From a virus: a stretch of 64,000 nucleotides of DNA. The notes beneath the pieces were generated by a model, which saw only the letters and a list, made by a program, of their open reading frames with translations, was not told the origin of the DNA and made no database searches. Both the position numbers and the translations under genes were made by a program. This document shows, piece by piece, positions 1-64,000 of this stretch. The first letter of the stretch is position 1. Each line of letters begins with the position of its first letter. The DNA lies in the IMG/VR virus record IMGVR_UViG_3300013113_000816, positions 1 through 64,000 of that record; one strand, written 5' to 3'.

Positions 1-576
1 TCTGTTAATGGAAAATCGACAGTAGTTGGTTACATTGGTGAATCCAAATTATGTGATATAATGGGTTGGAAACAAGTAGATGGAGATGGCTATGATGCAA
101 TTACAACTGAAAGTATTAATATTAAAGTTGGTAACCAAACAATTCAAAAAACTAACCGCGAAATCAAAATCGAAATAAAAACGATGACGAACATCACATC
201 GACAAATCAGTTACCGTTTGATTCCGAGATGAAAAAAGATAAATATGATTACCTAGCGATCTACTTGTATAGTGAAAACAGGTTAAGTTTGATTCCACAT
301 GATGATATAGACACATTAGTTAGAACACCTGGTGTGGGGTTAACGTTGAATATTAAACCTGGAGTTAGACATAATCATAAAGTACCTGTTTATAGTGAAT
401 TAACCAAGTTGTTCTTCAAATATGAGATAAAGAGGTATAATATAGAACACACATTAACAAACATTGAATCAAAAGCAAATGCACGGGTGGAAAACAAACA
501 ACAACGAGTGGATAACAATGTGGAATTAAATAAAGGATTAAGCAAAACATTAAGCGTAGGTGAAGAAATGGTGTAG
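1..576 (+). CDS. Unrecognised protein, 5' end cut by window edge
   Basis: The reading frame is open from the first base, so the ATG at 61 is probably internal and the true start lies outside the window. The visible part is about 191 residues. The middle is hydrophilic and mixed alpha/beta in appearance (KYDYLAIYLYSENRLSLIP) and the C-terminal third is helical and rich in charged residues and asparagine. I see no membrane segment or catalytic motif. The line 'yDYLaiY' followed by a short strand is seen in some nuclease-fold proteins, but this is too weak to name a function. The gene is followed by a hairpin-rich region and then a promoter, so it probably ends a transcription unit. Confidence 0.7.
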   Translation, partial: SVNGKSTVVGYIGESKLCDIMGWKQVDGDGYDAITTESINIKVGNQTIQKTNREIKIEIKTMTNITSTNQLPFDSEMKKDKYDYLAIYLYSENRLSLIPHDDIDTLVRTPGVGLTLNIKPGVRHNHKVPVYSELTKLFFKYEIKRYNIEHTLTNIESKANARVENKQQRVDNNVELNKGLSKTLSVGEEMV

Positions 577-696
577 TGTTACGTGGGATAGGAGAGGGAT
601 GGGGTTAGCCCCTTCATTCCGATCCCCAACCTCTCTTCAAAGTACTTTAAAAATATATATGAACCGCGCGCTGTTCACGCCTCCCCGCGAGGTGAT
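577..696. other. Hairpin-rich non-coding stretch downstream of the first gene
   Basis: There is no plausible gene here. It contains nested inverted repeats (GAGAGG near 590 with CCTCTC near 630, enclosing GGGG-TTAG-CCCC) and a GC-rich hairpin CCTC-cccgc-GAGG just before the promoter at 697. The GC content stands out from the AT-rich surroundings. It may act as a transcription end for the upstream gene, although there is no clean U-run. Confidence 0.4.
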
Positions 697-727
697 TTGG
701 AGAAGCCAAGGAATGTTCGTATATTTA
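697..727 (+). promoter_or_regulatory. Bacteroidota-type promoter for a non-coding transcript
   Basis: TTG at 697-699, exactly 20 nt, then TATATTTA at 720-727, preceded by TTCG. This matches the TTTG / TAnnTTTG arrangement known for Bacteroidota sigma factors. The next credible ORF starts nearly 400 nt downstream at 1123, so the first product would be the structured RNA region 735-1100. Confidence 0.6.
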
Positions 728-734
728 CCGCGTT

Positions 735-1110
735 GATTAATTAAAGCACATTATGAAATAAATTAAGCAAAGAATTAAGCAAAGAATTAAGCAATCTACC
801 TGCTGAAGACAAACAGTGAAAGAACCAGTATAGTGACCTTTGGGATATCTATAGAATACGTCATATTCACTAAAATTGAAAATTGGCAGGTAGTTATTTA
901 AACTTAGTTCCTATGCTACTTGAGTATGTTTTACCATACAATAACGTGAGATAGTAGATATATTAGTAAGTAAAAATACTAATTGAGTGAGGTTTGACTC
1001 CTCCATAGGGCGAAATTAGTAGGGGTAGAAAGGTATCTTTATTTAGATACAAGTGGATTGAAAGCTAGCATCGAGGGTTCGATTCCCTCCTACCCTAACA
1101 ACTAAACATA
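735..1110 (+). ncRNA. Candidate structured non-coding RNA with three helix-closed modules
   Basis: No ORF fits this stretch, but it starts at a promoter and holds three consecutive modules, each closed by a long-range helix. The first is 796-893, closed by CTACCTGC/GCAGGTAG, with inner helix AGTGAA 815-820 / TTCACT 866-871. The second is 909-1010, closed by TCCTATG/CATAGGG, with inner CTACT 916-920 / AGTAG 953-957, hairpin GTATG/CATAC, hairpin ATTAGTA 962-968 / TACTAAT 977-983 and a T-arm-like GAGG-TTTGACT-CCTC. The third is the tRNA-like fold 1022-1097. Three 12-nt direct repeats of AATTAAGCAAAG (761-796) precede the modules. Helices were read by eye, and no known RNA family is recognised. 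Confidence 0.45.
1022..1097 (+). tRNA. tRNA-like element, non-canonical (possibly degenerate)
   Basis: The 7-bp acceptor stem is GGGGTAG (1022-1028) with CTACCCT (1090-1096). The discriminator A at 1097 is followed by ACA. A perfect 5-bp T-stem GAGGG/CCCTC (1073-1077, 1085-1089) carries the canonical T-loop TTCGATT. The total length of 76 nt is exactly tRNA-like. The D and anticodon arms are not canonical: GTATC/GATAC forms a 5-bp hairpin with an 8-nt loop, and the expected anticodon region (TTGAAAG, which would read GAA) has a poorly paired stem. It could be a decayed tRNA, a tRNA mimic, or the 3' end of a larger RNA. Confidence 0.4.
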
Positions 1111-1122
1111 ATAAAATAACAT

Positions 1123-1425
1123 ATGGCAGGTAAAGGCAGACCCAAGGGTCAACAATCAAAAACATGCCTCATTAAGGATGAGCTGATAGCACCTTATGAG
1201 GTTCACATTGACAAGTATAATTACATTTTAATCAATGGGAAAACAGGTGTAACCGAAGGATATTACACACACTTAACATATGCTTTAAGGGCAGTGTTGA
1301 AGAAGCGGTATGTTCCAACAGGAGGTGATGAAAATGTTTATACAATAAAACAATATATTGAAGCAATGCAATTAATGCGCGATGAAATGACGGAATTATT
1401 GGTTCCAGCGCATCATAAGCTATAA
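1123..1425 (+). CDS. Small conserved-looking protein of unknown function
   Basis: 100 aa. It starts MAGKGRPKGQQSK, a basic nucleic-acid-binding type of leader, followed by a mixed alpha/beta body with several tyrosines (YNYILINGKTGV, YYTHLTYALRAVLKKRY). The first ATG after the tRNA-like element is used and is preceded by A-rich sequence. There is no membrane segment or known catalytic motif. Position among early small genes suggests a regulatory or host-takeover role, but this is only context. Confidence 0.75.
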   Translation: MAGKGRPKGQQSKTCLIKDELIAPYEVHIDKYNYILINGKTGVTEGYYTHLTYALRAVLKKRYVPTGGDENVYTIKQYIEAMQLMRDEMTELLVPAHHKL

Positions 1426-1865
1426 TATGCTGTTGGTGGTTCGTACGTAATACATTACTATTAGAATCATCGTCCGTACCTTATACATTACTAGTAAGGT
1501 AGGGGTACATACTTCCTATAATACACATAGGGGAGTACATAATAATATAATCATAATAATATCATAACATAACATGCTATAACACTGCATAACATATAAT
1601 GTAATGCTGTAGGCGGGCGGCGGGCGTACGCCGGTATATATGCAATATATCCCATGTGCGCTGATGTCCATATATGCGTGGATACGCCAAGGAAGGAAGT
1701 AGATGTATGATCAGTTCAAACCACCCCTTTCACCACCGACCAAGTATATCCCTATATAATATACCATGGCATTTCCCATTTTGCCCAACCAATGTAAAAT
1801 CCAAAGGATCCAAAATCGTCTCTTTAACAAATCTTTTTGTATCGAGCAAGGTATATACGAAGGAT
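1426..1865. other. Long non-coding stretch with iteron-like repeats and a GC island
   Basis: No credible gene. Two imperfect 19-nt direct repeats lie at 1442-1460 and 1475-1493 (CGTACxTxATACATTACTA, 17 of 19 identical). An AT-rich tract with recurring CATAACAT-type words spans about 1540-1605. A striking GC island at 1611-1634 contains the perfect palindrome GGCGTACGCC (1623-1632). Direct repeats, AT-rich DNA and a palindrome together could mark an origin or a protein-binding region, but nothing proves this. Confidence 0.35.
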
Positions 1866-1896
1866 TTGGTCACCTGGGGAACTTTTCGTATATTTA
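1866..1896 (+). promoter_or_regulatory. Bacteroidota-type promoter for the gene at 1916
   Basis: TTG 1866-1868, 20 nt spacer, TATATTTA 1889-1896, preceded by TTTTCG. It lies 19 nt upstream of the ATG at 1916, so the leader would be only about a dozen nucleotides. Confidence 0.65.
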
Positions 1897-1915
1897 TACC
1901 ATATAAAAACACACC

Positions 1916-2224
1916 ATGGAAGACTTCAATTTAAGAAAATACTTAAAAGAAAATAAGCTAGTAAAAGAAGACTCTAGAATGTCCACTTTCAAACCGGGTG
2001 ATATGTATTCGGCTAATTTTGATTACAAAGGTATGTTAGATTATTTAAGGAACATAGATATGGAAACAGCGGATGTGGAAGAGCTAGAAAAGGTGCATAC
2101 GTCTTTAGTAGATGTTAATTATCATGCAGAAGCAAGCGCGTTGTCGTTCTTCATTGATGCTTTAAAAGACCATGACCCAGCTATTCAAGGCTATTATAAG
2201 GAGTTAATAAAAACAATAGGATAA
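1916..2224 (+). CDS. Putative internal/virion protein with DFNLRKYL leader
   Basis: 102 aa, unknown function. Residues 1-19 (MEDFNLRKYLKENKLVKED) match the leaders of the proteins starting at 37912 and 42989 (NLRNYL, DLRKYL). The leader contains L-V-K-E followed by D, compatible with a T4 gp21-type cleavage rule. The body is helical and acidic (ETADVEELEKVHTSLVDVNYHAEASAL). Its own promoter sits directly upstream. The 3' end overlaps the convergent minus-strand gene at 2204 by 21 nt. I infer capsid targeting from the leader. The alternative is that the leader is a protein-protein docking helix. Confidence 0.75.
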   Translation: MEDFNLRKYLKENKLVKEDSRMSTFKPGDMYSANFDYKGMLDYLRNIDMETADVEELEKVHTSLVDVNYHAEASALSFFIDALKDHDPAIQGYYKELIKTIG

Positions 2225-2326
2225 AAAATCTCTCAATATAGCTGCTTTTTCATAATACTCTTTTTTAACAGCAAATTTTAACATATCCCTTAAAATATCT
2301 TCGGTAAGAACTATTTTATCTCTCAT
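2204..2326 (-). CDS. Micro-gene 10 of the minus-strand operon (UVR-like helix)
   Basis: 40 aa, read directly from the sequence and ending in TAA inside the convergent gene. The core VKKEYYEKAAILRDFL resembles the UVR helical hairpin motif (YEKAAxLRD) of UvrB/C, ClpC and McsA proteins. A lone UVR-like helix could contact such host partners, but 40 residues are too few to be sure. The ATG is preceded by AAACCAAAACAAAG, as elsewhere in this operon. The reading frame overlaps the stop of the gene upstream. Confidence 0.6.
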   Translation of the reverse strand: MRDKIVLTEDILRDMLKFAVKKEYYEKAAILRDFLSYCFY

Positions 2327-2492
2327 CTTTGTTTTGGTTTAAGTACTCTTTCTCTTTTTCTTCATACCATTCTTTATACTCATCTGTACCATTATACATC
2401 ACCTCCCCTGTATGTAGTTCTACAAAGAACCCCATTCCAAAGCTGTGCCCATAATCTTTAATGAATTGTTTGATATAATCTTGTTTACTCAT
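2316..2492 (-). CDS. Micro-gene 9 of the minus-strand operon
   Basis: 58 aa hydrophilic protein (MSKQDYIKQFIKDYGHSFG...) with a strand-like centre (GMGFFVELHTGEVMYNGTDEYKE: a short beta hairpin) and a charged helical tail. The C-terminus LNQNKDER is encoded by the same repeat that forms the start region of the next gene. No known family recognised. Confidence 0.7.
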   Translation of the reverse strand: MSKQDYIKQFIKDYGHSFGMGFFVELHTGEVMYNGTDEYKEWYEEKEKEYLNQNKDER

Positions 2493-2670
2493 CTTTGTTT
2501 TGGTTTAATAGTAAAAAGGTTTTATCATTATCAGTTAATTCACTTCTTAATCTAGGAATACCAGCTTTATCATGTTGTTCTTCTGGTGTCCATTTATTCA
2601 TTCTATAATCATAATTCTTACTATGGAATATAATAGACCTTTCTCTCTCAGTTAATTCTTCTTCACTCAT
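2485..2670 (-). CDS. Micro-gene 8 of the minus-strand operon
   Basis: 61 aa, MSEEELTERERSIIFHSKNY..., charged and probably helical, no membrane segment. It ends LNQNKDE, the translated copy of the intergenic repeat. Overlaps the following gene by 8 nt. Unknown function; likely early host-interaction protein by context only. Confidence 0.7.
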   Translation of the reverse strand: MSEEELTERERSIIFHSKNYDYRMNKWTPEEQHDKAGIPRLRSELTDNDKTFLLLNQNKDE

Positions 2671-2951
2671 CTTTGTTTTGGTTTATTTATTTCATCTATC
2701 ACTTTATAAAATTCTTTTTCCGCCTTTTCCAATCTTTTTAAATGTATTTTATATTCATCTTTATCTATCAACTTAGGGTTAATACATTCCACTCTACTTT
2801 CACCTTTTATAGGTACGAAATAGGATAAATGTTCATCCTTATCAGAACTAATTTTTTTTACTACTTCTTCTATAAAAGTTGGTATCTCAGTGTTAATCAA
2901 ATTACCGGTGTCTATATAATGCACTAAAATTAATTTATCTTTATTCATCAT
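2667..2951 (-). CDS. Micro-gene 7 of the minus-strand operon
   Basis: 94 aa. The N-terminal strand is KLILVHYIDTGNLI, the middle is mixed, and the C-terminal helix is charged (LKRLEKAEKEFYKVIDEI), followed by NKPKQR. That tail is the intergenic repeat translated in another frame than LNQNKDE. Two ATGs occur in tandem at the start (2951 and 2948); the first one follows the repeat directly. No family recognised. Confidence 0.7.
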   Translation of the reverse strand: MMNKDKLILVHYIDTGNLINTEIPTFIEEVVKKISSDKDEHLSYFVPIKGESRVECINPKLIDKDEYKIHLKRLEKAEKEFYKVIDEINKPKQR

Positions 2952-3153
2952 CTTTGTTTTGGTTTAATTTATGGTGTAACATATTTCTTAATTTATTCAC
3001 CTCTGTCATTTTTACTCTCCCAAAATCTTCACAATAGTAATTCTCTTTAACACTCATCCCATTATCAGCTTGGGTTTTCAATTGAGTCCAATAATCATAT
3101 ATTAAATCTACTAATTCAGATTTGTCTAATTGGTTTAATTCTTCTTTACTCAT
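2941..3153 (-). CDS. Micro-gene 6 of the minus-strand operon
   Basis: 70 aa, MSKEELNQLDKSELVDLIYDYWTQLK..., mostly helical. The start resembles SAP- or LEM-like short helices (LDKSELVDLIYDY), which I do not consider enough for a call. It ends KLNQNKDDE from the shared repeat and overlaps the next start. Confidence 0.7.
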   Translation of the reverse strand: MSKEELNQLDKSELVDLIYDYWTQLKTQADNGMSVKENYYCEDFGRVKMTEVNKLRNMLHHKLNQNKDDE

Positions 3154-3239
3154 CTTTGTTTTGGTTTAATTATTTCTATAATAACAATTAATGTTAAATT
3201 AATACAAGTTATTAATAATAATATCTCAGTTAGACTCAT
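3150..3239 (-). CDS. Micro-gene 5: 29-residue membrane peptide
   Basis: 29 aa, read directly. After MSLTE there is an almost continuous hydrophobic run (ILLLITCINLTLIVIIEII), then KPKQR from the translated repeat. This is a single-span membrane peptide. The same start element and a 4-nt stop/start overlap with the neighbour argue that it is real despite its length. It could act on the host envelope. Confidence 0.6.
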   Translation of the reverse strand: MSLTEILLLITCINLTLIVIIEIIKPKQR

Positions 3240-3251
3240 CTTTGTTTTGGT

Positions 3252-3533
3252 TTAATTCTTTAAGAGATTAACAAATCTATAACAATGAGCAAAATAATCC
3301 CTTCCAGTATGAGAATTAACCTCATCAGTTCTGTTTAACAATACATTTAAAAACAATGCCGATAAATGATGATAATATTTTCTAGCATAATATTCATCAT
3401 CACCATCAAATTTAAGTTGTTCAATCAATTCTATGTTACTATATTTTTTACCATTGGAAAACTCATACACCAACTTATCAACTAGTTTGTTGCCTTTGTC
3501 CAAATAATCATATTCTTTTTCTCTAGTTTTCAT
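3252..3533 (-). CDS. Micro-gene 4 of the minus-strand operon
   Basis: 93 aa helical protein (YDYLDKGNKLVDKLVYEF, EYYARKYYHHLSALFLNVLLNRTDEV) with many aromatic residues. No catalytic motif or membrane span strong enough to name. Its start element is a variant (AAACCAAAAGAAG before the ATG), the least conserved copy in the series. Overlaps the upstream gene by 11 nt. Confidence 0.7.
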   Translation of the reverse strand: MKTREKEYDYLDKGNKLVDKLVYEFSNGKKYSNIELIEQLKFDGDDEYYARKYYHHLSALFLNVLLNRTDEVNSHTGRDYFAHCYRFVNLLKN

Positions 3534-3684
3534 CTTCTTTTGGTTTTAAGTTATCAGATAGTATTTTTTGTATATCCTTGTCCATAGATAATTCATACAT
3601 AATATCTATTTCTTTATCTGTTGGGTTAGGTAATTTAAGCAATAACCCATATAACTTTTTCTTAGCTTCAATTATTTCTCTCAT
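3523..3684 (-). CDS. Micro-gene 3 of the minus-strand operon
   Basis: 53 aa, MREIIEAKKKLYGLLLKLP..., two predicted helices, ending KPKEDEN, where the stop falls inside the start region of the next gene. The ATG is preceded by AAACCAAAACAAAG. No recognised family. Confidence 0.65.
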   Translation of the reverse strand: MREIIEAKKKLYGLLLKLPNPTDKEIDIMYELSMDKDIQKILSDNLKPKEDEN

Positions 3685-3703
3685 CTTTGTTTTGGTTTAT
3701 TTT

Positions 3704-3808
3704 TCATATTATAATTAATGTATATATTATTACAGAACAAGCAATTAATGTTCCTATAATATGTAACCCCTTCTGTAACTTATTTAATTTATTCCAATCC
3801 TCTATCAT
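3704..3808 (-). CDS. Micro-gene 2: 34-residue membrane peptide
   Basis: 34 aa, read directly. A short polar N-terminus (MIEDWNKLNKLQKG) is followed by a hydrophobic segment LHIIGTLIACSVIIYTLIII up to the stop. Preceded by the shared element in a slightly altered form (AAACAAAACAAAG). Probably a single-pass inner-membrane peptide. Confidence 0.55.
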   Translation of the reverse strand: MIEDWNKLNKLQKGLHIIGTLIACSVIIYTLIII

Positions 3809-3820
3809 CTTTGTTTTGTT

Positions 3821-3937
3821 TTATAGAACAGCACTTAAAACACTAGCTATTATTCCTATAATAATGAATAACCAAGTTAATTGTTCATGTGATTGTTCTG
3901 ATTCTTTTTTTACTTGTGTTTTTGTTTTAAACTTCAT
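3821..3937 (-). CDS. Micro-gene 1 (promoter-proximal): 38-residue membrane peptide
   Basis: 38 aa, read directly. A basic N-terminus (MKFKTKTQVKKE) and a C-terminal membrane span (LTWLFIIIGIIASVLSAVL). It is the first gene after the promoter at 3951-3981, with a leader of only about 7-10 nt that contains CCAAAACAAAG before the ATG. Confidence 0.6.
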   Translation of the reverse strand: MKFKTKTQVKKESEQSHEQLTWLFIIIGIIASVLSAVL

Positions 3938-3950
3938 CTTTGTTTTGGCG

Positions 3951-3981
3951 TCAATATACGAAAGAAATATGGGATTTCCAA
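3951..3981 (-). promoter_or_regulatory. Promoter of the minus-strand micro-gene operon
   Basis: On the minus strand: TTG (complement of 3979-3981), exactly 20 nt including TTTCG, then TATATTGA (complement of 3951-3958). It is the same type as the plus-strand promoters and lies back to back with the one at 4015. Confidence 0.6.
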
Positions 3982-4014
3982 GTTATTCCCAAAAAAACGT
4001 ATATACGTAAGAAA

Positions 4015-4045
4015 TTGGTTACCTGAAGGGCCTTTCGTATATTTA
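4015..4045 (+). promoter_or_regulatory. Promoter of the tandem leader-peptide gene cluster
   Basis: TTG 4015-4017, 20 nt ending TTTCG, TATATTTA 4038-4045. The last bases also form TATTTATAA (4040-4048), so the site may serve both host-type and late transcription. It is divergent to 3951-3981, with the palindrome ACGTATATACGT between the two. Confidence 0.65.
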
Positions 4046-4061
4046 TAATAAATTATATTCA

Positions 4062-4289
4062 ATGAAAAAATCAGAACTAAGGAAAATTATCAAAGAGGAA
4101 ATTTTGAAAGAATCACTTCAATTTACCCCGGAGGAGAAAAAAGAAGGCCAACAAATGGAAATGAAAGTAAATGTTCTATCTACCATAGATGAATTAAACC
4201 AGTTTCTGAATGGTAATGTAACCGCTGAGGGATTGAAAGATGCTTTAGAAAGTATGATTTATAAACTAAATAGATTAAATTATAAATAA
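4062..4289 (+). CDS. Putative capsid-targeted internal protein 1
   Basis: 75 aa. Leader MKKSELRKIIKEEILKE is followed by S, giving L-K-E|S at residue 17. The body (EEKKEGQQMEMKVNVLSTIDELNQFLNG...) is helical and small. It is the first of six head-to-tail genes with the same leader, spaced by -4 to +9 nt. Leader plus ΦxE site is how T4 internal proteins are sent into the prohead and trimmed by gp21. Cargo function unknown. Confidence 0.75.
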   Translation: MKKSELRKIIKEEILKESLQFTPEEKKEGQQMEMKVNVLSTIDELNQFLNGNVTAEGLKDALESMIYKLNRLNYK

Positions 4290-4534
4290 TGAAAAAATCA
4301 GAATTAAGAAAATTAATTAAAGAGGAATTAAAATCTGTAAATGAAGGAATTGAAAATAAAATTCCCGGAATGAGAGATTTCTTATTATTTAAATCCATTA
4401 TGGATACTCGAACTATAAAACGTGCTGATGATGAAGATCAACGTAGATGGGCTGAGGTTACTGAGGAATTAGATGATACCTTAACGCGTTGGATGGATTT
4501 GTTGTTAGAATTAGATAAAATATACCCATCATGA
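4289..4534 (+). CDS. Putative capsid-targeted internal protein 2
   Basis: 81 aa. Leader MKKSELRKLIKEELKSVNE then G (V-N-E|G). The mature part would begin GIENKIPGMRDF and is helical with many charges (RADDEDQRRWAEVTEELDDTLTRWMDLLLELD). Shares one base with the previous stop (TAATG). Unrelated to its neighbours after the leader, which supports a modular leader plus cargo design. Confidence 0.75.
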   Translation: MKKSELRKLIKEELKSVNEGIENKIPGMRDFLLFKSIMDTRTIKRADDEDQRRWAEVTEELDDTLTRWMDLLLELDKIYPS

Positions 4535-4752
4535 AAAGATCACAACTAAGACAAATAATCAAAGAAGAAATCTCAAAAGAATTAAAGGAAGGCGCTTTAA
4601 TGGACCAGGGTGGTTGGGATTATAACTTAATGGACCAGATAGAGGATAAAGTTGAGGAATTAAACTCAATAATTGGGAAATATGATAATGAGGAGATTAT
4701 TAATTTAATAAATGAAATTATTAGAGATCTTGAACAGCTGAAAAATAAATAA
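4531..4752 (+). CDS. Putative capsid-targeted internal protein 3
   Basis: 73 aa. Leader MKRSQLRQIIKEEISKELKE then G (L-K-E|G). The cargo is short, acidic and helical (MDQIEDKVEELNSIIGKYDNEEIINLINEI). Overlaps the preceding gene by 4 nt (ATGA). Confidence 0.75.
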   Translation: MKRSQLRQIIKEEISKELKEGALMDQGGWDYNLMDQIEDKVEELNSIIGKYDNEEIINLINEIIRDLEQLKNK

Positions 4753-5027
4753 TGAAAAAATCTGAATTAAAACGTATTATCAAAGAAGAAATTTCCAAGG
4801 TATTAAAAGAAAATACTATGGAAATAAAACCCGGAATTAACCTAAAAGGGAATGATGGTAACTTATATACAGTCCTAAAAGCGGGTAATCCTCAAACCCC
4901 ACACCTCATTAACAATGTAGTTGCATTAATGAGATTTAATGATGATGAAATTGTTTATTTCCCTCAAGATTTCGGTAGATATTTAGAAATAGACCAATTT
5001 TGGGATCATTTTGAACAAACTAGATAA
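4752..5027 (+). CDS. Putative capsid-targeted internal protein 4
   Basis: 91 aa. Leader MKKSELKRIIKEEISKVLKE then N (L-K-E|N). The cargo looks beta-rich, like a small SH3 or PUA-type barrel (GINLKGNDGNLYTVLKAG ... VALMRFNDDEIVYFPQDFGR), and so differs in fold from its neighbours. No catalytic motif seen. Confidence 0.75.
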   Translation: MKKSELKRIIKEEISKVLKENTMEIKPGINLKGNDGNLYTVLKAGNPQTPHLINNVVALMRFNDDEIVYFPQDFGRYLEIDQFWDHFEQTR

Positions 5028-5029
5028 TT

Positions 5030-5350
5030 ATGAAAAAATCACAACTAAGAAAAATCATTAGAGAAGAACTTAAAGGAGCACTAAATGAAGGTATTAACCC
5101 TTTAAAACATCATTTCTTAAATTTACAATTAGATCTTAGACAAGAACTTATTAATAAATTAAAGGGTATGGATACCCAAGCATATATTGCAACTATTGAA
5201 AAATTGATTAATGAAGAGGGTTGGAATATTGGAAATCCTGAGGATGGTAGAGAGGTGTATTTATATATCCAAGGGATGGATGATCAAAAAGTTGAGGCTG
5301 CATTAGAAAGTGAAGCCCTTATAAGAGGATACGGTACACATATTAGATAA
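5030..5350 (+). CDS. Putative capsid-targeted internal protein 5
   Basis: 106 aa. Leader MKKSQLRKIIREELKGALNE then G (L-N-E|G). Helical cargo (LQLDLRQELINKLKGMDTQAYIATIEKLINEEGW). Unknown function; starts 3 nt after the previous stop. Confidence 0.75.
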   Translation: MKKSQLRKIIREELKGALNEGINPLKHHFLNLQLDLRQELINKLKGMDTQAYIATIEKLINEEGWNIGNPEDGREVYLYIQGMDDQKVEAALESEALIRGYGTHIR

Positions 5351-5358
5351 AATAAATT

Positions 5359-5670
5359 ATGAAAAGATCACAACTAAGGAAAATCATCAAAGAAGAACTT
5401 AGTAAATCTATTGTTGAAAATGAACAGTGGAGTGCAGGTGATGTAAGTGAAATTATGAGGCAATTATTGTTAACTCAAAAAACATTGAGAAATGGTGCTT
5501 CTCATATGGAGAGATTAATTGAAGTATTAGGTAAGTATGTTAATAAACCCCAAGGAGATAAATTAGCAGGTATGGTTCCTGATAACTACCAGGTAATTGA
5601 TATTCTTAATAAAATGGAGAATTTAAATAAAGGTCTTCATGCTATGTTCCCACATTTAAATAAAAAATGA
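5359..5670 (+). CDS. Putative capsid-targeted internal protein 6
   Basis: 103 aa. Leader MKRSQLRKIIKEELSKSIVE then N (I-V-E|N). Helical cargo (VSEIMRQLLLTQKTLRNGASHMERLIEVLGKYV) with a lysine-ending tail. Last of the tandem series; its stop overlaps the start of the next small gene. Confidence 0.75.
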   Translation: MKRSQLRKIIKEELSKSIVENEQWSAGDVSEIMRQLLLTQKTLRNGASHMERLIEVLGKYVNKPQGDKLAGMVPDNYQVIDILNKMENLNKGLHAMFPHLNKK

Positions 5671-5843
5671 CTCACAACGAATTAATATGCTACATACAAG
5701 GGGTTTTAGATGCTCATCGTAAAATCAAAATTGAAGTAAGTAAAACTACTAAAATTGAAGATTTAGAAAGTGGGGAGATTTGTGAGAGGTTGATAGAAAA
5801 GGCAATAGAAAAATATAGAGAAAACCCCTCTCCCAAAGCTTAA
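5667..5843 (+). CDS. Small helical protein
   Basis: 58 aa, MTHNELICYIQGVLDAHRK..., ATG overlapping the previous stop (ATGA). Amphipathic helices, no leader of the capsid-targeting type, and ends NPSPKA. No family recognised. It closes the small-gene cluster ahead of the promoter at 5886. Confidence 0.6.
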   Translation: MTHNELICYIQGVLDAHRKIKIEVSKTTKIEDLESGEICERLIEKAIEKYRENPSPKA

Positions 5844-5885
5844 TCCCGAATATCTGTCGATTTATCATGCTTATCCCAAGATACT

Positions 5886-5916
5886 TTGGAATTAGTAAAG
5901 TTCCTTAGTATATTAT
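5886..5916 (+). promoter_or_regulatory. Bacteroidota-type promoter upstream of the T9SS protein
   Basis: TTG 5886-5888, 20 nt, TATATTAT 5909-5916. It is followed at once by a TATTTATAA motif (5920-5928) 9 nt before the ATG at 5938, so two promoter types overlap here. Confidence 0.5.
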
Positions 5917-5937
5917 CCATATTTATAACAAATAATT

Positions 5938-7509
5938 ATGGAAACAAATTCAAAAAAATACAGCTTTTACACTTTAATAATAATCCTTTTAGCAATGTTT
6001 ATTGGTGGGTATCAAACTTGCGCCCAACCAACAGTAACCCTCATGCCTGTTGATGGGAATTGGTATACTTGGACTGTTGATGATGGAATCTTATATGATG
6101 ATGGGGATGTAGGTGGAAATTATACTAATAATGGTTTAGGAGCATTAACAATATATCCTACAGACCAAACCAGTGATAAAATTTATTTAAGATTTGTTGA
6201 ATTTAGAGTTGAAAACCATTCATCTTGTAATTACGATTATTTAGAAGTTTATGATGGAGATGATTTTACTACGTTAATTGGTAAATATTGTGGTACAGAT
6301 TTACCAGATGTTGTTCAATCAACACATCCAACAGGAGCCGTTACATTATTATGGTCTTCAGACTTTTCAGTTACAGATGCAGGATTTAAAATAGATGTTA
6401 GTGTAATAGATCCATTATGGACTATTGAATTGGGAGATAGAAATTCTCAATCAACAGACGGCAGAGTACCATCATATGGTTATTATGATTATTCATGGTC
6501 TGGTTTAATGTGGGGTCAAGCAGATATGGGAGTTCCTATTATAATAGAGAGCATTTCATTTGATGTGGTAAATGATATTGATTTAACTATGAACAATCAA
6601 AAAATATATTTAGCACATACCTCTGCTAATATGTTTCCTGATGGAATAGAACCCACAGATGGTAGTGGCCCATGGACAGATTGGACATTGGTGTATGCGG
6701 GAGATATTAAATGGGTTCAAGGATGGAATACTATTACATTAGATGCTCCTTTTGTTTATAATGGGTTAGAAGGATTATTAGTTAAAACTGTAAATGAAGA
6801 TGGTTCATGGGTAAGTGCATACCCTCAATATAGATACACTTCTAGAGCAAATACAGTTGTATATAATTATGCTGATGGAGCATTTCCAGGACCATCAGGG
6901 TTTAGAAATTCTTTAAGACCTAATATGAGGTTTGGATTTGGAGGGGGTGGAGCTTTACCTATTGTTTTAATGTCGTTTACAGGAGAAGTTAATGATAATA
7001 ATAATGTTAATTTAAATTGGGTTGTTGCATCTCAAGTAAATAATGATTATTTCACTATTGAAAGAAGTTTAGATTGTAGGGAATGGGAAGTTGTTGATAA
7101 TATTAATGGAGCAGGAAATAATAATATGGAAATGAGTTATAATTTAGTAGACCATAATCCCCATCTTGGATTATCTTATTATAGATTATCACAAACTGAT
7201 TATGATGGGAAATTTGAAGTATTCAACCCAATATCAGTAGAAGTTTCAAATGAACACACTGTTGGTTTACATATAGTCCCTAATCCAGCAATTGATAATA
7301 TACATTTAGAATTAGTTTATCCAAATGACCACCCAATAAACCATGATGTAAAAATATATAATTCAAAAGGTGAAGAAGTGTATAAAATGTTTTATATAGG
7401 TGAATTAGAAGAATTTAATATAAACATACAGAAATTTGTCCCCGGATATTATATAGTAAGATCAAAAAGTGATAATTTAAATGGTGAAGGTAAATTTATA
7501 AAGAAATAA
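5938..7509 (+). CDS. Secreted CUB-domain protein with type IX secretion sorting domain
   Basis: 523 aa. Residues 1-29 form a clear signal peptide (basic start, LIIILLAMFIGG core, TCA before Q30, the usual Bacteroidota cleavage context). Residues about 35-157 read as a CUB-like domain (YLRFVEFRVENHSSCNYDYLEVYDG, YCGTDLP), a beta-sandwich typical of extracellular adhesion or binding proteins. About 445-523 is a Por secretion-system C-terminal sorting domain: VPNPAIDNIHLEL, VKIYNSKGEEVYKM, FVPGYYIVRS, KFIKK. Known role of such domains: export across the outer membrane by T9SS, then cleavage or anchoring. The substrate is unknown. A phage-encoded T9SS client suggests altering the surface of the infected cell. 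Forms a close cluster with the SiaC-like gene. Confidence 0.85.
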   Translation: METNSKKYSFYTLIIILLAMFIGGYQTCAQPTVTLMPVDGNWYTWTVDDGILYDDGDVGGNYTNNGLGALTIYPTDQTSDKIYLRFVEFRVENHSSCNYDYLEVYDGDDFTTLIGKYCGTDLPDVVQSTHPTGAVTLLWSSDFSVTDAGFKIDVSVIDPLWTIELGDRNSQSTDGRVPSYGYYDYSWSGLMWGQADMGVPIIIESISFDVVNDIDLTMNNQKIYLAHTSANMFPDGIEPTDGSGPWTDWTLVYAGDIKWVQGWNTITLDAPFVYNGLEGLLVKTVNEDGSWVSAYPQYRYTSRANTVVYNYADGAFPGPSGFRNSLRPNMRFGFGGGGALPIVLMSFTGEVNDNNNVNLNWVVASQVNNDYFTIERSLDCREWEVVDNINGAGNNNMEMSYNLVDHNPHLGLSYYRLSQTDYDGKFEVFNPISVEVSNEHTVGLHIVPNPAIDNIHLELVYPNDHPINHDVKIYNSKGEEVYKMFYIGELEEFNINIQKFVPGYYIVRSKSDNLNGEGKFIKK

Positions 7510-7889
7510 TGGAAATAAAAGCCTTAGGGAATAAACCCTATGTTAAATTAGATAAAGAAAATTGTACCCTAACTATTAAAGGTAAATCATACCCTGAACA
7601 CCCCTCAACTTTTTATAATCCTATCCTAGAAGAATTGGAAAAATGCTCAGAATATATGGAAGGGGCGGTTATAACCATTGACTTAGCATTAGAAATTATG
7701 AATTCTGTTTCTACTAAATATATTTACCATATGATTAAAAAAATAGATGGGTCTGCTAGAAATCTTGTTATCAATTGGTATTATGAAGAAGATGATGATG
7801 ATATGAAAGAAGAGGGTTCTTTATTTAGAAATGCTTTCCCTAATTCAAAGTTTAACATAATTTTTGTAGAGGATTTGATGGAGATATGA
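7509..7889 (+). CDS. SiaC-family regulatory protein (DUF1987)
   Basis: 126 aa, the usual length for the SiaC/DUF1987 family. Signatures: an N-terminal strand pair with IKGKSYPEHPSTFYNPILEEL (compare G.SypEn...Fy.pl), a helix with AVITIDLALEIMNSVSTKYIYHMIKKI, and NWYYEEDDDDMKEEG, the hallmark WyYeEdDedm.e.G. In bacteria SiaC is a phospho-switched partner of a diguanylate cyclase or PP2C-type phosphatase module. In a phage it may mimic or titrate the host partner; that is inference. Its start overlaps the stop of the T9SS gene by one base, so the two are translated together. Confidence 0.8.
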   Translation: MEIKALGNKPYVKLDKENCTLTIKGKSYPEHPSTFYNPILEELEKCSEYMEGAVITIDLALEIMNSVSTKYIYHMIKKIDGSARNLVINWYYEEDDDDMKEEGSLFRNAFPNSKFNIIFVEDLMEI

Positions 7890-8272
7890 TAGGTTTTGTT
7901 GTTTTAATTGTTGCCTCTATTTTACTCTATCTATTACTTCCAATAGTTTCTATTTTTATGATTATTAAATATCTCTTTACAGGGGATAAAAGGATGATGT
8001 CTGTTTGGTTTTGGCGTACAGCTAGAGAAATTGATGTATTTGCTAATGTAAATGGAGCAGAATTTTTTGATGCTATTTTTATTAGAGATGGGGGGTATAA
8101 ATTTGGTAATCCTAAAGAAACCATCTCTTCCGTGATTGGAAAAAATCAAAGAGATAATACATTATCCATAGCAGGTCAAATATTAAGGTGGATGTTAGAT
8201 AGAATAGATCAAGACCATTGTTTAAACTCCATCAATTCTCAAGCCACTAATACTAAAAAAGACACGCATTAA
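7886..8272 (+). CDS. Small membrane protein with GGYKFGxPKETISSVIGKN motif
   Basis: 128 aa. Residues 2-32 form one long or two short membrane spans (FVVLIVASILLYLLLPIVSIFMIIKYLF). The soluble part has a motif I recall from proteins of Bacteroidota phages and prophages: GGYKFGNPKETISSVIGKNQRDNTLS followed by LDRIDQDHC. Function of that family is unknown to me; a membrane-anchored lysis or exclusion role is possible. Overlaps the SiaC-like gene by 4 nt. Confidence 0.7.
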   Translation: MIGFVVLIVASILLYLLLPIVSIFMIIKYLFTGDKRMMSVWFWRTAREIDVFANVNGAEFFDAIFIRDGGYKFGNPKETISSVIGKNQRDNTLSIAGQILRWMLDRIDQDHCLNSINSQATNTKKDTH

Positions 8273-8397
8273 CAGCATTTAACGCGCATTTACTGCATTA
8301 TCACGCGATATTGGCATATATCGTGGATATTGCGTAATATGCGTTGATTTTCGCACAAAAGTAATTAACATTCTCTTGTCTTTCCTGCGCAGGAGAC
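8273..8397. other. Intergenic stretch with repeated CGCATT words and inverted repeat
   Basis: No gene. Recurring (A)CGCATT/GCATTTA words occur at 8263-8305. An imperfect palindrome CACGCGATAT-tggcat-ATATCGTG follows, then TGCGTAATATGCG. Position directly ahead of the promoter at 8398 suggests operator-like sites. Confidence 0.35.
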
Positions 8398-8428
8398 TTG
8401 GAGTCCCAGGAAATCTTTCGTATATTTA
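8398..8428 (+). promoter_or_regulatory. Bacteroidota-type promoter for the DUF932-like gene
   Basis: TTG 8398-8400, 20 nt ending TTTCG, TATATTTA 8421-8428. It lies 38 nt before the ATG at 8467. Confidence 0.65.
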
Positions 8429-8466
8429 CGGACGTAAATAAGAAATAATAATAAAAAATAAAGTAT

Positions 8467-9273
8467 ATGTTAGATTTAAGTAAAGTAGAATTTTTAAGTG
8501 ATGAGCAAATTAAAGAACAAGCACCTTCAGTGTTTACTCAAAAGCCATCAAAAGAAGTTTCAAAACATTACACTCACATTCCTACAACTAAAGTTATCAA
8601 TGATATGAGAACACTAGGTTGGGATGTTGTTGATGCTAAGCAAGTTGCTGCTCGTACAAGCTCAACAAGAGGTGTTCAGAAACATTTAGTTGTATTTAGG
8701 AATCCTGATGTTGTCATTAATGGAAATGATGGTGATACAGTTTTTCCACAAATTTTGTTAACAAATAGTCATGATGGTAAAAATAGTTTTACTTTCACTG
8801 CGGGATTGTTTAGAATGGTTTGTGAAAATGGTTTGGTTATTTCGGAAACTCAATTTGAAGATGTTAAAATGAGACATATGGGTTATTCATTTGAGGAATT
8901 GCAAGTTCAAATTAGAGAAATGGTTGAGAAATTACCATTAACTGTTGAGTCAATGAATAAAATGAAATCCATAGATTTAGAACAAGAAAAAGCTGTTGAT
9001 TTTGCTAAAAAAGCTCTTGGAACTCGATTTACAAAGGATGAATTGAAGAGAATTAAAATTGATGTTATTGAATTATTAAACCCAGTTCGTGAAGAAGATT
9101 GTGGAAATGATTTATGGTCAATTTTTAATGTAGTTCAAGAAAAAATCATTGAAGGTGATTTTGAATATTCAATTGGGAGTAAAGTTCGTAAAGCTCGTCA
9201 AATTAAAAATTTCAAACAAGACCAAAAGATCAATAAAGAATTATTTGATTTAGCGTTAGAGTACGTTTCATAA
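8467..9273 (+). CDS. DUF932-type phage/plasmid protein
   Basis: 268 aa. The central region PQILLTNSHDGKNSFTFTAGLFRMVCENGLVISE matches the DUF932 (plasmid/phage LGT protein) pattern, with an N-terminal part (TTKVINDMRTLGWDVVDAKQV) and C-terminal helices typical of it. Biochemical role unknown; members sit on phages, plasmids and near defence or anti-defence genes. It has its own promoter upstream and a strong terminator downstream, so it is a single-gene unit and probably highly expressed early. Confidence 0.8.
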   Translation: MLDLSKVEFLSDEQIKEQAPSVFTQKPSKEVSKHYTHIPTTKVINDMRTLGWDVVDAKQVAARTSSTRGVQKHLVVFRNPDVVINGNDGDTVFPQILLTNSHDGKNSFTFTAGLFRMVCENGLVISETQFEDVKMRHMGYSFEELQVQIREMVEKLPLTVESMNKMKSIDLEQEKAVDFAKKALGTRFTKDELKRIKIDVIELLNPVREEDCGNDLWSIFNVVQEKIIEGDFEYSIGSKVRKARQIKNFKQDQKINKELFDLALEYVS

Positions 9274-9297
9274 TAGAATTAAATTTCAAATAGTACA

Positions 9298-9323
9298 AGC
9301 TCCCAAATGGGAGCTTTTTTTTT
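9298..9323 (+). terminator. Rho-independent terminator after DUF932-like gene
   Basis: Stem AGCTCCC (9298-9304), loop AAAT, GGGAGCT (9309-9315), followed by a run of eight or more T. Confidence 0.9.
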
Positions 9324-9364
9324 CTTAATATAATTTGCCATACTAAAATATTTTTTTAATATTT

Positions 9365-9823
9365 ATGGGCATGGACATTAACCGTATATTCAATTTATTC
9401 AATCCTGATGATGACTTTAGATCTCCAACTAAGCAAGAGTCTGGGGTAGATTTCCAATTTGAGGAATTTAAAACTACTCCTCCTTATTACATAGGAATGT
9501 TTGAAAAAATGATCTTAAACCATAATAATGTCAGGAACCAAGTAGTTAAATTATTCCAGAAATCAAATGAAGAATTTAATCTTCATGAAATTGAAGAAGC
9601 TGGAGAATTTATGGCTTATAATAGAGCTTGGGAGTACATTAAAGATTGTGAATTAGATGACCAATGTTGGAAAGAAAGTTTATTACTTAGAAATAGTGAT
9701 TACTTAATTACTGCATTAAAATTGGCAACCCATTACTTTGAAGGTTATGAAGAATACGAGAAATGCGCCTTTCTTAACAAAATCCAACTTTTTCTTGAAG
9801 ATAATTTGGCTCCCGAATCCTAA
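9365..9823 (+). CDS. Unrecognised helical protein
   Basis: 152 aa (146 if the ATG at 9371 is used). Largely helical and acidic (EEFNLHEIEEAGEFMAYNRAWEYIKDCELDDQCW). No membrane span or catalytic signature. A TATTTATGG sequence at 9360 overlaps the first ATG, which would favour the second ATG if it is a late-promoter relative. The gene stands alone between a terminator and two hairpins. Confidence 0.7.
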   Translation: MGMDINRIFNLFNPDDDFRSPTKQESGVDFQFEEFKTTPPYYIGMFEKMILNHNNVRNQVVKLFQKSNEEFNLHEIEEAGEFMAYNRAWEYIKDCELDDQCWKESLLLRNSDYLITALKLATHYFEGYEEYEKCAFLNKIQLFLEDNLAPES

Positions 9824-9842
9824 ATTAGTACATTATGGATAC

Positions 9843-9902
9843 GGGTTTGTTAGAAACCCCAAAACGTATAAATAAAAAAACGTGACCCGGTGATAGGGTT
9901 AC
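9843..9902. other. Two consecutive hairpins between genes
   Basis: Hairpin 1: GGGTTT (9843-9848), GTTAG, AAACCC (9854-9859). Hairpin 2: GTGACCC (9882-9888), 7-nt loop, GGGTTAC (9896-9902). Between them lies TATAAATA, the classical T4 late-promoter word, in plus orientation and occurring apparently alone. No U-run follows either hairpin. Confidence 0.4.
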
Positions 9903-9935
9903 CACAGTGGGTTAAGATTAACTAATAGATAATTT

Positions 9936-10103
9936 ATGAGAAATAAACAATTGGCACAAAATCGCCTCCAAAAACTGAATGGTTTACTAAAAAAGCTTGA
10001 CATGAATATTCACAGAGGTGGTAGTAAAGAAGAAATTAACTCCACTCAGAGAGAAATTAATCAAATCGTTCAAGATTTAAGTGATATAATAGAAAGAGAA
10101 TAA
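9936..10103 (+). CDS. Small coiled-coil protein
   Basis: 55 aa, read directly: MRNKQLAQNRLQKLNGLLKK... to a helical end DLSDIIERE. Two amphipathic helices with leucine spacing suggest a short coiled coil. The stop overlaps the ATG of the HD gene (TAATG), which supports translation. Function unknown. Confidence 0.65.
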   Translation: MRNKQLAQNRLQKLNGLLKKLDMNIHRGGSKEEINSTQREINQIVQDLSDIIERE

Positions 10104-10864
10104 TGGAATTAACAGCAGAGCAAATACAATCTAATTGGGAAAAATTTATAGGCTATATTAACACCTATATTTCAGACCCTAGAAAAGACCAACTCCTAAA
10201 GTTTTATAAAAAACATGAAGAAGAAATCATGTTAATGCCTGCTTCCCATAAAAAGGCATACCATAATGCTTTTCCAGGGGGATATGTTGATCATGTTAAT
10301 CGAGTTATAGAAGGTGCTTTAGAAATTAATAAGGTATGGTATAACTTTGGAGCAGAACAAAACTATACAATCGAAGAACTTGTATTCTCAGCTATTAATC
10401 ATGATTTAGGTAAAATGGGAGAAGAAGATAACTATGCACATCAACCCTCAACTGATGAATGGAGAAAAAAGAATTTGGGTGAAATGTATAAGTTTAATAA
10501 TTCAATTGCTTATATGTCAGTTCCTGAACGATCCATTAAACTTTTAGTTGATAACGATATTAAATTAACCCAGAATGAATGGTTATCTATTCGTTTACAT
10601 GATGGGTTATATGATCCAGCAAATGAACCTTATTTAAAAAACTATATGCCAGAGTTAAAACCTCGAACTTCTCTCGTATTTATAATTCATCAAGCAGATT
10701 TAATGGCATCAAGAATAGAATTCGAAAAAGAATGGTTACCAAAATTTGGTAAGGAAGACAAACCAAAGAACAATTTCAAAGTAAACAACAAAACCAACTC
10801 AAAAAATAAAGCACTCAGCTCAATTAAAAGTGAGGGGTTAAAAAGCATGTTAGATAATTTATGA
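10103..10864 (+). CDS. HD-domain phosphohydrolase
   Basis: 253 aa. Metal-ligand pattern of the HD superfamily: histidine in GGYVDHVNRVIEGAL (about residue 60), the HD pair in AINHDLGKMGEEDNY (about residues 99-100), then LVFIIHQADLMASRIEFE (about 205) with the terminal Asp. Members hydrolyse phosphate esters of nucleotides or cyclic nucleotides. In phages these proteins are usually placed with nucleotide metabolism or signal degradation. The last 40 residues are a lysine/asparagine-rich tail. Overlaps the next gene by 4 nt. The substrate cannot be read from the sequence. Confidence 0.75.
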   Translation: MELTAEQIQSNWEKFIGYINTYISDPRKDQLLKFYKKHEEEIMLMPASHKKAYHNAFPGGYVDHVNRVIEGALEINKVWYNFGAEQNYTIEELVFSAINHDLGKMGEEDNYAHQPSTDEWRKKNLGEMYKFNNSIAYMSVPERSIKLLVDNDIKLTQNEWLSIRLHDGLYDPANEPYLKNYMPELKPRTSLVFIIHQADLMASRIEFEKEWLPKFGKEDKPKNNFKVNNKTNSKNKALSSIKSEGLKSMLDNL

Positions 10865-11145
10865 TTACTATAACCATTATTTCCGTTTTATCGGTTTTAG
10901 TCGTGATATTTGGTTTCACGACTTTTAATCTCCTCAAGAAGAATGAAAAACAAGAGGACATTCTTGTTGGGTATCTTGAATACCTTGATAGAATTTCTAA
11001 AGTAATAGAAGCCTCAGATAAAAAATTAAAAGAAATAGACCACAGCGGAGTATTTAAATCAGATGATGAAGTGGGTCAGTTCTTCAAATCAGTACAAGAA
11101 ATTCAAAAAATATTAAACGATTTTAAAGTAAAAAGATTAAAGTGA
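10861..11145 (+). CDS. Small membrane-anchored coiled-coil protein
   Basis: 94 aa. N-terminal membrane span (ITIISVLSVLVVIFGFTTFNLL) followed by a charged helix (YLEYLDRISKVIEASDKKLKEID) and a C-terminal helix. It lies between the HD hydrolase and the late sigma factor with overlapping stops and starts. No family recognised. Confidence 0.7.
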   Translation: MITITIISVLSVLVVIFGFTTFNLLKKNEKQEDILVGYLEYLDRISKVIEASDKKLKEIDHSGVFKSDDEVGQFFKSVQEIQKILNDFKVKRLK

Positions 11146-11873
11146 TTGTGGCAAAAAAACGAAGACCTAAATCTAAAAACTACTTCACTAAAGACACTGA
11201 AGCAGCTATAGTTAGATATAACAATGAACCTAACCCTGAGGTTAGGAGTGATATTTACAGGGATGAAATTCATTATCCCTTTTTTAAACTAACAGAAAAT
11301 ATAATCCATACATTTAAGTTTTATTATACTGAAGTAGATAATATAGAACATTTACAACACGAGATAATAACATTTTTATTAACCAAAATGCATTTATTCA
11401 ACCCAGACAAAGGGGCTAAAGCATATTCATATTTTGGTACTATAGTTAAGAATTGGCTTATAATATATAACAACAAAAACTATTCAAAACGATTAAAATC
11501 AGCACCAGTAGATGATTTATATAAGGATGAAACCTATTCTTATAATTTAGAAGATGAAAGAATAGTAGATAATTTATCTCATTTTATAGATAATTACATT
11601 AAATACGTTGAGGAAAATTTTGAAGATTTTTTTCCAAAAGGAAACGATGCTAAAATAGCAGACGCCATACTAGAATTATTTAGAAAAAGAGAAAGTATAG
11701 AAATATTTAACAAAAAAGCTTTATATATTTATATTAGGGAAATAATGGCTACTAACGGGTTAGAAGTAAAAACACCCAAGATTACAAAAATAGCAAATAA
11801 GTTATATGATTTATTTAAAGGAAGTTATATATTTTACTTAGAGACAGGATATATTGATTTTGAAAAAAATTAA
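11142..11873 (+). CDS. gp55-like: Late-transcription sigma factor, T4 gp55-like
   Basis: 243 aa, longer than T4 gp55 (about 185). The region with HEIITFLLTKMHLFNPDKGAKAYSYFGTIVKNWLIIYNNK reads like sigma region 2 (NPekG.A.aYf.tivkN), which binds core polymerase and melts the -10 region, followed by the less conserved DDLYKDE part. Known role: gp55 directs RNA polymerase to late promoters. Starts with GTG, either at 11142 (overlapping the previous stop) or at 11148. The TATTTATAA motif before many structural genes in this window, beginning 8 nt after this gene, is the natural candidate target. Confidence 0.7.
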   Translation: MIVAKKRRPKSKNYFTKDTEAAIVRYNNEPNPEVRSDIYRDEIHYPFFKLTENIIHTFKFYYTEVDNIEHLQHEIITFLLTKMHLFNPDKGAKAYSYFGTIVKNWLIIYNNKNYSKRLKSAPVDDLYKDETYSYNLEDERIVDNLSHFIDNYIKYVEENFEDFFPKGNDAKIADAILELFRKRESIEIFNKKALYIYIREIMATNGLEVKTPKITKIANKLYDLFKGSYIFYLETGYIDFEKN

Positions 11874-11880
11874 TTTTTCA

Positions 11881-11889
11881 TATTTATAA
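11881..11889 (+). promoter_or_regulatory. Late-promoter-like motif before the baseplate cluster
   Basis: TATTTATAA, 20 nt before the ATG at 11910. First copy ahead of the tail-gene block. Confidence 0.5.
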
Positions 11890-11909
11890 CCAACAAAAAC
11901 CCCATAAAT

Positions 11910-12269
11910 ATGAGTCACTTAGAAAAAAAAGTCTTTGGGAAAAAAACATATTCAAGTTTACTCAAAGAAATATACGACAATCAAAAGAAAAAAGAAGACC
12001 AAATATCTGCTTTAATTTCTGAATTAAAACCTCTAGTACAGGACATAGGAGATGCTACTTTAATTGTACCCTTAATTAAAGAGTATATGGAATTAGGTAT
12101 TAAAAATGATGAAGCACTTATAAAAGTAGCTACTATATTTCAAAGAATATTTGCTAACGAAGGTAATGAAGATAATGGGTTTGGAATTTCTGAAGAAGAA
12201 AAAGAACAACTTCTAAATGATATAAAAAGCTTACAATTACCACCTAAAAAAGAGGAGGAAGAAGAATAA
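11910..12269 (+). CDS. Unrecognised acidic-tailed protein at head of baseplate cluster
   Basis: 119 aa. N-terminal helix SLLKEIYDNQKKKEDQISALISELKPLV, a helical middle and a poly-glutamate C-terminus (KKEEEEE). No membrane span. Position in T4-like order, ahead of the spike gene, would suit a baseplate chaperone or hub assembly factor; a gp33-like late coactivator is another thought because of the neighbouring gp55-like gene, but its late motif argues against it. Confidence 0.7.
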   Translation: MSHLEKKVFGKKTYSSLLKEIYDNQKKKEDQISALISELKPLVQDIGDATLIVPLIKEYMELGIKNDEALIKVATIFQRIFANEGNEDNGFGISEEEKEQLLNDIKSLQLPPKKEEEEE

Positions 12270-13582
12270 TGGTTATGTTTGATAAAGGACTATCATCAAA
12301 TTCAATACCACCCGCGGGGAAGGGTTATGATACGGGAAATTCAGACCTAAATAACATACTATCTGTTCTTAGGGAGGAGATTCAAATTGGTAGGGTTACT
12401 GATATTATATTAAACAGTAATTACCCGAATATTGAAGAATATGGGGGGTTGAATGGTATTGGGACTATTTTTTTTGAATTAAATACCTTTAAACCTGTAG
12501 GAGGTAATGCTATAGCCAAACCCTTTTTCCCACAAATCTCATCATATCCCTTAGTAGATGAACTTGTTTTATTATTTAAATTACCTAATAATAAAATAGG
12601 CAATATCCCATCTAATGAGGTCTATTACTACATTAATATGTTTAGTGTATGGAATCACCCCCACCATAATGCCTATCCTAACCTAAATGGTCAGGGCAAA
12701 AATTTACCACCCCAACAGCAAAAAACATACCAACAAACAGAAGTAGGTTCTACTCGAAAAACAGGGGGGGTTAATGATGATACCACAGAAACTATATCAC
12801 CAAAATTTAATAGTCCCATAAACCCAAGTCAAGCTACTTTTGAGGAAAGATCCAATATACACCCCCTATTACCCTTTGCTGGAGATGTTATTTACCAAGG
12901 AAGGTGGGGAAATAGTATAAGATTTGGAAGTACGGCAAAACCAACACTTACAGATTCTTTAAATGAATGGTCTGAAACAGGTACAAATGGTGATCCTATT
13001 ACTATCATTAGAAATGGTCAATCCCCCGAAGAATCAAATGAAGGTTGGGTCCCTATAACTGAAAACATCAATACTGATATTTCTTCAATTTGGCAAACAT
13101 CAACTCAAAAAATCCCAATAGAAACTATAAATAATGAATTTACTTCATACAACGAATCTCCTGAATTACCTAATTTATATGAAAAACCCCAAATCATAAT
13201 TAATTCTGATAGGTTAGTTTTTAATGCCAAAACAGACCATGTATTAATAAGTGGTGAAAAATCAGTATTCCTAGGGGCAAATTCATCTCTAAATTTTAAT
13301 GCAGGTAAAAATGTTGTTGTGGAATGTAGTGATATAAAATTAGGTGATAAATCAGCAACTGAACCTCTAATTTTGGGTGATATTTTTTTAAAAAATTTAG
13401 ATGTAGTTTTAACCAAATTAGACCATTTATGTACTCAATTATCTGTAGATCAGATATGGCCAGCAGGAGCTCCTGTTGCTAATGGAGGTGTAATTACAGT
13501 AGCTACTAGTTTAAAATTGGATATTGCAAATTTCAAAGCTAATATGGGTAGTTATAAATCTCAAGTAAGTAAAACTAAATAA
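12269..13582 (+). CDS. gp5-like: Baseplate central spike, gp5/VgrG-like
   Basis: 437 aa. The N-terminal half contains an OB-fold-like segment (THPLLPFAGDVIYQGRWGNSIRFGST type: 'PFAGDVIYQGRWGNSIRFG'). From about residue 310 there is a beta-helix of the gp5/VgrG needle type with repeated short strands (DRLVFNAKTDHVLISGEKSVFLGANSS..., VVVECSDIKLGD). Known role: the trimeric spike that pierces the outer membrane. Unlike T4 gp5, I see no lysozyme domain in this chain; a separate DUF5675-like protein follows. Overlaps the gene before by one base. Confidence 0.8.
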   Translation: MVMFDKGLSSNSIPPAGKGYDTGNSDLNNILSVLREEIQIGRVTDIILNSNYPNIEEYGGLNGIGTIFFELNTFKPVGGNAIAKPFFPQISSYPLVDELVLLFKLPNNKIGNIPSNEVYYYINMFSVWNHPHHNAYPNLNGQGKNLPPQQQKTYQQTEVGSTRKTGGVNDDTTETISPKFNSPINPSQATFEERSNIHPLLPFAGDVIYQGRWGNSIRFGSTAKPTLTDSLNEWSETGTNGDPITIIRNGQSPEESNEGWVPITENINTDISSIWQTSTQKIPIETINNEFTSYNESPELPNLYEKPQIIINSDRLVFNAKTDHVLISGEKSVFLGANSSLNFNAGKNVVVECSDIKLGDKSATEPLILGDIFLKNLDVVLTKLDHLCTQLSVDQIWPAGAPVANGGVITVATSLKLDIANFKANMGSYKSQVSKTK

Positions 13583-13584
13583 AT

Positions 13585-14913
13585 ATGCCATCATTTCAAG
13601 GAATAAATTTAGAAGGGGATTATATATCACTTAATGATCTAAACCCAATATCCCAAAATTATGTTAGGAAATTTAATGGTTTAGTTCTTATAAGAGAAAA
13701 AATAGTAGACGATAAAAGAGTAACAGGTACTTTATGGTATAAAGAAGAAGTTGTTGGTTTTACCGTTGAAGACCTCCCTAGAAAACTCAAAATAGATAAA
13801 GTAACAGCAATAGAATCTAACCTAAATTTCTCTCCAGATTCTACCCTTCCCCCTGATAAAGGAGCCTATTATATAGTTTTGGATACTACGAGTAATACTA
13901 ATTTAATGGAGAGTTATGTTAAATTTCCTCTTGATCCTAGAAGGAAATTTCAAAACCCTGGGGTATTCCCTAGAGTTGGTACCGATCCTAGAGGAATTAA
14001 AATGGAATCTTCAAGTGGTAATTTAGATTTTGATGGGATAAGAATTCATAGGGGTACTTCCGAAGGTTGGTCTGAGGGGTGTTTAATTTACTCAAGTGTA
14101 AGAAAGGCCAATGGTACAGTAAAAAAAGATTTACCAATAAATTTTGCATTAACTAAATTTATATATAATAATAATATTGAGAGAATTGTTTATATTGATG
14201 AATTTTCACTTTCAACCCAATCTGTATTTAAAATTACTGGTACTGTGGTAGATTCTTCAACATTACAACCAATACCATTTCCAACAGTAAAATATATTCC
14301 TCAATATATTCCACCTATTAATAATGAAGAAACCCCCCCTGATCTTATAGATATGTACAAAGCAGAACCCGTATCGGGTGAAGGGAATGGTAAGGGTGAA
14401 TTTTCTATCGAAATTCCTTCTGTTAGTGAATACTTAAGTATAAACGGTCCAAATTCATCATTATTAATTACTAACTCAAAGTTACTAGTTACCATCTCAG
14501 CCCCCGATTATGAAGTAATTGAAGTTACTCCATTAAAAGCAGATGGAACTTTTAGATCTAATTTGGGGGTTGTAAAAATCCCAAATATTGAGGTAGCAAG
14601 AAGAGAAGCAAATTTAAAAGTTAATGAAATTAATGATGAGCAGCTAAAACTTCTTCAAGAAAGCAGGCAAAAAAAACAATTTATTGAAATTCAAACAGAA
14701 AAACTTTTAAGCACTATAAAAGGAAAATTAACCCCCTTTATTATCAACCAAATAGCAGATTTAGGGGTTCCTGATCCTATTGGTTTACTTAAAAGTACAA
14801 AAGACTTCCAAAAGAAAGCAGAAAGATATGAAAAAAGGGAAAAAAGGAAAATGGAAAATAACAATAATGAGGGACTAGCTAATGAACCTCTTTCAAATAA
14901 TGAAACAGTATAA
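13585..14913 (+). CDS. Tail hub protein with DUF5675-like and carboxypeptidase-regulatory-like domains
   Basis: 442 aa. Residues about 25-205 show the DUF5675 pattern: GTLWYKEEVVGFTVEDLPRKLK, PRVGTDPRGIKM, DGIRIHRGTSEGWSEGCLIYSS, where the IHRG...GC part resembles L,D-transpeptidase-type active sites. About 215-325 reads as a beta-sandwich of the carboxypeptidase regulatory-like type (FKITGTVVDSSTLQPIPFPTV). The C-terminal 110 residues are a charged coiled coil. It may act on peptidoglycan as part of the needle complex, replacing the gp5 lysozyme; that is inference. Confidence 0.65.
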   Translation: MPSFQGINLEGDYISLNDLNPISQNYVRKFNGLVLIREKIVDDKRVTGTLWYKEEVVGFTVEDLPRKLKIDKVTAIESNLNFSPDSTLPPDKGAYYIVLDTTSNTNLMESYVKFPLDPRRKFQNPGVFPRVGTDPRGIKMESSSGNLDFDGIRIHRGTSEGWSEGCLIYSSVRKANGTVKKDLPINFALTKFIYNNNIERIVYIDEFSLSTQSVFKITGTVVDSSTLQPIPFPTVKYIPQYIPPINNEETPPDLIDMYKAEPVSGEGNGKGEFSIEIPSVSEYLSINGPNSSLLITNSKLLVTISAPDYEVIEVTPLKADGTFRSNLGVVKIPNIEVARREANLKVNEINDEQLKLLQESRQKKQFIEIQTEKLLSTIKGKLTPFIINQIADLGVPDPIGLLKSTKDFQKKAERYEKREKRKMENNNNEGLANEPLSNNETV

Positions 14914-14915
14914 AA

Positions 14916-15668
14916 ATGTTAGACCCAAAAATAGTTAAAGAAATACAACCCACTATTACACAAAAACTAAAACCTCCTAAGGATGTAGAGGGTCTTAATA
15001 AACTTATAAAAAAGAAAAATAAGGTAACTAAACAACTAAATAATCTTTATAAGGGAATTGAAACATTAGAAACAGCTATCAATATCCCAAAACAAATAAT
15101 AGAAACTTCTGAAAAATCAATCCCTATACTTAAAGCATCAATTCAAGCTGTTGCCTTTATTCCATCAACAGTTACTACCCCCATCCCAGTAGGTCCTATT
15201 CTTATTGCTAAAGATGCTATAAAAGTGTTAGAGGATCTTATTGATGTTTCAAAGGGTAAAGCAGGTGCAGGTACATTCCAATTAACCTTTCTAAAAACAG
15301 AATTAAGTAAAATAATCGATTTATTAGGAGTATTAGATTTATTAATCCAATCCAGTGCTAAAGAATTAAGTAATAGTAATGGAGGAGATGAAATATCTAT
15401 TCAAGAATCAGTATCAAAAGAATTATTAGATTCAACCCAAAACCAATCAAACCAATTATCCCCCGTTGTTACTAATGTAAATGGTTTTGAAATGGGGGTT
15501 GTAACTGTGGGAGAAAATACAGGGAATGATTTAAGAAGAAGACAAGCGGTAGCTAGAAATTCCCAAGGGATAATAATGCTGCAAGGAGATCCTTCCTACA
15601 GTTCTAACGATCAAATTTTGATTGACGAGTTAGTTTATTATATTCAACAGAATAAATTAAAAGCATAA
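14916..15668 (+). CDS. Helical tail or baseplate protein, unrecognised
   Basis: 250 aa. N-terminal coiled coil (LNKLIKKKNKVTKQLNNLYKGIETLETAI). The middle contains a hydrophobic segment (ASIQAVAFIPSTVTTPIPVGPILIAKDAI) that could be a membrane-active stretch. Then helices, and a C-terminal region with a positively charged DLRRRQAVARNSQG. Sitting between spike and gp25 genes it could be a hub plug or tape-measure-like protein, but no homologue is recognised. Confidence 0.75.
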   Translation: MLDPKIVKEIQPTITQKLKPPKDVEGLNKLIKKKNKVTKQLNNLYKGIETLETAINIPKQIIETSEKSIPILKASIQAVAFIPSTVTTPIPVGPILIAKDAIKVLEDLIDVSKGKAGAGTFQLTFLKTELSKIIDLLGVLDLLIQSSAKELSNSNGGDEISIQESVSKELLDSTQNQSNQLSPVVTNVNGFEMGVVTVGENTGNDLRRRQAVARNSQGIIMLQGDPSYSSNDQILIDELVYYIQQNKLKA

Positions 15669-15676
15669 TAATATAA

Positions 15677-15685
15677 TATTTATAA
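15677..15685 (+). promoter_or_regulatory. Late-promoter-like motif
   Basis: TATTTATAA, 10 nt before the ATG at 15696. Confidence 0.5.
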
Positions 15686-15695
15686 AAAACATAGT

Positions 15696-16028
15696 ATGAA
15701 AGCAAACGAATTAAAAAAAATGATTAAGGAAGCAGTTAAAGAAGCTATCCAAGATGAATTAAAAGAGATTCTATTAGAAGCTGTTAAAGCTCCTAAACAG
15801 GTTGTAAATGAGAGCAAAAACATAAGTTCCCCTACCCCTACACCCCAAATATCATCTACTGAAACGAGGCAGAAGTATATGGATGTGTTAGGAGAAACAG
15901 CTTTAAATTTTACAAGTAAAGATGTAAAAAGATTTAACCCCCAAGGTGCAGGAGACACCACTTCCCCAAATGGAAGTTTACCTGAAGGAGAATTAGGAAT
16001 GGACCAAATAATGAATTTAATGAAGTAG
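15696..16028 (+). CDS. Leader-bearing small virion protein
   Basis: 110 aa. N-terminus MKANELKKMIKEAVKEAIQD is a longer version of the MKKSELRKIIKEE leader and reaches EILLE|A near residue 29. The rest is proline/serine/threonine-rich (SSPTPTPQISSTETRQ) and low in predicted structure, ending MDQIMNLMK. It lies within the baseplate block just before gp25, the only leader-type protein there. Function unknown. Confidence 0.7.
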   Translation: MKANELKKMIKEAVKEAIQDELKEILLEAVKAPKQVVNESKNISSPTPTPQISSTETRQKYMDVLGETALNFTSKDVKRFNPQGAGDTTSPNGSLPEGELGMDQIMNLMK

Positions 16029-16031
16029 ATA

Positions 16032-16439
16032 ATGGCATTTGAGGCACAACAAATATATCCTATTGATTTTAATAACAGCGCTGCTGTAGGGATAAATTTA
16101 CCTTTAACTTTTCCTACTGCCTTTAACCCAAATTTTTCTACAAAAGACGCAATAAGAAATAATCTGATTAACTATTTTCTAACAGAACCAGGGGAAATAC
16201 CTTTAAATCCTCTATTTGGTGGGGGTTTAAGATCATTTATATTTGAACAGATTACAACAGATAATTTAGATTTTTTAAAAGAAAGAATTCAAAACCAATT
16301 AGAGAGATACTTTCCTGATATATCTGTGGGAAATTTAAAAGTATCAAGACAAGAAGATAATAACCAAATAAACATATCACTAACTTATAGTGTTGTAAAT
16401 ACTAATATAAGTGGTGAAGTTGAATTTAATTTTGTATAA
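16032..16439 (+). CDS. gp25: Baseplate wedge protein gp25
   Basis: 135 aa, normal gp25 size. Diagnostic segments: AIRNNLINYFLTEPGEIPLNPLFGGGLRSFIFEQ, the gpW/gp25 family core, followed by RIQNQLERYFPDISVGNLKV and the terminal strands. Known role: connects wedge to sheath and initiates sheath assembly. Its stop overlaps the gp6 start by one base, the standard gp25-gp6 order. Confidence 0.93.
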   Translation: MAFEAQQIYPIDFNNSAAVGINLPLTFPTAFNPNFSTKDAIRNNLINYFLTEPGEIPLNPLFGGGLRSFIFEQITTDNLDFLKERIQNQLERYFPDISVGNLKVSRQEDNNQINISLTYSVVNTNISGEVEFNFV

Positions 16440-18304
16440 TGGCCACAGTAGATAGAGACGTAAAATATTTAAATAGAGACTTTTCTGATATTAGAGCAAG
16501 GTTAATAGAATTTTCCAAAACCTATTTCCCAAACACTTATAATGATTTTTCCCCTACATCACCAGGAATGATGTTTATGGAACAAGCATCTTACGTTAGT
16601 GATGTAATGTCCTTTTATTTAGATAACCAATTACAAGAAACATTTACCCAATTTGCTAGACAAACAGACAATTTATATGAATTAGCTTATATGTTTGGTT
16701 ATAAACCTAAAGCAACAGGTGCCGCCCAAACTATTCTTGATTTTTACCAACTCCTCCCTTCTATACCAGATGGAATAGGGGGGTATATTCCTGATTTTTC
16801 ATATTCATTAACTATAGGTGAAAATACTCAAATTGAATCTTCTCTAAACCCCGAAACCATATTTCTTGTTGAGGATAAAATAGATTTTTCCACCTCAAGT
16901 TCTCTAAACCCCACAGAAATATCAGTCTATCAGGTTACATCCCAAGTTCCTACCTATTTTTTGTTAAAAAAATCCATAAATTCCATTTCTGCTACTATCA
17001 ATGAAAAAACATTTACTTTTACTTCCCCATCCCCATTCACAACAATTGATATAAAGGGTAAAAACCTTATAGGGGTATTAGATATAGTAGATTCTGATGG
17101 TAATATTTGGTATGAAGTAGATTATTTAGCCCAAGAAATGGTTTATGATAATATTAAAAATACTAATGTTAATGATCCTAATAATGTAGCAGATGTTGGG
17201 GATGTTCCTTATTTACTCCAATTAAAAAAAGTTCAAAGAAGATTTGCTACTCGTTTGACATCTGAAACAAACCTCCAAATCCAATTTGGATCTGGTAATC
17301 CTAATGATGTAGATGAAATAGTAACTCCCAACCCTAATAATGTGGGTATAGGTTTACCTTTTGAAAAAGATAAATTAACCACTGCTTATTCACCTACAAA
17401 TTTTCTATTTTCAGATACTTACGGCATTTCCCCATCCTCTACTACTCTTACTGTAAGGTACTTAACAGGAGGGGGGGTTGAATCAAACGTACCATCAGGG
17501 GATTTAACTACTATTTCTAATTTAAATAACATTACATTTAACAACCCAACCTTAAATAATGCTACTTCAAACTATGTTTTTGATTCGTTAGCTGTAAACA
17601 ATCCTCAAGCTGCTGATGGGGGTCAAGCGGGTGATACAACAGAAGAAATTAGACAAAACACTATATCATCCATTGCTTCCCAACAAAGATCAGTTACTCT
17701 AGATGATTACATGGTAAGAGCTTTAAGCATGCCCCCTGAATATGGAACAGTAGCTAAAGCATATATAGAAAAACCTAAATTAACAGATGAGCAAGTTTCA
17801 ACCATTGAAACTTTAAACTTATGGGTTTTATCTCAAAATTCTTTAGGCCAGTTTGCTACACCCTCCCAAACCCTAAAGAAAAATTTAAGAACCTATTTAT
17901 CACAATATAGAATAATAGGAGACAATATTGAAATAAGAAATGCTTTCATTATTAACATAGCAGTAGATTTTGAAATCATAGTATTACCTAATTATAACAA
18001 TAATGATGTTATATTATCCTGTATTAACTCATTAAAATCATATTTCACCAGAGATAAATGGCAAATAAACCAACCCATTTTAATTAGAAATTTATATGTA
18101 ATGTTAGATAAAATATTAGGGGTCCAAACAATAAAGGACATTAAGATTATGAACAAGGCGGGGATTACAAAGGGTTATTCTCAATATTCATATGATATTG
18201 ATTCTGCAACCCAAAATCAAGTAATTTACCCTTCATTAGACCCAAGTATTTTCGAAGTTAAATTCCCTGATACTGATATTAAAGGAAGAGTAGTACCATT
18301 ATAA
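16439..18304 (+). CDS. gp6: Baseplate wedge protein gp6 (baseplate J-like)
   Basis: 621 aa, comparable with T4 gp6 (660). N-terminus VDRDVKYLNRDFSDIRARLIEFSKTYFPNTYNDFSPTSPGMMFMEQASYVSDVMSFYLDNQ is the gp6 signature. The C-terminal half has the baseplate-J features (NTISSIASQQRSVTLDDYMVRALSMPPEYGTVAKAYIEKP). Known role: ring-forming heart of the baseplate wedge whose rearrangement triggers contraction. Confidence 0.92.
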   Translation: MATVDRDVKYLNRDFSDIRARLIEFSKTYFPNTYNDFSPTSPGMMFMEQASYVSDVMSFYLDNQLQETFTQFARQTDNLYELAYMFGYKPKATGAAQTILDFYQLLPSIPDGIGGYIPDFSYSLTIGENTQIESSLNPETIFLVEDKIDFSTSSSLNPTEISVYQVTSQVPTYFLLKKSINSISATINEKTFTFTSPSPFTTIDIKGKNLIGVLDIVDSDGNIWYEVDYLAQEMVYDNIKNTNVNDPNNVADVGDVPYLLQLKKVQRRFATRLTSETNLQIQFGSGNPNDVDEIVTPNPNNVGIGLPFEKDKLTTAYSPTNFLFSDTYGISPSSTTLTVRYLTGGGVESNVPSGDLTTISNLNNITFNNPTLNNATSNYVFDSLAVNNPQAADGGQAGDTTEEIRQNTISSIASQQRSVTLDDYMVRALSMPPEYGTVAKAYIEKPKLTDEQVSTIETLNLWVLSQNSLGQFATPSQTLKKNLRTYLSQYRIIGDNIEIRNAFIINIAVDFEIIVLPNYNNNDVILSCINSLKSYFTRDKWQINQPILIRNLYVMLDKILGVQTIKDIKIMNKAGITKGYSQYSYDIDSATQNQVIYPSLDPSIFEVKFPDTDIKGRVVPL

Positions 18305-18316
18305 AAAATAAAAAAT

Positions 18317-18706
18317 ATGCCAACATTCACACAAAACAATGGGCAAAAATTACCCAAAAAGATAACATCCCTAATAGATTCTTTTAATAAAACCAATCTA
18401 GATGTAGAAGATCCAAGAATCGATGGTGGTCCTAATAGGACTAATTCTTCCAATATTCCCACAGGTCAATATTTAAATATTGGTACTCATAATATTACTG
18501 ATGAAGAGGGGGAAGTTACTTTAAAAGAAAAGGATGGGAAAAATTTAATAACCCAACTTAACAGATGGACCCCTAATAATACTTATTTAGATTCCAAAGA
18601 TTGGGAAAATAAATTCCCTAACCCCCCAAGTAATAATCCCCCTAAAATAGATTTATTAAAACCCCTTCAAAATTTATTTAATTCTAATGGTAAAACCCAA
18701 CATTAA
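18317..18706 (+). CDS. Proline/asparagine-rich small baseplate-region protein
   Basis: 129 aa, low-complexity (FPNPPSNNPPKIDLLKPLQNLFNSNG), few predicted helices, no recognised domain. Lies between gp6 and a DNRLRE-like structural protein and is likely a minor tail component. Confidence 0.7.
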   Translation: MPTFTQNNGQKLPKKITSLIDSFNKTNLDVEDPRIDGGPNRTNSSNIPTGQYLNIGTHNITDEEGEVTLKEKDGKNLITQLNRWTPNNTYLDSKDWENKFPNPPSNNPPKIDLLKPLQNLFNSNGKTQH

Positions 18707-18726
18707 TATTATAACAAAATAAAATT

Positions 18727-19893
18727 ATGGCTGTATATAAATTATTCCCATATAAAGACACAACATTATATTCATTTTATCCTAATATGAATACAGGGAT
18801 AGATGCTATATCTCAAATTTCTAATTTAAATTTTGCTGTAGATACTAACCCACAAGCAGCAAGATTTCTAACAGAATTTGTTCAATCTGAAATTGAAGAT
18901 GTTATTAATAATAAAATTGGGACAAAACAATGGGATGTTGATTTTAGATCTTATATAGCAGCAGCCCAGGGTATAGTTGAATCAACTGATTTATCTGTCC
19001 ATCCCTTAGCTCAATTTTGGTATAATGGGACAGGAACTTATTTAGATCAACCTTTAACTACTGATGGTGCTTCTTGGTATTCACCAAATTTCCTAAATTC
19101 AATTGCTTGGTCTTCAAGTGGTACTGATTCTACTAATCATTATGTTACAAGTTCATATAATCCTACTTATGTAGCTGCTGGAGGTGGTTCTTGGTACCAT
19201 AGTGGTTCAGATGGAACTTTATATGCTATAACTCAATCATTTGATACTAGAAGTGAAAAAGATTTAAAAGTAGGAGTTAAAACCATTGTATCCAATTGGT
19301 ATAGTAGTTCTTTAGGGGTTGACTCTTCAGCTTCATTACCTAATTATGGGTTTATAACAAAATGGGAAAATACAGTTGAATTTAATACAAACACACAAAT
19401 TCAACCTGTAATGCAATTTTATAGTGTTGATACTAATACAATATACCCTCCTGAATTACAATTTAAATGGAAAGATTATACCACAATATTAACAGGATCA
19501 GCAACATCAAGTATTATTTCAACAACTAATTTAATATCCTCATTAGCTGAAAACCCTGGTACTTTTACACCCTCCTCAGTTAATAGATTTAGATTTAATG
19601 TAGCACCTAAATATCCAGTTAAAGTATGGGCTACAGCATCTCAATTTACAGGCACCAATTATTTACCGACTGCTTCATATTATGCTATAAAAGATTTGGA
19701 TACCAATGAATTTGTTGTAGATTTCGATACCACATATACACAATTAAGTTCTGATAGTAATGGAAATTATTTTGATGTATATATGAATGGGTTAGAACCT
19801 GAAAGATATTATAAAGTATTAATTAAGACTATTATTAATGGTTCTACACTTGTATTAGATGATGATTATTATTTTAAAGTAATTAATGGATAA
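18727..19893 (+). CDS. Baseplate/tail structural protein with DNRLRE-like start
   Basis: 388 aa. Opening VYKLFPYKDTTLYSFYPNMNTG resembles the DNRLRE beta-sandwich start (dtTlyS..p..NtG). The middle has WYNGTGTYLD and SWYHSGSDGTLYAI segments, the C-terminal part a fibronectin-like strand series (RFRFNVAPKYPVKVWATAS). Position directly after the gp6 region fits a wedge protein of the gp7/gp8 zone in marine T4-like phages. No enzyme motif. Confidence 0.65.
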   Translation: MAVYKLFPYKDTTLYSFYPNMNTGIDAISQISNLNFAVDTNPQAARFLTEFVQSEIEDVINNKIGTKQWDVDFRSYIAAAQGIVESTDLSVHPLAQFWYNGTGTYLDQPLTTDGASWYSPNFLNSIAWSSSGTDSTNHYVTSSYNPTYVAAGGGSWYHSGSDGTLYAITQSFDTRSEKDLKVGVKTIVSNWYSSSLGVDSSASLPNYGFITKWENTVEFNTNTQIQPVMQFYSVDTNTIYPPELQFKWKDYTTILTGSATSSIISTTNLISSLAENPGTFTPSSVNRFRFNVAPKYPVKVWATASQFTGTNYLPTASYYAIKDLDTNEFVVDFDTTYTQLSSDSNGNYFDVYMNGLEPERYYKVLIKTIINGSTLVLDDDYYFKVING

Positions 19894-20237
19894 TGGCTAG
19901 ACAAAATCTTAAATTTAGTAAAGATGTTTTTGATAAGAGACAATATGAAAAAACTATAGACACCTCTTTTACTCAATTAGGGGTAAAACCAATCCAAGAG
20001 CAAATAAATGAACAACCCTCAATTCAAGAATTTTTTGATATGTACAATCAATTATTCTATGAAATTAATGAATTAGGACCTACTAATTCCCATGAATATT
20101 TAATTAAAACAAGTAGTGAATATATAGCTTTTGATGAAAATAATGAGGTTATAGAAGCACTTCAAAATGAAATAGCCCAATTAAGAGAAGAATTATTAGA
20201 AGCACAACAACAATCAAATCAAATTAAAAGTTCATAA
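19893..20237 (+). CDS. Small tail protein with C-terminal coiled coil
   Basis: 114 aa. Globular N-terminus, then a coiled coil from about residue 87 (VIEALQNEIAQLREELLEAQQQSNQ). Stop/start overlap with the gene before. Possibly a trimerising or docking component between wedge proteins. Confidence 0.7.
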   Translation: MARQNLKFSKDVFDKRQYEKTIDTSFTQLGVKPIQEQINEQPSIQEFFDMYNQLFYEINELGPTNSHEYLIKTSSEYIAFDENNEVIEALQNEIAQLREELLEAQQQSNQIKSS

Positions 20238-20249
20238 CCCAATTGATCT

Positions 20250-23200
20250 ATGCCTATTACTCCAAATAACCCAACAACTAATATTCAACTCCAATCGTAT
20301 TCACCCCAGGATGAAAATTTAGTTACTATTTCTAATATCCCTACATCATTGGGTGATTCTAGTTATATTGAATTTTTGGTATATGACAGTAATCAATCTT
20401 TATTAAAATACGTTACCAACTATAATAAGTATACAATTCTAAATAATACCATAGACCCAAATTTAGAACTTAATACAACTTCTTCCCAACCCCTTATAAC
20501 AAGCTTTACTTATGACCCTGAAAGAGATGTTAGATCTTTATACTCCACAGGAGAATATATATCCTCTTATAACTTTTTAACCAAACAGATAGGTGACCCC
20601 AATACTAATCTCTTTATCTCTGAAATCTCCTCAGATAGAACCGAAATAAGATTAGATAGTAATATTTTATCTAATTTAGATATAGTTGAACAAACTAATA
20701 ATTTCATTCAATTTAGAGACCTTAGTACTTACTTTGTAGATTTTTATTTAAATTTCGGTGATAATAATTTAATAATTGCCAATAACATTAAATTGGAAAA
20801 TGAGGGTACCAATGACCCCACAGTTGTTATTAAATTATATGAATCCCTACCCCCTCAATTCCAATTAAAAAATGAATTATGGATTGTTACTACTTTTAGC
20901 AATCCTGTAAGTTATAAGGTAAGTTACCCACCAACCCCTATTACAATAAGGGATTTTACCCCTTTACAAGGCCCCAATTTTAATTTACCTGTAAAAGACC
21001 AAATAAATAATTCCTCCCAAAATTTATCTTATACAGATTTAATATCAGGGGCTCCTACTAGTTCATTAAACCAATTAAATAGTTTAATGGATTCAAGTTC
21101 TATATCTATTAGTGTTGATTATACTACTTTTAATAATTTTATAAATTTTAGTTCAGCTAAAACAAGATTAGAAAACTTTTACTATAAATCAAGCTTAATA
21201 GAACAACACTCCTCCTCTATTTCTGATTTAACAGATGTTACTAGTTCTGCAACTAGCATAACAATTTTAGAAAATAAAATAGGAGATATTATAAAGAATT
21301 TTGATGGGTTTGAATATTTCCTTTACTATGACAGTGGTTCTATTTATTCATGGCCTAAAACAACAACAGAACCCCCTTATTTATTAGCTAAAACTGGAAG
21401 TTTAGAGGCTTTAACATGGTTTGGTAGTGATATAGAAACAAGTCCCTATTATGGGGGTAGAATATATTCTGCTTCAAAATATGATAATGACAATAAAGAT
21501 TATCTATATAAAACAGTTCCTGAATATTTAAGAATAGATCCTGCTAATCAACCATATGAACTATTTGTTGATATGGTTGCTCAATATTATGATAATGTTT
21601 GGTTATATACTAAAGACATTACTCAAAAATATAATGCTGATAATAGGTTAGATTTTGGTGTATCTAAAGATTTAGTAGCAGATGCTATTAGAGATTTTGG
21701 TGTAAAATTGTACCAAAATAATTTTTCTAAAGATGATTTATACACCGCATTTTTAGGATTAACACCTAAAGGAGCATTATTTCCATTCCCCGAAATAACA
21801 AGTTCATTACCTGCTCCCACTGGATTTGAATATGTTGATACATTAATATCTGCTTCAAATGATATTATCCCTTTAGATGATGTTAATAAATCCTTATATA
21901 AAAGAATTTACCACAATATTCCTTATTTGCTTAAATCAAAAGGAACAATTGCAGGATTACGAGCATTAATAACTTCATATGGCATACCTGATACTATACT
22001 TAAAATCGCTGAATTTGGTGGTAAAGATAAGGTAAACGAAAACGATTGGGATTATTACTTTAATAAATTTAATTATGCATTTGATACGCAAGGAACAAAT
22101 TATTTAAGTACACCTTGGGTAATTAATTTTAGCAGATTTCTAGGAGGGATTGGAAGAAATGCTAGAACTATTCAACTTAGATTTAAAGCCGAAGACTCCC
22201 CACCTACTAATTACTCTCAGTCTTTATGGAATCTAGATAATGGGGTTTCATCCCAATCATCTATTGTTTTAGAATACACAGGTTCAGGTTTAACTAGTGG
22301 TTCATATAGTGGTTCAATAAAAGATCCTTATTATCAATATGGCACTTTAAAGTATATAAATTCTATAGGTGAATCTTCTAGTATTTATTTACCATTTTTT
22401 GATGGTGGGTGGTGGTCAGTAATGGCGACTGTAGATTCTAATGATTCTGCTTCTATATATTCTGGAAATAAAGTTTACAATGGTAATGATGGTACATCTT
22501 TAGGATACTATAATTCAGGATCAAAAGTTGTAGCAGCAGGATGGAATCAAACATTAGCTACTTCATATTTTGCTAATTCATATACAGGTTATTCAAACTT
22601 TTCAGGTTCATTACAAGAAATAAGATATTATGCTCCTACAATAAGTGAAAGTGTATTCAAAGACTATATAATGAATCCTTTATCTATTGAAGGTAATTCA
22701 ATAAATTCTTCCCCAAATGAGTTAGTATTTAGAGCAAGTTTAGGGAGTGAATTAAATACTTCTAATACACTCACAGGAACTTCAATCCATCCTAAAGTAA
22801 CAGGATCTTGGATTGTATCTTCATCATTTGCAGGAAATAGTACTTACACATTTAATGATACTGCTTCATATGTACCTAATACAGAATATTACTTTTTAGA
22901 TCAATTCCCTGCAGGTATAAAAAATAGAATTACTGATAAAATTAGGTATGAAAATAATGTAGTACCAACAGGAGATACTTTATCTGCTTTTAGAAGAGTA
23001 ACTCAAAATACTGAGGCAAGTGCTTCATATACTGAAAATATAAACTTATTAGAGGTAGCATTTTCACCTCAAAATGAAATTAACGATGATATTATATCAC
23101 AATTAGGTTATTTTAACATAGGAGATTATATAGGTGACCCAAGACAAAGATCTTCATCTTTAGAATATTACCCTGATTTAAATAATTTAAGTGAAGAATA

Positions 23201-25412
23201 CTTTAAAAAGTATATTAAAAATTATGATTTAGTAGATTTTGTTAGGTTAATAAAATTCTTTGATAATTCATTATTCAAGATGATTAAGGATTTTGTTCCT
23301 GCAAGAACAAGTTTAGCATCTGGAATTGTAATTAAACAGCATTTATTAGAAAGAAATAAATACCCACAACCCCAAGTAACCCATAGCAATCATTATTTTA
23401 CAGGTTCAGTTACATCTCATCAATTATGGGACCCCGCAATTTCATCTAGTTATATTTCATCATCAAAAATAGAATCATTTAGTGGTGGTCCTGGAGGGAT
23501 GATGAACCTATATAATAATATATCTACTTCCCCATCTGGCACTTTGGGAGTAGGCCCTGATAATAGATTTAATTTAACTCAAAGTTGGAGTGAAACTTTT
23601 ACTAATTTATCAGGTTCAGTAACTAAATTAAATGATTCACAACATGAATTTTATGATGGTGAATTCAGTGGATCTTGTTTATTAGTTACAAATGGGGAAT
23701 TAAATGATGAATGTGATTGGGTTAAAAACCAACCCACAACAGCAGTTCCTTATTATGCTATAAGATATTATGAATTTGGTACCCCTACTTGGATTTTATC
23801 AAATTGGTTAAGTAATTATAATGAACCTCTCCCAGGTTATATTTCATTACTTGAAACTAGAGATAGTTCTGAAACTCCAATTGTCCAAATAAGAGATATA
23901 AAAATCCCCAAAATTGATAGTAATGGTATAGACCAAACCCCATCATTAGAAAACTTAACTACACTAATAATCCCAGACTCCTCGGGTAATGTAACTTTTA
24001 CTATTAATTCAATATCCGAACATCAAAATTATTTTTATTATAGTGTAACTGCAAATCCATCTAGTTTTCAACCCACTCTTTATGGAGATTTAAATTATGA
24101 TTTTACGGGGTCTATGACTAACAATCTTATTACTATACCCACTTTTAACCAATATTCTCATTTCCCAATTGTTTCCTCTGAAAAAGACACTGCTAATTTA
24201 TATGATACCTCTACTCAAAAATATTTCTTCAAAACAGCAGCTCAAAAAGATATATTTGTTCAACTCTCAGGAAGTATAGATTGTAATACTTTAGGTGGTC
24301 TCTCCTCAATAAAATTTGGTATTTTTTCCATTCCTAAAAACCATATTTATAATAACATCTTTTCAGATGTGGAACCTTATTTAATAGTATCTTCTTCTGA
24401 TTATGTTCAAGGTTCTGGCCCTAATGCCCCTATTGATATTACGGGTAGTAATTTTACTTGGGCAGGGGAAGATATTCAAATATTAGGATTTACTGATGGA
24501 ACACTTGGGGGAGATGTTTCATTCAACTCCTCAACTAGCTTTTTTATTACTTCCTCAGCAGCTACAGCTACCTCTAGTGTTGAATCTATCCCAGAACCTT
24601 ATTTAACCCAAAATTTTAATGGTTCTGACTGTGATATATTACAAGGTTCAATTGAAGGTGAAAGACCAAACCCCTTCCTACAAGATTTAGATTATCAAAC
24701 ATCACAAACTGTACCTGTTAATATTCAAGCAGTAGTAAGTGATAGTGCTACTAAAGCAACAGTACCTGAATCTAATTATACTCAATTAACTTCTACCAAC
24801 ATAAAATATGACGGAAGTAAAAATCAAAGTAAACAAATTAATCAATGGACTAAAGAAACAGTACTAACAGATTTTTCCCAATCATTTAATATAGGAACTT
24901 ATGGTAAAACTTCACCCATAGAAGCAGGAGGATCTTATGTATTATTCTTTTATAATAATTACACTGATAACTTAAGTAATGGGAAATTTTTAAATTATGT
25001 AACCCCTGACTATTTAATCAACTCCAGTGGGGATCTTATAGAAATTGGGAATGATTCTGATAATAGAGCATTATTAAATCAAGCTTTCACTACAACTTCT
25101 ACTCTCCCCTCTTCTCAGGGTTGGTTTGGGCAGATAGATGATCCAACCCAATATATAGGGCAATTATTTAAACCCGGGCTATATGACAAGGGATTATTTA
25201 TAGGTAATGTTATTGATTGGAGTTTATTTGCTGCAGAAAATTATATTGTATTTCCATCTACCGGAAGTTATTTACCCTATACCACTCTTTCCAATACTGG
25301 GTCTGGAATAATATATCCTGCTGATATTCTTTATACACCTTCAAAGGATTTACCTTCTCAAGCATTTCAAATTTTATTAGACAATAATATTATAACACAG
25401 GATACACCATAA
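20250..25412 (+). CDS. Large baseplate wedge/tail protein with lectin-like insert
   Basis: 1720 aa, the largest protein in the window. N-terminal beta-rich region, then a globular part with YDNVWLYTKDITQKYNADNRLDFGVSKDLVADAIRDFGVKLYQNNF and IPYLLKSKGTIAGLRALITSYGIPDTIL. That combination I associate with gp7-like large wedge proteins of marine T4-like phages. About 635-810 is a LamG/concanavalin-type beta sandwich (SLWNLDNGVSSQSSIVLEYTG ... GWWSVMATVDS ... GSLQEIRYYAPTISES). The C-terminal half is serine/threonine-rich beta structure. It probably organises the outer baseplate and may bind sugars through the insert. Confidence 0.75.
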   Translation: MPITPNNPTTNIQLQSYSPQDENLVTISNIPTSLGDSSYIEFLVYDSNQSLLKYVTNYNKYTILNNTIDPNLELNTTSSQPLITSFTYDPERDVRSLYSTGEYISSYNFLTKQIGDPNTNLFISEISSDRTEIRLDSNILSNLDIVEQTNNFIQFRDLSTYFVDFYLNFGDNNLIIANNIKLENEGTNDPTVVIKLYESLPPQFQLKNELWIVTTFSNPVSYKVSYPPTPITIRDFTPLQGPNFNLPVKDQINNSSQNLSYTDLISGAPTSSLNQLNSLMDSSSISISVDYTTFNNFINFSSAKTRLENFYYKSSLIEQHSSSISDLTDVTSSATSITILENKIGDIIKNFDGFEYFLYYDSGSIYSWPKTTTEPPYLLAKTGSLEALTWFGSDIETSPYYGGRIYSASKYDNDNKDYLYKTVPEYLRIDPANQPYELFVDMVAQYYDNVWLYTKDITQKYNADNRLDFGVSKDLVADAIRDFGVKLYQNNFSKDDLYTAFLGLTPKGALFPFPEITSSLPAPTGFEYVDTLISASNDIIPLDDVNKSLYKRIYHNIPYLLKSKGTIAGLRALITSYGIPDTILKIAEFGGKDKVNENDWDYYFNKFNYAFDTQGTNYLSTPWVINFSRFLGGIGRNARTIQLRFKAEDSPPTNYSQSLWNLDNGVSSQSSIVLEYTGSGLTSGSYSGSIKDPYYQYGTLKYINSIGESSSIYLPFFDGGWWSVMATVDSNDSASIYSGNKVYNGNDGTSLGYYNSGSKVVAAGWNQTLATSYFANSYTGYSNFSGSLQEIRYYAPTISESVFKDYIMNPLSIEGNSINSSPNELVFRASLGSELNTSNTLTGTSIHPKVTGSWIVSSSFAGNSTYTFNDTASYVPNTEYYFLDQFPAGIKNRITDKIRYENNVVPTGDTLSAFRRVTQNTEASASYTENINLLEVAFSPQNEINDDIISQLGYFNIGDYIGDPRQRSSSLEYYPDLNNLSEEYFKKYIKNYDLVDFVRLIKFFDNSLFKMIKDFVPARTSLASGIVIKQHLLERNKYPQPQVTHSNHYFTGSVTSHQLWDPAISSSYISSSKIESFSGGPGGMMNLYNNISTSPSGTLGVGPDNRFNLTQSWSETFTNLSGSVTKLNDSQHEFYDGEFSGSCLLVTNGELNDECDWVKNQPTTAVPYYAIRYYEFGTPTWILSNWLSNYNEPLPGYISLLETRDSSETPIVQIRDIKIPKIDSNGIDQTPSLENLTTLIIPDSSGNVTFTINSISEHQNYFYYSVTANPSSFQPTLYGDLNYDFTGSMTNNLITIPTFNQYSHFPIVSSEKDTANLYDTSTQKYFFKTAAQKDIFVQLSGSIDCNTLGGLSSIKFGIFSIPKNHIYNNIFSDVEPYLIVSSSDYVQGSGPNAPIDITGSNFTWAGEDIQILGFTDGTLGGDVSFNSSTSFFITSSAATATSSVESIPEPYLTQNFNGSDCDILQGSIEGERPNPFLQDLDYQTSQTVPVNIQAVVSDSATKATVPESNYTQLTSTNIKYDGSKNQSKQINQWTKETVLTDFSQSFNIGTYGKTSPIEAGGSYVLFFYNNYTDNLSNGKFLNYVTPDYLINSSGDLIEIGNDSDNRALLNQAFTTTSTLPSSQGWFGQIDDPTQYIGQLFKPGLYDKGLFIGNVIDWSLFAAENYIVFPSTGSYLPYTTLSNTGSGIIYPADILYTPSKDLPSQAFQILLDNNIITQDTP

Positions 25413-25458
25413 TTAAAACAATTTAAAAATAACGTGACACAAAAACAACTAGTACGTA

Positions 25459-25467
25459 TATTTATAA
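25459..25467 (+). promoter_or_regulatory. Late-promoter-like motif
   Basis: TATTTATAA, preceded by CGTA, 17 nt before the ATG at 25485. No TTG at the host-type spacing is seen. Confidence 0.5.
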
Positions 25468-25484
25468 CATATAATTAAAATCAA

Positions 25485-26147
25485 ATGGGATATTTAAACA
25501 ATCAAGTAATAACAGTAGACGCTATCTTAACTAAAAAAGGTAGACAATTATTAGCTCAAAACGATGGTTCATTCAGAATCACACAATTTGCATTAGCAGA
25601 TGATGAAATAGATTATACACTTTATAATCCAACACACCCTTCAGGTTCTGCTTATTATGGTCAAGCAATTGATAATATGCCTTTATTAGAGGCATTTCCA
25701 GATGAATCACAAATAATGAAGTATAAATTAGCTACTCTACCCAGAGGAACAGCTAAATTACCTGTATTAGATATTGGATATGCAGGGATAACATTACAAC
25801 AAGGAGCTTCACTATCAGTAACCCCTCAAACATTAAATTATTTAGGCAATTCTACAGCATTTGAAACTTCAGGATACACAGCAACCATAGCAGATGTTAG
25901 AACAATGGCTACATTTAATGGAGTTGGGATTCAATCAACAGCAGCTAATACCCAAAATGCTACCTCTACTACTACTTTAGGAACAAATGTTTCTTCAACA
26001 GTAATAGGTTCTCAAATTAATTTAAGAGCAACAACTGTTAATACCTTATTTGGTTCAAATACCTCTTTAAATACAACAATTACCTTTGTAGGATTAGATA
26101 GTGGTGCCAGAATAACTATACCAGTAACTATAAACAAAGTATCATAA
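25485..26147 (+). CDS. Virion structural protein, MGYLNNQxITVDAILTKKGR type
   Basis: 220 aa. The start GYLNNQVITVDAILTKKGRQLLAQNDGSFRITQFALADDEIDYTLYNP belongs to a structural family I recall from T4-like environmental phages. The C-terminal half is threonine/alanine-rich with beta character. It starts a three-gene set with the two paralogues behind it. Precise virion position unknown; tail surface or fibre attachment is likely. Confidence 0.7.
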   Translation: MGYLNNQVITVDAILTKKGRQLLAQNDGSFRITQFALADDEIDYTLYNPTHPSGSAYYGQAIDNMPLLEAFPDESQIMKYKLATLPRGTAKLPVLDIGYAGITLQQGASLSVTPQTLNYLGNSTAFETSGYTATIADVRTMATFNGVGIQSTAANTQNATSTTTLGTNVSSTVIGSQINLRATTVNTLFGSNTSLNTTITFVGLDSGARITIPVTINKVS

Positions 26148-26157
26148 AATATAAAAT

Positions 26158-27168
26158 ATGTCATTTAAAAGATTAGACGCTGAAGATTTTGTAGTAAGCG
26201 CAGACGCAGTTCAATCAGTAGCGTGGTCAACAGGAGCACCCACCTTAACGGAATTTTATACCTCATCTGTACAAGCAGCGGGCTCTTCAGGAAATTATTA
26301 TTTAAGTATTTACCAAACGGCCTCAGATGATTCTACGGCAGCAGTTCAATTTGATATTACTTATGGGAATTTAAAAGGGAGTGGAAGTACAGCTTATAAT
26401 ACAGGTTTAACCCAATACACCCCATCGTCTACTGTTTATGGTCAATATAGATCATTAGTATTAGAAGATGAAAACTCCTCATTCACATTTGGTGATGGAA
26501 CAAACACACTAATCTCAGAAGATTTTTGGGCGCTTTCAATTGAAAGATCAAGATATAAGGAAAAATTATTCCCTGGAACTTTTAATATAAATCTTTCAGG
26601 TTCAGGTGGAATTATTCAATTAACCGATAATTCAAATGATGTATTAACCCAAACTTTTATAGGCACAACTAGAGTACTTCAAATAGTATCAGGTTCAAAT
26701 GGAAGTGCTTATGATACTACAGGATATGTAGCGGATTCAGGTTCATATGGTTTATTCCTACCAGACATAGGAACTATTTTATTAAACCCATATGCGATAA
26801 ATGAATCTATCAGTGTAACTCCTAATAGAGCTAGTGGTGTTGCAAATGGGGAAAATAATGCTACTTTATATGATGCCATAGTAGATGGAGCTTCATTTCA
26901 ATTAAACGCTGAAGAAACAATTACCTCTGATTATGTATTTGTTAGATCAAGAAATGCTGAATTTAACTACTCAGAAAATCCATCATTTATCTCAGGTTCA
27001 ACAGGAGAAGTAATATACACACAGTTTATAAATAGTCCTCAAGTATATGTTACTACAGTTGGAATGTATAATGATGCCAACGAATTAGTAGCAGTAGCAA
27101 AACTTTCAAAACCTTTACTTAAAGATTTCACCAAAGAATCATTAATTAGGGTTAAATTAGATTTTTAA
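26158..27168 (+). CDS. Virion structural protein, paralogue A
   Basis: 336 aa beta-rich protein. Segments YGQYRSLVLEDENSSFTFGDGTN and SIERSRYKEKLFPGTFNINLSG. The C-terminus NAEFNYSENPSFISGS...PQVYVTTVGMYNDANELVAVAKLSKPL is shared with the next gene (ENEFNFSNNPSVISGS...PYVTTVGLYNNANQLIAVGKLAQPL). Tandem duplication with diverged N-terminal parts. Likely a tail or fibre component. Confidence 0.75.
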   Translation: MSFKRLDAEDFVVSADAVQSVAWSTGAPTLTEFYTSSVQAAGSSGNYYLSIYQTASDDSTAAVQFDITYGNLKGSGSTAYNTGLTQYTPSSTVYGQYRSLVLEDENSSFTFGDGTNTLISEDFWALSIERSRYKEKLFPGTFNINLSGSGGIIQLTDNSNDVLTQTFIGTTRVLQIVSGSNGSAYDTTGYVADSGSYGLFLPDIGTILLNPYAINESISVTPNRASGVANGENNATLYDAIVDGASFQLNAEETITSDYVFVRSRNAEFNYSENPSFISGSTGEVIYTQFINSPQVYVTTVGMYNDANELVAVAKLSKPLLKDFTKESLIRVKLDF

Positions 27169-27173
27169 AATGA

Positions 27174-28148
27174 ATGAGTACTTACAAGCCATTTATCACA
27201 TCGGATGTAGTAGTAACTCCATTTAAGGTAAATAAATCATTTACTTTCACTGGCGCAAGTGAATTTACATCCTCAAATGTTGGTATAGATAGGTTTTTTG
27301 GGAAAAACATTCAATCAACTTTATTTGTATCTGGTTCAAACCCAACAGGGCAAATTTCAACACAAAATCAAGAATTAGTTTATGATTCTGTAAAACAACT
27401 TTACTATTCAAATTATTTACTTGGAGAAGATGGTTCTCCTGCTTTTACTGCTTCATTTAATATTGATGGAACTATAACAGGGGAGGGTGGGACAAAACAA
27501 CCAATGTATTATAATTATCTGAATAATACTTTAGATGCTAATAGATTATTTCCCACTGCTTCTAATGATAGAATAGGAGTAATTTCTATACCCTCCAATT
27601 TATTTGGTGAATTCATTAAACCAGGAACATTTGAATATGTTTATACAGGGTCTATTTTATCAGGATGTTTTTATGATGATGAAAATGGAAATCTATTTAA
27701 AGATGGAGCTAAAGTAGGAGATATAATTTACCAACACGGTATGATAGTTTTAACTTCCTTTGGAACATCAATTACAGGGAGTGTTTATGGTTCTGCCCTA
27801 TATGGTACTGGAGTTTATTCTGTTGCGGGGGCTCAAGAATTAGATGATGTTATTTCTTCTAATAATGTAACCTGCTCATTCCAAAGTACAACTACAATTT
27901 ATGAATCACAATATAAATGTACCCTAAGAGAAAATGAATTTAACTTTTCCAACAACCCCTCAGTTATATCAGGTTCATCAACAGGTACAGTATATGACTT
28001 TGTAACTGGATCTTATTTTCAACCTTATGTTACAACAGTGGGTTTATATAATAATGCAAACCAATTAATAGCAGTAGGAAAACTAGCTCAACCCTTACAA
28101 AGTTCAAATACTACTGACACTTCAATACTAGTTAACTTAGATTTATAA
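27174..28148 (+). CDS. Virion structural protein, paralogue B
   Basis: 324 aa. Shares its last ~70 residues pattern with the preceding gene and has its own middle (GVISIPSNLFGEFIKPGTFEYVYTGSILSGCFYDDENGNLFKDGAKVGDI). The first ATG lies 5 nt after the preceding stop. Beta-rich, no enzyme motif. Confidence 0.75.
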   Translation: MSTYKPFITSDVVVTPFKVNKSFTFTGASEFTSSNVGIDRFFGKNIQSTLFVSGSNPTGQISTQNQELVYDSVKQLYYSNYLLGEDGSPAFTASFNIDGTITGEGGTKQPMYYNYLNNTLDANRLFPTASNDRIGVISIPSNLFGEFIKPGTFEYVYTGSILSGCFYDDENGNLFKDGAKVGDIIYQHGMIVLTSFGTSITGSVYGSALYGTGVYSVAGAQELDDVISSNNVTCSFQSTTTIYESQYKCTLRENEFNFSNNPSVISGSSTGTVYDFVTGSYFQPYVTTVGLYNNANQLIAVGKLAQPLQSSNTTDTSILVNLDL

Positions 28149-28157
28149 TATTTATTA
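28149..28157 (+). promoter_or_regulatory. Weak late-promoter-like motif
   Basis: TATTTATTA, one change from TATTTATAA, 2 nt before the ATG at 28160. Confidence 0.3.
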
Positions 28158-28159
28158 CC

Positions 28160-29137
28160 ATGGCAAAAACATTATCTAAAACAGGAATAACCACATCAAG
28201 CACAATTGAATCATGGCATGTGTCTCAATCAGTAGACGCTTTAACAGGAACAGATGCTTATGATGTTACAATTTCAGGTTCATTATCCCTTCCTGGATCT
28301 ACTGCTTCTGGTAGTTTTATAGGTGATGGGTCAGGTTTAACAGGAATAACAGCTGAGTGGGATGGGAGCCATAATGGGAATGCTTCAATTACAGGTTCAT
28401 TAACTGTAACGAGTAATGTAAGTTCAAGTAGTAATTTATTTGGTGATAGAATTTTTGCCACTAGTTATGTAGCAACTCCTACACTACAAAGTAGCACATC
28501 AGATACAGTTTTAATTGATGACAATCTTAATGTTAATGGTAATATAACAGCATCAGGGCATGTATCTTCAAGTGCAACATCAACAGCTTCATTTGGGACT
28601 TATTTAGGGGATGGTTCACAATTAACTGGGGTAACTAGTGAATGGGATGGTACTCGAAATGGCAACGCTGAAATTACAGGCTCTTTAATTGTAACAAGTG
28701 ATATAAGTTCAAGTGGGGATTTATACAGTATAGGTTTAATCACCTCCGGAAGTAGAATTCGTAGATATAGGACAATAACTCTGGATGATAGTAATTTTAA
28801 TTCTTCCCCTTCGCAACAAATCCAAAATGATGATGATGTTATATTAATTATTGATAATACAACTTTACTACCATCTGCTGGTACAGGTTCATTAGGTGTT
28901 TCAAATTTCTTTAACCAACCTGCAGGCAGGTGTGTTGAACTAGTAAAAATCAAAGATGGTAGTGGTGGTGGAATTATATTAAAAGGAGTGAGTATGGCCA
29001 ATCCTGATGCCTTATATTTAAATGATTCTTCACAATCCGGGGGTACAAGAACAATTTGTAGTAATGTAGGTGAAAGTATTATACTTATGTCTTATGGTCT
29101 ATCAGATACTGGAAGTGCTTGGGGTAATGGGTATTGA
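28160..29137 (+). CDS. Tail fibre protein with FGTYLGDGSQLTG modules
   Basis: 325 aa. Two copies of a module: GSFIGDGSGLTGITAEWDG...NASITGSLTVTS and FGTYLGDGSQLTGVTSEWDG...NAEITGSLIVTS, typical of trimeric tail-fibre shafts. The same words recur in the fibre protein at 61574. The C-terminal third (ILKGVSMANPDALYLNDSSQSGGTRTICSNVGESIILMS) looks like a fibre tip domain. Likely adsorption apparatus. Confidence 0.8.
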   Translation: MAKTLSKTGITTSSTIESWHVSQSVDALTGTDAYDVTISGSLSLPGSTASGSFIGDGSGLTGITAEWDGSHNGNASITGSLTVTSNVSSSSNLFGDRIFATSYVATPTLQSSTSDTVLIDDNLNVNGNITASGHVSSSATSTASFGTYLGDGSQLTGVTSEWDGTRNGNAEITGSLIVTSDISSSGDLYSIGLITSGSRIRRYRTITLDDSNFNSSPSQQIQNDDDVILIIDNTTLLPSAGTGSLGVSNFFNQPAGRCVELVKIKDGSGGGIILKGVSMANPDALYLNDSSQSGGTRTICSNVGESIILMSYGLSDTGSAWGNGY

Positions 29138-29469
29138 TTTTGGATCTAATTAATAAAAAAGTACACATTTCTAAATCCCCAATACATGGTTGGGGGGTAT
29201 TTTCTGAACAAGAATATAAAAAAGGAGATATTATTTTAGAGTCTCCTTTAACATTAATCCCCATAGGAGAAAGTTTACCACCTTCATTATTACCTTTTAA
29301 TTTCTCTTCAAAAGGAAAAATGTTTATTGTGTTAGGTATCCCCTCATTTATTAATTCTTCTAATTCCCCTAATGTTGAATACAATATAAACCACGAAGAA
29401 ATGATAATTAGAATTATATCCTTACAAGACATAAAATCTAACATTGAATTAACCTTAAAATATATCTAA
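29134..29469 (+). CDS. SET-domain protein (putative lysine methyltransferase)
   Basis: 111 aa, a minimal SET domain. KVHISKSPIHGWGVFSEQEYKKGDIILESPLTLIP matches the first SET block (SpihGwGvFa...kGdiI.E). FINSSNSPNVEYNINHEEMIIRIISLQDIKSNIELTLKYI matches the second (NHSxxPNxxY ... rdIk..eELt..Y). The usual NHS is changed to NSS here, a key difference. Known SET proteins methylate lysine using AdoMet, and bacterial or phage members target host or own proteins. Start is TTG at 29134 or 29140, as no ATG is available. Follows a tail-fibre gene, so a virion protein may be the substrate. Confidence 0.65.
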   Translation: MILDLINKKVHISKSPIHGWGVFSEQEYKKGDIILESPLTLIPIGESLPPSLLPFNFSSKGKMFIVLGIPSFINSSNSPNVEYNINHEEMIIRIISLQDIKSNIELTLKYI

Positions 29470-29472
29470 TTT

Positions 29473-29925
29473 ATGGTCTGGCATTATAACGGAAAAGAAA
29501 TAACAGATATTTCCCAATTCCCTAAAAATACCTTTGGATTCGTCTATAAAATAGAACACACTCCCTCAGGTAAATCTTATATAGGTAAAAAAGTACTACA
29601 GTTTAATCGTAAAGTTAAGGTTACTAAAAAGGATTTATTATTATATGAAGGTGTTAAGGGTAGGAAACCAACCCACAAGCGTGTTATTAAGGAATCAGAT
29701 TGGTTAACTTATTATGGTTCAAATAAAGTATTATTAGAATTATTTAAAAAAGATTCCATAGAAAACTTTGAACGTTATATTATAAAATTAGCACCAAGTA
29801 AAAAATTACTCACATATTACGAAACCCAATATCAATTTATGTATCAAGTACTAGAAAAACCTGATATGTTCTTTAATGATAATATATTAGGGAAGTTCTT
29901 TAAGAAAGATTTTGAATCTCGATAG
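29473..29925 (+). CDS. GIY-YIG-like endonuclease
   Basis: 150 aa. FGFVYKIEHTPSGKSYIGKKVL carries the F/GxxYxI and YIGKK pair of the GIY-YIG fold. SDWLTYYGSNKVLLELFKKDSIENFERYIIKLAPSKKLLTYYETQYQF follows, with the family's later arginine/glutamate positions plausible (E in YETQYQ). Proteins of this form are common in T4-like phages of aquatic bacteria and may be homing-type or host-DNA nucleases. No group I intron or intein context seen nearby. Confidence 0.65.
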   Translation: MVWHYNGKEITDISQFPKNTFGFVYKIEHTPSGKSYIGKKVLQFNRKVKVTKKDLLLYEGVKGRKPTHKRVIKESDWLTYYGSNKVLLELFKKDSIENFERYIIKLAPSKKLLTYYETQYQFMYQVLEKPDMFFNDNILGKFFKKDFESR

Positions 29926-29941
29926 AGGATTCGTATATTTA
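29912..29941 (+). promoter_or_regulatory. Bacteroidota-type promoter for the primase gene
   Basis: TTG 29912-29914, 19 nt ending TTCG, TATATTTA 29934-29941, then ATG at 29948. The promoter overlaps the end of the upstream gene and argues against any primase start upstream of 29948. Confidence 0.55.
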
Positions 29942-29947
29942 CCCTGT

Positions 29948-30874
29948 ATGATAAACGAACTATTAGTTAACCTAGTTGACTCTGTTTTAGGTGTTGGTAA
30001 AAGAACATCAAGAGGTAATCAAGCTTACCATTGCCCCTTCTGTAACCATTCTAAACCAAAACTAGAAATTAACTTTACTAAAAACAAAAAAGGTTATAAC
30101 CCATGGCATTGTTGGGTGTGTAATACTAAGGGAAAAACAGTAAAAACTCTATTCAATAAGGTAAAGGCATCCCCCGAAAAATTTCAAGAATTATTCAAAT
30201 TAGTTAAAACAAAAGATGCTGTAGAAGAAGTAATAGAATCTAAAGATGTTAAATTACCTGATAATTTTAAAACTATCATAGGAAATAAAGACCTTACTGC
30301 TAAACAAGCATACAAATATTTAAGGAAAAGAAATTTAACTGATGATGATATTTTAAAATATAATATAGGTTATTGTGATTATGGTAAATATAGAAATATG
30401 ATAATTATACCTTCCTATGATTGTAATGGTAAATTAAATTATTTTGTTTCACGTTCATTTGAAAAGGATGCCTTTATAAAATATAGGAATCCTGATTGTT
30501 CAAGAGATATAATCCCATTTGAATTATTTATAAATTTTGATTTACCCTTAATATTATGTGAGGGTGCATTTGATGCAATTGCAATTAAAAGAAATGCTAT
30601 ACCATTATTAGGTAAAAATATCCAATCTAATTTACTTAAAAAGATAGTTAAATCAACAGTAGAAAAAATTTACATAGCTCTAGATACAGACGCTATTAAA
30701 CAGGCTTTAAAACATTGTGAATATTTAATAAACCAAGGTAAAGAAGTATACCTTGTTGAATTAGAAGGAAAAGATCCAAGTGAGATGGGATTTAAAAATT
30801 TCACCAAACTAATTCAAAATACTTTACCATTGGATGAATATCAACTAATGGAAAAGAAACTTTCATTAATATGA
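29948..30874 (+). CDS. gp61-like: DNA primase (zinc-binding plus TOPRIM)
   Basis: 308 aa from the ATG at 29948, chosen because a promoter element occupies the alternative upstream start. Zinc-binding module YHCPFCNHSK (about residue 28) with WHCWVCNTKGK (about 54). The TOPRIM-like catalytic part has LILCEGAFDAIAIKRNAIPLLGKN (about 200-222) and IYIALDTDAIKQA (about 240), giving the E and DxD metal ligands. Known role: RNA primer synthesis for lagging-strand replication. Similar in build to T4 gp61-type primases. Overlaps the next gene by 4 nt. Confidence 0.82.
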   Translation: MINELLVNLVDSVLGVGKRTSRGNQAYHCPFCNHSKPKLEINFTKNKKGYNPWHCWVCNTKGKTVKTLFNKVKASPEKFQELFKLVKTKDAVEEVIESKDVKLPDNFKTIIGNKDLTAKQAYKYLRKRNLTDDDILKYNIGYCDYGKYRNMIIIPSYDCNGKLNYFVSRSFEKDAFIKYRNPDCSRDIIPFELFINFDLPLILCEGAFDAIAIKRNAIPLLGKNIQSNLLKKIVKSTVEKIYIALDTDAIKQALKHCEYLINQGKEVYLVELEGKDPSEMGFKNFTKLIQNTLPLDEYQLMEKKLSLI

Positions 30875-31632
30875 AAACCAAAAAGAAGTATAATAGGATA
30901 TTACAAATATCTGACGATGCACAACAAATAACTCTCCCTGATGCTAGGTATTATAAGCGAAATGGGGAATATTACCCTTCAATAACTTACGTTTTAAGTT
31001 GTTACCCAAAAGGAAAACATTTTCAAGATTGGCTCAAAAAAGTAGGATACTCAGCTGATTACATAGTTAAAAAAGCAGGTGAGGATGGGACTTTAGTTCA
31101 TGAAATGATAGAAGATTATTTAAATGGGAAAGAATTAAATTTTATGGAAAATGGAATCCCAATGTACGATCCTAATATTTGGCAAGGATTCCTAAGATTT
31201 GTAGAATGGTGGGAAACCTATAAACCCACACTATTAGAAACCGAAGTTCATTTATTTTCAGACAAAATTAAAGTAGCAGGTACCTGTGATTTGGTTTGTG
31301 AGATTGATGGTGAAGTTTGGGTTATAGATTTTAAATTTTCAAATAACCTACAAACGACTTATGAATTACAAACAGCAATTTATTCTGAATGTTATTCTGA
31401 ATGTTTTGGTAAAATGCCTGATAGACAAGGTATTTTATGGTTAAAATCATCAAAGCGTGGTCCTAAAGAAGGTAAAATACAAGGTAAAGGATGGGAACTT
31501 TTTGAATCAAAACGCACACATGAAGAAAATTTAGACATATTTAAAACTGTTAAAAAATTATTTGATTTAGAAAACCCAAAACATAAACCAACCTTTACTG
31601 AATTTAAAACTAAAGTTAAGAGAGAAATATAG
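30871..31632 (+). CDS. PD-(D/E)XK nuclease, Cas4/RecB-like
   Basis: 253 aa. Active-site pattern VAGTCDLVCEIDGEVWVIDFKFSNN (about residues 135-157): D then D-x-K, with upstream HEMIEDYLNG and downstream TTYELQTAIYSECY (Q/Y motif) typical of RecB-type exonucleases. N-terminus YYPSITYVLSCYPKG is usual for phage members of this family. Probably a recombination or host-DNA-degrading exonuclease. Translated directly after the primase. Confidence 0.8.
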   Translation: MKTKKKYNRILQISDDAQQITLPDARYYKRNGEYYPSITYVLSCYPKGKHFQDWLKKVGYSADYIVKKAGEDGTLVHEMIEDYLNGKELNFMENGIPMYDPNIWQGFLRFVEWWETYKPTLLETEVHLFSDKIKVAGTCDLVCEIDGEVWVIDFKFSNNLQTTYELQTAIYSECYSECFGKMPDRQGILWLKSSKRGPKEGKIQGKGWELFESKRTHEENLDIFKTVKKLFDLENPKHKPTFTEFKTKVKREI

Positions 31633-31641
31633 TATTTATAA
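31633..31641 (+). promoter_or_regulatory. Late-promoter-like motif
   Basis: TATTTATAA ends only 2 nt before the ATG at 31644. If it is a -10 element the message would start at or after the ATG region, implying a leaderless or nearly leaderless mRNA. Confidence 0.5.
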
Positions 31642-31643
31642 CT

Positions 31644-32438
31644 ATGATAAAATTAAGAGATTTGCTTTTAGAAGTACAAGGTAAACCCAAAGCCCTTATC
31701 TTAGCTGGAGCTCCTGGAGCGGGTAAAGGGTATATTTTAAGGGGTTTAGATTTAGGAGGATTAAAAACCTTTAATATAGATGATACCTTCATAGATTTAT
31801 TAAGACAATCAAATGTATCATTAGATTTAAAATCCCATGGACCTGAAGAAAGAAGTGCTGCTGCTAAAGCAATGGCTGTTGCTTCTCGAAAACATAAAAA
31901 AGAATTAATCCCAAATGCAATAGCAAATCAAGAACCATTTATTTTAGATGGAACAGCAGCTTCACAAAAAAACACTTTAAAATTAAAGGGCGAATTAGAA
32001 GCAGCAGGTTATGATGTTTTTATGTTGTATGTTTATACTGATTTAGAAAGATCTTTAAAACAAAATCAGAATAGATTTGAAAAATCAGGTGGTAAAGATA
32101 GGAGTTTACAACCCGCAATTGTAATGTCTACATGGAATTCAGTTACTAAAAATTTCGAACCTTATCAACAAGCATTTGGTAAAAATTTCGTCTCAGTAGC
32201 CAATACAGGAGAGGCAATGACTGACTTAGAACAAATAATAACAAAGTATTTAGACCCATTTAAACCACAAAATACTAAACCTAAAACAGAAAAAGAAAAA
32301 ATACGTTCAAGAGCTAAAAAAGAAGAAACAAACAAACAAATACAAGATTTATTAAATTCAAACCACTTACAGAATATAATCAAGTCATCAGTATCAAAAG
32401 ACGAAGCTCAAACACAAATATCTAACTTTTTAAAATGA
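31644..32438 (+). CDS. Zeta-toxin-like P-loop kinase with capsid-targeting-like leader
   Basis: 264 aa. Residues 1-11 MIKLRDLLLEV give L-L-E|V, a short leader in the style of the other putative internal proteins. Walker A AGAPGAGKGY (about 20-29), a later FNIDDTF, a helix-rich insert (ERSAAAKAMAVASRKHKKELIP) and FILDGTAASQ (Walker B-like) suit zeta-toxin or polynucleotide-kinase-type enzymes. YTDLERSLKQNQNRFEKSGGKDR contains the arginine lid. It would phosphorylate a small molecule or nucleic-acid end; substrate unknown. ATG is preceded by a late motif and the gene overlaps the multi-enzyme gene behind it by 4 nt. Confidence 0.75.
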   Translation: MIKLRDLLLEVQGKPKALILAGAPGAGKGYILRGLDLGGLKTFNIDDTFIDLLRQSNVSLDLKSHGPEERSAAAKAMAVASRKHKKELIPNAIANQEPFILDGTAASQKNTLKLKGELEAAGYDVFMLYVYTDLERSLKQNQNRFEKSGGKDRSLQPAIVMSTWNSVTKNFEPYQQAFGKNFVSVANTGEAMTDLEQIITKYLDPFKPQNTKPKTEKEKIRSRAKKEETNKQIQDLLNSNHLQNIIKSSVSKDEAQTQISNFLK

Positions 32439-35422
32439 ACGGACTAAGTGAATTTTTAATAGACAGTATGGTTAAAGAACAAACCACTGCTTTATTTGGT
32501 GGGGGTTTTAAACCACCTACTAAGGGGCATTTAGAAGTTGTCTTACAAGGTTTAAGTGAAAATCCTAAAGTAAATAAGCTTATTATAGCTGTAGGTAAAA
32601 AAAATAGAGGGGGAGTAACCCAAGACCAATCAGTTCAAATATGGGAAGTTTATAAAAGACTTATACCTGTTGAAACTGAAATCATTCCTGTAATATCACC
32701 ATTTAATTTTTATAAAAAATTCCTAAAAGAAAATAAAGAAGATAATGTTTATGTTTTTATAGGTGCAAGAAAAAATAATAAAAAAGATATTATTGATATA
32801 AAGGAAAGATCCAAATTTGTAAAAAGATATAGTGATAATGTAATCCCAAAAGGAGTATTAACTGAAAACATTGATAGTGGTACTAATTCAAGAAAACTAT
32901 TTAAAGAAAATTTAGAAAAATTTTATGATACTTTACCAATAGATTTAACTGAAGATGAAAAATTCCAAGTCCATCTTATTTTAGAAGGTGAGAAATTACA
33001 AAAGTATGTAGATAAAGTTAAAGGGGGTTTTAAAAAATTTATCCAATCTTTAAAACAAGAAAAACAAGAAACTAAAGATGCCTTTAAATTATTAGTCCAA
33101 TCTGTAAAAGGTAAAAAACAATTATCTAAAGAAGAAAAAAAAGAAATAGGTAATCAAATGAAAGATGTTCTTAAAGTAGCAGGGTTTACAGCTGCTTCTG
33201 TATTACCTGGAGGGGTTATATACTTAATGTTATCAAGAATACCTGCCTTAAAAAAATCATTAACACCTTCTGCTTTTATAAATGAAGCTTCTGAAGATAA
33301 AATTTTATATGCTTTTGATTTAGATGACACTTTAATCACTTCAAAATCAAATGTTATAGTTACTAACCCTGAACAAGGAACATTTAAATTAACACCTGCT
33401 GAATATGCCTTATATGAACCAGGACCAAATGATGAATTAGATTTTTCAGAATTTAAATATTTAAAAAGTCCAAAAGTAATTAAAGACAATTTTGAATTAT
33501 TTTCCAAAATATTAGAAAAATCATCCCAATTATCAGGTGCCAAAACAATTATATTAACCGCTAGACAACCTGAAGTAGCTACTGATGTAGAGGCATTTCT
33601 AGAAAAAAAGAATTTACCTCAAATAACTTTACATGCTGTAGGTAGTTCTGACCCAAATGAAAAATTAGAAGTAATAAAAGATTACATTAATCAAGGATTT
33701 AATAAAATTAGATTTTATGATGATTCTCCTAAAAATGTAGAATCTATAAGATCTATAGATATACCTGGAGTGGATGTTATTTCTAAATTAGTTAAACATG
33801 GTCCATTAGGTGAAGTTTTATTAAGAGAAGCAATGGTAAATGAAGAAAAATTAGATCTTAATTTACCTGAAGATATTCTTCATCTTTATAGAGCATTTAT
33901 AAAAAATGGGAAAAAATTATATGTTGTTGGAGGTGCAGTAAGAGATGCTCTTTTAGGTAAGGACCCTAAAGATTATGACTTAGCTACAGATGCAACTCCA
34001 GATGAAGTACTAGCAATAGCTGAAAAAGAAGGATTAAAAACTTTAGAAATAGGAAAACAATTTGGTGTTGTAATGGTAAATGGTCATGAAATAGCTACTT
34101 TTAGAAAAGATATAGGCAAAGGTAGAAGACCAGATTCAGTAGAATACACTGATATTGAAGGTGATGTTAATAGAAGAGATTTAACTATTAATGCCTTATT
34201 TTATGATATAGATAAGGGTGAAGTAGTTGATTTAGTAGGTGGGGTTCAAGATTTAAAAGATAGAAAAATTAGAACTGTAGGTAAAGCTTCTGAGCGATTT
34301 GAAGAAGATGCCTTACGTAAATTAAGAGCATTAAGATTTCATGGTCAAACAGGAGGAGAATTAGGTAAAGAAACATTACAAGCTTTAAAAGATAACCCAT
34401 CACTTGAAGGTGTAAGTGGAGAAAGAATTAGAGATGAATTCCTTAAAGGACTCAAAAAAGCTATATCAACTAAAAAATATTTAGAAACAGCAGATGGATT
34501 GGGTTATTTAAATCAAATCCTTCCTAATTTAACAATTACAACACCTTACATAGATGAGGAAGATTATATTGTTTTACTTGCTTACCTTTTAAAACAAAAT
34601 TCACCATCTCAAATTGTTAAACAATTAAATCAATTAAAATACTCTGGGGAAGAAGCTAAACAAATCAGTTTCTTAGCTTCATTAGCTAATTTTACCCCAA
34701 ATCAAATACAATCATATAAAAAATTCCAAAAAATATCAGGTGTAACTGATGAACAAATAAATAAAATAGGAAATTTAGTAGGTAAAGATTTTACTAAATT
34801 TTTAAATTTTGAATTAAGTGTAAGGGGCAATGAGGCACCCTCAGGTTTAAAAGGACCAGAAATAGGAGATTGGGTAAATAAACAAGAAATTTCAAATTAT
34901 CAATCATTAAATGAGGATAATGACCCATTCGGTTTGGTGCGATTAGTAAATGAAGTAATAGGAGAGGATGAGTTTGATTATACCCCACATATAGATTCTT
35001 TAAATGGTTATATGGAAGATAAGGGAATGAATGTAACTCCTCTACCTAGTTTAGTATTTATACATGACGATGTAGATAACGCGCAAGATGTTATGGGCAA
35101 AACAGCGTTTTACAACCCAAATAAACGCGAAATAGTTTTATACACGTTATACCGCCACCCCAAAGATGTTCTGCGTTCATATGCGCATGAGATGATTCAC
35201 CATATCCAAAACTTAGAAGATAGATTAGGTAACATAACTACAACAGATACAAGAGAAGATGACCATTTAACAGATATAGAAAGGGAAGCCTATACAGATG
35301 GAAATCTTGCATTTAGAAAATGGACAGAAACATTAACTGAGAGTCAAAAGTCTACTCTATCTCTTAAAGATAGTTTTGAACCACAAAAAGAAAATTATAA
35401 ATTTGATTGCAACTGTGGTTGA
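32435..35422 (+). CDS. Four-enzyme fusion, candidate prohead-protease-processed polyprotein
   Basis: 995 aa with four recognisable modules. (1) About 12-180: nucleotidyltransferase (ALFGGGFKPPTKGHLEVV, the T/HxGH family), followed to about 280 by a helical stretch with KEIGNQMKDVLKVAGF and LPGGVIYL, LETM1-like. (2) About 287-460: HAD phosphatase (YAFDLDDTLI, TIILTARQPE, FYDDSPKN). (3) About 475-780: CCA-adding/poly(A)-polymerase-type head (LYVVGGAVRDALLGKDPKDYDLATDATPDE, RRDLTINALFYD). (4) About 845-995: metallopeptidase (YAHEMIHHIQN, HExxH-type, with a later ERE). Linkers hold FINE|A, LLRE|A, MVNE|E, SLNE|D and LVNE|V, matching a T4-like cleavage rule. The N-terminus (GLSEFLIDSMVKE) looks leader-like. 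Packaging and processing are inferred. Confidence 0.75.
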   Translation: MNGLSEFLIDSMVKEQTTALFGGGFKPPTKGHLEVVLQGLSENPKVNKLIIAVGKKNRGGVTQDQSVQIWEVYKRLIPVETEIIPVISPFNFYKKFLKENKEDNVYVFIGARKNNKKDIIDIKERSKFVKRYSDNVIPKGVLTENIDSGTNSRKLFKENLEKFYDTLPIDLTEDEKFQVHLILEGEKLQKYVDKVKGGFKKFIQSLKQEKQETKDAFKLLVQSVKGKKQLSKEEKKEIGNQMKDVLKVAGFTAASVLPGGVIYLMLSRIPALKKSLTPSAFINEASEDKILYAFDLDDTLITSKSNVIVTNPEQGTFKLTPAEYALYEPGPNDELDFSEFKYLKSPKVIKDNFELFSKILEKSSQLSGAKTIILTARQPEVATDVEAFLEKKNLPQITLHAVGSSDPNEKLEVIKDYINQGFNKIRFYDDSPKNVESIRSIDIPGVDVISKLVKHGPLGEVLLREAMVNEEKLDLNLPEDILHLYRAFIKNGKKLYVVGGAVRDALLGKDPKDYDLATDATPDEVLAIAEKEGLKTLEIGKQFGVVMVNGHEIATFRKDIGKGRRPDSVEYTDIEGDVNRRDLTINALFYDIDKGEVVDLVGGVQDLKDRKIRTVGKASERFEEDALRKLRALRFHGQTGGELGKETLQALKDNPSLEGVSGERIRDEFLKGLKKAISTKKYLETADGLGYLNQILPNLTITTPYIDEEDYIVLLAYLLKQNSPSQIVKQLNQLKYSGEEAKQISFLASLANFTPNQIQSYKKFQKISGVTDEQINKIGNLVGKDFTKFLNFELSVRGNEAPSGLKGPEIGDWVNKQEISNYQSLNEDNDPFGLVRLVNEVIGEDEFDYTPHIDSLNGYMEDKGMNVTPLPSLVFIHDDVDNAQDVMGKTAFYNPNKREIVLYTLYRHPKDVLRSYAHEMIHHIQNLEDRLGNITTTDTREDDHLTDIEREAYTDGNLAFRKWTETLTESQKSTLSLKDSFEPQKENYKFDCNCG

Positions 35423-35939
35423 TTTAACAGAGATATATCAAGAAATTTTAGAAGAAGTTCCAACCCAATATAAGTTATATTGTGACATGGATGGTGTGTT
35501 GTGTGATTTTGATGAAAGATTTAAAAAATATTCTAATGGAATGCCACCTAGAGAATATGAACGAAAATATGGAAAAGAAAAATTTTGGGACTTAATAGAT
35601 GTCCAAACAGGTTTAAAATTTTGGGTTGGTATGCCTTGGATGCCTGATGGAAAAGAGTTATGGGATTATATTAAACCTTATAATCCTACTTTACTTTCAG
35701 CTCCATCATATAATAACAACTCTCGTTTAGGAAAACGACTATGGGTTAGAAATAACATACCAGGAACAAAGTTGATTTTGGCTAGTAGAGCTAATAAAGT
35801 AAACTATTCAAATGAAAACTCAATACTTATTGATGATATGCCCCGAACCATTGAAGAATGGGAGAGTGGGGGAGGTATAGGAATCCTGCATACCTCGGCT
35901 GCTTCTACTATAGAGCAACTAAAACAGCTGGGATTATAA
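35376..35939 (+). CDS. HAD-type 5' nucleotidase-like protein
   Basis: 187 aa if started at TTG 35376. HAD motif I is YCDMDGVLCDFDERF. Motif III/IV lies in SILIDDMPRTIEEWESGGGIGILH. The cap with GKEKFWDLIDVQTGLKFWVGMPWMPDGKELWDYIKPY resembles 5'(3')-deoxyribonucleotidases. There is no ATG before motif I. Candidate starts are TTG 35376, TTG 35403 or GTG, overlapping the polyprotein by 47 nt in the +1 frame. The segment before the domain reads EIYQEILEE|V, again cleavage-like. Either non-ATG initiation, a +1 frameshift fusing it to the polyprotein, or a sequence error explains this. Confidence 0.75.
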   Translation: MNHKKKIINLIATVVDLTEIYQEILEEVPTQYKLYCDMDGVLCDFDERFKKYSNGMPPREYERKYGKEKFWDLIDVQTGLKFWVGMPWMPDGKELWDYIKPYNPTLLSAPSYNNNSRLGKRLWVRNNIPGTKLILASRANKVNYSNENSILIDDMPRTIEEWESGGGIGILHTSAASTIEQLKQLGL

Positions 35940-35959
35940 TATTAATTAAAATCTAAATT

Positions 35960-36115
35960 ATGGAAAATTTAAAGATGATTATTAATTCCTCATGGTTCAG
36001 AGCTGCATTAGCAGGTGGTTGTGCTGTCGCACTATTTACGACAGGCAACATCCTTTATGCAGGTATAGCTATAGGAATTGGTGTAAGAGAGTTATTACTG
36101 GCTTTTAAAAGTTAA
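35960..36115 (+). CDS. 51-residue membrane protein
   Basis: Read directly: MENLKMIINSSWFRAALAG... with hydrophobic stretch ALAGGCAVALFTTGNILYAG and IAIGIGVRELLLAF. Two short membrane spans or one hairpin. Preceded by A-rich sequence. Its position next to another small two-span protein suggests a lysis or envelope module. Confidence 0.6.
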   Translation: MENLKMIINSSWFRAALAGGCAVALFTTGNILYAGIAIGIGVRELLLAFKS

Positions 36116-36173
36116 AATAAGTTTATATAAGAAGTTATATTAACTTAATTATTAACAAGAAAAAACAGAAATC

Positions 36174-36401
36174 ATGAAAGAAGTAATGGACAAAATTACA
36201 TCAACGTTAGGTTGGTTAACAACAATTATGTTATCATTTGTATCCTTAAGCATATTAGCTGAGGTTATTTTTGGTCACGACATATTTGGAACAAACGTAG
36301 TAGCTAATATCATGGAGATTATTAAATCTCTAGGTGATGGTGGGTTTGTAGGGTTAATCGCCTTAATTATCTTGATTCAATTATTCCACAAAAAAGGATA
36401 A
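36174..36401 (+). CDS. Holin-like two-span membrane protein
   Basis: 75 aa. Spans LGWLTTIMLSFVSLSILAEVIF and GGFVGLIALIILIQLF with a short basic tail (HKKG). Size, two spans and tail charge fit small holins, but similar proteins occur as phage membrane proteins of other roles. No endolysin gene is recognised next to it. Confidence 0.5.
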   Translation: MKEVMDKITSTLGWLTTIMLSFVSLSILAEVIFGHDIFGTNVVANIMEIIKSLGDGGFVGLIALIILIQLFHKKG

Positions 36402-36417
36402 TTTAATTTAAGTAACA

Positions 36418-36555
36418 ATGGCAAAAGGTATTAATTTACTTAGTTACCGAAAAAAACAAAAGAGGAAAAGACCTGGAGTTCACGCTAAAACAAAAACTTC
36501 AAGGTCTAAATCCTCTTTGTTTTATAAAAAAAAATATAGAGGTCAAGGAAAATGA
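36418..36555 (+). CDS. Very basic 45-residue phage protein
   Basis: Read directly: MAKGINLLSYRKKQKRKRPG then VHAKTKTSRSKSS and YKKKYRGQGK. About 40% Lys/Arg. I recall the RPGVHAKTKTS...YRGQGK pattern from small proteins of many marine phages; role unknown, probably nucleic-acid binding. Its stop overlaps the start of the zinc-finger gene. Confidence 0.65.
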   Translation: MAKGINLLSYRKKQKRKRPGVHAKTKTSRSKSSLFYKKKYRGQGK

Positions 36556-37124
36556 AGGATAACATATTAAAAAAAGAATTTAATAAAAAAGATGTTACGC
36601 GTCTGAGAAACCTAGTTAAAGGAAAAAGTTCTGAACGTACCGGACAGGGTATAGGTTACACTAAAAAGGAAGAATTTCATAAAGAAGGAGATATTTGGGA
36701 AGAAAATGGTAGAAAATGGACAATTAAGGATGGTATAAAAGAAAATATCACTAAGTTAGACAAATATAAAAAAGCTAATGTTCCCTTATTCTGCCCATCC
36801 TGTAATCAGGTAATGAATAAACAATTAGATTCTAACTACTATAGAGCTCATGGTCAATGTTTAAATTGTACTACCAAATTTGAAACAGAATTAAAATTAA
36901 ATGGTACTTGGGAAGAACATAAAAATTCTACCCATAATAAAGAAATTGATAAATTAATAGAAGAATATAAAGCTTTCATGAAGGAAAAATTAAATGAAAG
37001 TAATGATGGGTTTATAACAGAGTCCGGTGAAGTTGAAAAATGGGTAGGTGGAATTAATAAGGACCGAGCTGAAGAAGCTTTAAAGGAAGGAATTGAATAT
37101 TTAAAATCATTAAAAAAGCAATGA
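36552..37124 (+). CDS. Zinc-ribbon phage protein
   Basis: 190 aa. Basic N-terminus with FNKKDVTRLRNLVKGK, a central zinc ribbon CPSCNQVM...GQCLNCTTKFE (two CxxC pairs, about residues 78-105) and a helical acidic end. The C-terminal part contains KLNES and FITESGEVE, matching the ΦxE sites seen in nearby head-core proteins. Genes of this build flank structural clusters of aquatic T4-like phages; biochemical role unknown. Confidence 0.7.
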   Translation: MKDNILKKEFNKKDVTRLRNLVKGKSSERTGQGIGYTKKEEFHKEGDIWEENGRKWTIKDGIKENITKLDKYKKANVPLFCPSCNQVMNKQLDSNYYRAHGQCLNCTTKFETELKLNGTWEEHKNSTHNKEIDKLIEEYKAFMKEKLNESNDGFITESGEVEKWVGGINKDRAEEALKEGIEYLKSLKKQ

Positions 37125-37161
37125 AATATGTTTTTTCTATTACTTTCCCATACCCTATTTA

Positions 37162-37170
37162 TATTTATAA
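37162..37170 (+). promoter_or_regulatory. Late-promoter-like motif
   Basis: TATTTATAA, 35 nt before the ATG at 37206, the longest distance in the set. Confidence 0.4.
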
Positions 37171-37205
37171 ATAAGACATTATAATACAATAAAAAACAAA
37201 TTAAT

Positions 37206-37541
37206 ATGGATGATGCATCTATAATCACTATTCTAACAGCATTAGTTGCTGCTTTAGGAATTAAAGAAATTTGGAACATTTGGAAGAAAAAAATCGACAA
37301 TTCCCACAAAAAATCCATGCAAAAACAAAAATCTCTAGACACACTCTCAGCTCAAGTTATTGAAGAATTAAAAATCAAAATTGGCGAACTTGAAGAAAAA
37401 ATAGATGATTTAATTGAGAAAAATAAACAATGTGCTATTAAGTTAGCCCGATTAGAAGAAAGATTAACATTGTCTGCAAAAAAAAACGCGGGGAGAAAAA
37501 AAACTAGAACAGAAAACGGAACTAAAAAAATTAAAAAATAA
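37206..37541 (+). CDS. Membrane-anchored coiled-coil protein
   Basis: 111 aa. N-terminal membrane span (ASIITILTALVAALGIKEIWNIW) in an Nout/Cin or Nin orientation, then a long coiled coil (VIEELKIKIGELEEKIDDLIEKNKQ... LARLEERL) and a strongly basic tail (KKNAGRKKTRTENGTKKIKK). Might be an i-spanin-like or membrane-tethering protein. Overlaps the next ATG by one base. Confidence 0.65.
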   Translation: MDDASIITILTALVAALGIKEIWNIWKKKIDNSHKKSMQKQKSLDTLSAQVIEELKIKIGELEEKIDDLIEKNKQCAIKLARLEERLTLSAKKNAGRKKTRTENGTKKIKK

Positions 37542-37852
37542 TGGATAATTTTGATACACATAAGTGGTTTAAAAAACAGTATTTAGAAGAAGCTAATATT
37601 AATGAAGGTAAAGAACATTCTTCAACTGTTGAAGCTCATGAATTATTAGAAATGATTAAGGATGGATTAGATGACTTACAACCTGGTAATGATTTAATTA
37701 TAAGAGTTAATATTAATGATGAAGGTGATGATGTTGCTGATTTGTACCTAAATCACTTATATGATGTAGAATTTGAAACTTTAGGAAATGATACCACCAA
37801 CCCAGATGAAGACGTTAATTGGATGAGGGAAGGTAAAATGAAAAAAAAATAA
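37541..37852 (+). CDS. Putative capsid-targeted protein
   Basis: 103 aa. Leader MDNFDTHKWFKKQYLEEANINE then G (I-N-E|G), clearly of the DNF-x leader class. The body is acidic (EAHELLEMIKDGLDDLQPGND, VNINDEGDDVADLYLNHLYDVEFETLG), ending in a basic MKKK tail. Cargo function unknown. Confidence 0.7.
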   Translation: MDNFDTHKWFKKQYLEEANINEGKEHSSTVEAHELLEMIKDGLDDLQPGNDLIIRVNINDEGDDVADLYLNHLYDVEFETLGNDTTNPDEDVNWMREGKMKKK

Positions 37853-37883
37853 ATCCAAATATAAACAATAACAAACAACCACA

Positions 37884-37892
37884 TATTTATCA
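37884..37892 (+). promoter_or_regulatory. Variant late-promoter-like motif
   Basis: TATTTATCA, one change from the consensus, 19 nt before the ATG at 37912. Confidence 0.35.
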
Positions 37893-37911
37893 TATATAAT
37901 AAACAATTAAA

Positions 37912-38517
37912 ATGGAAAACAAAGAATTTAATTTAAGAAACTATCTTTATAAAAACCCTTTATTAGAAAAAGAAGATACTAAAAAAGGAAATGAAGAAGA
38001 ACAAGAGCATGAAGAAGGAGCTATTAGAGATGATAGAGACCATATTGATGCTTTAGATGCTGATGCTGAAGCAGACGAAAAAAAGCTGAAAAAACTTAAA
38101 AAGGATAAAAAAGAAGATGTTAAAGAATCTGCTTTAAGAAAAGCAATCCAAAATGAAATCTTTTCCATTTTAAAAGAAGCTGAAGAAGAAGATGTTGACG
38201 TAGACAAAGAAGTTGATGTTGATGTTGAAGATACTGAAGAAGTAGATGTAGATGTGGATAGAGAAGTTGATATAGATGATGAATCTGCTGAGTCTGAAAT
38301 TGAAGTTGATTCTGAACTAGCGGGTGAAGACGCTGATGTTGCTGCTGTTTTAGGTCTATTAACTAAAGCCCAAGAAGAAGCAGAAGCATTAGGTGATGAA
38401 AAATTACTTGATCAGATTGGGAATACAATTACTTACTACACTAGAGCTCATGTTGTTAAATCAACTGAAACTAGAGCAGTAGCAGAAAATAAAAGGTTTA
38501 CAAGAAGAAGAAAATAA
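37912..38517 (+). CDS. Acidic head-core protein with DFNLR-type leader
   Basis: 201 aa. Leader MENKEFNLRNYLYKNPLLEKED. The centre is extremely acidic with repeated VDVDxEVD units (about residues 98-135), and there is ALRKAIQNEIFSILKE|A, an internal copy of the leader-like helix with a cleavage-type end. The C-terminus is NKRFTRRRK, strongly basic. This charge layout recalls T4 gp67/gp22 core proteins that are degraded to acidic internal peptides. Role in prohead core is inferred. Confidence 0.65.
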   Translation: MENKEFNLRNYLYKNPLLEKEDTKKGNEEEQEHEEGAIRDDRDHIDALDADAEADEKKLKKLKKDKKEDVKESALRKAIQNEIFSILKEAEEEDVDVDKEVDVDVEDTEEVDVDVDREVDIDDESAESEIEVDSELAGEDADVAAVLGLLTKAQEEAEALGDEKLLDQIGNTITYYTRAHVVKSTETRAVAENKRFTRRRK

Positions 38518-38535
38518 TATCAAACAAAATACGTT

Positions 38536-38706
38536 ATGAACACAAATGAAATTTATATGCAAATGGCCGAGTTATGGACTGAATTCTCAACTGAGCATTC
38601 AAAAACTAGTAAAGCAGCTCACGGTCGAGCAAGAAGTGCTGCTACTAAAATAAAAAAATTAATTGCTGAGTATAAAAGAACCTCAGTAGCTGAAGACAAA
38701 GCATAA
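38536..38706 (+). CDS. 56-residue basic helical protein, Hc1/H1-like
   Basis: Read directly: MNTNEIYMQMAELWTEFSTE..., then SKTSKAAHGRARSAATKIKKLIAEYKRTSVAEDKA. The AAHGRARSAATKIKKL stretch recalls Bacteroidota histone-H1-like (Hc1-type) proteins (KAAgtRaRka...KkL..e.R), which bind DNA. Placed among head-core genes it may be packaged, but no leader is visible. Confidence 0.55.
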   Translation: MNTNEIYMQMAELWTEFSTEHSKTSKAAHGRARSAATKIKKLIAEYKRTSVAEDKA

Positions 38707-38710
38707 TGAA

Positions 38711-41200
38711 ATGGGTAAATCTCTTCTTAAAAATCGCATTAAGAAAATCTTAAATGAAGCTCTTACCCCCGACCAAGTATCCCAAGTAGAAGACAAATAC
38801 AACTCAATTTATTCAGGCATGTTGAAGGGCAATAAAAAAAAGCTTATGAAATATGTCGATCCAAAATTTAAAAGGCCAAACCCTGATGCAATGGCTATGG
38901 GTAGGGCTATTAATTTAGTTAAAAAGGATAGTGATAAAGAAGAAGTTAATGAAGCTAAGTATCCTGAATACACAGTAACAAAAGATGATTGGAAAAAATC
39001 AAAATATCCATTTGAAAAACTAAAAAATAGTGAATTCAAAATTAAAATAGCAGGAGAAGGTGATGATAGAAAATATTTGTTTTTTTGGAAGGAAGATGGT
39101 GAAGGTGATTGGGAAGCAGGAAACATGAAAAGACAATTAAGAAGTGCTTTAACTGCCATAGCTAAAAGAAAACTACCTATTAAAGAAGATGAAATGATAA
39201 ATGAATATTCCTTTGAATGGAACAAAGCTAGAGCGGGTAGAATTATGAAGGATTTATTTGGACCTGATTTTGAATTTGATTACACATATAAACTTGAAGG
39301 TGATAGGATTATAATTCATCCTGAAGGATATAATGATGATGGTACTTTATTTGATATGAAAGATGTTCATAAAGAAAAAATTATAAGAACATTTCGAGAT
39401 AAAATGCCAAGTGCTAATGCAAAACCTAACATGGGTGGAGGGATAACAGTACATTTAAAAGAATCAGTAAATGAAAATGAAATGAGTACAAAAATACCTT
39501 TTGTAATAGACCTGGGAGAGGATATATCTAGAGCTAATTATAAAAAAGTAATGTTGAAATTAGATTCAATGGGTTACAAAGGATGGTATCAATTAGCTAT
39601 GAATGTGAGAGATAAATTATTAGTTAATAGGCTTGGTAGAAAACCAATAATACACTTTTACCCTGGATTTAGATATCTAATATTAGGCCCAATAGGAGAA
39701 ATCCCAGAAAAAGAGATAAATCATAACAATGAACTTATAGAAAAATATTCATCATTAGAAGTAGTTCCTTTTGAAGATTTTCTTAATGAATCAGTTAATG
39801 AAAATGAAGCTCCTGTAAAAGTAGGAGATAAATTAAAAATGGCTTACCAAGGAAGTACTGTACGTGATAAAACAGGTGTAGTAACCTCAGTATCAGATGA
39901 TATGGCTCAAGTTGATTTTGGTGGGGGAGATGTTTATGGTATTTTATTTAGTAGAATTAAAGGAAATGAAATTATGAAAGAAGATTTAATTAAAGAAGCA
40001 TCATGGGATGAAATAGCAATGGAGAAATATGGTGTAAAATATGATAAATTAAATCATCTAGAACAGGAATGGGTTCGTGATAAAATGGATAAGGATAGAG
40101 GAGTAATGGAAGAAGTCACTTCAGTTAATGAACGACTTTCCTCAATGGTAAGAGAAGTTTATTCTGAAAAGCAAAGAAAATGGGCATGTGCTCAAGACGA
40201 TCCCAAATTTGATGAAATGTGTAAAGACACAGCAATATCAAAAAAGAAATTAGAAGAATACTTTATGTTAATGAACCCCTCTAAGAAAAGAGGAGGAGGA
40301 AAAAATTACCCATCAGAATATTTAGGTGTACTTGCTCATTATCAACATAGTGTATTAAAAATTCCAAGACATAAAAGAGCAAAAGCTACAGTAGGAGCAG
40401 ATATGCATGATCGTTATGGTCAAGAAGTTTGGGATATTATAAGTAATAATTATCCTACATTAGGTTTAGACCCAACCCCACCTTCTAATTGGAAAGATAC
40501 AGCTAGATTATTAGCTGGTAAATTTAAAGAAGCAGATTTAAGTTATTATAGAGATCTTAAAAAACCTTTTTTAAATGAAGGAAAAACATCAACTGTTAGC
40601 AAATCGAGAGCCAAATCATCACTTAAACAAATGTTAAAAGGTAAACGTGATGATGGAATGGGTAAACCTACATTAAAAGCTGTACTGGCAATTGATAAGG
40701 ATGGTAAAGAAACTGAAGTAAAAAAATTAGAAGACTTTGATAAGTTTGAAAAAGGAACTAAATTCGCATTAAAAGAAACAACTATGAATAACGATAGACT
40801 AACTGAATTAATAAAAGCAGCCTTAAAAGGACCAGTTAAAGAAGATAAATCCAAATTAGAAGAGATAGGTAAAGTGAAATGGCAAGGTGAATTATTAGAT
40901 AAACTTAAAATTTATTTTAAAATAGCTTATGAAACAGGGTTAGAATCATTAGGGTCATATGATGATTTTGAGGAAGAATTTTGGAATAGAAATAAGGATG
41001 ACATGCTTTATAAATTACACAATTTAAATGAATCCTACATGATGGATACTGATAGTAATGCAAACACTGCAGTATTACAAGTTTTAAGTATTTTAAAACA
41101 TGCAGATATAGATGGTGAAACTATGCAATATATTTTAGAAGAATTAGGGATGGATGAACAAATGTGGAAACAATTAAATGTTAAATACGGAACACCGTGA
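38711..41200 (+). CDS. Modular head-core/internal protein with many cleavage-like sites
   Basis: 829 aa, no known enzyme motif. Leader MGKSLLKNRIKKILNE then A. Modules of roughly 50-150 residues are separated by similar sites: EVNE|A (~80), MINE|Y (~164), SVNE|N (~255), FLNE|S and SVNE|N (~358-362), LIKE|A (~430), SVNE|R (~472), FLNE|G (~622) and LNE|S (~775). One module (PVKVGDKLKMAYQGSTVRDKTGVV) is an SH3/KOW-like barrel; others are helical. Region 480-610 (RKWACAQDDPKFDEMCKDTAISKKKLEEYF) is more globular. Interpreted as a set of internal peptides in one chain for the prohead protease. Confidence 0.7.
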   Translation: MGKSLLKNRIKKILNEALTPDQVSQVEDKYNSIYSGMLKGNKKKLMKYVDPKFKRPNPDAMAMGRAINLVKKDSDKEEVNEAKYPEYTVTKDDWKKSKYPFEKLKNSEFKIKIAGEGDDRKYLFFWKEDGEGDWEAGNMKRQLRSALTAIAKRKLPIKEDEMINEYSFEWNKARAGRIMKDLFGPDFEFDYTYKLEGDRIIIHPEGYNDDGTLFDMKDVHKEKIIRTFRDKMPSANAKPNMGGGITVHLKESVNENEMSTKIPFVIDLGEDISRANYKKVMLKLDSMGYKGWYQLAMNVRDKLLVNRLGRKPIIHFYPGFRYLILGPIGEIPEKEINHNNELIEKYSSLEVVPFEDFLNESVNENEAPVKVGDKLKMAYQGSTVRDKTGVVTSVSDDMAQVDFGGGDVYGILFSRIKGNEIMKEDLIKEASWDEIAMEKYGVKYDKLNHLEQEWVRDKMDKDRGVMEEVTSVNERLSSMVREVYSEKQRKWACAQDDPKFDEMCKDTAISKKKLEEYFMLMNPSKKRGGGKNYPSEYLGVLAHYQHSVLKIPRHKRAKATVGADMHDRYGQEVWDIISNNYPTLGLDPTPPSNWKDTARLLAGKFKEADLSYYRDLKKPFLNEGKTSTVSKSRAKSSLKQMLKGKRDDGMGKPTLKAVLAIDKDGKETEVKKLEDFDKFEKGTKFALKETTMNNDRLTELIKAALKGPVKEDKSKLEEIGKVKWQGELLDKLKIYFKIAYETGLESLGSYDDFEEEFWNRNKDDMLYKLHNLNESYMMDTDSNANTAVLQVLSILKHADIDGETMQYILEELGMDEQMWKQLNVKYGTP

Positions 41201-41679
41201 CAATAGAAGAATTAAAAGAACGAATTAAAGGATTAGCTCTTGAAGTAATAAGCGACAGAAAAAAAGCTGAAATAGCTGCTGTTGAGTATGATGAATTGAC
41301 TAAATTTCCTGAGTTAAAAAAGGTTATAGTAACCCTTTTAACAGCGGATTTTAATTCATTTGTAGCCTCTATTGATTGGGTTGCTCCTCGTCCTACTACA
41401 TTTAGAATTAACTTAAAAAACGATGAAGAATTCTATTTAATATGGATGAATAGAAGTTGGATAGCTCAAGTAGAAGGAAAAAAATATTATTTACTTAACT
41501 TACCTGAAGAAGAACGTGCTGTTGAAGCAATTGCTCGTATATTAAGATATGGCCCTGTAGCAGGAGAAGAGGAAGCAGAAGAAGGATTTGATGTGGGTGG
41601 TGAAGCCGGTGGTGAAGAAGCAGGTGGTGGTGAAGAAATAGATGTAGATATAGAAGACACAACAGATATAGAAGTATAA
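41197..41679 (+). CDS. Acidic-tailed head-core protein
   Basis: 160 aa, GTG start overlapping the preceding stop. N-terminal helical part with LKERIKGLALEVISD, middle beta (TFRINLKNDEEFYLIWMNRSWIAQVEGKKYYLLNL), C-terminal 45 residues Gly/Glu-rich (EEEAEEGFDVGG...IDVDIEDTTDIEV). An acidic tail of this kind is shared with the proteins at 37912 and 55467, suggesting membership in the prohead core. Confidence 0.7.
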   Translation: MTIEELKERIKGLALEVISDRKKAEIAAVEYDELTKFPELKKVIVTLLTADFNSFVASIDWVAPRPTTFRINLKNDEEFYLIWMNRSWIAQVEGKKYYLLNLPEEERAVEAIARILRYGPVAGEEEAEEGFDVGGEAGGEEAGGGEEIDVDIEDTTDIEV

Positions 41680-41685
41680 AATGAA

Positions 41686-42852
41686 ATGGATGTTTTAGAT
41701 AAGTTTTTTATAAAATACTCATATAAATTTCCCAAAGGATATCCTGACTTAAAAGACAAGCGGGATATTTTGTTGTTGGAGAGTATATTGGAAGAGCTTG
41801 ATGTTAATATTAAATTAAATGAAGCAAACCTTTCGGGTAGGACAACAAATTATAGCCAACCCACAGGAGCTTTTTACAAGTATGTTGAGCTAAATGATAG
41901 TTCTGATATTATGGATTTTGAAACAGAAAGGGATGCTCCTATTTTTGATACTGAATCTTTTAAAATAGTAGACAATTTAAGTAAAGGAGAAAAATTTAAA
42001 ATCTTAGATAATAAAGAATCAGATTTAACAAAAAAAGGCCCTTCATATTATACACGTATAGAGTATAAAGGTAAAGAATACTTAATTAAATTAACAGACA
42101 TATTAAAACCCACAGGAAAACAAGTTGATTTTATAGATGTTAACTTAGACATTAAAACTAAAGAAAACGTTTTTAATAATTTTAAGGCGGGTCATGGGCA
42201 AGAAAAAGACATAGTAAAACTTTTATTTGATACATCCGGAGAAAATTATGAATTTACTTATGAAGGTAAACAATATGAAATAGAAAGATTAGGAGCACCA
42301 ACATTTTCAGGTAAAGGTAACCCTAAAACCGATGTATTTATTAAATTAGATAAACCTATTAGCCCATATGGAGATGATTTAAAGGTTAGTTTAAAGGCTG
42401 CTAATGCTACTTTTGTAGAAAATTGGATGTTACCTTCAAGATTTGAACAAATATTAGGGTTAGAAGATGGAAGAGAAATAATTTTAGATTTTCATAAAAA
42501 ATTACAAGAGGGTAAAATAGGAACTCGAAGTCCATATATGTACTGGTTTATAAAAACAAAACCCTATAATTCAGATTATGAGTTAAATAGAGAACAAGAA
42601 TTTGAAGCATACTCTGGAGCAAATAAATTTGGACCTGATTCTGAAGCTACAGCTAATGTCTATTTTAAAGGTAAAGTACCTAACACCATTGAAAACTTTA
42701 TAAAAGATTTAAGACCCATTAGTGAATTAGATGCGGATATAGGTTTACACCTTAGAGGGTATGCTAAAGGGGGAAATGCTGCTTGTTATTTAATGGATGA
42801 TAATAAAGAATGGTTAATTAATCCTACTTGGAAAGATAAATTTAACATTTAA
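41686..42852 (+). CDS. Putative PD-(D/E)XK-type nuclease with leader-like start
   Basis: 388 aa. N-terminus up to residue ~45 (SILEELDVNIKLNE|A) has a helical leader ending in a cleavage-type site. Centre: an SH3-like part (SKGEKFKILDNKES...YYTRIEYKGKEYLIKL), then GHGQEKDIVKLLFD and GKGNPKTDVFIKLDKPI...LKVSLKAANATFVENW. The pattern (KTD ... SxK with E/Q helix before) resembles restriction-endonuclease folds. If packaged it could act on DNA early in infection; the nuclease call is tentative. Confidence 0.55.
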   Translation: MDVLDKFFIKYSYKFPKGYPDLKDKRDILLLESILEELDVNIKLNEANLSGRTTNYSQPTGAFYKYVELNDSSDIMDFETERDAPIFDTESFKIVDNLSKGEKFKILDNKESDLTKKGPSYYTRIEYKGKEYLIKLTDILKPTGKQVDFIDVNLDIKTKENVFNNFKAGHGQEKDIVKLLFDTSGENYEFTYEGKQYEIERLGAPTFSGKGNPKTDVFIKLDKPISPYGDDLKVSLKAANATFVENWMLPSRFEQILGLEDGREIILDFHKKLQEGKIGTRSPYMYWFIKTKPYNSDYELNREQEFEAYSGANKFGPDSEATANVYFKGKVPNTIENFIKDLRPISELDADIGLHLRGYAKGGNAACYLMDDNKEWLINPTWKDKFNI

Positions 42853-42861
42853 TATTTATAA
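42853..42861 (+). promoter_or_regulatory. Late-promoter-like motif
   Basis: TATTTATAA ends 2 nt before the ATG at 42864, as at 31633. Confidence 0.5.
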
Positions 42862-42863
42862 CC

Positions 42864-42989
42864 ATGAAAGAATCACTTACATCATATACACGTTTAAGAG
42901 AACTAATAAAAGAGTCATTATTGGTACAACCTAAAAAAGGATGTGGGTGTGGATGTACTAAATGTAAGGAAAAAGCTAATAAAAAATAA
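42864..42989 (+). CDS. Cysteine-rich mini-protein with leader
   Basis: 41 aa, read directly: MKESLTSYTRLRELIKE then SLLVQPKKG, followed by CGCGCTKC and KEKANKK. The leader ends I-K-E|S. The cargo would be little more than a four-cysteine metal-binding knuckle (CxCxCxxC). Own late motif. Possible zinc or iron-sulfur carrier, or redox peptide. Confidence 0.6.
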   Translation: MKESLTSYTRLRELIKESLLVQPKKGCGCGCTKCKEKANKK

Positions 42990-43531
42990 TGGATAATTTC
43001 GATTTAAGAAAATATCTAGCTGAAAATGCTCTTTTAAGTGAAGAAGACATCGATGATGAATTTATTGATTTAGCTAATGATTTAGCTGATGAAATAGAGG
43101 ATGAATTAGAAGACCAAAAAATAAATGAAGCTGTTGGAGTTGTTGGAATAATAGGTTTAATTTTATTATCTAATACTGTTGCTTTAATGCTTTCTAGATT
43201 TGCTAAAAAACAATTTACTAAAAGAGATTGGGGAAAAGGAGAAAAAGCAGCCAAAGCTATTGAAGATTTTGCCCACAAAAATGAAAAAGCATTTAAAGCC
43301 CCAATTAAAAGAGTTGTAGGTATCTTTACCAAAAATGAAAAATGGAAAAACACAATCTCAGAAATCTTATATGCTTTAATCATATTAATGATGGCAGGTC
43401 AAGCAGGAGGAGAAGCAGTTAATTATTTGAAAAGAGCAGGATGGTTAAAAGGAGGATTATACTCATTAAAATCATTTGTTAAGGGAAAAGAAGTGCATGA
43501 TATAATAAAAACTGTAGTAACAGATATATAA
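42989..43531 (+). CDS. Leader-bearing membrane-interacting internal protein
   Basis: 180 aa. Leader MDNFDLRKYLAENALLSEED, then an acidic helix up to KINE|A (about 46), then a hydrophobic segment VGVVGIIGLILLSNTVALML, a basic region (KKQFTKRDWGKGEKAAKAI) and a second hydrophobic helix (ISEILYALIILMMAGQAGG). Internal proteins with membrane spans are unusual and could help DNA entry across the inner membrane. Starts one base into the preceding stop. Confidence 0.65.
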   Translation: MDNFDLRKYLAENALLSEEDIDDEFIDLANDLADEIEDELEDQKINEAVGVVGIIGLILLSNTVALMLSRFAKKQFTKRDWGKGEKAAKAIEDFAHKNEKAFKAPIKRVVGIFTKNEKWKNTISEILYALIILMMAGQAGGEAVNYLKRAGWLKGGLYSLKSFVKGKEVHDIIKTVVTDI

Positions 43532-43546
43532 TAATATTTTTTAACG

Positions 43547-43555
43547 TATTTATAA
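43547..43555 (+). promoter_or_regulatory. Late-promoter-like motif
   Basis: TATTTATAA, 13 nt before the ATG at 43569. Confidence 0.5.
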
Positions 43556-43568
43556 TAAATAAAATGAA

Positions 43569-44198
43569 ATGAAAAGATCAGAATTTAGAAATCTCATTAA
43601 AAGAGAGCTTATTAAAGAAGCTAAAGGAACTTCATATGAGTCAAAATTAGCTGAAATTGAAAAACAAGGACAAATTACTACCTTAGAAGCTAAAATCGAT
43701 GCTTTAGCAGAAATGATTGAAGCCAAAAACAGTAGATTAAGTTTAGTTAGTGAAGATGAAAATCTTTCTGAACTCATTGATAAGAAAAAAATCAAAGAGA
43801 TGCAAAAAGAAATCAAGCTTTTAGAAAAAACTAAATTGAAACTTGAAAAACTCTATGAAAAAAAGAGTGGTGGTAAGAAAAAAGATGTAGTAACAGATGA
43901 TCCATCAGATGAAGATATGGATCACCAAGATGCACTTGATAAAGCCTCAGAAGAAGGATCTACAGAATTTATAGACGAAGGTACTGATTCAACTTATGAA
44001 GAAGATGGTAATGACTCCGTAAATGAAGATTTTGATGATGTTGTTGATGATATCATGGATCAAGGAAAATCAAGAGAAGATGCTGAAAACATAGCAGGAG
44101 CAATAAATCGTGATCATGTAGGTAATTACAGACAAGAAGAATCAATATCAGAATTTAATTTAAGAGAATATTTAGCAGATAATAATCTAACAAAATAA
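43569..44198 (+). CDS. Coiled-coil internal protein with leaders at both ends
   Basis: 209 aa. N-terminus MKRSEFRNLIKRELIKE then A (I-K-E|A). Long coiled coil (LAEIEKQGQITTLEAKIDALAEMIEAKNSRLS ... KIKEMQKEIKLLEKTKLKLEKLYEKK), then an acidic linker (DDPSDEDMDHQDALDK). The C-terminus SISEFNLREYLADNNLTK is a copy of the other leader class (DFNLRKYL). Bearing both tags, it could bridge cargo and scaffold. Last gene before the terminator at 44250. Confidence 0.7.
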   Translation: MKRSEFRNLIKRELIKEAKGTSYESKLAEIEKQGQITTLEAKIDALAEMIEAKNSRLSLVSEDENLSELIDKKKIKEMQKEIKLLEKTKLKLEKLYEKKSGGKKKDVVTDDPSDEDMDHQDALDKASEEGSTEFIDEGTDSTYEEDGNDSVNEDFDDVVDDIMDQGKSREDAENIAGAINRDHVGNYRQEESISEFNLREYLADNNLTK

Positions 44199-44249
44199 AA
44201 ACATACAGACTGATTCATAGCCAGTCGATTTAAAAAATATTTAGGAGCT

Positions 44250-44282
44250 GTGGCCCATCCTTTGGATGGGTCACTTTTTTTT
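44250..44282 (+). terminator. Terminator closing the head-core cluster
   Basis: Stem GTGGCCCATCC (44250-44260), loop TTT, GGATGGGTCAC (44264-44274) with one G-U pair, followed by eight T. Strong rho-independent terminator that also contains the TTG of the next promoter. Confidence 0.9.
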
Positions 44283-44292
44283 CGTATATTAA
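44262..44292 (+). promoter_or_regulatory. Promoter embedded in the terminator, for the FAD gene cluster
   Basis: TTG 44262-44264 (loop and first stem base of the terminator), 20 nt including the U-run and TTCG, then TATATTAA 44285-44292. ATG of the FAD gene follows at 44313. Confidence 0.6.
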
Positions 44293-44312
44293 CACCAAAA
44301 CTAAATTAGTAA

Positions 44313-45668
44313 ATGGATAAAATAGTAATTGTAGGAGCAGGAGTAGCAGGAATAAACGCAGCTACAAAATTAGTAGACAACAATTTTAAAGGCCAAATCA
44401 CAATTATTGATATGGGTAAAGACCCATACAATAGAAAACCTGAAGAAGTAATGACAGGTTTTTTAGGAGCAGGAGGATGGTCAGATGGTAAATTAACTTA
44501 TCATACTGAAGTAGGTGGTCAATTATCAAAATATTGTGGTGAAGATAAAGCTATGGAATTATTTGATCAAGTTATAGCTAACTTTAAACGATTCCACCCT
44601 AAACCAGAAGAAGTACAATGTTCTGATCCTCAAGCAGAACCTGATTTTATTAAACCATATTTTGGTTTAAAATTATTTCCTGTATGGCATGTTGGTACAG
44701 ATTATTTACATGAAATAGGAAAAAATTGGTATGATTATTTAGTTGAAAAGGGTGTTAACTTTATATGGGAAACTAAAGTTACTGATATTGATTTTAAAAA
44801 TCAAATAATATCAGCCACATCTCCAACTTCATGGGGTCTTGAGGGTAGTTATGATACACTTATATTTGGTGTAGGCAAATCAGGAATTGATTTTGGTAAA
44901 AAATTAGCAGAACAATATGAATTACCAACCGAACCCAAAGCAGTACAAATAGGAGTTAGATTTGAAGCACCACAACACCATTTCCAAAAATTAATTGATA
45001 TTAGTTATGATTTTAAATTATATAGAAAATTTGAAGATAAAGGTGTTTCATTAAGATCATTTTGTACTAATAATAATGCAGCTTATGTAGCAGCTGAACA
45101 TACCTATGGAGATTATAGTTACAATGGACACGCTAAAAAAGATGAAGCATATCGTAACGATATGACTAATTTTGGCATATTAATGGAAATTAGAGGTATA
45201 GATAAACCATTTGATTGGTCAAGAGAAGCAGTAAAAAAATTACAAAAGAATGGTAAAGGTACATTTTATTCACCTTATTTTAATAGGGTACCTTCTACAA
45301 CATCTGAAGGAGATTATGTAAAAGTAGAAGTAGTAAATAGTATGTTATCATTATATGAGGCATTAGGTGATTATGCCTTTTATATAGAAGATTTTATTGA
45401 GGATATGAAAGAAGTATTTCCAACATTAGGTGATGATTGGGGGATTTATATGCCTGAAGTAAAATATTTATCACCTGAACCACTGGTTAATTATAAAAAC
45501 TTATCTTTAACTAAATTCCCAAATGTTCACTTTGTAGGTGATGCTTTAAGTGCAAGGGGAATCACAGTATCAGGTGCACAAGGAATTTACGTAATAGAAA
45601 ACATGATAGAAAATGATGCCTATATGAAATATAGAACATTTAATTTAAATAAAAAACAACAAATATGA
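44313..45668 (+). CDS. FAD-dependent oxidoreductase
   Basis: 451 aa. N-terminal Rossmann dinucleotide site KIVIVGAGVAGINAATKLVDN followed by an acidic strand end (IIDMGKDP). Middle LIFGVGKSGIDFGKKLAEQ, a second nucleotide-binding-like part. C-terminal VHFVGDALSARGITVSGAQGIYVIENMI, the typical FAD-ribityl GD motif. Resembles NAD(FAD)-utilising dehydrogenases (BaiN/HI0933-like group). Substrate unknown. Placed under its own early-type promoter together with a kinase, so it looks like an auxiliary metabolic gene. Confidence 0.8.
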   Translation: MDKIVIVGAGVAGINAATKLVDNNFKGQITIIDMGKDPYNRKPEEVMTGFLGAGGWSDGKLTYHTEVGGQLSKYCGEDKAMELFDQVIANFKRFHPKPEEVQCSDPQAEPDFIKPYFGLKLFPVWHVGTDYLHEIGKNWYDYLVEKGVNFIWETKVTDIDFKNQIISATSPTSWGLEGSYDTLIFGVGKSGIDFGKKLAEQYELPTEPKAVQIGVRFEAPQHHFQKLIDISYDFKLYRKFEDKGVSLRSFCTNNNAAYVAAEHTYGDYSYNGHAKKDEAYRNDMTNFGILMEIRGIDKPFDWSREAVKKLQKNGKGTFYSPYFNRVPSTTSEGDYVKVEVVNSMLSLYEALGDYAFYIEDFIEDMKEVFPTLGDDWGIYMPEVKYLSPEPLVNYKNLSLTKFPNVHFVGDALSARGITVSGAQGIYVIENMIENDAYMKYRTFNLNKKQQI

Positions 45669-45940
45669 GCAAGAAAGAGAAATTTTACGAATACAAAAAG
45701 ATTAAAGTAAAAGGTGCTTTACATTACTTATTTAGAGAAGATGAAAGTAAAAATTGGCTCCATCATAATACTGAAGGACCCGCTATTGAACCCATTGATT
45801 CTAATGATAGAAGCATTTCTAAAAAGTACTATCTTTTTGGGTTTGAAAAAACAAGAGATGAGTTTAAAGAATATCAACAAAGCAAAGAAGGTTTACCTTG
45901 GTATAAAAATCCTTCAATGAAAGCAGTAGCAAGATTTTAA
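45665..45940 (+). CDS. Small protein, LHHNTEGPAI type
   Basis: 91 aa. ALHYLFREDESKNWLHHNTEGPAIEP...SKKYYLFGFEKTRDEFKEY matches a short phage/bacterial repeat-like module (W.h..dGPA......yyl.G....ef) whose function I do not know. Overlaps the FAD gene by 4 nt. Confidence 0.7.
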   Translation: MSKKEKFYEYKKIKVKGALHYLFREDESKNWLHHNTEGPAIEPIDSNDRSISKKYYLFGFEKTRDEFKEYQQSKEGLPWYKNPSMKAVARF

Positions 45941-45943
45941 ATT

Positions 45944-46483
45944 ATGAAAATAGGTTTTTGTGGAACAATGAGTGTAGGTAAAACTACATTAGTAAATGAA
46001 TTAAAAAAATTTCCTGAATTTAAAGATTATACTTTTAGAACAGAACGTTCTAAATATTTAAGAGATTTAGGTATTCCTTTAAATACTGATTCAACATTAA
46101 ATGGACAAACAGTGTTTTTAGCTGAAAGAGCAGCTGAATTACTTCAAGAAAATATAATAACTGATAGAACTGTTATTGATGTTATGGCTTTCACTAGTTT
46201 AGCAGATTCAATTGACTATCCAGAATTAGATGATTTTGAAAACCTTGCTTCAAGGTTTATTGAAGATTATGATTATATATTTTATGTATCACCTGAAGGG
46301 GTTGACATTGAAGATAATGGAGTTAGAGAAACAGATGCTAAATATAGAGATTTAGTAGACTTTAGTATAAACAAATTTTTAGATAGATATAGTTGGAAAA
46401 TAAAAAATCTAATTAAATTAAAAGGCACTACTGAAGAACGTATAGAATCATTTAAAGAGGCACTTCTCCCCCAGTATTTATAA
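45944..46483 (+). CDS. P-loop kinase, NadR/AAA_28-like
   Basis: 179 aa. Walker A GFCGTMSVGKTTLVNEL (residues 4-20). Segments ERSKYLRDLGIPLNTDSTLNGQTVFLAERAAELLQENIITDRTVIDVMAFT and DYIFYVSPEGVDIEDNGVRETDAKYRDLVD (lid arginine) match NadR-kinase/AAA_28 phage enzymes. NadR phosphorylates nicotinamide riboside in NAD synthesis. Adjacent to an FAD oxidoreductase this suggests cofactor or nucleotide metabolism, but deoxynucleoside kinase activity is equally possible. Confidence 0.75.
   Translation: MKIGFCGTMSVGKTTLVNELKKFPEFKDYTFRTERSKYLRDLGIPLNTDSTLNGQTVFLAERAAELLQENIITDRTVIDVMAFTSLADSIDYPELDDFENLASRFIEDYDYIFYVSPEGVDIEDNGVRETDAKYRDLVDFSINKFLDRYSWKIKNLIKLKGTTEERIESFKEALLPQYL
46475..46483 (+). promoter_or_regulatory. 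Late-promoter-like motif
   Basis: TATTTATAA overlaps the stop of the kinase gene, 15 nt before the ATG at 46499. Confidence 0.5.
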
Positions 46484-46498
46484 TAAAAATATTTGATA

Positions 46499-47374
46499 AT
46501 GAAAAAATCACAACTTAAAGAAGCTATCAAAAACGAAATTAGATCTGTACTATCAGAAAATGATTATGATAAAGGTATGGAATTGTCTTATATTAAAGAT
46601 CATGGGGAAAAAGATGGAATAGCTGCCATAGGTAGAAATATAAACATGTTTGGGCCTCCTAAACTTAAAAGTGTAGCAGAAATTCAAACTTATGTTGAAG
46701 CATTTGGAGATGGTGTTGAAGAAGAAGGTAGGAGAATTTCTCATAAAATGGGAATAGCTATGAGAGGTGGAGGAGATGAAGAAGCACTTTCAGGACTAAT
46801 TGGATTAAAGGAAATCCTTAATCCTGAAGTTCACAAAATGGTTAACAACCTTATTAGAAAAATAGCTAAAATGTATGGATATGAAGAAAGAAACGCAGTA
46901 TATGCTATTAAGCAAGCCATAAGTGATTGGGAAGATGAACCAGGTCAAGTAGCATTACCCCCATTAAGAGAAGGTACTTGGAGTTCTGGAACTTATAATG
47001 AAATTGGTAGATTTATAAATGATTTAAAAAGACTTAAAAATGATTATTATAACATAGTAGGTAGTGATGATGTTTTTAATGGTTTAGACCAAGCTGAAAG
47101 TGCTGCCGAAGAAATGATGGTGAATGCTCCTGAAAACAGATCAGATATTACTGAAGATGAAGAACCAACATCTGCAGAAGTAAAAAAAGAAAAAAGCATA
47201 GCTGCTGAAAAAGAAGCTGCTCTTAAAGCGCAAAAAGCTTTAAAAGATCTTAAATCTAAAATGAAGAAAAAAGCTAAAGAATACAAAGAAGCTGAAGGTG
47301 ATGCTAAAGAAAAAATAAAAGCTGAATTAAAGAAAATGACAGCTGAAAAGAAAAAACTTGAAAAAGATACTTAA
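46499..47374 (+). CDS. Leader-bearing head-core/internal protein
   Basis: 291 aa from ATG 46499; an upstream TTG at 46493 is ignored because the leader MKKSQLKEAIKNEIRSVLSE then N begins at the ATG as in its relatives. Body: helical (FGDGVEEEGRRISHKMGIAMRGGGDEEALSGLIGLKEIL), then an acidic stretch and a very long Lys/Glu/Ala coiled coil at the C-terminus (from about residue 215). Core-like composition; function unknown. Confidence 0.7.
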   Translation: MKKSQLKEAIKNEIRSVLSENDYDKGMELSYIKDHGEKDGIAAIGRNINMFGPPKLKSVAEIQTYVEAFGDGVEEEGRRISHKMGIAMRGGGDEEALSGLIGLKEILNPEVHKMVNNLIRKIAKMYGYEERNAVYAIKQAISDWEDEPGQVALPPLREGTWSSGTYNEIGRFINDLKRLKNDYYNIVGSDDVFNGLDQAESAAEEMMVNAPENRSDITEDEEPTSAEVKKEKSIAAEKEAALKAQKALKDLKSKMKKKAKEYKEAEGDAKEKIKAELKKMTAEKKKLEKDT

Positions 47375-47738
47375 TAATATACAATTAGTTTTTATAGTAA
47401 TACTGGCAATTGCCTTGGTTTTAAGTTTATTATTTAGACCTTCAATACCCATTGATACTTATGAGGAAGAAATTAAAGCTCTAAAAACTCAAAATAAACA
47501 GTTATTATTATCAAATGATAGTATAAATAATATTAATAATAAGTTACAAAAAGAAATTAACACTATACTCTATGCTATTGATAGCACAAAAGTTATCCTA
47601 AAAGAAACCGAAAATAAATTAGCAGAGTTAGAGAAAAAAAGAAATGAAATACCTGGTATCATTAACGATATGGATAGTGATGATATTACCAATAACATCT
47701 CAGACTATCTCAAGAGGAGAAGTAAAGGAGATAATTAA
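47358..47738 (+). CDS. Membrane-anchored coiled-coil protein (i-spanin-like)
   Basis: 126 aa, starting with TTG inside the 3' end of the preceding gene. N-terminal span LVFIVILAIALVLSLLF, then a coiled coil (EEEIKALKTQNKQLLLSND... NKLAELEKKRNE). This is i-spanin architecture. The next gene begins within it in another frame, the layout of many spanin pairs. Confidence 0.6.
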   Translation: MKKILNNIQLVFIVILAIALVLSLLFRPSIPIDTYEEEIKALKTQNKQLLLSNDSINNINNKLQKEINTILYAIDSTKVILKETENKLAELEKKRNEIPGIINDMDSDDITNNISDYLKRRSKGDN

Positions 47739-48102
47739 TAGTGATGGTGATACTTTAATCCTAATGAATTTAGAAGATGCTAGAATTGTATTAAGCGATC
47801 TTTTGGAATATGAGATTGTTGATAGTCTTCTTACAGTTTATAAAGAAAAAGATTCATTAAACACAAATACTATAACTTTACAAAAAGATGTTATAGTTAA
47901 ACTTACCCAAAAATCTCAAAACCAACAATCAATAATAGATAATTTTGAACAAATTTTATCTAATAAGGATATTGAACTTGATATAAAAAATCAAGTTATT
48001 GAAAAACAACAAAAAGAAATTCGAAAACAAAAAAGATTAAAAGTTATTGGTTTTATTGGTTCCATTGTATTACCTATAATAACATTAATTGCCTTAATTT
48101 AG
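47644..48102 (+). CDS. Exported coiled-coil protein with C-terminal membrane span (spanin-like partner)
   Basis: 152 aa. Signal-like N-terminus MKYLVSLTIWIVMILPITSQ without a lipobox cysteine, a coiled coil (LQKDVIVKLTQKSQNQQSIIDNFEQILS...), then a C-terminal span (VIGFIGSIVLPIITLIALI) preceded by lysines. Overlaps the gene before by 95 nt in a different frame. Together the two may disrupt the outer membrane at lysis. A lipoprotein o-spanin would need a cysteine, so this is a variant or a different envelope protein. Confidence 0.6.
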   Translation: MKYLVSLTIWIVMILPITSQTISRGEVKEIINSDGDTLILMNLEDARIVLSDLLEYEIVDSLLTVYKEKDSLNTNTITLQKDVIVKLTQKSQNQQSIIDNFEQILSNKDIELDIKNQVIEKQQKEIRKQKRLKVIGFIGSIVLPIITLIALI

Positions 48103-49683
48103 ATGAGTGACATAAAAAAAGTAATAAGACAAGAATATCTTAAATGTGCTTCTGACCCAGTCCATTTTATGAGAAAGTACTGTTTTATCCAACACCCACA
48201 AAGAGGCAGAATTCAATTTAATTTATTCCCATTTCAAGAAAAAGTATTAACTTTATTTCAAGATAATCCTTACTCATTAATCCTAAAATCAAGACAGTTG
48301 GGAATGTCTACCTTATCTGCTGGATACTCTTTATGGTTAATGTTATTTCATAAGGATAAAAATATACTTTGTATAGCAACAAAACAGGAAACAGCAAAAA
48401 ATATGGTTACAAAGGTAAAATTCATGTATGAAAATTTACCTTCTTGGCTTAAAATTAATGCTGATGAAAATAATAAACTAAACCTAAGATTAAGAAATGG
48501 ATCCCAAATTAAAGCAACCTCAGCAGCTTCAGATGCAGGTAGATCAGAAGCAGTATCTTTACTAATAATAGATGAGGCAGCTTTCATTGAAAATATAGGT
48601 GAAATATGGGCTTCAGCTCAGCAAACACTAGCTACTGGGGGTGGTTGTATTGCATTATCTACTCCTTATGGTACAGGAAATTGGTTTCATCAAACTTGGG
48701 TTAGAGCAGAAAATAAAGAAAATGATTTTCTACCTATTAAATTACCTTGGTTTGTGCATCCAGAAAGAGACCAAGCATGGAGAGATAGACAAGATGAATT
48801 ACTAGGTGATCCTAGAATGGCAGCCCAAGAATGTGATTGTGATTTCTCAACTTCTGGTGATGTAGTGTTTTATCCTGAGTATATGGAGTATTATGAAAAA
48901 ACATTTATTAAAGAGCCTTTGGAGAGGCGAGGGGCAGATCGTAATTTGTGGATATGGGAACCATGTGATTATTCAAGAAATTATATGGTTGTAGCTGATG
49001 TAGCTAGAGGAGATGGAAAAGACCACTCGGCATTTCATATTATTGATATAGAAAATAATGTGCAAGTTGGGGAATATAAAGGACAATTAGGAACAAAAGA
49101 ATATGGGCATTTATTAGTAGGCATAGCAACTGAATATAACGAAGCTTTATTAGTAATAGAAAACAATAGTATAGGATGGTCAACAATACAAACAGTAATA
49201 GATAGAGGATATCAAAATCTTTATTATTCACCTAAAAGTGGAGAAGTAAGGGCTGATTCATACTTTGACCAATATATGGATACATCTAAAATGGTAGCAG
49301 GATTTACAATGTCATCAAGAGTTAGACCTATGGTAGTAGGTAAATTTCAGGAATATATTGGAGATAAAGGTGTTACATTTTATTCTAAAAGATTACTAGA
49401 AGAAATGAGAACATTTATTTGGAGGAATGGAAGACCAGAAGCCCAATCGGGGTATAATGATGATTTAGTAATGTCTTTTGGTGTTGCTATGTATATGAGA
49501 GATACAGCATTTAGGTTTAAACAACATGGAGTTGATTTGACTAAAAGTATGTTAAATGGAATTTCAACAAATAAAACAACATATACTGGAGTTTATACTC
49601 CCCCAGGACAGCAAAAAGAAAACCCATGGAAAATAGATAATCCTTATTCTGGTGGGGAGGAAGACATTAGGTGGCTTCTATAA
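48103..49683 (+). CDS. gp17: Terminase large subunit (gp17)
   Basis: 526 aa. ATPase: adenine region FQEKVLTLFQ, Walker A LKSRQLGMSTLSAG (about 60-73), Walker B LLIIDEAAFIENI (about 153-165), coupling motif ALSTPYGTGNWF. Nuclease: MVVADVARGDGKDHSAFHIID (about 295-315), later NNSIGWSTIQTV and YNDDLVMSFGVAMYMRD. Known role: powers DNA packaging and cuts concatemers. Somewhat shorter than T4 gp17 (610). No terminase small subunit is recognised beside it. Confidence 0.95.
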   Translation: MSDIKKVIRQEYLKCASDPVHFMRKYCFIQHPQRGRIQFNLFPFQEKVLTLFQDNPYSLILKSRQLGMSTLSAGYSLWLMLFHKDKNILCIATKQETAKNMVTKVKFMYENLPSWLKINADENNKLNLRLRNGSQIKATSAASDAGRSEAVSLLIIDEAAFIENIGEIWASAQQTLATGGGCIALSTPYGTGNWFHQTWVRAENKENDFLPIKLPWFVHPERDQAWRDRQDELLGDPRMAAQECDCDFSTSGDVVFYPEYMEYYEKTFIKEPLERRGADRNLWIWEPCDYSRNYMVVADVARGDGKDHSAFHIIDIENNVQVGEYKGQLGTKEYGHLLVGIATEYNEALLVIENNSIGWSTIQTVIDRGYQNLYYSPKSGEVRADSYFDQYMDTSKMVAGFTMSSRVRPMVVGKFQEYIGDKGVTFYSKRLLEEMRTFIWRNGRPEAQSGYNDDLVMSFGVAMYMRDTAFRFKQHGVDLTKSMLNGISTNKTTYTGVYTPPGQQKENPWKIDNPYSGGEEDIRWLL

Positions 49684-49692
49684 TATTTATAA
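49684..49692 (+). promoter_or_regulatory. Late-promoter-like motif before portal gene
   Basis: TATTTATAA, 12 nt before the ATG at 49705. Confidence 0.5.
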
Positions 49693-49704
49693 CAATATAT
49701 AACA

Positions 49705-51597
49705 ATGGCAGATAAAAGACTATTTTCAAGATTAAGAAGACTATTTTCAACTGATGTAGTTATTCGTAACCAAGGTGGAAACCAATTAAAGGTTATGGAT
49801 GTAAATAAAATCCAACAATCAGGTGAATATGAAACCAATTCATTAGTAGATAGGTTTAATAGAGTTTACACTAACTCCCCAACTTCTTTATATGGGTATC
49901 AAAGTAATTTTAATTACCAAACCTTAAGACCTCAATTATATTCAGAATATGATTCAATGGATACAGATGCAATTATAGCTTCTGCTTTAGATATTATAGC
50001 TGATGAAAGTACTTTAAAGAATGATATGGGGGAAGTACTTCAAATAAGAAGCTCTGATGAAAATATACAAAAAATATTATATAACCTGTTTTATGATGTC
50101 TTAAATATTGAATTCAATCTTTGGCCTTGGATTCGTAATATGTGTAAATATGGAGATTTCTTTTTAAAATTAGAAATTGCTGAAAAGTTTGGGGTCTATA
50201 ATGTTATACCATACAATGCTTTTCACATCGAAAGGTTAGAAGGACAAGATCCTGAAAACCCAAATGATATCCAATATGGGTTTGACCCTGAAGGAGTATC
50301 CACAGGTGGTTATGGTTTTTATAATGTACCGGGGGCTAATGATGTAAATCAAAACACTGTTATATTTGATAATTATGAAATGGCCCATTTTAGATTACTT
50401 ACAGACACTAACTTCTTACCTTATGGTAGATCTTATATAGAACCAGCACGTAAGTTGTTTAAACAATACACTCTAATGGAAGATGCTATGTTGATACATA
50501 GAATAGTTAGAGCGCCTGAAAAACGCATATTCTATATGAATGTAGGGAATATACCACCTGCTGAAGTAGAAAACTTTATGCAAAAGACTATTTCTAAAAT
50601 GAAACGTACTCCATATGTTGACCAACAAACAGGAGAATATAATCTTAAATATAACATGCAAAACATGCTTGAAGATTATTACATTCCAGTTAGGGGTAAT
50701 GATACAGCTACTAAAATAGATACTGCAGCAGGATTACAATATGATGGAATAGCTGATGTAGAATATTTAAGAGACAAATTATTTGCTGCTTTAAAAGTAC
50801 CTAAAGCATTTATGGGTTATGATGAAAATACAGAGGGTAAAGCTACATTAGCAGCCCAAGATATTAGGTTTGCTCGTACAATAGAAAGAATTCAAAGAAT
50901 AGTAGTTTCTGAGTTAACAAAAATAGCATTAGTTCATTTATATACTCAAGGTTATAAAGATGAAAATCTAACTAATTTTGAATTATCAATGACTACTCCT
51001 TCAATAATATATGATCAAGAAAGAGTAGCATTAATGACTGAAAAGATGACTTTATCCAATGAAATGAAAGATTCCAACCTATTCCCTACAGATTGGATTT
51101 ATGAAAACATCTGGCATTTTAGTCAAGATCAATATGATGAGTATAGAGCTTTAATCCAACAAGACGCTAAACGTAAATTTAGATTAGCCCAAATAGAAGC
51201 TGAAGGTAATGACCCACAAGAAACAGGAAAATCATATGGTACACCTCATGATTTAGCTTCATTATATGGGATAGGAAGAACACAATCTGATCCATCTAAT
51301 GTTCCTGATGGTTATGATGAGAAAGTTCCTTTAGGTAGAAAAAAAGAATCAAATACTGATAGAGGGAAACAAGAAAATGCTTTTGGTAAAGATCCATTAG
51401 GGAAAAACGGCATGAAAAAAGATTATAACGATAGCAAGGGATTAAAAACAAACTTTAAAGGTGGTTCTCCTTTAGCTTTAGAGACAAAAAATATGTTAAA
51501 AAAAGTTCCTAGACCTCCTAAAACAGGAAAACAACTAGTTTTTGAGAAAGAAAATAAGGGAGATAGCTTATTAGACGAATCTCAATTGCACGATTAA
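49705..51597 (+). CDS. gp20: Portal protein (gp20)
   Basis: 630 aa. Signature parts: PQLYSEYDSMDTDAIIASALDIIADEST, YGRSYIEPARKLFKQYTLMEDAMLIHRIVRAPEKRIFYMNVGNIPPAEVENFMQ, YNMQNMLEDYYIPVRGNDTATKIDTAAGL, DVEYLRDKLFAALKVPKAFMGYDENTEGKATLAAQDIRFARTIERIQ. These are the standard gp20 blocks. Known role: dodecameric gate for DNA and nucleation point of the prohead. The C-terminal 120 residues are low-complexity. Confidence 0.95.
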   Translation: MADKRLFSRLRRLFSTDVVIRNQGGNQLKVMDVNKIQQSGEYETNSLVDRFNRVYTNSPTSLYGYQSNFNYQTLRPQLYSEYDSMDTDAIIASALDIIADESTLKNDMGEVLQIRSSDENIQKILYNLFYDVLNIEFNLWPWIRNMCKYGDFFLKLEIAEKFGVYNVIPYNAFHIERLEGQDPENPNDIQYGFDPEGVSTGGYGFYNVPGANDVNQNTVIFDNYEMAHFRLLTDTNFLPYGRSYIEPARKLFKQYTLMEDAMLIHRIVRAPEKRIFYMNVGNIPPAEVENFMQKTISKMKRTPYVDQQTGEYNLKYNMQNMLEDYYIPVRGNDTATKIDTAAGLQYDGIADVEYLRDKLFAALKVPKAFMGYDENTEGKATLAAQDIRFARTIERIQRIVVSELTKIALVHLYTQGYKDENLTNFELSMTTPSIIYDQERVALMTEKMTLSNEMKDSNLFPTDWIYENIWHFSQDQYDEYRALIQQDAKRKFRLAQIEAEGNDPQETGKSYGTPHDLASLYGIGRTQSDPSNVPDGYDEKVPLGRKKESNTDRGKQENAFGKDPLGKNGMKKDYNDSKGLKTNFKGGSPLALETKNMLKKVPRPPKTGKQLVFEKENKGDSLLDESQLHD

Positions 51598-51609
51598 TAG
51601 ATTTTTATA

Positions 51610-51618
51610 TATTTATAA
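51610..51618 (+). promoter_or_regulatory. Late-promoter-like motif
   Basis: TATTTATAA, 19 nt before the ATG at 51638. Confidence 0.45.
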
Positions 51619-51637
51619 ATAAACCAAAGCCTAAGGA

Positions 51638-52492
51638 ATGAATATAAAACATTCAAAGTACAAGAATTCTGGTATACTTTTTGAATTACTAGTACGACAA
51701 ATAACAGCTGATACCCTTGATGGAAAGGACTCTCCAGCTAGAAAAATATTAAAAGAGTATTTTGTAAAAACAGAATTAGGGAAAGAGTATAAGTTATATG
51801 AAACCTTATCAAAGAAAACAAATTTAACAGAAGCTAAAGCAAATACTGTTTTATCTACTTTGTTAGAATCCTCAAAACAATTAAATAGAAGTTCTTTAAG
51901 AAGACAGAAATATAATTTAATTAAAGAAATTAAAAATCATTATGATGTTAATAAATTCTTTAGACATAAACTTCCTAACTATAAGTCTCAAGCAGCTTTA
52001 TATACTCTAATTGAAATAAAAGCTAATCCTAACCTTAATAATATTAAACATGAAATTAGCAATAAAATTACAATTTTAGAACATCTAGCATCACCTGAAG
52101 TTAAGGAAGAAGTTAAACAAACAGTTTTAGAAGAATTTAAAAATTACGATAAGGATTTAAAAACACTAACTTATAAAGTTTTATTAGAGAAATTTAATGG
52201 TAAGTATGATAATTTAATCCCTGAACAAAAAGTAATATTAAAGGAATTAATTACTTCTATTGACAATACCCCAAGATTAAAAGAATTTTACAATTGTAAA
52301 GTAAATGAAATAAAAACTACCCTAACAGAACTTAATTCCAAAGTTAAAGATAAAACAGTTCAAATTAAAATAAATGAAGTAGTTAAAATTCTTCCCACGA
52401 TAGATAAAACATCAAAAGTTAAAGATGATGACTTAATAAATTTGTTGCAATATTATGATTTAATTGAAGAATTAGAAACTACTCATGTATAG
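51638..52492 (+). CDS. Conserved-position protein between portal and prohead protease
   Basis: 284 aa, helical. Starts MNIKHSKYKNSGILFELLVRQITADTLDGKDSPARKILKEYF, a segment seen in proteins at this position in aquatic T4-like phages. The remainder is charged helices (LRRQKYNLIKEIKNHYDV, LKEFYNCKVNEIKTTLTELNSKVKDK). Probably a head-assembly or core component; exact role unknown to me. Confidence 0.75.
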   Translation: MNIKHSKYKNSGILFELLVRQITADTLDGKDSPARKILKEYFVKTELGKEYKLYETLSKKTNLTEAKANTVLSTLLESSKQLNRSSLRRQKYNLIKEIKNHYDVNKFFRHKLPNYKSQAALYTLIEIKANPNLNNIKHEISNKITILEHLASPEVKEEVKQTVLEEFKNYDKDLKTLTYKVLLEKFNGKYDNLIPEQKVILKELITSIDNTPRLKEFYNCKVNEIKTTLTELNSKVKDKTVQIKINEVVKILPTIDKTSKVKDDDLINLLQYYDLIEELETTHV

Positions 52493-53771
52493 ATTTAAGT
52501 TAAAAGAAAATAACAAATTCAAAGTTGGTGATGTAAAAATCAAAGGGGGTAAAAAATCCACAGTAACTGATATTAATCCTGTAACAGGTACTGTTACTTG
52601 GGATTTAGAAGATGTAGGTGCATTTGATACTGTTTATAAAACTTTTGATAAACTAAACCAATTAGTAAAAAAATTAGAAAGTGAAGGTGAAGCTGAAGCA
52701 GATCCAACAATTGATTCCATTGCAGATCAAGTAAAGAATCTATTTAACAAATACCGAACTCATATTAGAAAAAATTACCCTGAAGCTTATGAAAGAGTTT
52801 TAATGGTAAAAGAAGATCTTTCAATAAAAGGTAAAAAGGTAAAAAGAATTAATAAAAACAATAGTAATAATCCTGAAGATTACACAGTTGAATACGAAGA
52901 TGGAACATCAGAACCCTATGTAGATACATTAGAAGAATCACTTGATGAAGGTACATTCCATGGTCCTAGAGAAATTGCAATTTATGATGGCCCAGATGGA
53001 GAAACATATATTGAAAAAAGAGGTCTTGGTTATTATGGATATAATAATAGTTTTGATTTTGAAGCTGAAGACAAAGCAGAATTAAAACATAAATTAAATT
53101 CATGGGGGTATAGATTAGTAGCAGGTTCTATTGATGAATCAATTGATGAAGGTGAAGGTGATGAAATGGCTAAAACATATATTAAGTATGCGGAAGATGG
53201 TGATTTAAGTGGTGTTGAGTTTTCTGTATCCGACAATGCGATAACGATATATCAAGAAACTGAAGAGTGGGATGGGGATGATGAAGATGAAGAGCCTACC
53301 AAATATAAAGTTTGGAGAGAAAGCACCAATCCTTCTCTATGGAGTAAATTAAAGGAGATTGCACTACTACATAAGAATCCAGATTCTTTAGATGAAGAAG
53401 AAGGTATAGGATATATGACACCCAAAGCTTTTGATAAAAATAAAAAGTCTACAGGAGCTCCTAATATTTATTACTATAAATTAGGATATAAACCTGTACC
53501 TAAAAAAATTAAAGGATCAGGTTTAGAAGTAAAACAATTATTTGAAAAAGAGGAATTAACTGAATATAGTGATTTCCAACAAAAAAGAATTAGTGTATTT
53601 GATGAAGTAGAAGAGAAAATAAATACCCTATCCCCACTTTTATCAAATGCCAAAAGTAATACAGCTGAATATTACAATGAAAATCCTGGTTCATATGCTA
53701 TAGTTTATTCAACAGATATGATAAATGAATTATTGGATGATATAACAGAATTATTAAAACAAGAAGAATGA
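52485..53771 (+). CDS. Modular acidic head-core protein with cleavage-like sites
   Basis: 428 aa. Starts MYRFKLKE|N, then a KOW/SH3-like part (KFKVGDVKIKGGKKSTVTDINPVTGTVTWD). Linkers LEESLDE|GTF (~150) and SIDESIDE|GEG (~220) separate a central module (REIAIYDGPDGETYIEKRGLGYYGYNN) from an acidic one, then ELTE|YSDF (~360) and a helical end. The same design as the protein at 38711. Overlaps neighbours by 8 and 4 nt. Confidence 0.7.
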   Translation: MYRFKLKENNKFKVGDVKIKGGKKSTVTDINPVTGTVTWDLEDVGAFDTVYKTFDKLNQLVKKLESEGEAEADPTIDSIADQVKNLFNKYRTHIRKNYPEAYERVLMVKEDLSIKGKKVKRINKNNSNNPEDYTVEYEDGTSEPYVDTLEESLDEGTFHGPREIAIYDGPDGETYIEKRGLGYYGYNNSFDFEAEDKAELKHKLNSWGYRLVAGSIDESIDEGEGDEMAKTYIKYAEDGDLSGVEFSVSDNAITIYQETEEWDGDDEDEEPTKYKVWRESTNPSLWSKLKEIALLHKNPDSLDEEEGIGYMTPKAFDKNKKSTGAPNIYYYKLGYKPVPKKIKGSGLEVKQLFEKEELTEYSDFQQKRISVFDEVEEKINTLSPLLSNAKSNTAEYYNENPGSYAIVYSTDMINELLDDITELLKQEE

Positions 53772-54718
53772 AAAGGACATTAACCGAACAATATGGATTA
53801 ATTAAAAAAGGAAAAGGTCATAAAGATGTTTTCCTTAAAGAAGCTAAAAAATTATACCCCAATTTAATTAGACAGGGAGCTGCCTTTAATGAGGCATCAA
53901 CTATTCTTAAACAAAAGAATATCATCAATGAAAATTTTGTTGGTATGTCCCCAATTAATAATCCTTTTGGTAAAAAGAAAAAAGAAGGATACGAAACTGC
54001 TTTTGAAAACTTTATTAAAGAAGCAGCTGAAGCTAAAGCTGAAGAGAAAAAAGTATCAAAAGAAGTAGAAGAAGACCAATCTAAAGGATATGACACCGCA
54101 GATAAAAAAGATCCTAACAATATGATCTTTGGTCAAATTCAAATGGGTTATTATAATGAATTAAAAAATCCTAAAAACGCTGATAAAACAGAACAAGAAA
54201 TTAAAGACATTGTATTCAAGAATTTAGCTAAAGATCCTATTTATTATACTACAAACGGTCAATTTGGAGAAGAAGATTTAGGTTATACTGATGAAGCACC
54301 TAGTTTAGGTGAACCTGAAGAACCAAAAGGTGAATATAAATCATCAGGTTATGGTAAACTTAAAGAACATTCAATTTCAATAGCAGGTGGTATTGTAACT
54401 GGTGGTGGGTTTGTAGGCACTAATTATATGGATTATTTTGGGTTAAATGAAGCAGAAGACGATAAAGAGGATACTGAAAAAATTAAAACCGATTTAGAAG
54501 ACATTAAAAAATCATCTGAAGAAATAGCAGCAATAGAAATGTTTGAAGAAGATGGTGTTAATGAAGAATTAGTAGCAGATTCTACAGAAGATGCTATAAT
54601 CGATGTAGTTGAAGAATTATATGATGATTTAGGTAATGTTGATGAAGTAATGGATCATATGAGAAAAGCTTTAGAAAGTGCTGAACAAAGTTTAAGATTA
54701 AAATACGGAGATTATTAA
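53768..54718 (+). CDS. Head-core protein, possible gp68/gp67 equivalent
   Basis: 316 aa. N-terminus MKRTLTEQYGLIKKGKGHKD and a site KNIINE|N (about residue 55) followed by FVGMSPINNPFGKKKKEGYETAFENFIKEAAEAKAE. Mid part YDTADKKDPNNMIFGQIQMGYYNELKNPKNADKTEQEI is globular. C-terminal acidic helices. Directly upstream of the prohead protease, where T4 places gp67 and gp68. Confidence 0.65.
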   Translation: MKRTLTEQYGLIKKGKGHKDVFLKEAKKLYPNLIRQGAAFNEASTILKQKNIINENFVGMSPINNPFGKKKKEGYETAFENFIKEAAEAKAEEKKVSKEVEEDQSKGYDTADKKDPNNMIFGQIQMGYYNELKNPKNADKTEQEIKDIVFKNLAKDPIYYTTNGQFGEEDLGYTDEAPSLGEPEEPKGEYKSSGYGKLKEHSISIAGGIVTGGGFVGTNYMDYFGLNEAEDDKEDTEKIKTDLEDIKKSSEEIAAIEMFEEDGVNEELVADSTEDAIIDVVEELYDDLGNVDEVMDHMRKALESAEQSLRLKYGDY

Positions 54719-54719
54719 G

Positions 54720-55322
54720 ATGAAACAAGTACTTATAGAAACCCAATTATTCAAACCAACCCCAATTAGTTTAACTGAGGGTAAAGTATCTGAAAGAGGT
54801 AACCCTATAGTTGAAGGTATTTTAGCTACAGCTGAAGTAAAAAATGGTAATGGTAGATATTATTCAAAAGATCTTTGGGAGCGAGAAATTGATAAGTACA
54901 AAGAAATAGTTGAAGACAACAGAGCAGTAGGTGAATTAGACCACCCTGAATCATCTGTTGTTAATTTAAAAAATGTATCACATAACATAAAAGATATGTG
55001 GTGGGATGGAGATAATGTAATGGGTAAAATTGAAATATTACCTACCCCATCTGGAAATATATTAAAAGCATTAATCGAAAATGGAATTACTTGTGGTGTA
55101 TCTTCTCGTGGAATGGGTTCTTTAGAACAAAATGGTGAACTAATGGAAGTTCAAGATGATTTTGAATTATTATGTTGGGATTTTGTTTCAACCCCCTCCA
55201 ATCCAGGCTCATACATGAAAACACTTAAAGAAGGAAAAGAAAATATTATTAACCCGTACAATAAAATTAACACAATAGTAACAGAAATATTATGTGCTAA
55301 TGGTAATTGCCCATTATTTTAA
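54720..55322 (+). CDS. gp21: Prohead core protease (gp21)
   Basis: 200 aa. Serine protease of the prohead family: catalytic histidine in VGELDHPESSVVN (about residue 74), serine in ITCGVSSRGMGSLEQ (about 126-128), with FELLCWDFVSTPSNPGSYM as the usual third block. The N-terminal segment KPTPISLTE|GKVSERG may be self-processed. Known role: cleaves scaffold, capsid and internal proteins at ΦxE sites during maturation, which makes it the candidate processor of the leader proteins described here. Confidence 0.92.
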   Translation: MKQVLIETQLFKPTPISLTEGKVSERGNPIVEGILATAEVKNGNGRYYSKDLWEREIDKYKEIVEDNRAVGELDHPESSVVNLKNVSHNIKDMWWDGDNVMGKIEILPTPSGNILKALIENGITCGVSSRGMGSLEQNGELMEVQDDFELLCWDFVSTPSNPGSYMKTLKEGKENIINPYNKINTIVTEILCANGNCPLF

Positions 55323-55466
55323 TAATTTTCTGCGACTTTTAAGAATTCCCATATACGTATAACTGTAAATATGCCATTACCCTCATTTATATGGCATTGA
55401 AGATAATAAAATTCTATTACGTTTCATAATAAACGTACTTTCCCAACAAATTAAAATTTAGGAAAA
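55323..55466. other. Intergenic stretch with hairpin before scaffold gene
   Basis: 144 nt without a gene. A hairpin is formed by ATGCCAT and ATGGCAT with an AT-rich loop (about 55370-55396). No TATTTATAA copy is seen although a highly expressed scaffold gene follows, so control here may differ from other late genes. Confidence 0.4.
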
Positions 55467-56516
55467 ATGGCAAAACGAGATATCCTCAAAGAGGCTATTG
55501 CTGATGCTAAAGCCGTTAAAGAAGTTGCAATTGCAAACGCTAAGGCAGCACTTGAAGAAGCTTTTACTCCAAAACTTAAATCTATGCTTGCTGCAAAGAT
55601 TCAAGAAATGGATGAAGTTGAAGACATGCGTCATAAAGATGACAAAGGTCCAGACAGAGGTGCTGAAAGAAAATCTTTAGATTCAGAACCAAGATACAAC
55701 AAAAAGAAAGATCTTGATGAAGAAAAAGAAGATATGGATGAAGAAATCAATTTAGACGAAATCTTAGCAGAACTAGAAAAAGAAACACTTAACGAAGAAG
55801 AAGAAGTAGAAGCTGAAGAAGAAGTTGAAGTCGAAGACGAAACTGAAACTGAAGAAGAAACGGACACAGAAGAAGAAAGTGTTGATATCGAAGATATGAC
55901 TGATGAAGACTTAAAAATATTCATTGAAGACGTTATTGGAGATATGGTTGCAGCAGGTGAATTAGAAGCCGGAGAAGGCTTTGAAGCCGAAGGTGAAGAA
56001 GTTGAAGTTGAAGATGATGAAGAATTAGATATTGAAATTGAAGATGATGAAACTGAAGAAGTTGAAATCGCTGAAACAAATGATAATTTTAAATCATTAA
56101 ACGAAAAACTTAAGAACGAAAAACGGTCTAAAACCAGAGCGATAGCTGAAGTTAAACGATTAAGGAGGGGGTTAAAAGAAGCATATGCTACTATTAAAAC
56201 CCAAGGATCTACCTTAAGTGAAGTAAAATTGTTAAATGCAAAGTTACTTTATACAAATAAGATCTTTAAAGCGAAAAGCTTAACAGAAAATGAAAAAATT
56301 AAAGTATTGAGTTCATTTGATAAAGCAACAACTGTTAAAGAATCAAAATTGATTTTCGAGACATTAAGTGAGGGACTTAAGTCTAAAAGAACACCAATTA
56401 GAGAATCTTTAGGTAGTGCTTCCAAAGCAACTGGAAACTTTAAGAAAACTAAAAACCCAATTATTAAAACTGATCCCATGGTGGCTAGGTTTCAAAAATT
56501 GGCAGGTTTAAAATAA
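55467..56516 (+). CDS. gp22: Prohead scaffold core protein (gp22)
   Basis: 349 aa. Helical alanine/lysine-rich N-terminus (LKEAIADAKAVKEVAIANAKAALEEAF), a long Glu/Asp tract (about residues 85-205), a coiled-coil (LKNEKRSKTRAIAEVKRLRRGLKEAYATIKTQG) and a C-terminus VARFQKLAGLK like the end of T4-type gp22, which docks on the capsid protein. Known role: scaffold degraded by gp21 after assembly. Sits between protease and capsid as expected. Confidence 0.85.
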   Translation: MAKRDILKEAIADAKAVKEVAIANAKAALEEAFTPKLKSMLAAKIQEMDEVEDMRHKDDKGPDRGAERKSLDSEPRYNKKKDLDEEKEDMDEEINLDEILAELEKETLNEEEEVEAEEEVEVEDETETEEETDTEEESVDIEDMTDEDLKIFIEDVIGDMVAAGELEAGEGFEAEGEEVEVEDDEELDIEIEDDETEEVEIAETNDNFKSLNEKLKNEKRSKTRAIAEVKRLRRGLKEAYATIKTQGSTLSEVKLLNAKLLYTNKIFKAKSLTENEKIKVLSSFDKATTVKESKLIFETLSEGLKSKRTPIRESLGSASKATGNFKKTKNPIIKTDPMVARFQKLAGLK

Positions 56517-56546
56517 ATTAATAATTAAAAACTTAAATTAAAAAAA

Positions 56547-58217
56547 ATGAGTCAATTAAATTCACTTTTAGAAAGCTCTGCAAAAGGTTGGAAAAACCTT
56601 CAGAGTGATGCCGCTAGATTAGCTGGCAAATGGGAGAGAACAGGACTATTAGAAGGTTTAGGTAGCGAAGTTCACAAGAACAATATGTCAATGATTCTTG
56701 AAAACCAAGCTAAGCAACTTGTAGTTGAAGCAAATGCCACTAATCAAGGTGGTGCTACGTTTACAGCAGGACAAGGTGCTCAGTGGGCTGGTGTAGCCCT
56801 TCCATTGGTAAGAAAAGTATTTGGACAAATTGCTTCTAAAGAATTTGTTTCAGTTCAACCAATGAACTTACCTTCTGGTCTAGTATTCTTCCTCGATTTC
56901 CAATATGGTTCGGATAAGGAACTTAACCAAGGACCTGCTGGAGATGTTTATTCAAGCCCTGCTTCTATGTATGGTAATACTGATCCAGGTGCAGGAGTTG
57001 ATCCTTCAGATGGTTTATATGGTGCTGGAAGATTTGCTTACTCAGTAAATCAATTCTCAGCTTCTGCTACTACTACTGTAGCTACTGCTTCTTGGCAACA
57101 ATTAGATTATAAAGCTGAATTATCAGCTTCTGTTGCTGCCGGAGATTATACATCTGTATCTATTCCTGCTTCTAGTTTAACTAGACCTGATACAAAAGGT
57201 GTTAGAGCATTTACTCTATCTTCAGGTTCAGCTACTAATCCAAATGCTGCTTCATTAGCAAACTTACTTCCTGAATACACTGAATATGATGGAACTGACA
57301 TATATTTTATATTTTCAGGTTCAGTAGGTGGTGCTAATATACCAACAGCTGCTGGAGATGGTATTGTATTATACAACCAACAACCAACTGATAATCACAG
57401 AGGTGATTTTGAAGATGCTTCAGGTGCGGGTTACCCAAACAATGCAAGCAATACAACACTATCAATTCCACAAATTGATGTGAAAATGAAATCAGAAGCA
57501 ATTGTTGCTAAAACTAGAAAGTTAAAAGCACAATGGACTCCTGAATTTGCTCAAGATTTGAATGCTTACCAAAGCTTAGATGCTGAGGCAGAGTTAACTT
57601 CAATCATGAGTGAATACATTTCATTAGAGATTGATCTTGAAATTATAGATATGCTTATTGCAGATGCATCAGCTGCTGATGAATACTGGAATGCGCAAAA
57701 TAACCAATCATTAAATTCTGGTAAAACTGGATATGATGACTTGGCTTTCTTCAACACTCAAGGTCAGTGGTTCCAAACTTTAGGAACTAAAATGCAAAAG
57801 GTATCTAACAAAATTCACCAAAAGACCCTTAGAGGTGGTGCTAATTTTGCTATGATTTCTCCTTCAGTTGCTACTATCATAGAATCAATCCCAGGATTTG
57901 CTTCTAATGCTGATGGTGATGCATCTAAGAATAAATTTGCATTTGGTATCCAGAAAATGGGACAAATGAATAGTAGATATGATGTATATAAAAACCCTTA
58001 TATGACTGAAAACGTTATATTAATGGGTTACAGAGGAAACCAGTTCCTAGAAACAGGTGCTGTATTTGCTCCATACATTCCACTTATAATGACTCCTCTA
58101 GTATACGATCCAGACACTTTCACACCAAGAAAAGGTCTATTAACTCGTTATGCTAAGAAGATGATCAGACCTGAATTCTACGGAAGAGTATTTGTTAGCA
58201 ACTTAGCTACAGTATAA
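56547..58217 (+). CDS. gp23: Major capsid protein (gp23)
   Basis: 556 aa. Opening LNSLLESSAKGWKNLQSDAARLAGKWERTGLLEGL. The probable maturation site lies around MILE|N or LVVE|A (about residues 50-62), where T4 gp23 has IAE|A near 65. HK97-type body with QWAGVALPLVRKVFGQIASKEFVSVQPMNLPSGLVFFLDFQYGS and a C-terminal YGRVFVSNLAT. A serine/threonine-rich insert (about 155-270) is longer than in typical cores and may be surface exposed. Followed by a terminator. Confidence 0.95.
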   Translation: MSQLNSLLESSAKGWKNLQSDAARLAGKWERTGLLEGLGSEVHKNNMSMILENQAKQLVVEANATNQGGATFTAGQGAQWAGVALPLVRKVFGQIASKEFVSVQPMNLPSGLVFFLDFQYGSDKELNQGPAGDVYSSPASMYGNTDPGAGVDPSDGLYGAGRFAYSVNQFSASATTTVATASWQQLDYKAELSASVAAGDYTSVSIPASSLTRPDTKGVRAFTLSSGSATNPNAASLANLLPEYTEYDGTDIYFIFSGSVGGANIPTAAGDGIVLYNQQPTDNHRGDFEDASGAGYPNNASNTTLSIPQIDVKMKSEAIVAKTRKLKAQWTPEFAQDLNAYQSLDAEAELTSIMSEYISLEIDLEIIDMLIADASAADEYWNAQNNQSLNSGKTGYDDLAFFNTQGQWFQTLGTKMQKVSNKIHQKTLRGGANFAMISPSVATIIESIPGFASNADGDASKNKFAFGIQKMGQMNSRYDVYKNPYMTENVILMGYRGNQFLETGAVFAPYIPLIMTPLVYDPDTFTPRKGLLTRYAKKMIRPEFYGRVFVSNLATV

Positions 58218-58243
58218 GATACACTTTTAGTATAATTAAAATT

Positions 58244-58275
58244 AAGACCTGGCTTTTTAGTCAGGTCTTTTTTTG
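58244..58275 (+). terminator. Terminator after the major capsid gene
   Basis: Stem AAGACCTG (58244-58251), loop of about ten bases rich in T, CAGGTCTT (58262-58269), then a T-run. Confidence 0.9.
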
Positions 58276-58294
58276 TTTTAATTTAATTTTTTAG

Positions 58295-58303
58295 TATTTA
58301 TAA
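58295..58303 (+). promoter_or_regulatory. Late-promoter-like motif after the capsid terminator
   Basis: TATTTATAA, 8 nt before the ATG at 58312. Lying just after a terminator, this copy must be able to start transcription if the neck genes are expressed separately, which supports its promoter role. Confidence 0.55.
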
Positions 58304-58311
58304 TAAAAACT

Positions 58312-58737
58312 ATGGCTGATTTCACCCTTTTATTAAAAGAACGAGTAATGCTGGAAGGCACCGAAAGAGGAACAGATTACAATCTAACAATTAAAAATAT
58401 TGAAAACATTGATAATAGAATTGTTACTGTACCTTCAGGCAGTGAAACTACTATTTTTAAATATAGTAATAACCCAGGAGCAGGTACTTTCTCTTCAGGA
58501 AGTTTTAAATATGGAAGAATATCTAATTATTCAACCACAGTACCTTTAAATTTAAAAGTATCATCTTCTTCTGAATTATTAAATTTTTCAATAGCTGCAG
58601 GAGGGACATTTATGCTTTCAACAAGTGAAATAACAGGTAGTTTAACAAATACTTTTACTTATGATGAAATAGCTTCAGTTTCAGTGGAACCCTCAGGCAG
58701 TAGTGCTAAAGTAGAATATTTTATAGCAACAACTTAA
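58312..58737 (+). CDS. Small beta-rich virion protein
   Basis: 141 aa, beta-rich with Ser/Thr (TIFKYSNNPGAGTFSSGSFKYGRISNYS, PLNLKVSSSSELLNFSIAAGGTFMLS). No recognised family. Position directly after capsid gene and before neck genes suits a head-decoration or head-completion protein. Confidence 0.7.
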   Translation: MADFTLLLKERVMLEGTERGTDYNLTIKNIENIDNRIVTVPSGSETTIFKYSNNPGAGTFSSGSFKYGRISNYSTTVPLNLKVSSSSELLNFSIAAGGTFMLSTSEITGSLTNTFTYDEIASVSVEPSGSSAKVEYFIATT

Positions 58738-58747
58738 TTAATATATT

Positions 58748-59893
58748 ATGAATATACCTATTTGGACAGGAACATCAACCTTTGCCGTGGGTCAAACCCC
58801 ATTTGGCTTTTATGATAATGATTTAGATTTTCAAACTGATGCTGATAAAGTAGCTGATTTTTGTGCTCGAAGATTAGGATATCCTTTGGCAGATGTAGAA
58901 TTACAATCTGGTTCATTTTATACTGCTTTTGAAGAAGCAATTACTATATATGGGAATGAATTATATGCTTATAAAATAAGAGAAAATTATTTATCCTTAG
59001 AAGGAGCATCAAGTAACACCTCAGCAAATAATCAATTAATAACTCCAAATCTTGCTTCAATAGTAAGAATCTCAGAACAATATGGAGTAGAAGCAGGAGT
59101 AGGTGGTAATGTAACTTGGTATTCAGGTTCATTAGCTTTAACAGCAGGCCAACAAACTTATAATATGAATGCTTGGGCTGATGCTAATGCTAATTTAGCA
59201 GCTAATGATTCAATAGAAGTTAAAAGAATCTTTTATGAAGCACCCCCTGCAATCACAAGATATTTTGATCCTTATGCAGGAACAGGAACAGGAATGATAG
59301 ATTTAATGGATTCATTTGGTTGGGGTTCTTATTCACCTGCAATCAATTTCTTGATGATGCCTATAAATTATGATCTTCAAGTAATGCAAGCTATTGAATT
59401 TAACGACCAAATTAGAAGGTCAAATTATTCATTTGAATTAGTAAATAACAATTTAAAAATATTCCCTATACCTAATTCTACAGGAAATTTACATTTTGAA
59501 TACATCAAAAAATCAGAAAGGAATAATCCCTATTCTAATGGTTCTGATTTGATAACAAATGTAGCAGAAGTTCCCTTTGATAACCCCAATTATAATATTA
59601 TAAATTCAATAGGAAGACAATGGATATTTGAAATGACATTAGCAATAGCAAAAGAAATGTTAGGGTATATTAGAGGTAAATATTCAACAATACCAATCCC
59701 AGATGCTGATGTAACATTAAATCAATCTGATTTATTATCATCGGCAACAGCTGATAGAGAAGCTTTAATAGAAAGATTAAGAGCGTATTTTGATGAAACC
59801 TCAAGAAGCAGTTTATTAGAAAGAAAAGCAAATGAAAACGACTTTTTACAAAAAGAATTAAATAAAGTTCCATACACAATTTACATAGGATAA
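58748..59893 (+). CDS. gp13: Neck protein gp13-like
   Basis: 381 aa. Opening with TPFGFYDNDLDFQTDADKVADFCARRLGYPLADVELQSGSFYTAFEEAITIYGNELY, and NFLMMPINYDLQVMQAIEFNDQIRRSNYSFELVNNNLKIFPIP, match the gp13 neck family of T4-like phages. Known role: seals the portal after packaging and joins head and tail, together with gp14. Gene order gp13-gp14 is kept. Confidence 0.82.
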   Translation: MNIPIWTGTSTFAVGQTPFGFYDNDLDFQTDADKVADFCARRLGYPLADVELQSGSFYTAFEEAITIYGNELYAYKIRENYLSLEGASSNTSANNQLITPNLASIVRISEQYGVEAGVGGNVTWYSGSLALTAGQQTYNMNAWADANANLAANDSIEVKRIFYEAPPAITRYFDPYAGTGTGMIDLMDSFGWGSYSPAINFLMMPINYDLQVMQAIEFNDQIRRSNYSFELVNNNLKIFPIPNSTGNLHFEYIKKSERNNPYSNGSDLITNVAEVPFDNPNYNIINSIGRQWIFEMTLAIAKEMLGYIRGKYSTIPIPDADVTLNQSDLLSSATADREALIERLRAYFDETSRSSLLERKANENDFLQKELNKVPYTIYIG

Positions 59894-59894
59894 T

Positions 59895-60458
59895 ATGGCG
59901 TTATATGGGGGTCAAAGAGATATAAGTTTATTTAGACACATCAACCGAGAGTTGATGGGGGATATTGTTTCCCAAGAATGTGTTTATTATAAATTAAAAC
60001 TTGAACAAACCAAAGTAAACCTTTATGGTGAATCCGCGGGGGCTAAGTATTACTATGATGGAGTTATATTAACTTGTCTGGTTCAAAGATCACCCCAAGA
60101 ATATCCTGATGATGAATTTGGGGTACAATTTAATCAAACAATTGATTTTAAATTTTTAAGGGATGATTTATTAATAAGTGAAGAAGATTTTAATAAAAAC
60201 TTTGACCAAGGAGATTATTTTGGGGCTAATTTAGTTCCTCAAGTAGGGGATATTATAATGTATTATGAAGGATACTATGAAGTAGATGATGTAATAGGTA
60301 ACCAATATTTTACAGGTAAAGATCCTGATTATGATTATTCCCCAAATCCTATCAACCCAGGGTTGGGTAATTTTGGTAGTGATTTATCTATAATATGTAA
60401 AACACACTATACTCCTGCTGATAAGGTACAAATAGAGAAAGGAAGAATAAATGGCTAA
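59895..60458 (+). CDS. gp14: Neck protein gp14-like
   Basis: 187 aa. FRHINRELMGDIVSQECVYYKLKLEQTKVNLYGESAGAKYYYDGVILTCLVQR and the later LVPQVGDIIMYYEGYYEVDDVIGNQYFTGKDPDY fit gp14 of aquatic T4-like phages. Follows gp13 with 1 nt between. Overlaps the next gene by 8 nt. Confidence 0.8.
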   Translation: MALYGGQRDISLFRHINRELMGDIVSQECVYYKLKLEQTKVNLYGESAGAKYYYDGVILTCLVQRSPQEYPDDEFGVQFNQTIDFKFLRDDLLISEEDFNKNFDQGDYFGANLVPQVGDIIMYYEGYYEVDDVIGNQYFTGKDPDYDYSPNPINPGLGNFGSDLSIICKTHYTPADKVQIEKGRING

Positions 60459-61548
60459 AAATTATAGAAAACCAAGACCAAAATCCCAAAAGGAAATTTC
60501 AAAGGCCCTACAAACTCCTTATGATGCAAAACAAGGAAATCCTAATGATGCTGAAGAAGGAGCCCAATTTTCACCAACAAATCAAGCTAATGTTGATTTT
60601 AACAGATCAACTAAAATGTCCTTTAAGGGGGATACTGTTAAACCCTTTACAGTAGGAATAAAAGACATTGATGAGTCTATAATGTATTATTTTGATAATG
60701 TTATTAGACCCTATGTAATACAAAATGGAGAAAGAATAGCTGTACCTGTAATTTATGGTTCTCCTGAAAGATGGAAATCAGTGCAAAAGGATGGTTATTA
60801 TAGAGATAAAAAAGGGGCAATAATGAATCCTATTATAATGTTTAAAAGAGATTCATTAGAAAGAAATAGATCATTAGGTAAAAAATTAGATGCCAATAAC
60901 CCTAATTTATACACGTCATGGCAAAAAGTTTATGATCCTAAAAATTTCTATAGCAATTTTAATTTATTAAATAATAGTATTCCAACAAAGCAGTTCATAG
61001 CTAATGTAGTTCCTGATTATGTTACTTTAACTTATAGTTGTATAGTGCAAACATATTATGTAGAACAATTAAATAAAATAGTAGAAGCAATAAATTATGC
61101 TGCTGATTCATATTGGGGTAATCCTGAAAGATTTAAATTTAAAGCTAATATAGATAGCTTTACAACAGTTACTGAATTGGTTCAAAGTAAGGATAGAAGT
61201 GTTAGAAGTAATTTTAATATAAAAATGCATGGGTATATTATTCCTGATATTGTTCAAAAAGATACAGCAGCTATAAAAAAATATAATGATAAATCAAAAA
61301 TAATTTTCCAAATAGAAACAACTTCAGATGCTAATAGATATGAAGCAAATCCTGAAGTAACAGATGATGGTAGAAGCAGAGCAACTCAAGGAGGGGGAAG
61401 TGTTACTTTATCAACCCCACCTGCATCCTTTCCTTCTACACCAACTAGTCCTTCTTTAATATCATTAAATGATTTACCAACATCAGATCCAGGTGTAGTA
61501 GGTGTTTTATGGAATAATGGAGGAGTACCAACAGTATCTACTGGTTAA
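60451..61548 (+). CDS. gp15-like: Tail sheath terminator gp15-like
   Basis: 365 aa (T4 gp15 is 272). Core blocks: NGERIAVPVIYGSPERWKSVQKDGYYRDKKGAIMNPIIMFKRDS and VVPDYVTLTYSCIVQTYYVEQLNKIVEAINYAADSYWG parallel gp15 segments (RVPITYAS..., yELSIFTRYEDDMFQIVEQILPYF). Known role: caps the sheath and tube and binds the neck. The last 60 residues are Ser/Pro/Thr-rich and look like an added tail. Confidence 0.65.
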   Translation: MAKNYRKPRPKSQKEISKALQTPYDAKQGNPNDAEEGAQFSPTNQANVDFNRSTKMSFKGDTVKPFTVGIKDIDESIMYYFDNVIRPYVIQNGERIAVPVIYGSPERWKSVQKDGYYRDKKGAIMNPIIMFKRDSLERNRSLGKKLDANNPNLYTSWQKVYDPKNFYSNFNLLNNSIPTKQFIANVVPDYVTLTYSCIVQTYYVEQLNKIVEAINYAADSYWGNPERFKFKANIDSFTTVTELVQSKDRSVRSNFNIKMHGYIIPDIVQKDTAAIKKYNDKSKIIFQIETTSDANRYEANPEVTDDGRSRATQGGGSVTLSTPPASFPSTPTSPSLISLNDLPTSDPGVVGVLWNNGGVPTVSTG

Positions 61549-61557
61549 TATTTATAA
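61549..61557 (+). promoter_or_regulatory. Late-promoter-like motif before fibre gene
   Basis: TATTTATAA, 16 nt before the ATG at 61574. Confidence 0.5.
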
Positions 61558-61573
61558 TAAAAAAAGAAATTAA

Positions 61574-63358
61574 ATGCCTAGTAACGTTAGATTTGCAGAT
61601 CAATTATCAGTAAGTGCTTTTGGAAATATCCAAGGTAATGCTATTTCTGCTTCATATGCTGAATCATCTTCTTTTGCAAGTTATGCAACTTCTGCTTCTT
61701 ATGCTATTTCTGCATCTCATGAAATTGTTAAAGAAGTTTCATCAAGCCATGCTGATACTGCTTCATTTGCACAAAGTGGAGATGGTGTATTCAGTGGTTC
61801 ATTTAGTGGGAGCTTTGAAGGAAATGGTTCAGGTCTAACAGACATACCTGCTTCGGGTATAGTAGGACTTAATCTATCGCAAATAGCATCAGGTTCAGCA
61901 ACTGCGTCAATTTCACCCAATGGTGGGTTATATGTTAATACAAATATAACATCATCTAATAATATAGCGGGTAAAGCATTTTATATAAAAGATGGTGGGT
62001 TAACTAGCGAAGCTTTAGGCGCAGTTCCTATGAACAGCCAATTAAATATAGCTAGTTCTACAAATTACAATAAAATATTTATAAATAATTCCACTTCTAA
62101 TGCTAAGATAACAACATATGGTGATGTATCTTCAAGTGCAGCTTCAACAGCATCTTTTGGAACTTATTTAGGAGATGGTTCCCAGTTATCAGGTATATCA
62201 ACTACACCATTTCCCTTCTCAGGTTCAGCAGTTATAACAGGATCATTAACTGTAACAGGATCATCAGGTACAACTGTGTTTTTAGTAGGACCCACAAACA
62301 ATGAATACTTACAACTCGGTAGCAATGCAAATAATCGAATCGAATTATCCATATCCGCTGATCCCCTAGACGATCCAGACAAGTATTACATATCATATCA
62401 AGGGAGTGATGCAAATACCGCAACTTTAGGTTTGGGAGCATCTGAAGTTCAAATTGGGGATATTGAAGGTCACTTAAATCAAGTAACTCTCGACATTAAT
62501 TCTCAAACACCTTCATTTAATTTTGTTGGAGCTCCAATAACAGCATCTAATAACTTTTCATCAAGCATTTCATCAACAGCTTCATTCGGAACTTATTTAG
62601 GAGATGGTTCACAATTAACAGGAATAATTTCATCATCTTATGCAATATCTGCTTCATACGCAGTAAGTGCATCTCATGAAATAATTAAGGAAGTATCTTC
62701 CAGTTACGCTGATACTGCTTCATTTGCACAAAGTGGAAACGGAACATTCTCAGGCTCATTCTCAGGAAGCTATGTTGGAGACGGAAGTGGTTTAACAGGT
62801 GTAGACCCCTTCCCATTCTCAGGTTCAGCAGTAATAACAGGAAGTTTAGTAGTATCAGGATCAAGCAAACCTGTAGAAGTAATTGGAAGTGGTTCAACAG
62901 TATTTAGTGTAGTAGGAAGTTTAGGAGAATTATTTGCTATAGACGATGTTTTATCAGGTTCATTATTAGTAATAAACGATTCTTCTGGAATCCCACAATT
63001 TGAAGTATTCTCAGATGGTAGAACTCTAATAGGAGCAGACCCTCGTTCATTATATACTACTGCGACTATAAGCGCAACAGCAGCTGCTACATCGGAATCC
63101 ATATATTCATTGAGTACTAGTTCATATGACGGTGTATTCTTTGATTATACCATAAGTTCTGCATCAAATGCACGAGCAGGAAATATAATGTCAATATGGA
63201 ATGGGGGTAGTTTAGTTTACACAGAAAATACTACAACTGATATAGGATCAACAACAGGAGTTAATTTTGATGTTATAATTTCCCAATCACAAGCACAACT
63301 AATTTCAGTAACAGATACTGCAGGATGGAAAATTAAAACAACAATAAGATCAATATAA
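61574..63358 (+). CDS. Tail fibre protein with repeated shaft modules
   Basis: 594 aa. Two long modules: SASYAISASHEIVKEVSSSHADTASFAQSGDGVFSGSFSGSFEGNGSGL at the start and a near copy near residue 355 (SASYAVSASHEIIKEVSSSYADTASFAQSGNGTFSGSFSGSYVGDGSGL). Between them are ASFGTYLGDGSQLSG/LTG words shared with the protein at 28160. This is typical of trimeric fibre shafts growing by module copying. The C-terminal ~130 residues (TSSYDGVFFDYTISSASNARAGNIMSIWNGGSLVYTENTTTDIG) resemble a fibre-tip beta domain. Likely host-recognition gear. Confidence 0.8.
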   Translation: MPSNVRFADQLSVSAFGNIQGNAISASYAESSSFASYATSASYAISASHEIVKEVSSSHADTASFAQSGDGVFSGSFSGSFEGNGSGLTDIPASGIVGLNLSQIASGSATASISPNGGLYVNTNITSSNNIAGKAFYIKDGGLTSEALGAVPMNSQLNIASSTNYNKIFINNSTSNAKITTYGDVSSSAASTASFGTYLGDGSQLSGISTTPFPFSGSAVITGSLTVTGSSGTTVFLVGPTNNEYLQLGSNANNRIELSISADPLDDPDKYYISYQGSDANTATLGLGASEVQIGDIEGHLNQVTLDINSQTPSFNFVGAPITASNNFSSSISSTASFGTYLGDGSQLTGIISSSYAISASYAVSASHEIIKEVSSSYADTASFAQSGNGTFSGSFSGSYVGDGSGLTGVDPFPFSGSAVITGSLVVSGSSKPVEVIGSGSTVFSVVGSLGELFAIDDVLSGSLLVINDSSGIPQFEVFSDGRTLIGADPRSLYTTATISATAAATSESIYSLSTSSYDGVFFDYTISSASNARAGNIMSIWNGGSLVYTENTTTDIGSTTGVNFDVIISQSQAQLISVTDTAGWKIKTTIRSI

Positions 63359-63362
63359 TGTT

Positions 63363-64000
63363 ATGGGAATACGAAGAGGAGAAATATCAACTCCCATAGT
63401 AGCAGATGGGTTAATCTTTAACATGGATGCTGCCAATAGAGCAAGTTATCCTAAAACAGGAACTACTGCTACTGATACTATTAATAATATAACCGGAACT
63501 CTTACCAATGGAACTGTATATGACTCTGATGGAGGAGGGGTTTTTTATTATGGCGGAGGAGATGAATATATTACACTTTCAACATCATTATTAACTTATG
63601 TAAGTAACGTAAGCCAATTTACTATAGGTCAATGGGCAAAGCCCAAGAATGGCAGTGATTTTATGACATTAGGTCATGTAGATACCCACCCATATGCAAG
63701 AGTTAATCTTGGCACCTGGAACAATGGAAATATTATTTATAATATAGGACAAACTGGAGGTACTACAGGCCAAGCAATATATAAAGCATATTCTAATTGG
63801 GATAATTGGTCATATTGGGTTTGCACATTTGATAAGTCTCTGGGAAGCAAAGCAGAAAGATTGAGAGGATATATTGATGGAGTTGACCCAGGAGGCTGGA
63901 CTGATTATGGAGCAGATGGATCTTATAATACAGGAACTATTACTAATTTTGATTTAGGATATGTAGGTCAGTATGGAGCATATAGTTATGGATATCAAGG
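63363..64000 (+). CDS. Lectin-like tail protein, 3' end cut by window edge
   Basis: Open from ATG 63363 to the last base (212 codons visible). Starts MGIRRGEISTPIVADGLIFN, then MDAANRASYPKTGT and a concanavalin/LamG-like pattern: FTIGQWAKPKNGSDFMTLGH, SNWDNWSYWVCTFDKS, LRGYIDGVDPGGW. Such domains bind sugars on fibre tips or adhesins. It follows the fibre gene with 4 nt between and was probably transcribed with it. Confidence 0.7.
   Translation, partial: MGIRRGEISTPIVADGLIFNMDAANRASYPKTGTTATDTINNITGTLTNGTVYDSDGGGVFYYGGGDEYITLSTSLLTYVSNVSQFTIGQWAKPKNGSDFMTLGHVDTHPYARVNLGTWNNGNIIYNIGQTGGTTGQAIYKAYSNWDNWSYWVCTFDKSLGSKAERLRGYIDGVDPGGWTDYGADGSYNTGTITNFDLGYVGQYGAYSYGYQ

Follow-up and report, generated by a model that had tools for sequence, protein, structure and literature searches.

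The window analysed here, a whole 64,000-nucleotide stretch of the IMG/VR virus record IMGVR_UViG_3300013113_000816, carries ten consecutive minus-strand open reading frames of 29-94 codons at positions 3937..2204 (Table 1), the last of which overlaps the end of a convergent gene (1916-2224). The sequence AAACCAAAACAAAG-ATG, or a variant of it, is found at the start of each. Exact copies of AAACCAAAACAAAGATG occur seven times in the window, on the minus strand only and each at a start codon (low ends at 2324, 2490, 2668, 2949, 3151, 3237 and 3682). The variants AAAACAAAACAAAGATG and ACGCCAAAACAAAGATG lie upstream of the gene at 3808 and of the first array gene at 3937, respectively, and the gene at 3533 has the element in a recognisable second form, TTAAAACCAAAAGAAGATG. 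When up to two mismatches are permitted, nine matches are present in the 64 kb, compared with a mean of 0.02 and a maximum of 1 in shuffled sequences. These counts bear out the initial annotation of this DNA, which had proposed a repeated element before all ten starts. Its narrower claim of a close variant before every ATG holds for nine genes, but the remaining copy (3533-3546) is a different sub-form.

Table 1. Promoter region, joints and cassettes of the array, in order of transcription
Feature	Coordinates	Strand	Remarks
Array promoter region	3934..4018	-	TTGG, about 19 nt, TTCGTATATTG; 5' leader essentially the first joint
Joint 1, ACGCCAAAACAAAG	3938..3951	-	head of array
Cassette 1, 38 aa	3821..3937	-	single-span membrane peptide
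Joint 2, AAAACAAAACAAAG	3809..3822	-	
Cassette 2, 34 aa	3704..3808	-	single-span membrane peptide; copy in L011
Joint 3, exact	3685..3698	-	
Cassette 3, 53 aa	3523..3684	-	replaced in L156 between joints 3 and 4
Joint 4, second form (TTA)AAACCAAAAGAAG	3533..3546	-	L156 has the canonical form
Cassette 4, 93 aa	3252..3533	-	copy in L196
Joint 5, exact	3240..3253	-	
Cassette 5, 29 aa	3150..3239	-	single-span membrane peptide; tail KPKQR, from joint 6
Joint 6, exact	3154..3167	-	
Cassette 6, 70 aa	2941..3153	-	tail LNQNKDDE, from joint 7
Joint 7, exact	2952..2965	-	
Cassette 7, 94 aa	2667..2951	-	tail KPKQR; copy in L160/L176
Joint 8, exact	2671..2684	-	
Cassette 8, 61 aa	2485..2670	-	tail LNQNKDE; copy in L014
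Joint 9, exact	2493..2506	-	C-to-T at 2497 in both sister strains
Cassette 9, 58 aa	2316..2492	-	tail LNQNKDER
Joint 10, exact	2327..2340	-	
Cassette 10, 40 aa	2204..2326	-	UVR-like motif; last in array

A property missed by the initial annotation is that the element, together with the T upstream and the AGTAA downstream of the ATG, stops all three reading frames. The full joint, TAAACCAAAACAAAGATGAGTAA, therefore combines three stops with one start. In the consensus TAAACCAAAACAAAG-ATG-AGTAA, TAA lies at -15, TGA at +1 and TAA at +5, such that cassettes can be spliced in any order without frame constraint. Of 242 upstream stops, 179 lie at one of these three positions. Closure of all three frames was observed at 136 of 198 joints; the corresponding figures are 156 of 807 for other starts and 118 of 6050 for random positions. 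ATGAGTAA is present at 85 of the 198 joints versus 11 of the 807 other starts. In viral sequences, the exact core is followed by ATG in 233 of 259 cases. The three-frame stops give upstream genes their common protein tails, which are a passive result of overlap with the start of the next gene. Of the element-encoded tails listed by the initial annotation, LNQNKDER (gene ending at 2316), LNQNKDE (2485) and KPKQR (2667 and 3150) are present as described, whereas the gene ending at 2941 has the slight variant LNQNKDDE. A further tail, KPKEDEN (gene ending at 3523), derives from the second form of the element.

The joint also resembles a translation start. Its position is fixed relative to the ATG, it has A at -3, -6, -12 and -13, and the folding energy of the region from -20 to +20 is -0.6 kcal/mol, against -1.55 and -3.63 kcal/mol for comparison; a search for a dyad or foldable structure in the joint found none. 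Highly translated genes of F. johnsoniae carry A at the same four positions in an unstructured start region (PMC6847099), although this is a host-wide statistical tendency and not a fixed word of 17-24 bases as seen here. Together with the pointer to a Bacteroidota host given below, these features are consistent with a start signal that functions without a Shine-Dalgarno sequence. The proposal that this signal is Bacteroidota-specific proved too broad. The 19-mer is found in only 7 stretches among 84,980 host genomes, and this near absence identifies a phage signal rather than a host signal, which led us to reject a host-wide start signal. In viral contigs, the element pattern matches at least 120 stretches, versus 20 for the reversed pattern, and the reversed control has zero matches in 27 records. 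Exact copies per record number 7 in G000 and up to 16 in G013.

The terminase of this phage is 59% identical to that of Flavobacterium phage immuto, in which an annotated gp20-like gene adjoins the terminase. A T9SS sorting domain (TIGR04183) scores above cut-off in the gene at 5938-7509 and thus points to a Bacteroidota host. With a T4-like terminase, a Flavobacterium phage as nearest isolate and T9SS cargo, the window belongs to a T4-related, contractile-tailed phage of Bacteroidota. At the head of the array, a scan detected TTGGAA-17-TATATT, and the TTGG...TTCGTATATT layout is also present at the head of other transcription units. The promoter region is 82.6% identical over 86 bp to that of L060/L200, a 71%-nt relative with different array content. 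No terminator-like site was found on the array strand.

Repeated upstream elements of phages are often promoters, and the existence of a Bacteroidota-type promoter at the array head invites the idea that each element is not a translation element at all but a further promoter, or an operator that binds protein. We consider this very unlikely. Conservation ends about 15-16 nt 5' of the ATG, beyond which the previous gene varies freely, and the position of the element is locked to the start codon. Moreover, no conserved promoter with a -33/-7 pair was found upstream of internal joints, and the lack of conservation in these flanks led us to reject repeated promoters at each joint.

Comparisons with hundreds of further viral sequences reveal that single genes have been exchanged, also among unrelated viruses, precisely at the joint. 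Between the window and a near-identical strain, L156, 86 differences fall within cassette 3 and only 2 elsewhere in 2204-4070. In place of this gene (3684-3523), L156 carries an unrelated 58-aa protein with a hydrophobic N-terminus, and identity resumes in the alignment at the joint on both sides. Strain L175 retains the window allele. Another four cassettes of the window have copies elsewhere that run from joint to joint, show 83-98.7% nucleotide identity and lie between different neighbours. Three of the four occur in phages whose terminases are only 33-36% identical. The copy of cassette 2, in L011 (G002, a record with 35% terminase identity), is 93% identical and spans 3681-3823 from joint to joint. 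Cassette 4 is 98.7% identical in L196 across window positions 3235-3546, again exactly between joints, with both neighbours differing. Cassette 7 matches L160/L176 at 83% over 292 bp (G005, a 245-kb record with 33% terminase identity), and cassette 8 matches L014 at 87.6% over 2489-2674 (G014, 36% terminase identity). There are 27 joint-to-joint matches across the collection. Distant homologues of cassette 7 (26-42% amino acid identity) are found in phages without this joint, and several sit beside a different joint. The initial annotation had envisaged a hypervariable cassette array in which units are gained or lost by recombination between elements. The exact replacement and the four recurrences, along with the enrichment of break-points at the element described below, strongly support this view and demonstrate the hypervariability of the locus.

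All of the joint-bearing sequences are metagenome contigs, and because short repeats can mislead assemblers, the swaps might be chimeric assemblies formed at a repeat. This possibility appears extremely remote to us. The copies shared between lineages fall short of 100% identity and so do not come from the same reads. The order of the window array is the same in L175, which is an independent sample, and another array was found in three samples (L013, L033 and L066). Furthermore, common read lengths far exceed the approximately 20-25 bp of a joint.

Break-points were counted in alignments between different phages among viral contigs. After removal of near-identical contigs, there are 330 breaks at the joint and 5 crossings, and the break rate is 97% at joints versus 61% at nearby joint-free starts. 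Alignments break in 72-77% of cases at joints, in 33-35% at other gene starts and in 15-24% at random positions. The breaks lie in a 20-bp interval around the ATG, and their direction is the one expected if crossovers occur within the joint. Our loci were gathered with the element, including the A after the ATG, as bait. Conservation of the element within loci is therefore biased upward, a bias that affects the results on break-points, frame stops and cross-lineage copies to a lesser degree.

A second joint, ACAATAGAAAGTTATGA(A/G)TAA, has another sequence but the same design. ATG follows its core in 172 of 172 cases, 190 of 238 such joints close all three frames, and alignments give 1357 breaks and 48 crossings. 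It has G at -3 and C at -12, and thus follows the F. johnsoniae rule only in part. The two joints correspond to two almost separate cassette pools, each of which cuts across phage lineages, and both are present in near and distant lineages. The same 17-24 letters of the first joint are common to phages with 33-36% terminase identity, and the joint as a whole is found in phages with 27-36% terminase identity. Neither joint, nor any repeated start word of its own, was found in phage immuto, the nearest isolate, and a search of the available literature with the joint sequences returned unrelated papers only. Phage bS21 was observed in 5 of 28 records (some incomplete), too few to establish it as a general requirement for the joint.

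Given that shuffling also occurs at element-free starts near the arrays, the element is not its sole cause. It may also be that the genes prone to shuffling just happen to belong to the class with this start. One could argue that the element is only a strong start under purifying selection, and that illegitimate recombination strikes anywhere while junctions at gene boundaries survive. In favour of this argument, the mosaic model with selection at gene boundaries is established for phages. The element also has the features of a good Bacteroidota start (PMC6847099). Even so, we judge the argument unlikely to suffice, because breaks are denser at joints than at the joint-free starts and have the position and direction of crossovers. 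In addition, the same letters, including cytosines that no known start rule requires, are present in distant phages, and the two nearly separate pools ignore phage kinship, a pattern not predicted by a pure start signal.

We therefore favour, with considerable confidence, the interpretation that a single promoter serves an operon of exchangeable single-gene cassettes linked by a universal joint, in a large T4-related phage of Bacteroidota. As RNA, the joint would be an unstructured, A-rich start without a Shine-Dalgarno sequence that provides every cassette with the same start signal. Any upstream frame ends only a few bases from the new start, and termination-reinitiation coupling should persist whichever gene precedes. 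As DNA, the joint would supply about 20-25 bp of shared homology for phage recombination, and single cassettes could be swapped, inserted or lost there during co-infection. The need for a working start would keep the joint identical, and its identity would keep the cassettes exchangeable. A broader proposal, to which we assign even chances, is that large phages of Bacteroidota share pools of promoterless mini-genes that cross lineages and have nothing in common but a frame-independent stop-start joint, which acts as both translation adaptor and recombination homology, and that at least two dialects define almost separate exchange communities independent of phylogeny. Such pools would be a self-maintaining, integrase-free counterpart of integrons.

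An integron-like system in which a dedicated recombinase acts on the joint might produce a similar arrangement of promoterless single genes, with one short site, one orientation and one promoter. We regard such a system as highly improbable here. The joint has no dyad or foldable structure, and it tolerates changes, as in the second form, that a specific site would hardly allow. No tyrosine recombinase (PF00589) was detected in 14 joint-bearing records, compared with 14 of 14 positive control genomes, in a search directed at this recombinase class. With no attC-type foldable site in the joint and no tyrosine integrase in these 14 records, we rejected integron gene cassettes as an identity for the array.

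Several known systems invite comparison. Lambdoid boundary sequences are short and conserved, lie at module borders and have been proposed as recombination points. They separate large functional modules, whereas each single gene is a unit here. Among the closest are the SAS/ESAS (Start-Associated Sequence) elements of cluster K mycobacteriophages, in which a 13-bp repeat, mostly in one orientation, lies immediately upstream of 13-19 gene starts (Pope et al. 2011, PMC3203893). The genes behind it are small, unrelated to one another and situated away from the structural region. As with the joint, an identical word directly precedes many unrelated gene starts in one genome, and the authors suggested a target for homologous recombination (PMC3203893). 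However, the SAS consensus GGGATAGGAGCCC overlaps the canonical ribosome-binding site and has been described in one phage cluster (PMC3203893), whereas the joint lacks GGGATAGGAGCCC, a G-rich core and a Shine-Dalgarno sequence, includes the start codon and three-frame stops, and extends across distantly related phages. Exchange was only suggested for SAS and is observed here at the joint.

Also among the closest, the promoter-early stem-loops (PeSLs) of T4-type phages are likewise repeated regulatory elements between small genes of a variable region and are proposed to serve modular shuffling (Arbiol et al. 2010; Comeau et al. 2014; via PMC4503421). Small genes in the variable region of this T4-related phage do shuffle modularly at the joint. 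PeSLs are promoter-terminator composites, whereas the joint has neither promoter nor stem-loop and lies at a start codon within one transcript. The host-takeover module of Bacillus phage SPO1 is also composed of many small early genes, several of which have been shown to act on host proteins, but the SPO1 abstracts (PMC6873191, PMC10531801) describe neither a universal joint nor cassette exchange between lineages.

Small host-interaction genes in phage variable regions turn over very fast, and how single genes can be swapped there without breaking an operon is mostly unexplained so far. In the present case the junctions are resolved at the level of single bases, with one short word that closes every frame, opens the next gene and offers homology, which makes the mechanism directly testable. 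Searching with the joint should also give access to thousands of short phage genes missed by gene finders and databases, and polycistronic constructs for Bacteroidota could use it as a ready-made linker. The existence of two dialects suggests that phages form exchange communities invisible to phylogeny.

The proteins encoded behind the element number 286 in 215 families, mostly singletons, with a median length of 61 aa. None of the ten array proteins scores above a curated family cut-off (Pfam, PHROGs), and a wider cassette sample gave no PADLOC hit. On this basis we rejected a toxin or counter-defence identity, and the description of the array as a weapon locus in the initial annotation is without support. 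A tblastn search of three cassette proteins against isolates gave no matches. Its prediction of three single-span membrane peptides was correct, as the products at 3150, 3704 and 3821 each have a strongly hydrophobic 19-residue stretch (Kyte-Doolittle 2.4-2.8). Cassette 10 has a PF02151 match (E 4.8e-4) just below the gathering score. Genes for DNA metabolism occur in the same start class, and this fact, combined with the host-type promoter, points to early expression. The cassette products are probably early host-takeover or counter-host proteins.

The window takes in 64.0 kb of the 65.2 kb in its viral record and comes from a T4-related phage whose terminase is nearest to that of Flavobacterium phage immuto (59%). 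The T9SS sorting domain at the end of the gene at 5938-7509, which scores above its curated cut-off, points to a Bacteroidota host. Ten minus-strand ORFs of 29-94 codons span positions 3937 to 2204, and AAACCAAAACAAAG or a variant, here called the joint, lies immediately 5' of the ATG in these array ORFs. Although the initial annotation had one such element before all ten, nine starts have a site with two or fewer mismatches (0.02 expected in the window) and the tenth element, at 3533-3546, is a second form, AAAACCAAAAGAAG, that other arrays have too. A Bacteroidota-type promoter stands at the array head (see table), in a position that makes the first leader essentially the joint itself, and the array transcript would start there. 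Elsewhere on the plus strand, an array-head-like promoter-leader, TTTGG...TTCGTATATTAACACCAAAACTAAAT (44280-44305), precedes an oxidoreductase-like gene at 44313, and the joint may have originated from a transcript leader of this kind.

Joint statistics were drawn from 266 distinct contexts gathered from viral contigs. Relative to the ATG, the upstream gene mostly stops at +5 (n = 71), -15 (n = 56) or +1 (n = 52), which together account for 179 of 242 cases and represent one stop per frame: +5 is the TAA within ATGAGTAA, -15 the one that opens TAAACC, and +1 the TGA inside ATGA. The -15 stop persists in 115 of the 142 joints where some other stop ends the upstream gene, and 24 of the 56 joints that could do without ATGAGTAA still have it, versus 11 of 807 other starts. 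Joints stop all three frames in 136 of 198 cases; other starts do so in 156 of 807 and random positions in 118 of 6050. Because the joint is translated in two of its frames, NKDE or KPKQR tails end 76 of 286 distinct products, just as had been proposed from the window. The start region is nearly unstructured (folding over 40 nt, -0.6 kcal/mol versus -1.55 for other starts and -3.63 for random positions), and the joint has A at -3, -6, -12 and -13, where this base favours translation in F. johnsoniae (PMC6847099). We propose that the joint drives strong translation, and that neighbouring cassette genes might be coupled through termination and reinitiation.

The earlier suggestion that units are gained or lost at the element is strongly supported by a sister strain and by more distant phages. 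Viral record G024, which holds locus L156, matches window positions 1-11908 at 98.7%, and within 2204-4070 the two differ by only two bases outside cassette 3 (3684-3523), which is replaced in L156 by an unrelated 58-aa gene. Identity stops just past the ATGA of joint 3 and restarts at the AAGATGA of joint 4; a third strain (L175) has the window's arrangement. Four other window cassettes recur elsewhere from joint to joint with differing neighbours (see table), and L200, a relative at about 71% nucleotide identity, retains both the locus and its promoter (82.6%) but has a different gene set. In a set of 121 loci, 72-77% of the alignments reaching a joint end there; the corresponding shares are 33-35% for other codirectional gene starts and 15-24% for random positions. 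With near-identical contigs left out, joints show 330 breaks and 5 crossings, and joint-free starts break in 61% of cases within 2 kb and in 37% farther off. Alignments end on the side predicted for a crossover within the joint, and 27 span exactly joint to joint. Together, these sequence comparisons show that cassettes are exchanged at the joint. Chimeric assembly could in principle create such swaps, but it is unlikely because between-lineage copies are non-identical and the same arrays are seen again in independent samples. The swaps might also be illegitimate recombination events filtered by selection; we prefer homologous recombination between joints as their probable source. Phage recombination systems are described as active on diverged homology (PMC2327257, PMC3945230), and some joint-bearing records contain RecA-like genes.

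Features of the window and copies of its cassettes
Feature	Position	Sequence or match	Remark
Array-head promoter, Bacteroidota-type	upstream of first array gene	TTGG, ~19 nt, TTCGTATATT	
Cassette	3252-3533	98.7% over exactly 3235-3546	copy in L196
Cassette	3704-3808	93%	copy in L011; carrier terminase 35% identical to window's
Cassette	2485-2670	87.6%	copy in L014; carrier terminase 36% identical to window's
Cassette	2667-2951	83%	copy in L160; carrier terminase 33% identical to window's
Six adjacent small genes	4062-5670 (+)	common N-terminus MKKSELRKIIKEE	N-terminus also at 15696, 43569, 46493
Gene products	1916, 37912, 42989	MEDFNLRKYLKEN-like start	
CUB-like protein, predicted secreted	5938-7509 (+)	T9SS type A sorting domain TIGR04183, over cut-off	
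SiaC-like protein	7509-7889 (+)	NF038265, below cut-off	adjoins T9SS cargo gene
Membrane protein gene	7886-8272 (+)		directly after SiaC-like gene

Distant homologues of the 94-aa array protein (26-42% identity) occur in phages that lack the first-joint word, several of which use another, ACAATAGAAAGTTATGA(A/G)TAA, found by scanning in at least 120 stretches. An ATG follows the exact core of this second joint in every one of 172 cases, and stops at -9, +1 and +5 close all three frames in 190 of 238 copies. It shows 1357 alignment breaks and 48 crossings, versus 332 and 367 at shifted positions. None of 27 first-joint records contains the second joint (one mismatch or fewer), and the first joint appears among 22 second-joint records only in the two picked for mixing. 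Both are found in close relatives (terminase 69-74%) and distant ones (27-37%). Given these nearly separate sets and their spread over close and distant relatives, we infer that a joint identifies a pool of exchange and not a phage lineage. The strongest evidence that the design matters in its own right is that the same three-frame plan is spelled here with different letters. In two contigs (L083, L104) a single operon contains both joints as exact copies, an instance of pool mixing. In L200, a repeated start context, AAATATAGTTATGGCAAA (1715-1735 and 2320-2340), stands ahead of two adjacent genes and is perhaps a third joint.

The 286 distinct first-joint products form 215 families, 174 of them singletons, with a median of 61 aa, 87% at 100 aa or less and a membrane span in 33. 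Pfam assigned nine families, one protein each, among 102 sampled products, including thymidylate synthase, ThyX, spore photoproduct lyase, UvdE and DnaB; none of the sampled products matched defence-related models. Such DNA-metabolism genes are usually early, and the array operon might likewise be expressed early. No window product of the ten scores above a curated family cut-off; a UVR-like motif in the 40-aa product falls slightly short of it.

Among known systems, the nearest are the SAS found in cluster K mycobacteriophages (PMC3203893) and, in T4-type phages, the PeSLs (cited in PMC4503421). The array locus works like both, but each has a defining trait that the joint lacks: the consensus in the case of the SAS, a promoter and stem-loop in that of the PeSLs. 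The locus is best called a variant of repeat-bounded modular shuffling, to which it adds a stop-start joint independent of frame, and pools spanning phage lineages.

Several further observations concern the surroundings of these arrays. L156 carries a second minus-strand array of about 15 cassettes (12058-15728), directed toward the first and containing both joint forms, just left of the equivalent of the window start and absent from the 65-kb record. Two mostly non-coding window segments (1618-1858 and 533-689) are 72-76% conserved in L200 though the adjoining arrays differ. Two contigs assigned to non-Bacteroidota MAGs (L153, Campylobacteraceae; L154, Chlamydiales) have two joints each and are most likely mis-binned phage DNA. 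By analogy with T4 internal proteins, the shared N-termini listed in the table are possibly capsid-targeting leaders cut by a prohead protease, and the product of 5938-7509 would be, from its sorting domain, cargo of the host Bacteroidota secretion system.

What the first reader, a model, noticed from the sequence alone, without database searches (positions are those of the whole stretch)
5938..7509. Phage-encoded type IX secretion client with a CUB domain
Signal peptide (cut before Q30), CUB-like domain and a C-terminal Por sorting domain (PNPAxDN, KIYNSKGEEV, PGYYIV, KFIKK) in a T4-like phage. T9SS exists only in Bacteroidota and relatives, so this gene fixes the host phylum and shows the phage using the host's export path to put its own protein on the cell surface or outside. 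Possible uses: blocking superinfection, altering gliding or attachment, or handling extracellular polymers.
Basis: partly seen in the sequence, partly recalled or inferred. Interest (0 to 1): 0.82.

Follow-up and report, generated by a model that had tools for sequence, protein, structure and literature searches.

The report
Phage protein exported by host's T9SS
A T4-like virus of Flavobacterium-type marine bacteria carries, next to a late-promoter motif, a gene for a ligand-binding protein tagged for the host's own type IX export machine, and related viruses keep the export tag while swapping the business end, which suggests they routinely put their own proteins on or outside the infected cell.

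Summary
ORF 5938-7509 (523 aa) has a signal peptide (TCA|Q30), a CUB domain (PF00431, E 1e-14), two further beta domains and a C-terminal T9SS type A sorting domain above both curated cut-offs (PF18962 31 vs 27 bits; TIGR04183 28 vs 23). The modelled C-terminus (pLDDT 94) best matches the solved T9SS sorting domain of mirolase (Z 11.6, rmsd 1.8 A, 79 residues). The contig is a T4-like phage with gp23 60% identical to Flavobacterium phage immuto, an isolate that also encodes a T9SS cargo. New here: the gene sits behind a TATTTATAA motif that in window and immuto precedes portal and tail genes (late promoter, inferred); it overlaps a SiaC-like gene, an arrangement kept in two related phages; the sorting domain is under purifying selection; and the same slot upstream of DUF932 in related phages holds other heads (MAM, M43 protease, PKD) on T9SS tails of type A, type B or a short form. 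Most likely a late, extracellular ligand-binding effector sent through the host T9SS; its ligand is unknown. Phage-encoded T9SS cargo was reported before (Cryophage, PMC7468147), so this is a new variant of a known kind. Secretion itself is untested.

The parts
5920..5928 (+). TATTTATAA late-promoter-like motif, 18 nt upstream of the start codon
   Evidence: 24 matches vs 7.8 expected; 12 of 19 plus-strand copies 11-29 nt before ORF starts (0.66 expected); same motif before gp20, tail sheath, tail spike and tail fibre of isolate immuto
5938..7509 (+). T9SS type A cargo protein, 523 aa, with CUB domain
5938..6024 (+). signal peptide, residues 1-29, predicted cut TCA|Q30
   Evidence: inspection of sequence; helix 8-23 in model
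6172..6393 (+). CUB domain, residues 79-152, with Ca-site type residues E92, D100, D142 and C97/C118
   Evidence: PF00431; cubilin alignment
6415..6942 (+). unnamed beta module, about residues 160-335; look-alikes in L020, L026, L031 and in marine Flavobacteriales proteins L051, L086, L102
   Evidence: no Pfam hit
6952..7257 (+). FN3-like domain, residues 339-440, shared with phage and Bacteroidota secreted proteins
7261..7506 (+). T9SS type A C-terminal sorting domain, residues 442-523, seven strands
   Evidence: purifying selection vs L217, pN 0.15, pS 0.81
7509..7889 (+). SiaC-like protein, start codon overlaps cargo stop codon (TAATG)
   Evidence: PF09345, E 5e-29; same overlap in L216, ATGA overlap in L217
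7886..8272 (+). conserved small membrane-type protein (p3) between cargo slot and DUF932
8467..9273 (+). DUF932 protein, conserved anchor downstream of the cargo slot

Best explanation
The gene encodes a phage-owned type IX secretion cargo made late in infection. Steps: a late-type promoter (TATTTATAA) drives it with the structural genes (inferred from motif); Sec and signal peptidase I move it to the periplasm (inferred); the host T9SS recognises its C-terminal domain, passes it across the outer membrane and removes the tag (inferred from family); the CUB and beta modules then bind a ligand on the cell surface or outside (inferred). Related phages keep the export tail and exchange the head, so the cassette works as a general display or secretion platform whose target varies. 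My preferred purpose, at about 0.35, is late masking or disabling of host surface receptors so that progeny are not lost to the infected cell and its debris, as phage T5's Llp does from the inside face (own knowledge). Making infected cells sticky or aggregated, with the SiaC-like partner, is nearly as likely (0.3). The confidence below is for 'late-made phage cargo of the host T9SS', not for the purpose.
For: CTD above both curated cut-offs and best structural match a solved T9SS CTD; a profile of it with bacterial tails finds solved T9SS CTDs 8glj, 8glk, mirolase and, weakly, gingipain R2. Flavobacterium-phage gp23 and a second T9SS cargo in that isolate. Motif shared with portal, sheath, spike and fibre genes. 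CTD of L217 75% identical with pN 0.15 vs pS 0.81; L216 keeps FN3+CTD at about 55% under an unrelated head at 17%. In 13 of the 19 closest relatives with usable upstream sequence, window included, an export-tailed protein lies within about 6.3 kb upstream of DUF932.
Against: No secretion, expression or phenotype data. SignalP could not be run. A role at the surface is deduced from domains only. Most cargo genes of relatives that were looked at have no TATTTATAA motif directly upstream, and six close relatives have no such gene in the sequence held.
Confidence: 0.8

Rival explanations
1. Adhesion or aggregation module: the exported CUB protein makes infected cells or debris stick to particles, polymers or neighbours, and the co-translated SiaC-like protein tilts a host partner-switch towards the sessile state, so progeny are released among new hosts. 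(A rival on purpose, compatible with the T9SS route.)
For: SiaC-like gene overlaps the cargo in window, L216 and L217, sits next to it in the L031 group and near it in L219. SiaC controls aggregation in Pseudomonas aeruginosa (PMC7647112). CUB, MAM, PKD and cohesin heads are binding or adhesion domains.
Against: Most cargo-bearing phages tested have no SiaC gene (found in 4 of 27 records). The phosphorylated Thr68 of SiaC is Ser in the window protein. SiaC partners in the host were not looked for.
Confidence: 0.3
2. The protein is a virion part (head or tail decoration) and the signal peptide and tag are relics.
For: Late-type promoter motif; FN3 and Ig-like folds are common on virions; fold search lists T5 and lambda tail tips.
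Against: Signal-peptide-like N-termini in the complete homologues; CTD conserved under purifying selection; best single-domain fold match is a T9SS CTD. The tail-tip matches are generic FN3 hits.
Confidence: 0.08
3. T9SS decoy: the cargo, or small SP-plus-CTD relatives, occupies the translocon and blocks host export such as gliding adhesins or surface receptors.
For: Relative L158 encodes a 133-aa protein that is little more than signal peptide and type B CTD.
Against: The window protein has large N-terminal domains, not needed for a decoy.
Confidence: 0.07
4. Passenger gene picked up from a host with no benefit.
For: The FN3-like and CTD modules are common in Bacteroidota proteins.
Against: dN well below dS, recurrence at a fixed slot and in several phage lineages, phage-only clade in the FN3 tree.
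Confidence: 0.05

Closest known systems
Cryophage T9SS CTD cargo genes (Bellas et al. 2020, PMC7468147)
   Same: Phage-encoded proteins with T9SS type A sorting domains, variable between phage variants; authors propose hijack of host export
   Different: There endoglucanase, GH39 and PA14 heads; here CUB/MAM/M43/PKD heads, a T4-like Immutovirus-type phage, late-promoter motif, SiaC-like overlap and a fixed slot before DUF932
crAss-like BACON ORFs with T9SS sorting domains (PMC6949934)
   Same: T9SS-tagged ORFs near phage head genes
   Different: BACON domains, gut phages, one ORF with both
Flavobacterium phage immuto cohesin protein QQO91933.1
   Same: Signal peptide plus PF18962 tail in a related T4-like isolate
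   Different: Cohesin head, different genome position; the record names it cohesin domain-containing only
Bacteroidota T9SS type A cargo with FN3-like domain
   Same: Same FN3-like plus CTD layout in about 60 bacterial loci
   Different: Chromosomal; in the tree the window FN3 domain falls in a phage-only clade
Phage T5 Llp lipoprotein (own knowledge)
   Same: Works-like comparison only: phage-made envelope protein that blocks the receptor and protects progeny
   Different: Llp is a lipoprotein acting from the periplasm; no homology

Membership tests
T9SS type A cargo | C-terminal sorting domain above curated cut-off, at the very C-terminus | tested here: met
   PF18962 31/27 bits; TIGR04183 28/23, residues 446-523 of 523
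T9SS type A cargo | CTD folds as the known seven-stranded sorting domain | tested here: met
   Model pLDDT 94; mirolase CTD 8qb1 Z 11.6, rmsd 1.8, 79 of 88 residues
T9SS type A cargo | Sec signal peptide | tested here: inconclusive
   Clear n-, h- and c-region by inspection; no dedicated predictor available
T9SS type A cargo | T9SS-dependent export and CTD removal | not testable with these tools
   needs expression in wild type and gldN/porV mutants
CUB domain (PF00431) | Profile above cut-off | tested here: met
   55.1 vs 21.4 bits; profile positions 36-108 of 110, so the N-terminal third is divergent
CUB domain (PF00431) | Ca-binding Glu/Asp/Asp of cbCUB type | tested here: met
   E92, D100, D142 align with Glu/Asp/Asp of cubilin; that these are the site is own knowledge; metal binding not tested
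T4-like phage related to Immutovirus | gp23 and syntenic structural block | tested here: met
   gp23 60% over 100% to immuto; DUF932-HD-gp55-gp6-gp17-gp20-gp23 order shared
SiaC family (neighbour gene) | PF09345 above cut-off with phosphorylatable residue at T68 position | tested here: met
   100.7 vs 24.5 bits; Ser instead of Thr
SiaC equivalog (NF038265) | NCBIfam equivalog cut-off | tested here: not met
   46.9 vs 150 bits; so it is a SiaC-family protein, not claimed as functional SiaC
Short C-terminal tail of relatives as a T9SS CTD | Profile match to PF18962 or profile-profile homology | tested here: inconclusive
   No PF18962 match; hhalign probability 43%, E 2.5e-4

The most novel reading that the evidence does not exclude
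Flavobacterial T4-like phages carry a dedicated late export cassette: a conserved FN3+T9SS tail onto which different binding or protease heads are swapped, in one branch coupled to a SiaC-like regulator, so that the host T9SS serves as the phage's own display platform, much as tail-fibre tips are exchanged on virions.
Probability: 0.45. Interest if true: 0.75.

Novelty: new variant of a known kind. Interest (0 to 1): 0.6.

Why it matters
Little is known of how phages of Bacteroidota remodel the outside of the cell they infect. A cassette with a fixed export tail, exchangeable heads, a late-type promoter motif and a relative in a cultivated phage-host pair (immuto on Flavobacterium sp. LMO8) makes the question of phage use of the T9SS directly testable. 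It also gives a genomic handle (slot upstream of DUF932) for collecting many phage-exported proteins.

Tried and rejected
Bacterial relatives of the whole protein: none found by the close-relative genome scan, only of its FN3-like module by the alignment scan. Phage-specific tail idea: the short tail of many phage relatives also occurs in chromosomal Flavobacteriales proteins (L036, L037, L051, L086, L088, L102), so it is not phage-only. Lipoprotein reading of C28: preceding YQT is a poor lipobox, and homologues have no cysteine there. Full-length fold search was dominated by neuropilin and generic FN3 hits and gave no function; the viral library lists uncultured phage proteins already named 'CUB domain' and 'Secretion system C-terminal sorting domain', so such proteins are in databases. 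PHROGs has no family for the protein. The T4 late motif TATAAATA is rare here (8 copies, 3 before ORFs). Barrel-like gene after the L128 cargo: no Pfam or NCBIfam match, so a PorP/SprF link is not claimed. Three alignment calls failed on frame errors and were repeated.

Full report
What is there. The ORF at 5938-7509 encodes 523 aa. The domains, N to C: signal peptide 1-29 (by inspection), CUB 79-152, a beta module at about 160-335 with no Pfam name, an FN3-like domain 339-440, and a T9SS type A sorting domain 442-523. The sorting domain passes both curated cut-offs. In a six-frame search of the whole 65,222-base virus record it is the only match, and no control genome passes the cut-off. An AlphaFold2 model of residues 339-523 built on 60 sequences has mean pLDDT 93.9 and seven strands in the tail. 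Its best match by VIA-align is the solved sorting domain of Tannerella mirolase (Z 11.6, rmsd 1.8, 79 of 88 residues); other rows with similar Z are two-domain FN3-like matches with large rmsd. A profile of the tail with bacterial ones finds T9SS sorting domains in the PDB, among them 8glj, 8glk, mirolase and, weakly, gingipain R2. The CUB domain keeps the Glu/Asp/Asp of calcium-binding CUBs (E92, D100, D142).

It is a phage gene. Four further contigs carry the same protein at 100% (one only its end) with 98-99.9% identical flanks. The record has T4-like gp6, gp17, gp20, gp21 and gp23 (my reading). gp23 is 60% identical, over its full length, to Flavobacterium phage immuto isolated on Flavobacterium sp. 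LMO8, and gene order agrees. So the host phylum does not rest on the tag alone. Immuto itself encodes a signal peptide + cohesin + PF18962 protein, in the record named only 'cohesin domain-containing'.

When it is made. The motif TATTTATAA occurs 24 times in the window against 7.8 expected. Of 19 plus-strand copies, 12 lie 11-29 nt before an ORF start, where 0.66 are expected; these include the cargo gene (18 nt) and gp20 (21 nt). In immuto the same motif precedes gp20, tail sheath, a tail spike and a tail fibre. It also precedes the cargo genes of L151 and L031 (junction printed), but not most of the other cargo genes looked at. I read it as the late promoter of this phage group; that is an inference. 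In another phage lineage (L006-L012) the homologue lies just upstream of an M15-like peptidase, a small membrane protein and a lipoprotein that look like a lysis cassette (my reading of the sequences), and in L031 a signal-peptide protein of the same kind follows the gp23-like gene.

A slot with exchangeable heads. I collected 80 relatives of the downstream DUF932 gene. In the closest ones (at least 74% identity) with usable upstream sequence, 13 of 19, window included, have a protein with an export-type tail within about 6.3 kb upstream. Heads and tails differ: MAM with a short tail (L134, L138), MAM/PKD with a related short tail (L136), M43 metalloprotease with type A tail (L140), PKD with type B tail (L126), a 942-aa protein with type A tail and an adjoining barrel-like gene (L128), and type A in L147. 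The short tails are counted as export-type by their position and motif, not by profile. A more distant relative, L158, has a 133-aa signal peptide plus type B tail. L216 has a different head (17% identity over that part) on an FN3+CTD 54-55% identical to the window. L217 keeps the tail at 75% identity with pN 0.15 against pS 0.81, so the export tag is under purifying selection in phages (synonymous sites are saturated, so a ratio is not quoted). In an FN3-domain tree the window sits in a supported clade of ten phage rows (100/93) spanning different phage lineages, next to short-tailed proteins of marine Flavobacteriales (few columns, rough bootstrap, and the bacterial sample was chosen by similarity).

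The neighbour. A SiaC-like gene (PF09345) overlaps the cargo stop codon in window and L216 (TAATG) and in L217 (ATGA), adjoins a cargo gene in the L031 group and is 1.6 kb away in L219. SiaC regulates aggregation and biofilm in Pseudomonas aeruginosa through phosphorylation at Thr68 (PMC7647112); the window protein has Ser there and fails the strict SiaC equivalog cut-off. Most cargo-bearing phages tested lack it. So it is a partner in one branch, not a requirement.

Mechanism. Shown by computation: domains, tag, phage setting, motif, selection on the tag, head exchange. Inferred: late transcription, Sec export, T9SS export, tag removal, extracellular binding. Purpose is open. I put late receptor masking at about 0.35, attachment or aggregation at 0.3, the rest on virion part, T9SS decoy, passenger or something else.

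Prior knowledge. Phage-encoded T9SS cargo was described for Cryophage, with variable cargo (PMC7468147), and T9SS domains were noted in crAss-like contigs (PMC6949934). Literature searches found no other report in the held library; subscription papers are not covered. New here, as far as these sources show, are the isolate-anchored T4-like group, the late-promoter motif, the SiaC-like overlap and the fixed slot with swapped heads. Hence new variant of a known kind, interest 0.6.

Noticed in passing
4062-5670 and 15696, 43569, 46493, 38711 in the window: Six tandem small ORFs plus several other phage proteins share an N-terminus like MKKSELRKIIKEEL; it resembles a T4-type capsid-targeting sequence with an IxE cleavage site, so these may be packaged internal proteins. 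Four of them (4062, 15696, 43569, 46499) also follow the late motif.
   Followed up: partly
47358-48102: Two overlapping ORFs, one with a transmembrane start and one with a signal peptide, just upstream of gp17: look like an overlapping spanin pair.
   Followed up: no
L158:997-1395 and L217:3293-3862: Very small phage proteins made of a signal peptide and a T9SS type B sorting domain (133 and 190 aa), the first with little else; possible T9SS decoys.
   Followed up: partly
L128:4696-5775, also L129 and L137: A 360-aa barrel-like protein with signal peptide starts at the stop codon of a 942-aa T9SS cargo gene; no Pfam or NCBIfam match.
   Followed up: partly
L031:3097-6255: Right after the gp23-like gene of a 154-kb phage: a short-tailed signal-peptide protein, then a subtilase with SprB repeat (PF00082, PF13573).
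   Followed up: partly
L036, L037, L051, L086, L088, L102 (genome contigs): Chromosomal Flavobacteriales proteins with a short C-terminal tail (about 40 aa, N-x-x-G-Q-E-V ... Y/W-x-D/N-G-x-x-x-K) not recognised by T9SS profiles; may be an undescribed short sorting signal.
   Followed up: partly
phages record PP395634.1 (Microcystis phage Mel-JY01): gp23 50% identical to the window although the host is given as Microcystis; the host label may be wrong.
   Followed up: no
L043 (PBTY01000106.1): MAG titled Rickettsiales encodes Bacteroidota-type FN3+T9SS CTD proteins; probably a mislabelled or contaminated MAG.
   Followed up: no

Follow-up and report, generated by a model that had tools for sequence, protein, structure and literature searches.

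A predicted multi-enzyme polyprotein of a T4-like marine phage with prohead-protease-type sites at its module borders

Background

Polyvalent proteins, described from phages and conjugative elements, unite 2-15 unlike domains in one polypeptide; their architectures are shuffled, their commonest domain is a zincin-like metallopeptidase and their delivery with the DNA has been predicted (Iyer et al. 2017, PMC5512222). Phage T4 packages single cargoes, the internal proteins IPI-III and Alt. These bear a capsid-targeting sequence, with a short N-terminal peptide ending in hydrophobic-x-Glu before the mature protein, and gp21 trims them terminally, in the case of Alt at ITE-6 and LTE-619 (PMC9958956, PMC5694885). 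The giant phages SPN3US and phiKZ inject many head proteins; the prohead protease cuts these behind the Glu of a short motif whose P3 residue is fixed (AxE in SPN3US) and removes propeptides (PMC5694885, PMC10052503). Comparative genomics of jumbo phages has listed CCA enzymes, HAD phosphatases, 2H phosphoesterases, Pol-beta nucleotidyltransferases and ligases, as well as HIGH nucleotidyltransferases linked to P-loop kinases, mostly as separate genes (PMC7824862).

The window analysed here, 64,000 nucleotides of IMG/VR record IMGVR_UViG_3300013113_000816 (positions 1 to 64,000), comes from a marine T4-like phage that has a cultured relative, Flavobacterium phage immuto (host Flavobacterium sp. 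LMO8), and has T4-type protease, scaffold and capsid genes. Its open reading frame P0001 resembles polyvalent proteins in joining unlike activities in one phage chain, but its family (HIGH, HAD, CCA, LETM-like, 2H and ligase-like modules) lacks hubs of the ArdC-N/ParB/MuF type in the Pfam scans run, and the junctions bear a prohead-protease motif and targeting-like peptides even where no metallopeptidase is recognised. In contrast to the end-trimmed T4 cargoes and to the propeptides of the giant phages, the sites, of the form [LIVMF]xE, separate several enzymes, and what jumbo phages mostly keep as separate genes appears as cassettes of one polyprotein. The syntenic homologue in immuto is gp088 (YP_010114595.1), whose annotation reads NMN adenylyltransferase NadR; it lies between primase/exonuclease genes and a 5'-nucleotidase gene. 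It shares with P0001 the HIGH nucleotidyltransferase and the metallopeptidase MPT1 and has xE junctions, such as VMAE before GRYD, but starts with a Pol-beta-like module, contains a second peptidase (MPT2) and lacks the LETM-like, HAD and CCA modules. Proteomics or biochemistry for this phage or immuto was not found in the literature, and a paper on Baltic Flavobacterium phages does not mention immuto.

Results

P0001 (32435..35422, plus strand like all features below) encodes 995 amino acids, and its ATG overlaps the stop codon of the upstream gene (ATGA). An earlier note on this DNA had described one reading frame of this length with four enzyme domains, which is confirmed by translation, by domain searches and by an independent intact copy on another IMG/VR contig (L001, full length, 99% identity). 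The order is HIGH nucleotidyltransferase, hydrophobic "LETM-like" segment, HAD phosphatase, class II CCA-type nucleotidyltransferase and HExxH metallopeptidase. The conserved hydrophobic segment and the junction sites VKE15 and LTE969 had escaped the first reading.

By motifs and family matches, residues 17-172 (32483..32950) are a HIGH-type, NMNAT/PPAT-like nucleotidyltransferase. The domain is confidently folded in the model, aligns with its relatives and contains FKPPTKGH, in agreement with (H/T)xGH, and SGT..R; its matches to PF01467 (E 0.003, below the Pfam cut-off; 1.4e-6 for the counterpart in relative L019) and to NMNAT/PPAT chains of the PDB (best E 0.0013) are weak. The hydrophobic segment (residues 197-280, 33023..33274) is conserved among relatives; L005 and L116 have a diverged version in its place. 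Its resemblance to LETM1 is a presumed one, and Pfam and PDB searches returned nothing for this identity. The HAD phosphatase (residues 286-452, 33290..33790) was recognised by a module HMM, by a match to a PHROG "polynucleotide kinase" family (2.6e-9) and by the motifs FDxDDT, LTAR, K and DDS, which correspond to the DxDxT, T/S, K and DD of HAD enzymes and are invariant across six relatives; the PDB gave no meaningful match to this module. Residues 472-812 (33848..34870) are assigned to the class II CCA/poly(A)-type nucleotidyltransferases, with a GG..DxD head, an RNA-binding/neck region and the activity predicted from them, on matches to PF01743 (PolyA_pol head, 1.6e-32), PF12627 (3e-5), CCA enzymes of the PDB (5e-33) and phrog_2244 (3.6e-58). 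The putative zincin-like metallopeptidase MPT1 (HEMIHH, residues 847-961, 34973..35317) has an AF2 mean pLDDT of 83.9, its HExxH and downstream Glu being invariant in relatives; Pfam gave no match above cut-off and Foldseek matches to IrrE/selecase were weak (E 0.06-0.5). Its third residue after HExxH is Gln, a position held by Asp in a widespread phage clade of zincin-like peptidases (PMC5512222).

The reference for the junctions was taken from the phage's own head genes, the prohead protease (gp21 homologue, 54720..55322; phrog_207, 3.8e-60) with sites SLTE20↓G and TLKE171↓G, and the major capsid protein (gp23 homologue, 56547..58217; phrog_138, 9e-67) with the presumed maturation site LVVE61↓A. 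We presume these to be the processing sites on the strength of conservation and of homology to T4. In aligned sequences of the clade P1 is Glu in 82/82 cases at both gp21 sites and in 68/68 at the gp23 site, and P3 is always L/I/V/M/F; the clade motif [LIVMF]xE↓small was derived from these sites.

P0001 begins with a capsid-targeting-like peptide, MNGLSEFLIDSMVKE↓QTT (32435..32479, motif VKE15), with pLDDT below 50 over residues 1-14 and with counterparts in relatives (MNELTKFLVDSVLNE, MNKLSKFLLMGLLEQ). FINE284↓A (33278..33289) lies inside the low-pLDDT segment 252-287, and INE/LNE↓ASEDK is retained in L005, L111, L116 and L129 despite a different upstream segment. LLRE465↓A and MVNE470↓E (33818..33847) mark the left edge of the CCA cassette within low-pLDDT residues 454-478. 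The junction cassette SLNE827↓DNDPFGLVRLVNE840↓VIGE844 (34907..34969) has low pLDDT in both models and is of the DPFGLNxYAREL type that recurs at junctions in relatives, and TLTE969↓S (35333..35344) follows the peptidase, with TLTE↓A in L019 and ILNE↓A in L020. All five motifs originally cited (FINE, LLRE, MVNE, SLNE and LVNE) thus exist, at E284, E465, E470, E827 and E840, the P1' residues of SLNE↓D and LVNE↓V falling outside the motif used in the tests.

The accompanying claim, that the sites sit at domain borders and are not evenly spread, holds for this chain only in part, as a moderate enrichment, with further sites inside modules. The stretches outside modules make up 14.6% of the chain and contain nine of 19 matches to T4-type [LI]xE (binomial P 7e-4) and six of 11 matches to the clade motif (P 0.002); the remaining five clade-motif matches, four in the nucleotidyltransferase and one in the CCA domain, mean that the motif alone is not decisive. 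The structure prediction proposed as a check placed the cited sites mostly in low-confidence linkers, but the full-chain AF2 model is weak (pLDDT 57.9): the CCA region was not modelled because stand-alone CCA relatives were misaligned and left out, and confidence was read from it for the junctions and the nucleotidyltransferase only. As judging the sites from P0001 alone gave only moderate enrichment, family-level statistics were used instead.

Across relatives the same modules make up 34 complete architectures. The clade motif is present at 159/204 module-start windows (78%), compared with 61.4 (sd 6.0, maximum 77; about 31%) in shuffled windows. Inside modules the rate is about 13% (11-14%, or 0.11-0.14 for each 31-aa window), far under the junction level. 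Glu at P1 is 2.55-fold over shuffled, other P1 residues range from 0.69- to 1.53-fold, and polar P3 is not enriched; a generic linker effect was rejected, as Asp, Lys, Asn, Gln, Ser, Thr, Ala, Gly and Arg at P1 show no comparable excess. MPT2 always has xE at -1 (34 of 34 cases after deduplication, behind five kinds of upstream context), and 49% of homology breakpoints are no more than 12 aa away from a site (19.7% for random positions). The CCA module is flanked by two junction sites, and L111 lacks it precisely there, ..LGEILKEE running directly into SDPFDL. Not all borders are marked, since the motif reaches 68% at MPT1 and 52% at ZNR junctions. The ligase module of L147 matched an RNA-ligase PHROG weakly (E 0.003), and a PDB search gave no hit. 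The modules, their shuffling, the junction motif and the family of N-terminal peptides can be read from the sequences, and it is at family level, not in the single chain, that the junction pattern is decided. The comparison across relatives supports the view of P0001 as a predicted multi-enzyme polyprotein, with sites of the prohead-protease type where modules meet, in linkers that are poorly predicted.

Similar peptides occur on neighbouring genes. The upstream gene overlapping P0001 (31644..32438) encodes a Zeta-toxin-type P-loop kinase (PF06414, 3.1e-14) starting MIKLRDLLLE↓V; a counterpart is fused into the polyprotein of L181 (31% identity, 1e-18), and the kinase of L140 has switched to the other N-terminal class. 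The downstream 5'-deoxyribonucleotidase gene (35415..35939; phrog_2643, 8.8e-25), with a probable GTG start at 35415, would begin MVDLTEIYQEILEE↓V; it is fused C-terminally in relatives, with 70% identity to the C-terminus of L119. Free 5'-nucleotidase genes have an N-terminal peptide ending in [LIVMF]xE in 60/61 cases and fused copies have the clade motif in 20/21 (the DPFG cassette in nine); for the fused copies the excess over shuffled windows is not significant by itself (20; shuffled mean 13.8, maximum 20). Free genes carry capsid-targeting-like peptides where fused versions carry junction cassettes, and hydrophobic-x-Glu ends are found on free genes encoding no peptidase. In the window 17/68 N-termini fall into similarity families (1.3 expected). 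Six consecutive small ORFs (4062..5670) starting MKKSELRKIIKEE.. have capsid-targeting-like N-termini, and an 829-aa ORF (38711..41200), which opens with the peptide MGKSLLKNRIKKILNE↓A and contains 15 junction-type motifs, is possibly a second processed chain.

Discussion

The reading we favour, and consider fairly probable from the sequence comparisons, is that P0001 is a polyprotein of plug-in enzyme cassettes which the prohead protease processes and whose products reach the host together with the DNA, for repair. The N-terminal amphipathic peptide would serve as a capsid-targeting sequence and bring the chain into the prohead core, where the gp21-type protease would cut after the Glu of [LIVMF]xE in the linkers during head maturation, at about residues 15, 284, 465/470, 827/840/844 and 969. 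The products would be a nucleotidyltransferase that keeps the hydrophobic segment, a HAD phosphatase, a CCA-type enzyme and a metallopeptidase. They would stay inside the head and pass into the cell along with the DNA, and the adjoining kinase and 5'-nucleotidase, as equivalent cassettes encoded by genes of their own, may travel with them. We infer targeting, gp21 cleavage, packaging, ejection and the repair role of the chain from these comparisons; the purpose is likely to be that tRNA ends and NAD/nucleotides are repaired or restored at once, against host defence.

In one alternative the chain would be cut by its own zincin (MPT1; in relatives MPT2), either ahead of packaging or once injected, in line with a proposal made for DdrB of phage P1, and the prohead protease would be uninvolved. 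The intact HExxH domain, found in most relatives, and the self-processing role proposed for such domains (PMC5512222) speak for it, but the junction motif matches the presumed gp21/gp23 sites, the same kind of N-terminal peptide stands on free genes without a peptidase, and where no metallopeptidase was recognised in a protein the motif still marks the module starts (15/15); because of this last result the peptidase as sole processor is disfavoured, and we regard such self-processing as rather unlikely. We find it unlikely, too, that P0001 acts uncut, as a multifunctional fusion enzyme packaged, or made late in the cell, with the xE motifs as relics or structural linkers. Uncut transfer has precedents in the N4 virion RNA polymerase and TraC1 (PMC5512222), and motif matches occur inside folded domains as well, yet at junctions of unrelated modules Glu is specifically conserved together with a hydrophobic P3 and a variable P2, and modules occur interchangeably as free genes or in fusions, where all that is retained is the type of peptide ahead of the site.

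Very improbable, in our judgement, is a scaffold-like core protein cut by gp21 at many places, also within domains, and lost from the head like T4 gp22, its enzymes undelivered. The degradation of T4 gp22, gp67 and gp68 to small peptides by gp21 (PMC9958956) and the in-domain matches of P0001 would fit such a fate; against it, catalytic residues are conserved across the family and motif density in modules is far below that at junctions, as expected if the folds are to survive.

With prohead-protease processing as the preferred reading, P0001 is probably a polyprotein of the polyvalent type that is packaged and ejected. Delivery had been presented as a new kind of early host takeover; the idea is not new, because multidomain injected phage proteins are already described as polyvalent proteins (PMC5512222), and the novelty may lie in junction sites that match the prohead protease instead of an internal metallopeptidase. 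Takeover appears less likely as the role of the cargo than RNA/NAD repair against host defence, because the modules of the family (CCA enzyme, HAD phosphatase, 2H phosphoesterase, ligase-like, Pol-beta-like and HIGH nucleotidyltransferase, with a kinase next door) match published phage RNA-repair/NAD inventories (PMC7824862).

Conclusions

More tentatively, T4-like phages of Bacteroidota may possess an interchangeable targeting-and-cleavage cassette, used on a free gene or as a polyprotein segment, that loads any enzyme into the prohead, where the prohead protease frees it, so that a pre-made RNA/NAD repair kit would be delivered at time zero. If this is true, a T4-like head maturation protease would separate several cargo enzymes of one chain, beyond propeptide trimming, and the junction cassette would predict virion-borne proteins of uncultured phages from sequence alone and suggest itself as a means to bring several foreign enzymes into T4-type heads. 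The delivery idea is directly testable in the cultured phage immuto. Phage RNA-repair/NAD enzymes would be tied to delivery at infection, ahead of phage gene expression, and the system would parallel, in viruses of prokaryotes, the polyprotein processing of eukaryotic viruses, with the capsid maturation protease doing the cutting.

Organization of the polyprotein gene

Judged by its gene set (terminase, portal, gp21-type protease, gp23-type capsid and baseplate proteins), the window is from a T4-like phage. The frame at 32435-35422 (+) is translated without interruption into the 995-residue polyprotein P0001; its start codon overlaps the stop of the preceding gene (ATGA), and the downstream gene most likely starts at GTG 35415, within the final P0001 codons. 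Since an independent contig, L001, carries a full-length copy of 99% identity, P0001 is not an assembly joint. The chain comprises a HIGH-type nucleotidyltransferase (residues 17-172), a conserved hydrophobic, "LETM-like" segment (197-280), a HAD phosphatase (286-452), a nucleotidyltransferase of class II CCA/poly(A) type (472-812) and the putative HEMIHH metallopeptidase MPT1 (847-961), with catalytic motifs intact. The hydrophobic segment (33023-33274; KKEIGNQMKDVLK..VLPGGxI..PSAF), located between the first and second modules, is kept in many relatives and replaced by a diverged version in some; it had no match in Pfam and PDB and may be a membrane-interacting part. The C-terminus, KENYKFDCNCG (35387-35419), has a cysteine tail conserved in relatives L137 and L181, which end in VIFNKNCGCDKT. 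The only cultured relatives found were the Flavobacterium phage immuto isolates, whose gp088 has the same gene order around it and two modules in common with P0001.

Module shuffling among relatives

Relatives collected in four viral-contig scans (whole-chain and module alignments) and with module HMMs gave 34 distinct complete architectures of at least two modules in varying order, such as Pol-beta-like/HIGH-NTase/MPT1/MPT2 (MPT2 being a second peptidase module), HIGH-NTase/LETM-like/HAD/MPT1, HIGH-NTase/MPT2/MPT1 and, in 1496 aa, Pol-beta-like/HIGH-NTase/HAD/MPT1/Zn-ribbon/MPT2. Both genes flanking P0001 belong to this module repertoire: in L181 the upstream Zeta-type kinase is fused N-terminally to the polyprotein, and in L119, L169, L184 and others the downstream 5'-nucleotidase is fused C-terminally. 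Sequence comparison identifies the CCA module as an insertion. In contig L111 the HAD module ends in ..LGEILKEE and SDPFDLIQLVNEV follows directly, with no CCA module between; in P0001 ..LGEVLLRE465 is followed by 362 residues ending in SLNE827 and then by DNDPFGLVRLVNEV. Contigs L005 and L007 have a different module inserted between NILEE and NLKEQ.

In four large-phage contigs (L008, L013, L015, L024) one protein joins a CCA enzyme to a 2H (tRNA-ligase CPD-like) phosphoesterase; these fusions have xE junctions and start with targeting-like peptides, and no metallopeptidase was recognised in them. In two others (L018:8001-10224, L021:8001-9459) the CCA-type gene is broken into two reading frames by intervening sequence, conceivably a homing-endonuclease-type insertion. 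Stretches syntenic with this phage group also occur in bins labelled Flavobacteriales, Woesearchaeota or unclassified bacteria (L347-L351); they are probably phage contigs binned together with cells.

Protease-type sites at module junctions

To avoid circular reasoning the cleavage motif was drawn from other proteins of the clade, namely the gp21 homologue, with its N-terminal and its C-terminal site, and gp23, at the border of its pro-region (68-82 sequences each). P1 is Glu in 82/82, 82/82 and 68/68 sequences, respectively, P3 is L, I, V, M or F throughout, and small residues predominate at P1'. These are presumed to be real cleavage sites on the basis of conservation and, for gp23, of alignment with T4. 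T4 gp21 cleaves itself near its own N-terminus (PMC9958956), and cleavage after Glu is known for the proteases of T4 and of giant phages (PMC5694885).

The motif [LIVMF]xE|small occurs in 159 of 204 module-start windows from 71 non-redundant polyproteins, against 61.4 (sd 6.0, max 77) when each window is shuffled and 11-14% of windows inside modules; the enrichment is limited to Glu at P1 with hydrophobic P3. MPT2 has a site at -1 in 34/34 deduplicated cases, preceded by MPT1, Zn-ribbon, LETM-like, nucleotidyltransferase or an N-terminal stretch. Pairwise-homology breakpoints lie near sites 2.5 times as often as random positions.

In P0001 itself the border clustering claimed in the earlier note holds as a moderate excess: borders make up 14.6% of the length and contain 6/11 clade-motif (P 0.002) and 9/19 T4-type [LI]xE sites (P 7e-4), the other 5 and 10 lying elsewhere. 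Its placing of the sites in linkers agrees with structure models at residues 252-287, 454-478 and 838-845, where pLDDT is <50, as at 1-14; the nucleotidyltransferase is confident, and the peptidase domain is good with residues 827-846 low. E827 is placed by the peptidase model only, the CCA part being absent from the models.

N-terminal peptides of free and fused genes

The N-terminus matches another ORF at high score in 17 of 68 window ORFs (1.3 expected; max 6 in 100 shuffles), two classes being prominent, MKKSELRKIIKEE.. and M.NFDLRKYLxEN... The motif lies within residues 9-34 in 13/14 class members versus 9/53 other window ORFs; the consensus of the MKKSELRKIIKEE.. class includes one match of its own. 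The N-terminal peptide ends in [LIVMF]xE in 75/75 free kinases and 60/61 free 5'-nucleotidases, both exceeding every shuffle. Of the fused 5'-nucleotidases 20/21 contain the motif, a share that alone is not above shuffling. In 9 of these 21 the DPFG cassette, a DPFGLNxYAREL-type junction sequence, replaces the free-gene peptide, and the kinase of contig L140 has exchanged its own for the NFDLRKYL class. The simplest reading is that peptide and cassette would do the same job, proposed to resemble that of the T4 capsid-targeting sequence, which serves internal proteins and Alt (PMC9958956, PMC5694885).

Six consecutive ORFs at 4062-5670 (73-106 aa) start with near-identical MKKSELRKIIKEE peptides on unlike bodies and may together form a group of small internal proteins that are packaged. 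An 829-aa ORF at 38711-41200, resembled by immuto gp079, opens with the targeting-like peptide MGKSLLKNRIKKILNE|A and contains 15 motifs of junction type (7.1 expected by shuffling; max 15 in 1000); it is a candidate for a second processed chain of the head interior. The ORF at 43569-44198 begins with MKRSEFRNLIKRELIKE|A, and immediately ahead of its stop codon stands the second-class peptide EFNLREYLADNNLTK, which would suit the loss of a module that once followed.

Proposed processing and role of the cargo

The best supported of the readings weighed is that the N-terminal peptide would load the chain into the prohead core, gp21 would separate it into its modules, and these would be delivered together with the DNA. 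The main rival, cleavage by the embedded metallopeptidase, is a published idea for polyvalent proteins (PMC5512222), but it fits less well because the junctions carry sites of head-protease type and because the same sites stand at 15/15 module starts in proteins in which no metallopeptidase was recognised. It is also possible that the chain works uncut as a multifunctional protein.

Phages are already known to inject multidomain proteins and to trim single injected proteins with the prohead protease; for a polyprotein with prohead-protease sites at its borders in interchangeable cassettes the literature searched, mostly without subscription journals, gave no precedent. Of the earlier proposal of a polyprotein cargo for host takeover, the multi-enzyme chain with intact motifs stands; judged from the enzyme families, and from published phage inventories of RNA repair and NAD restoration (PMC7824862), the cargo activities would fit these two functions better than takeover.
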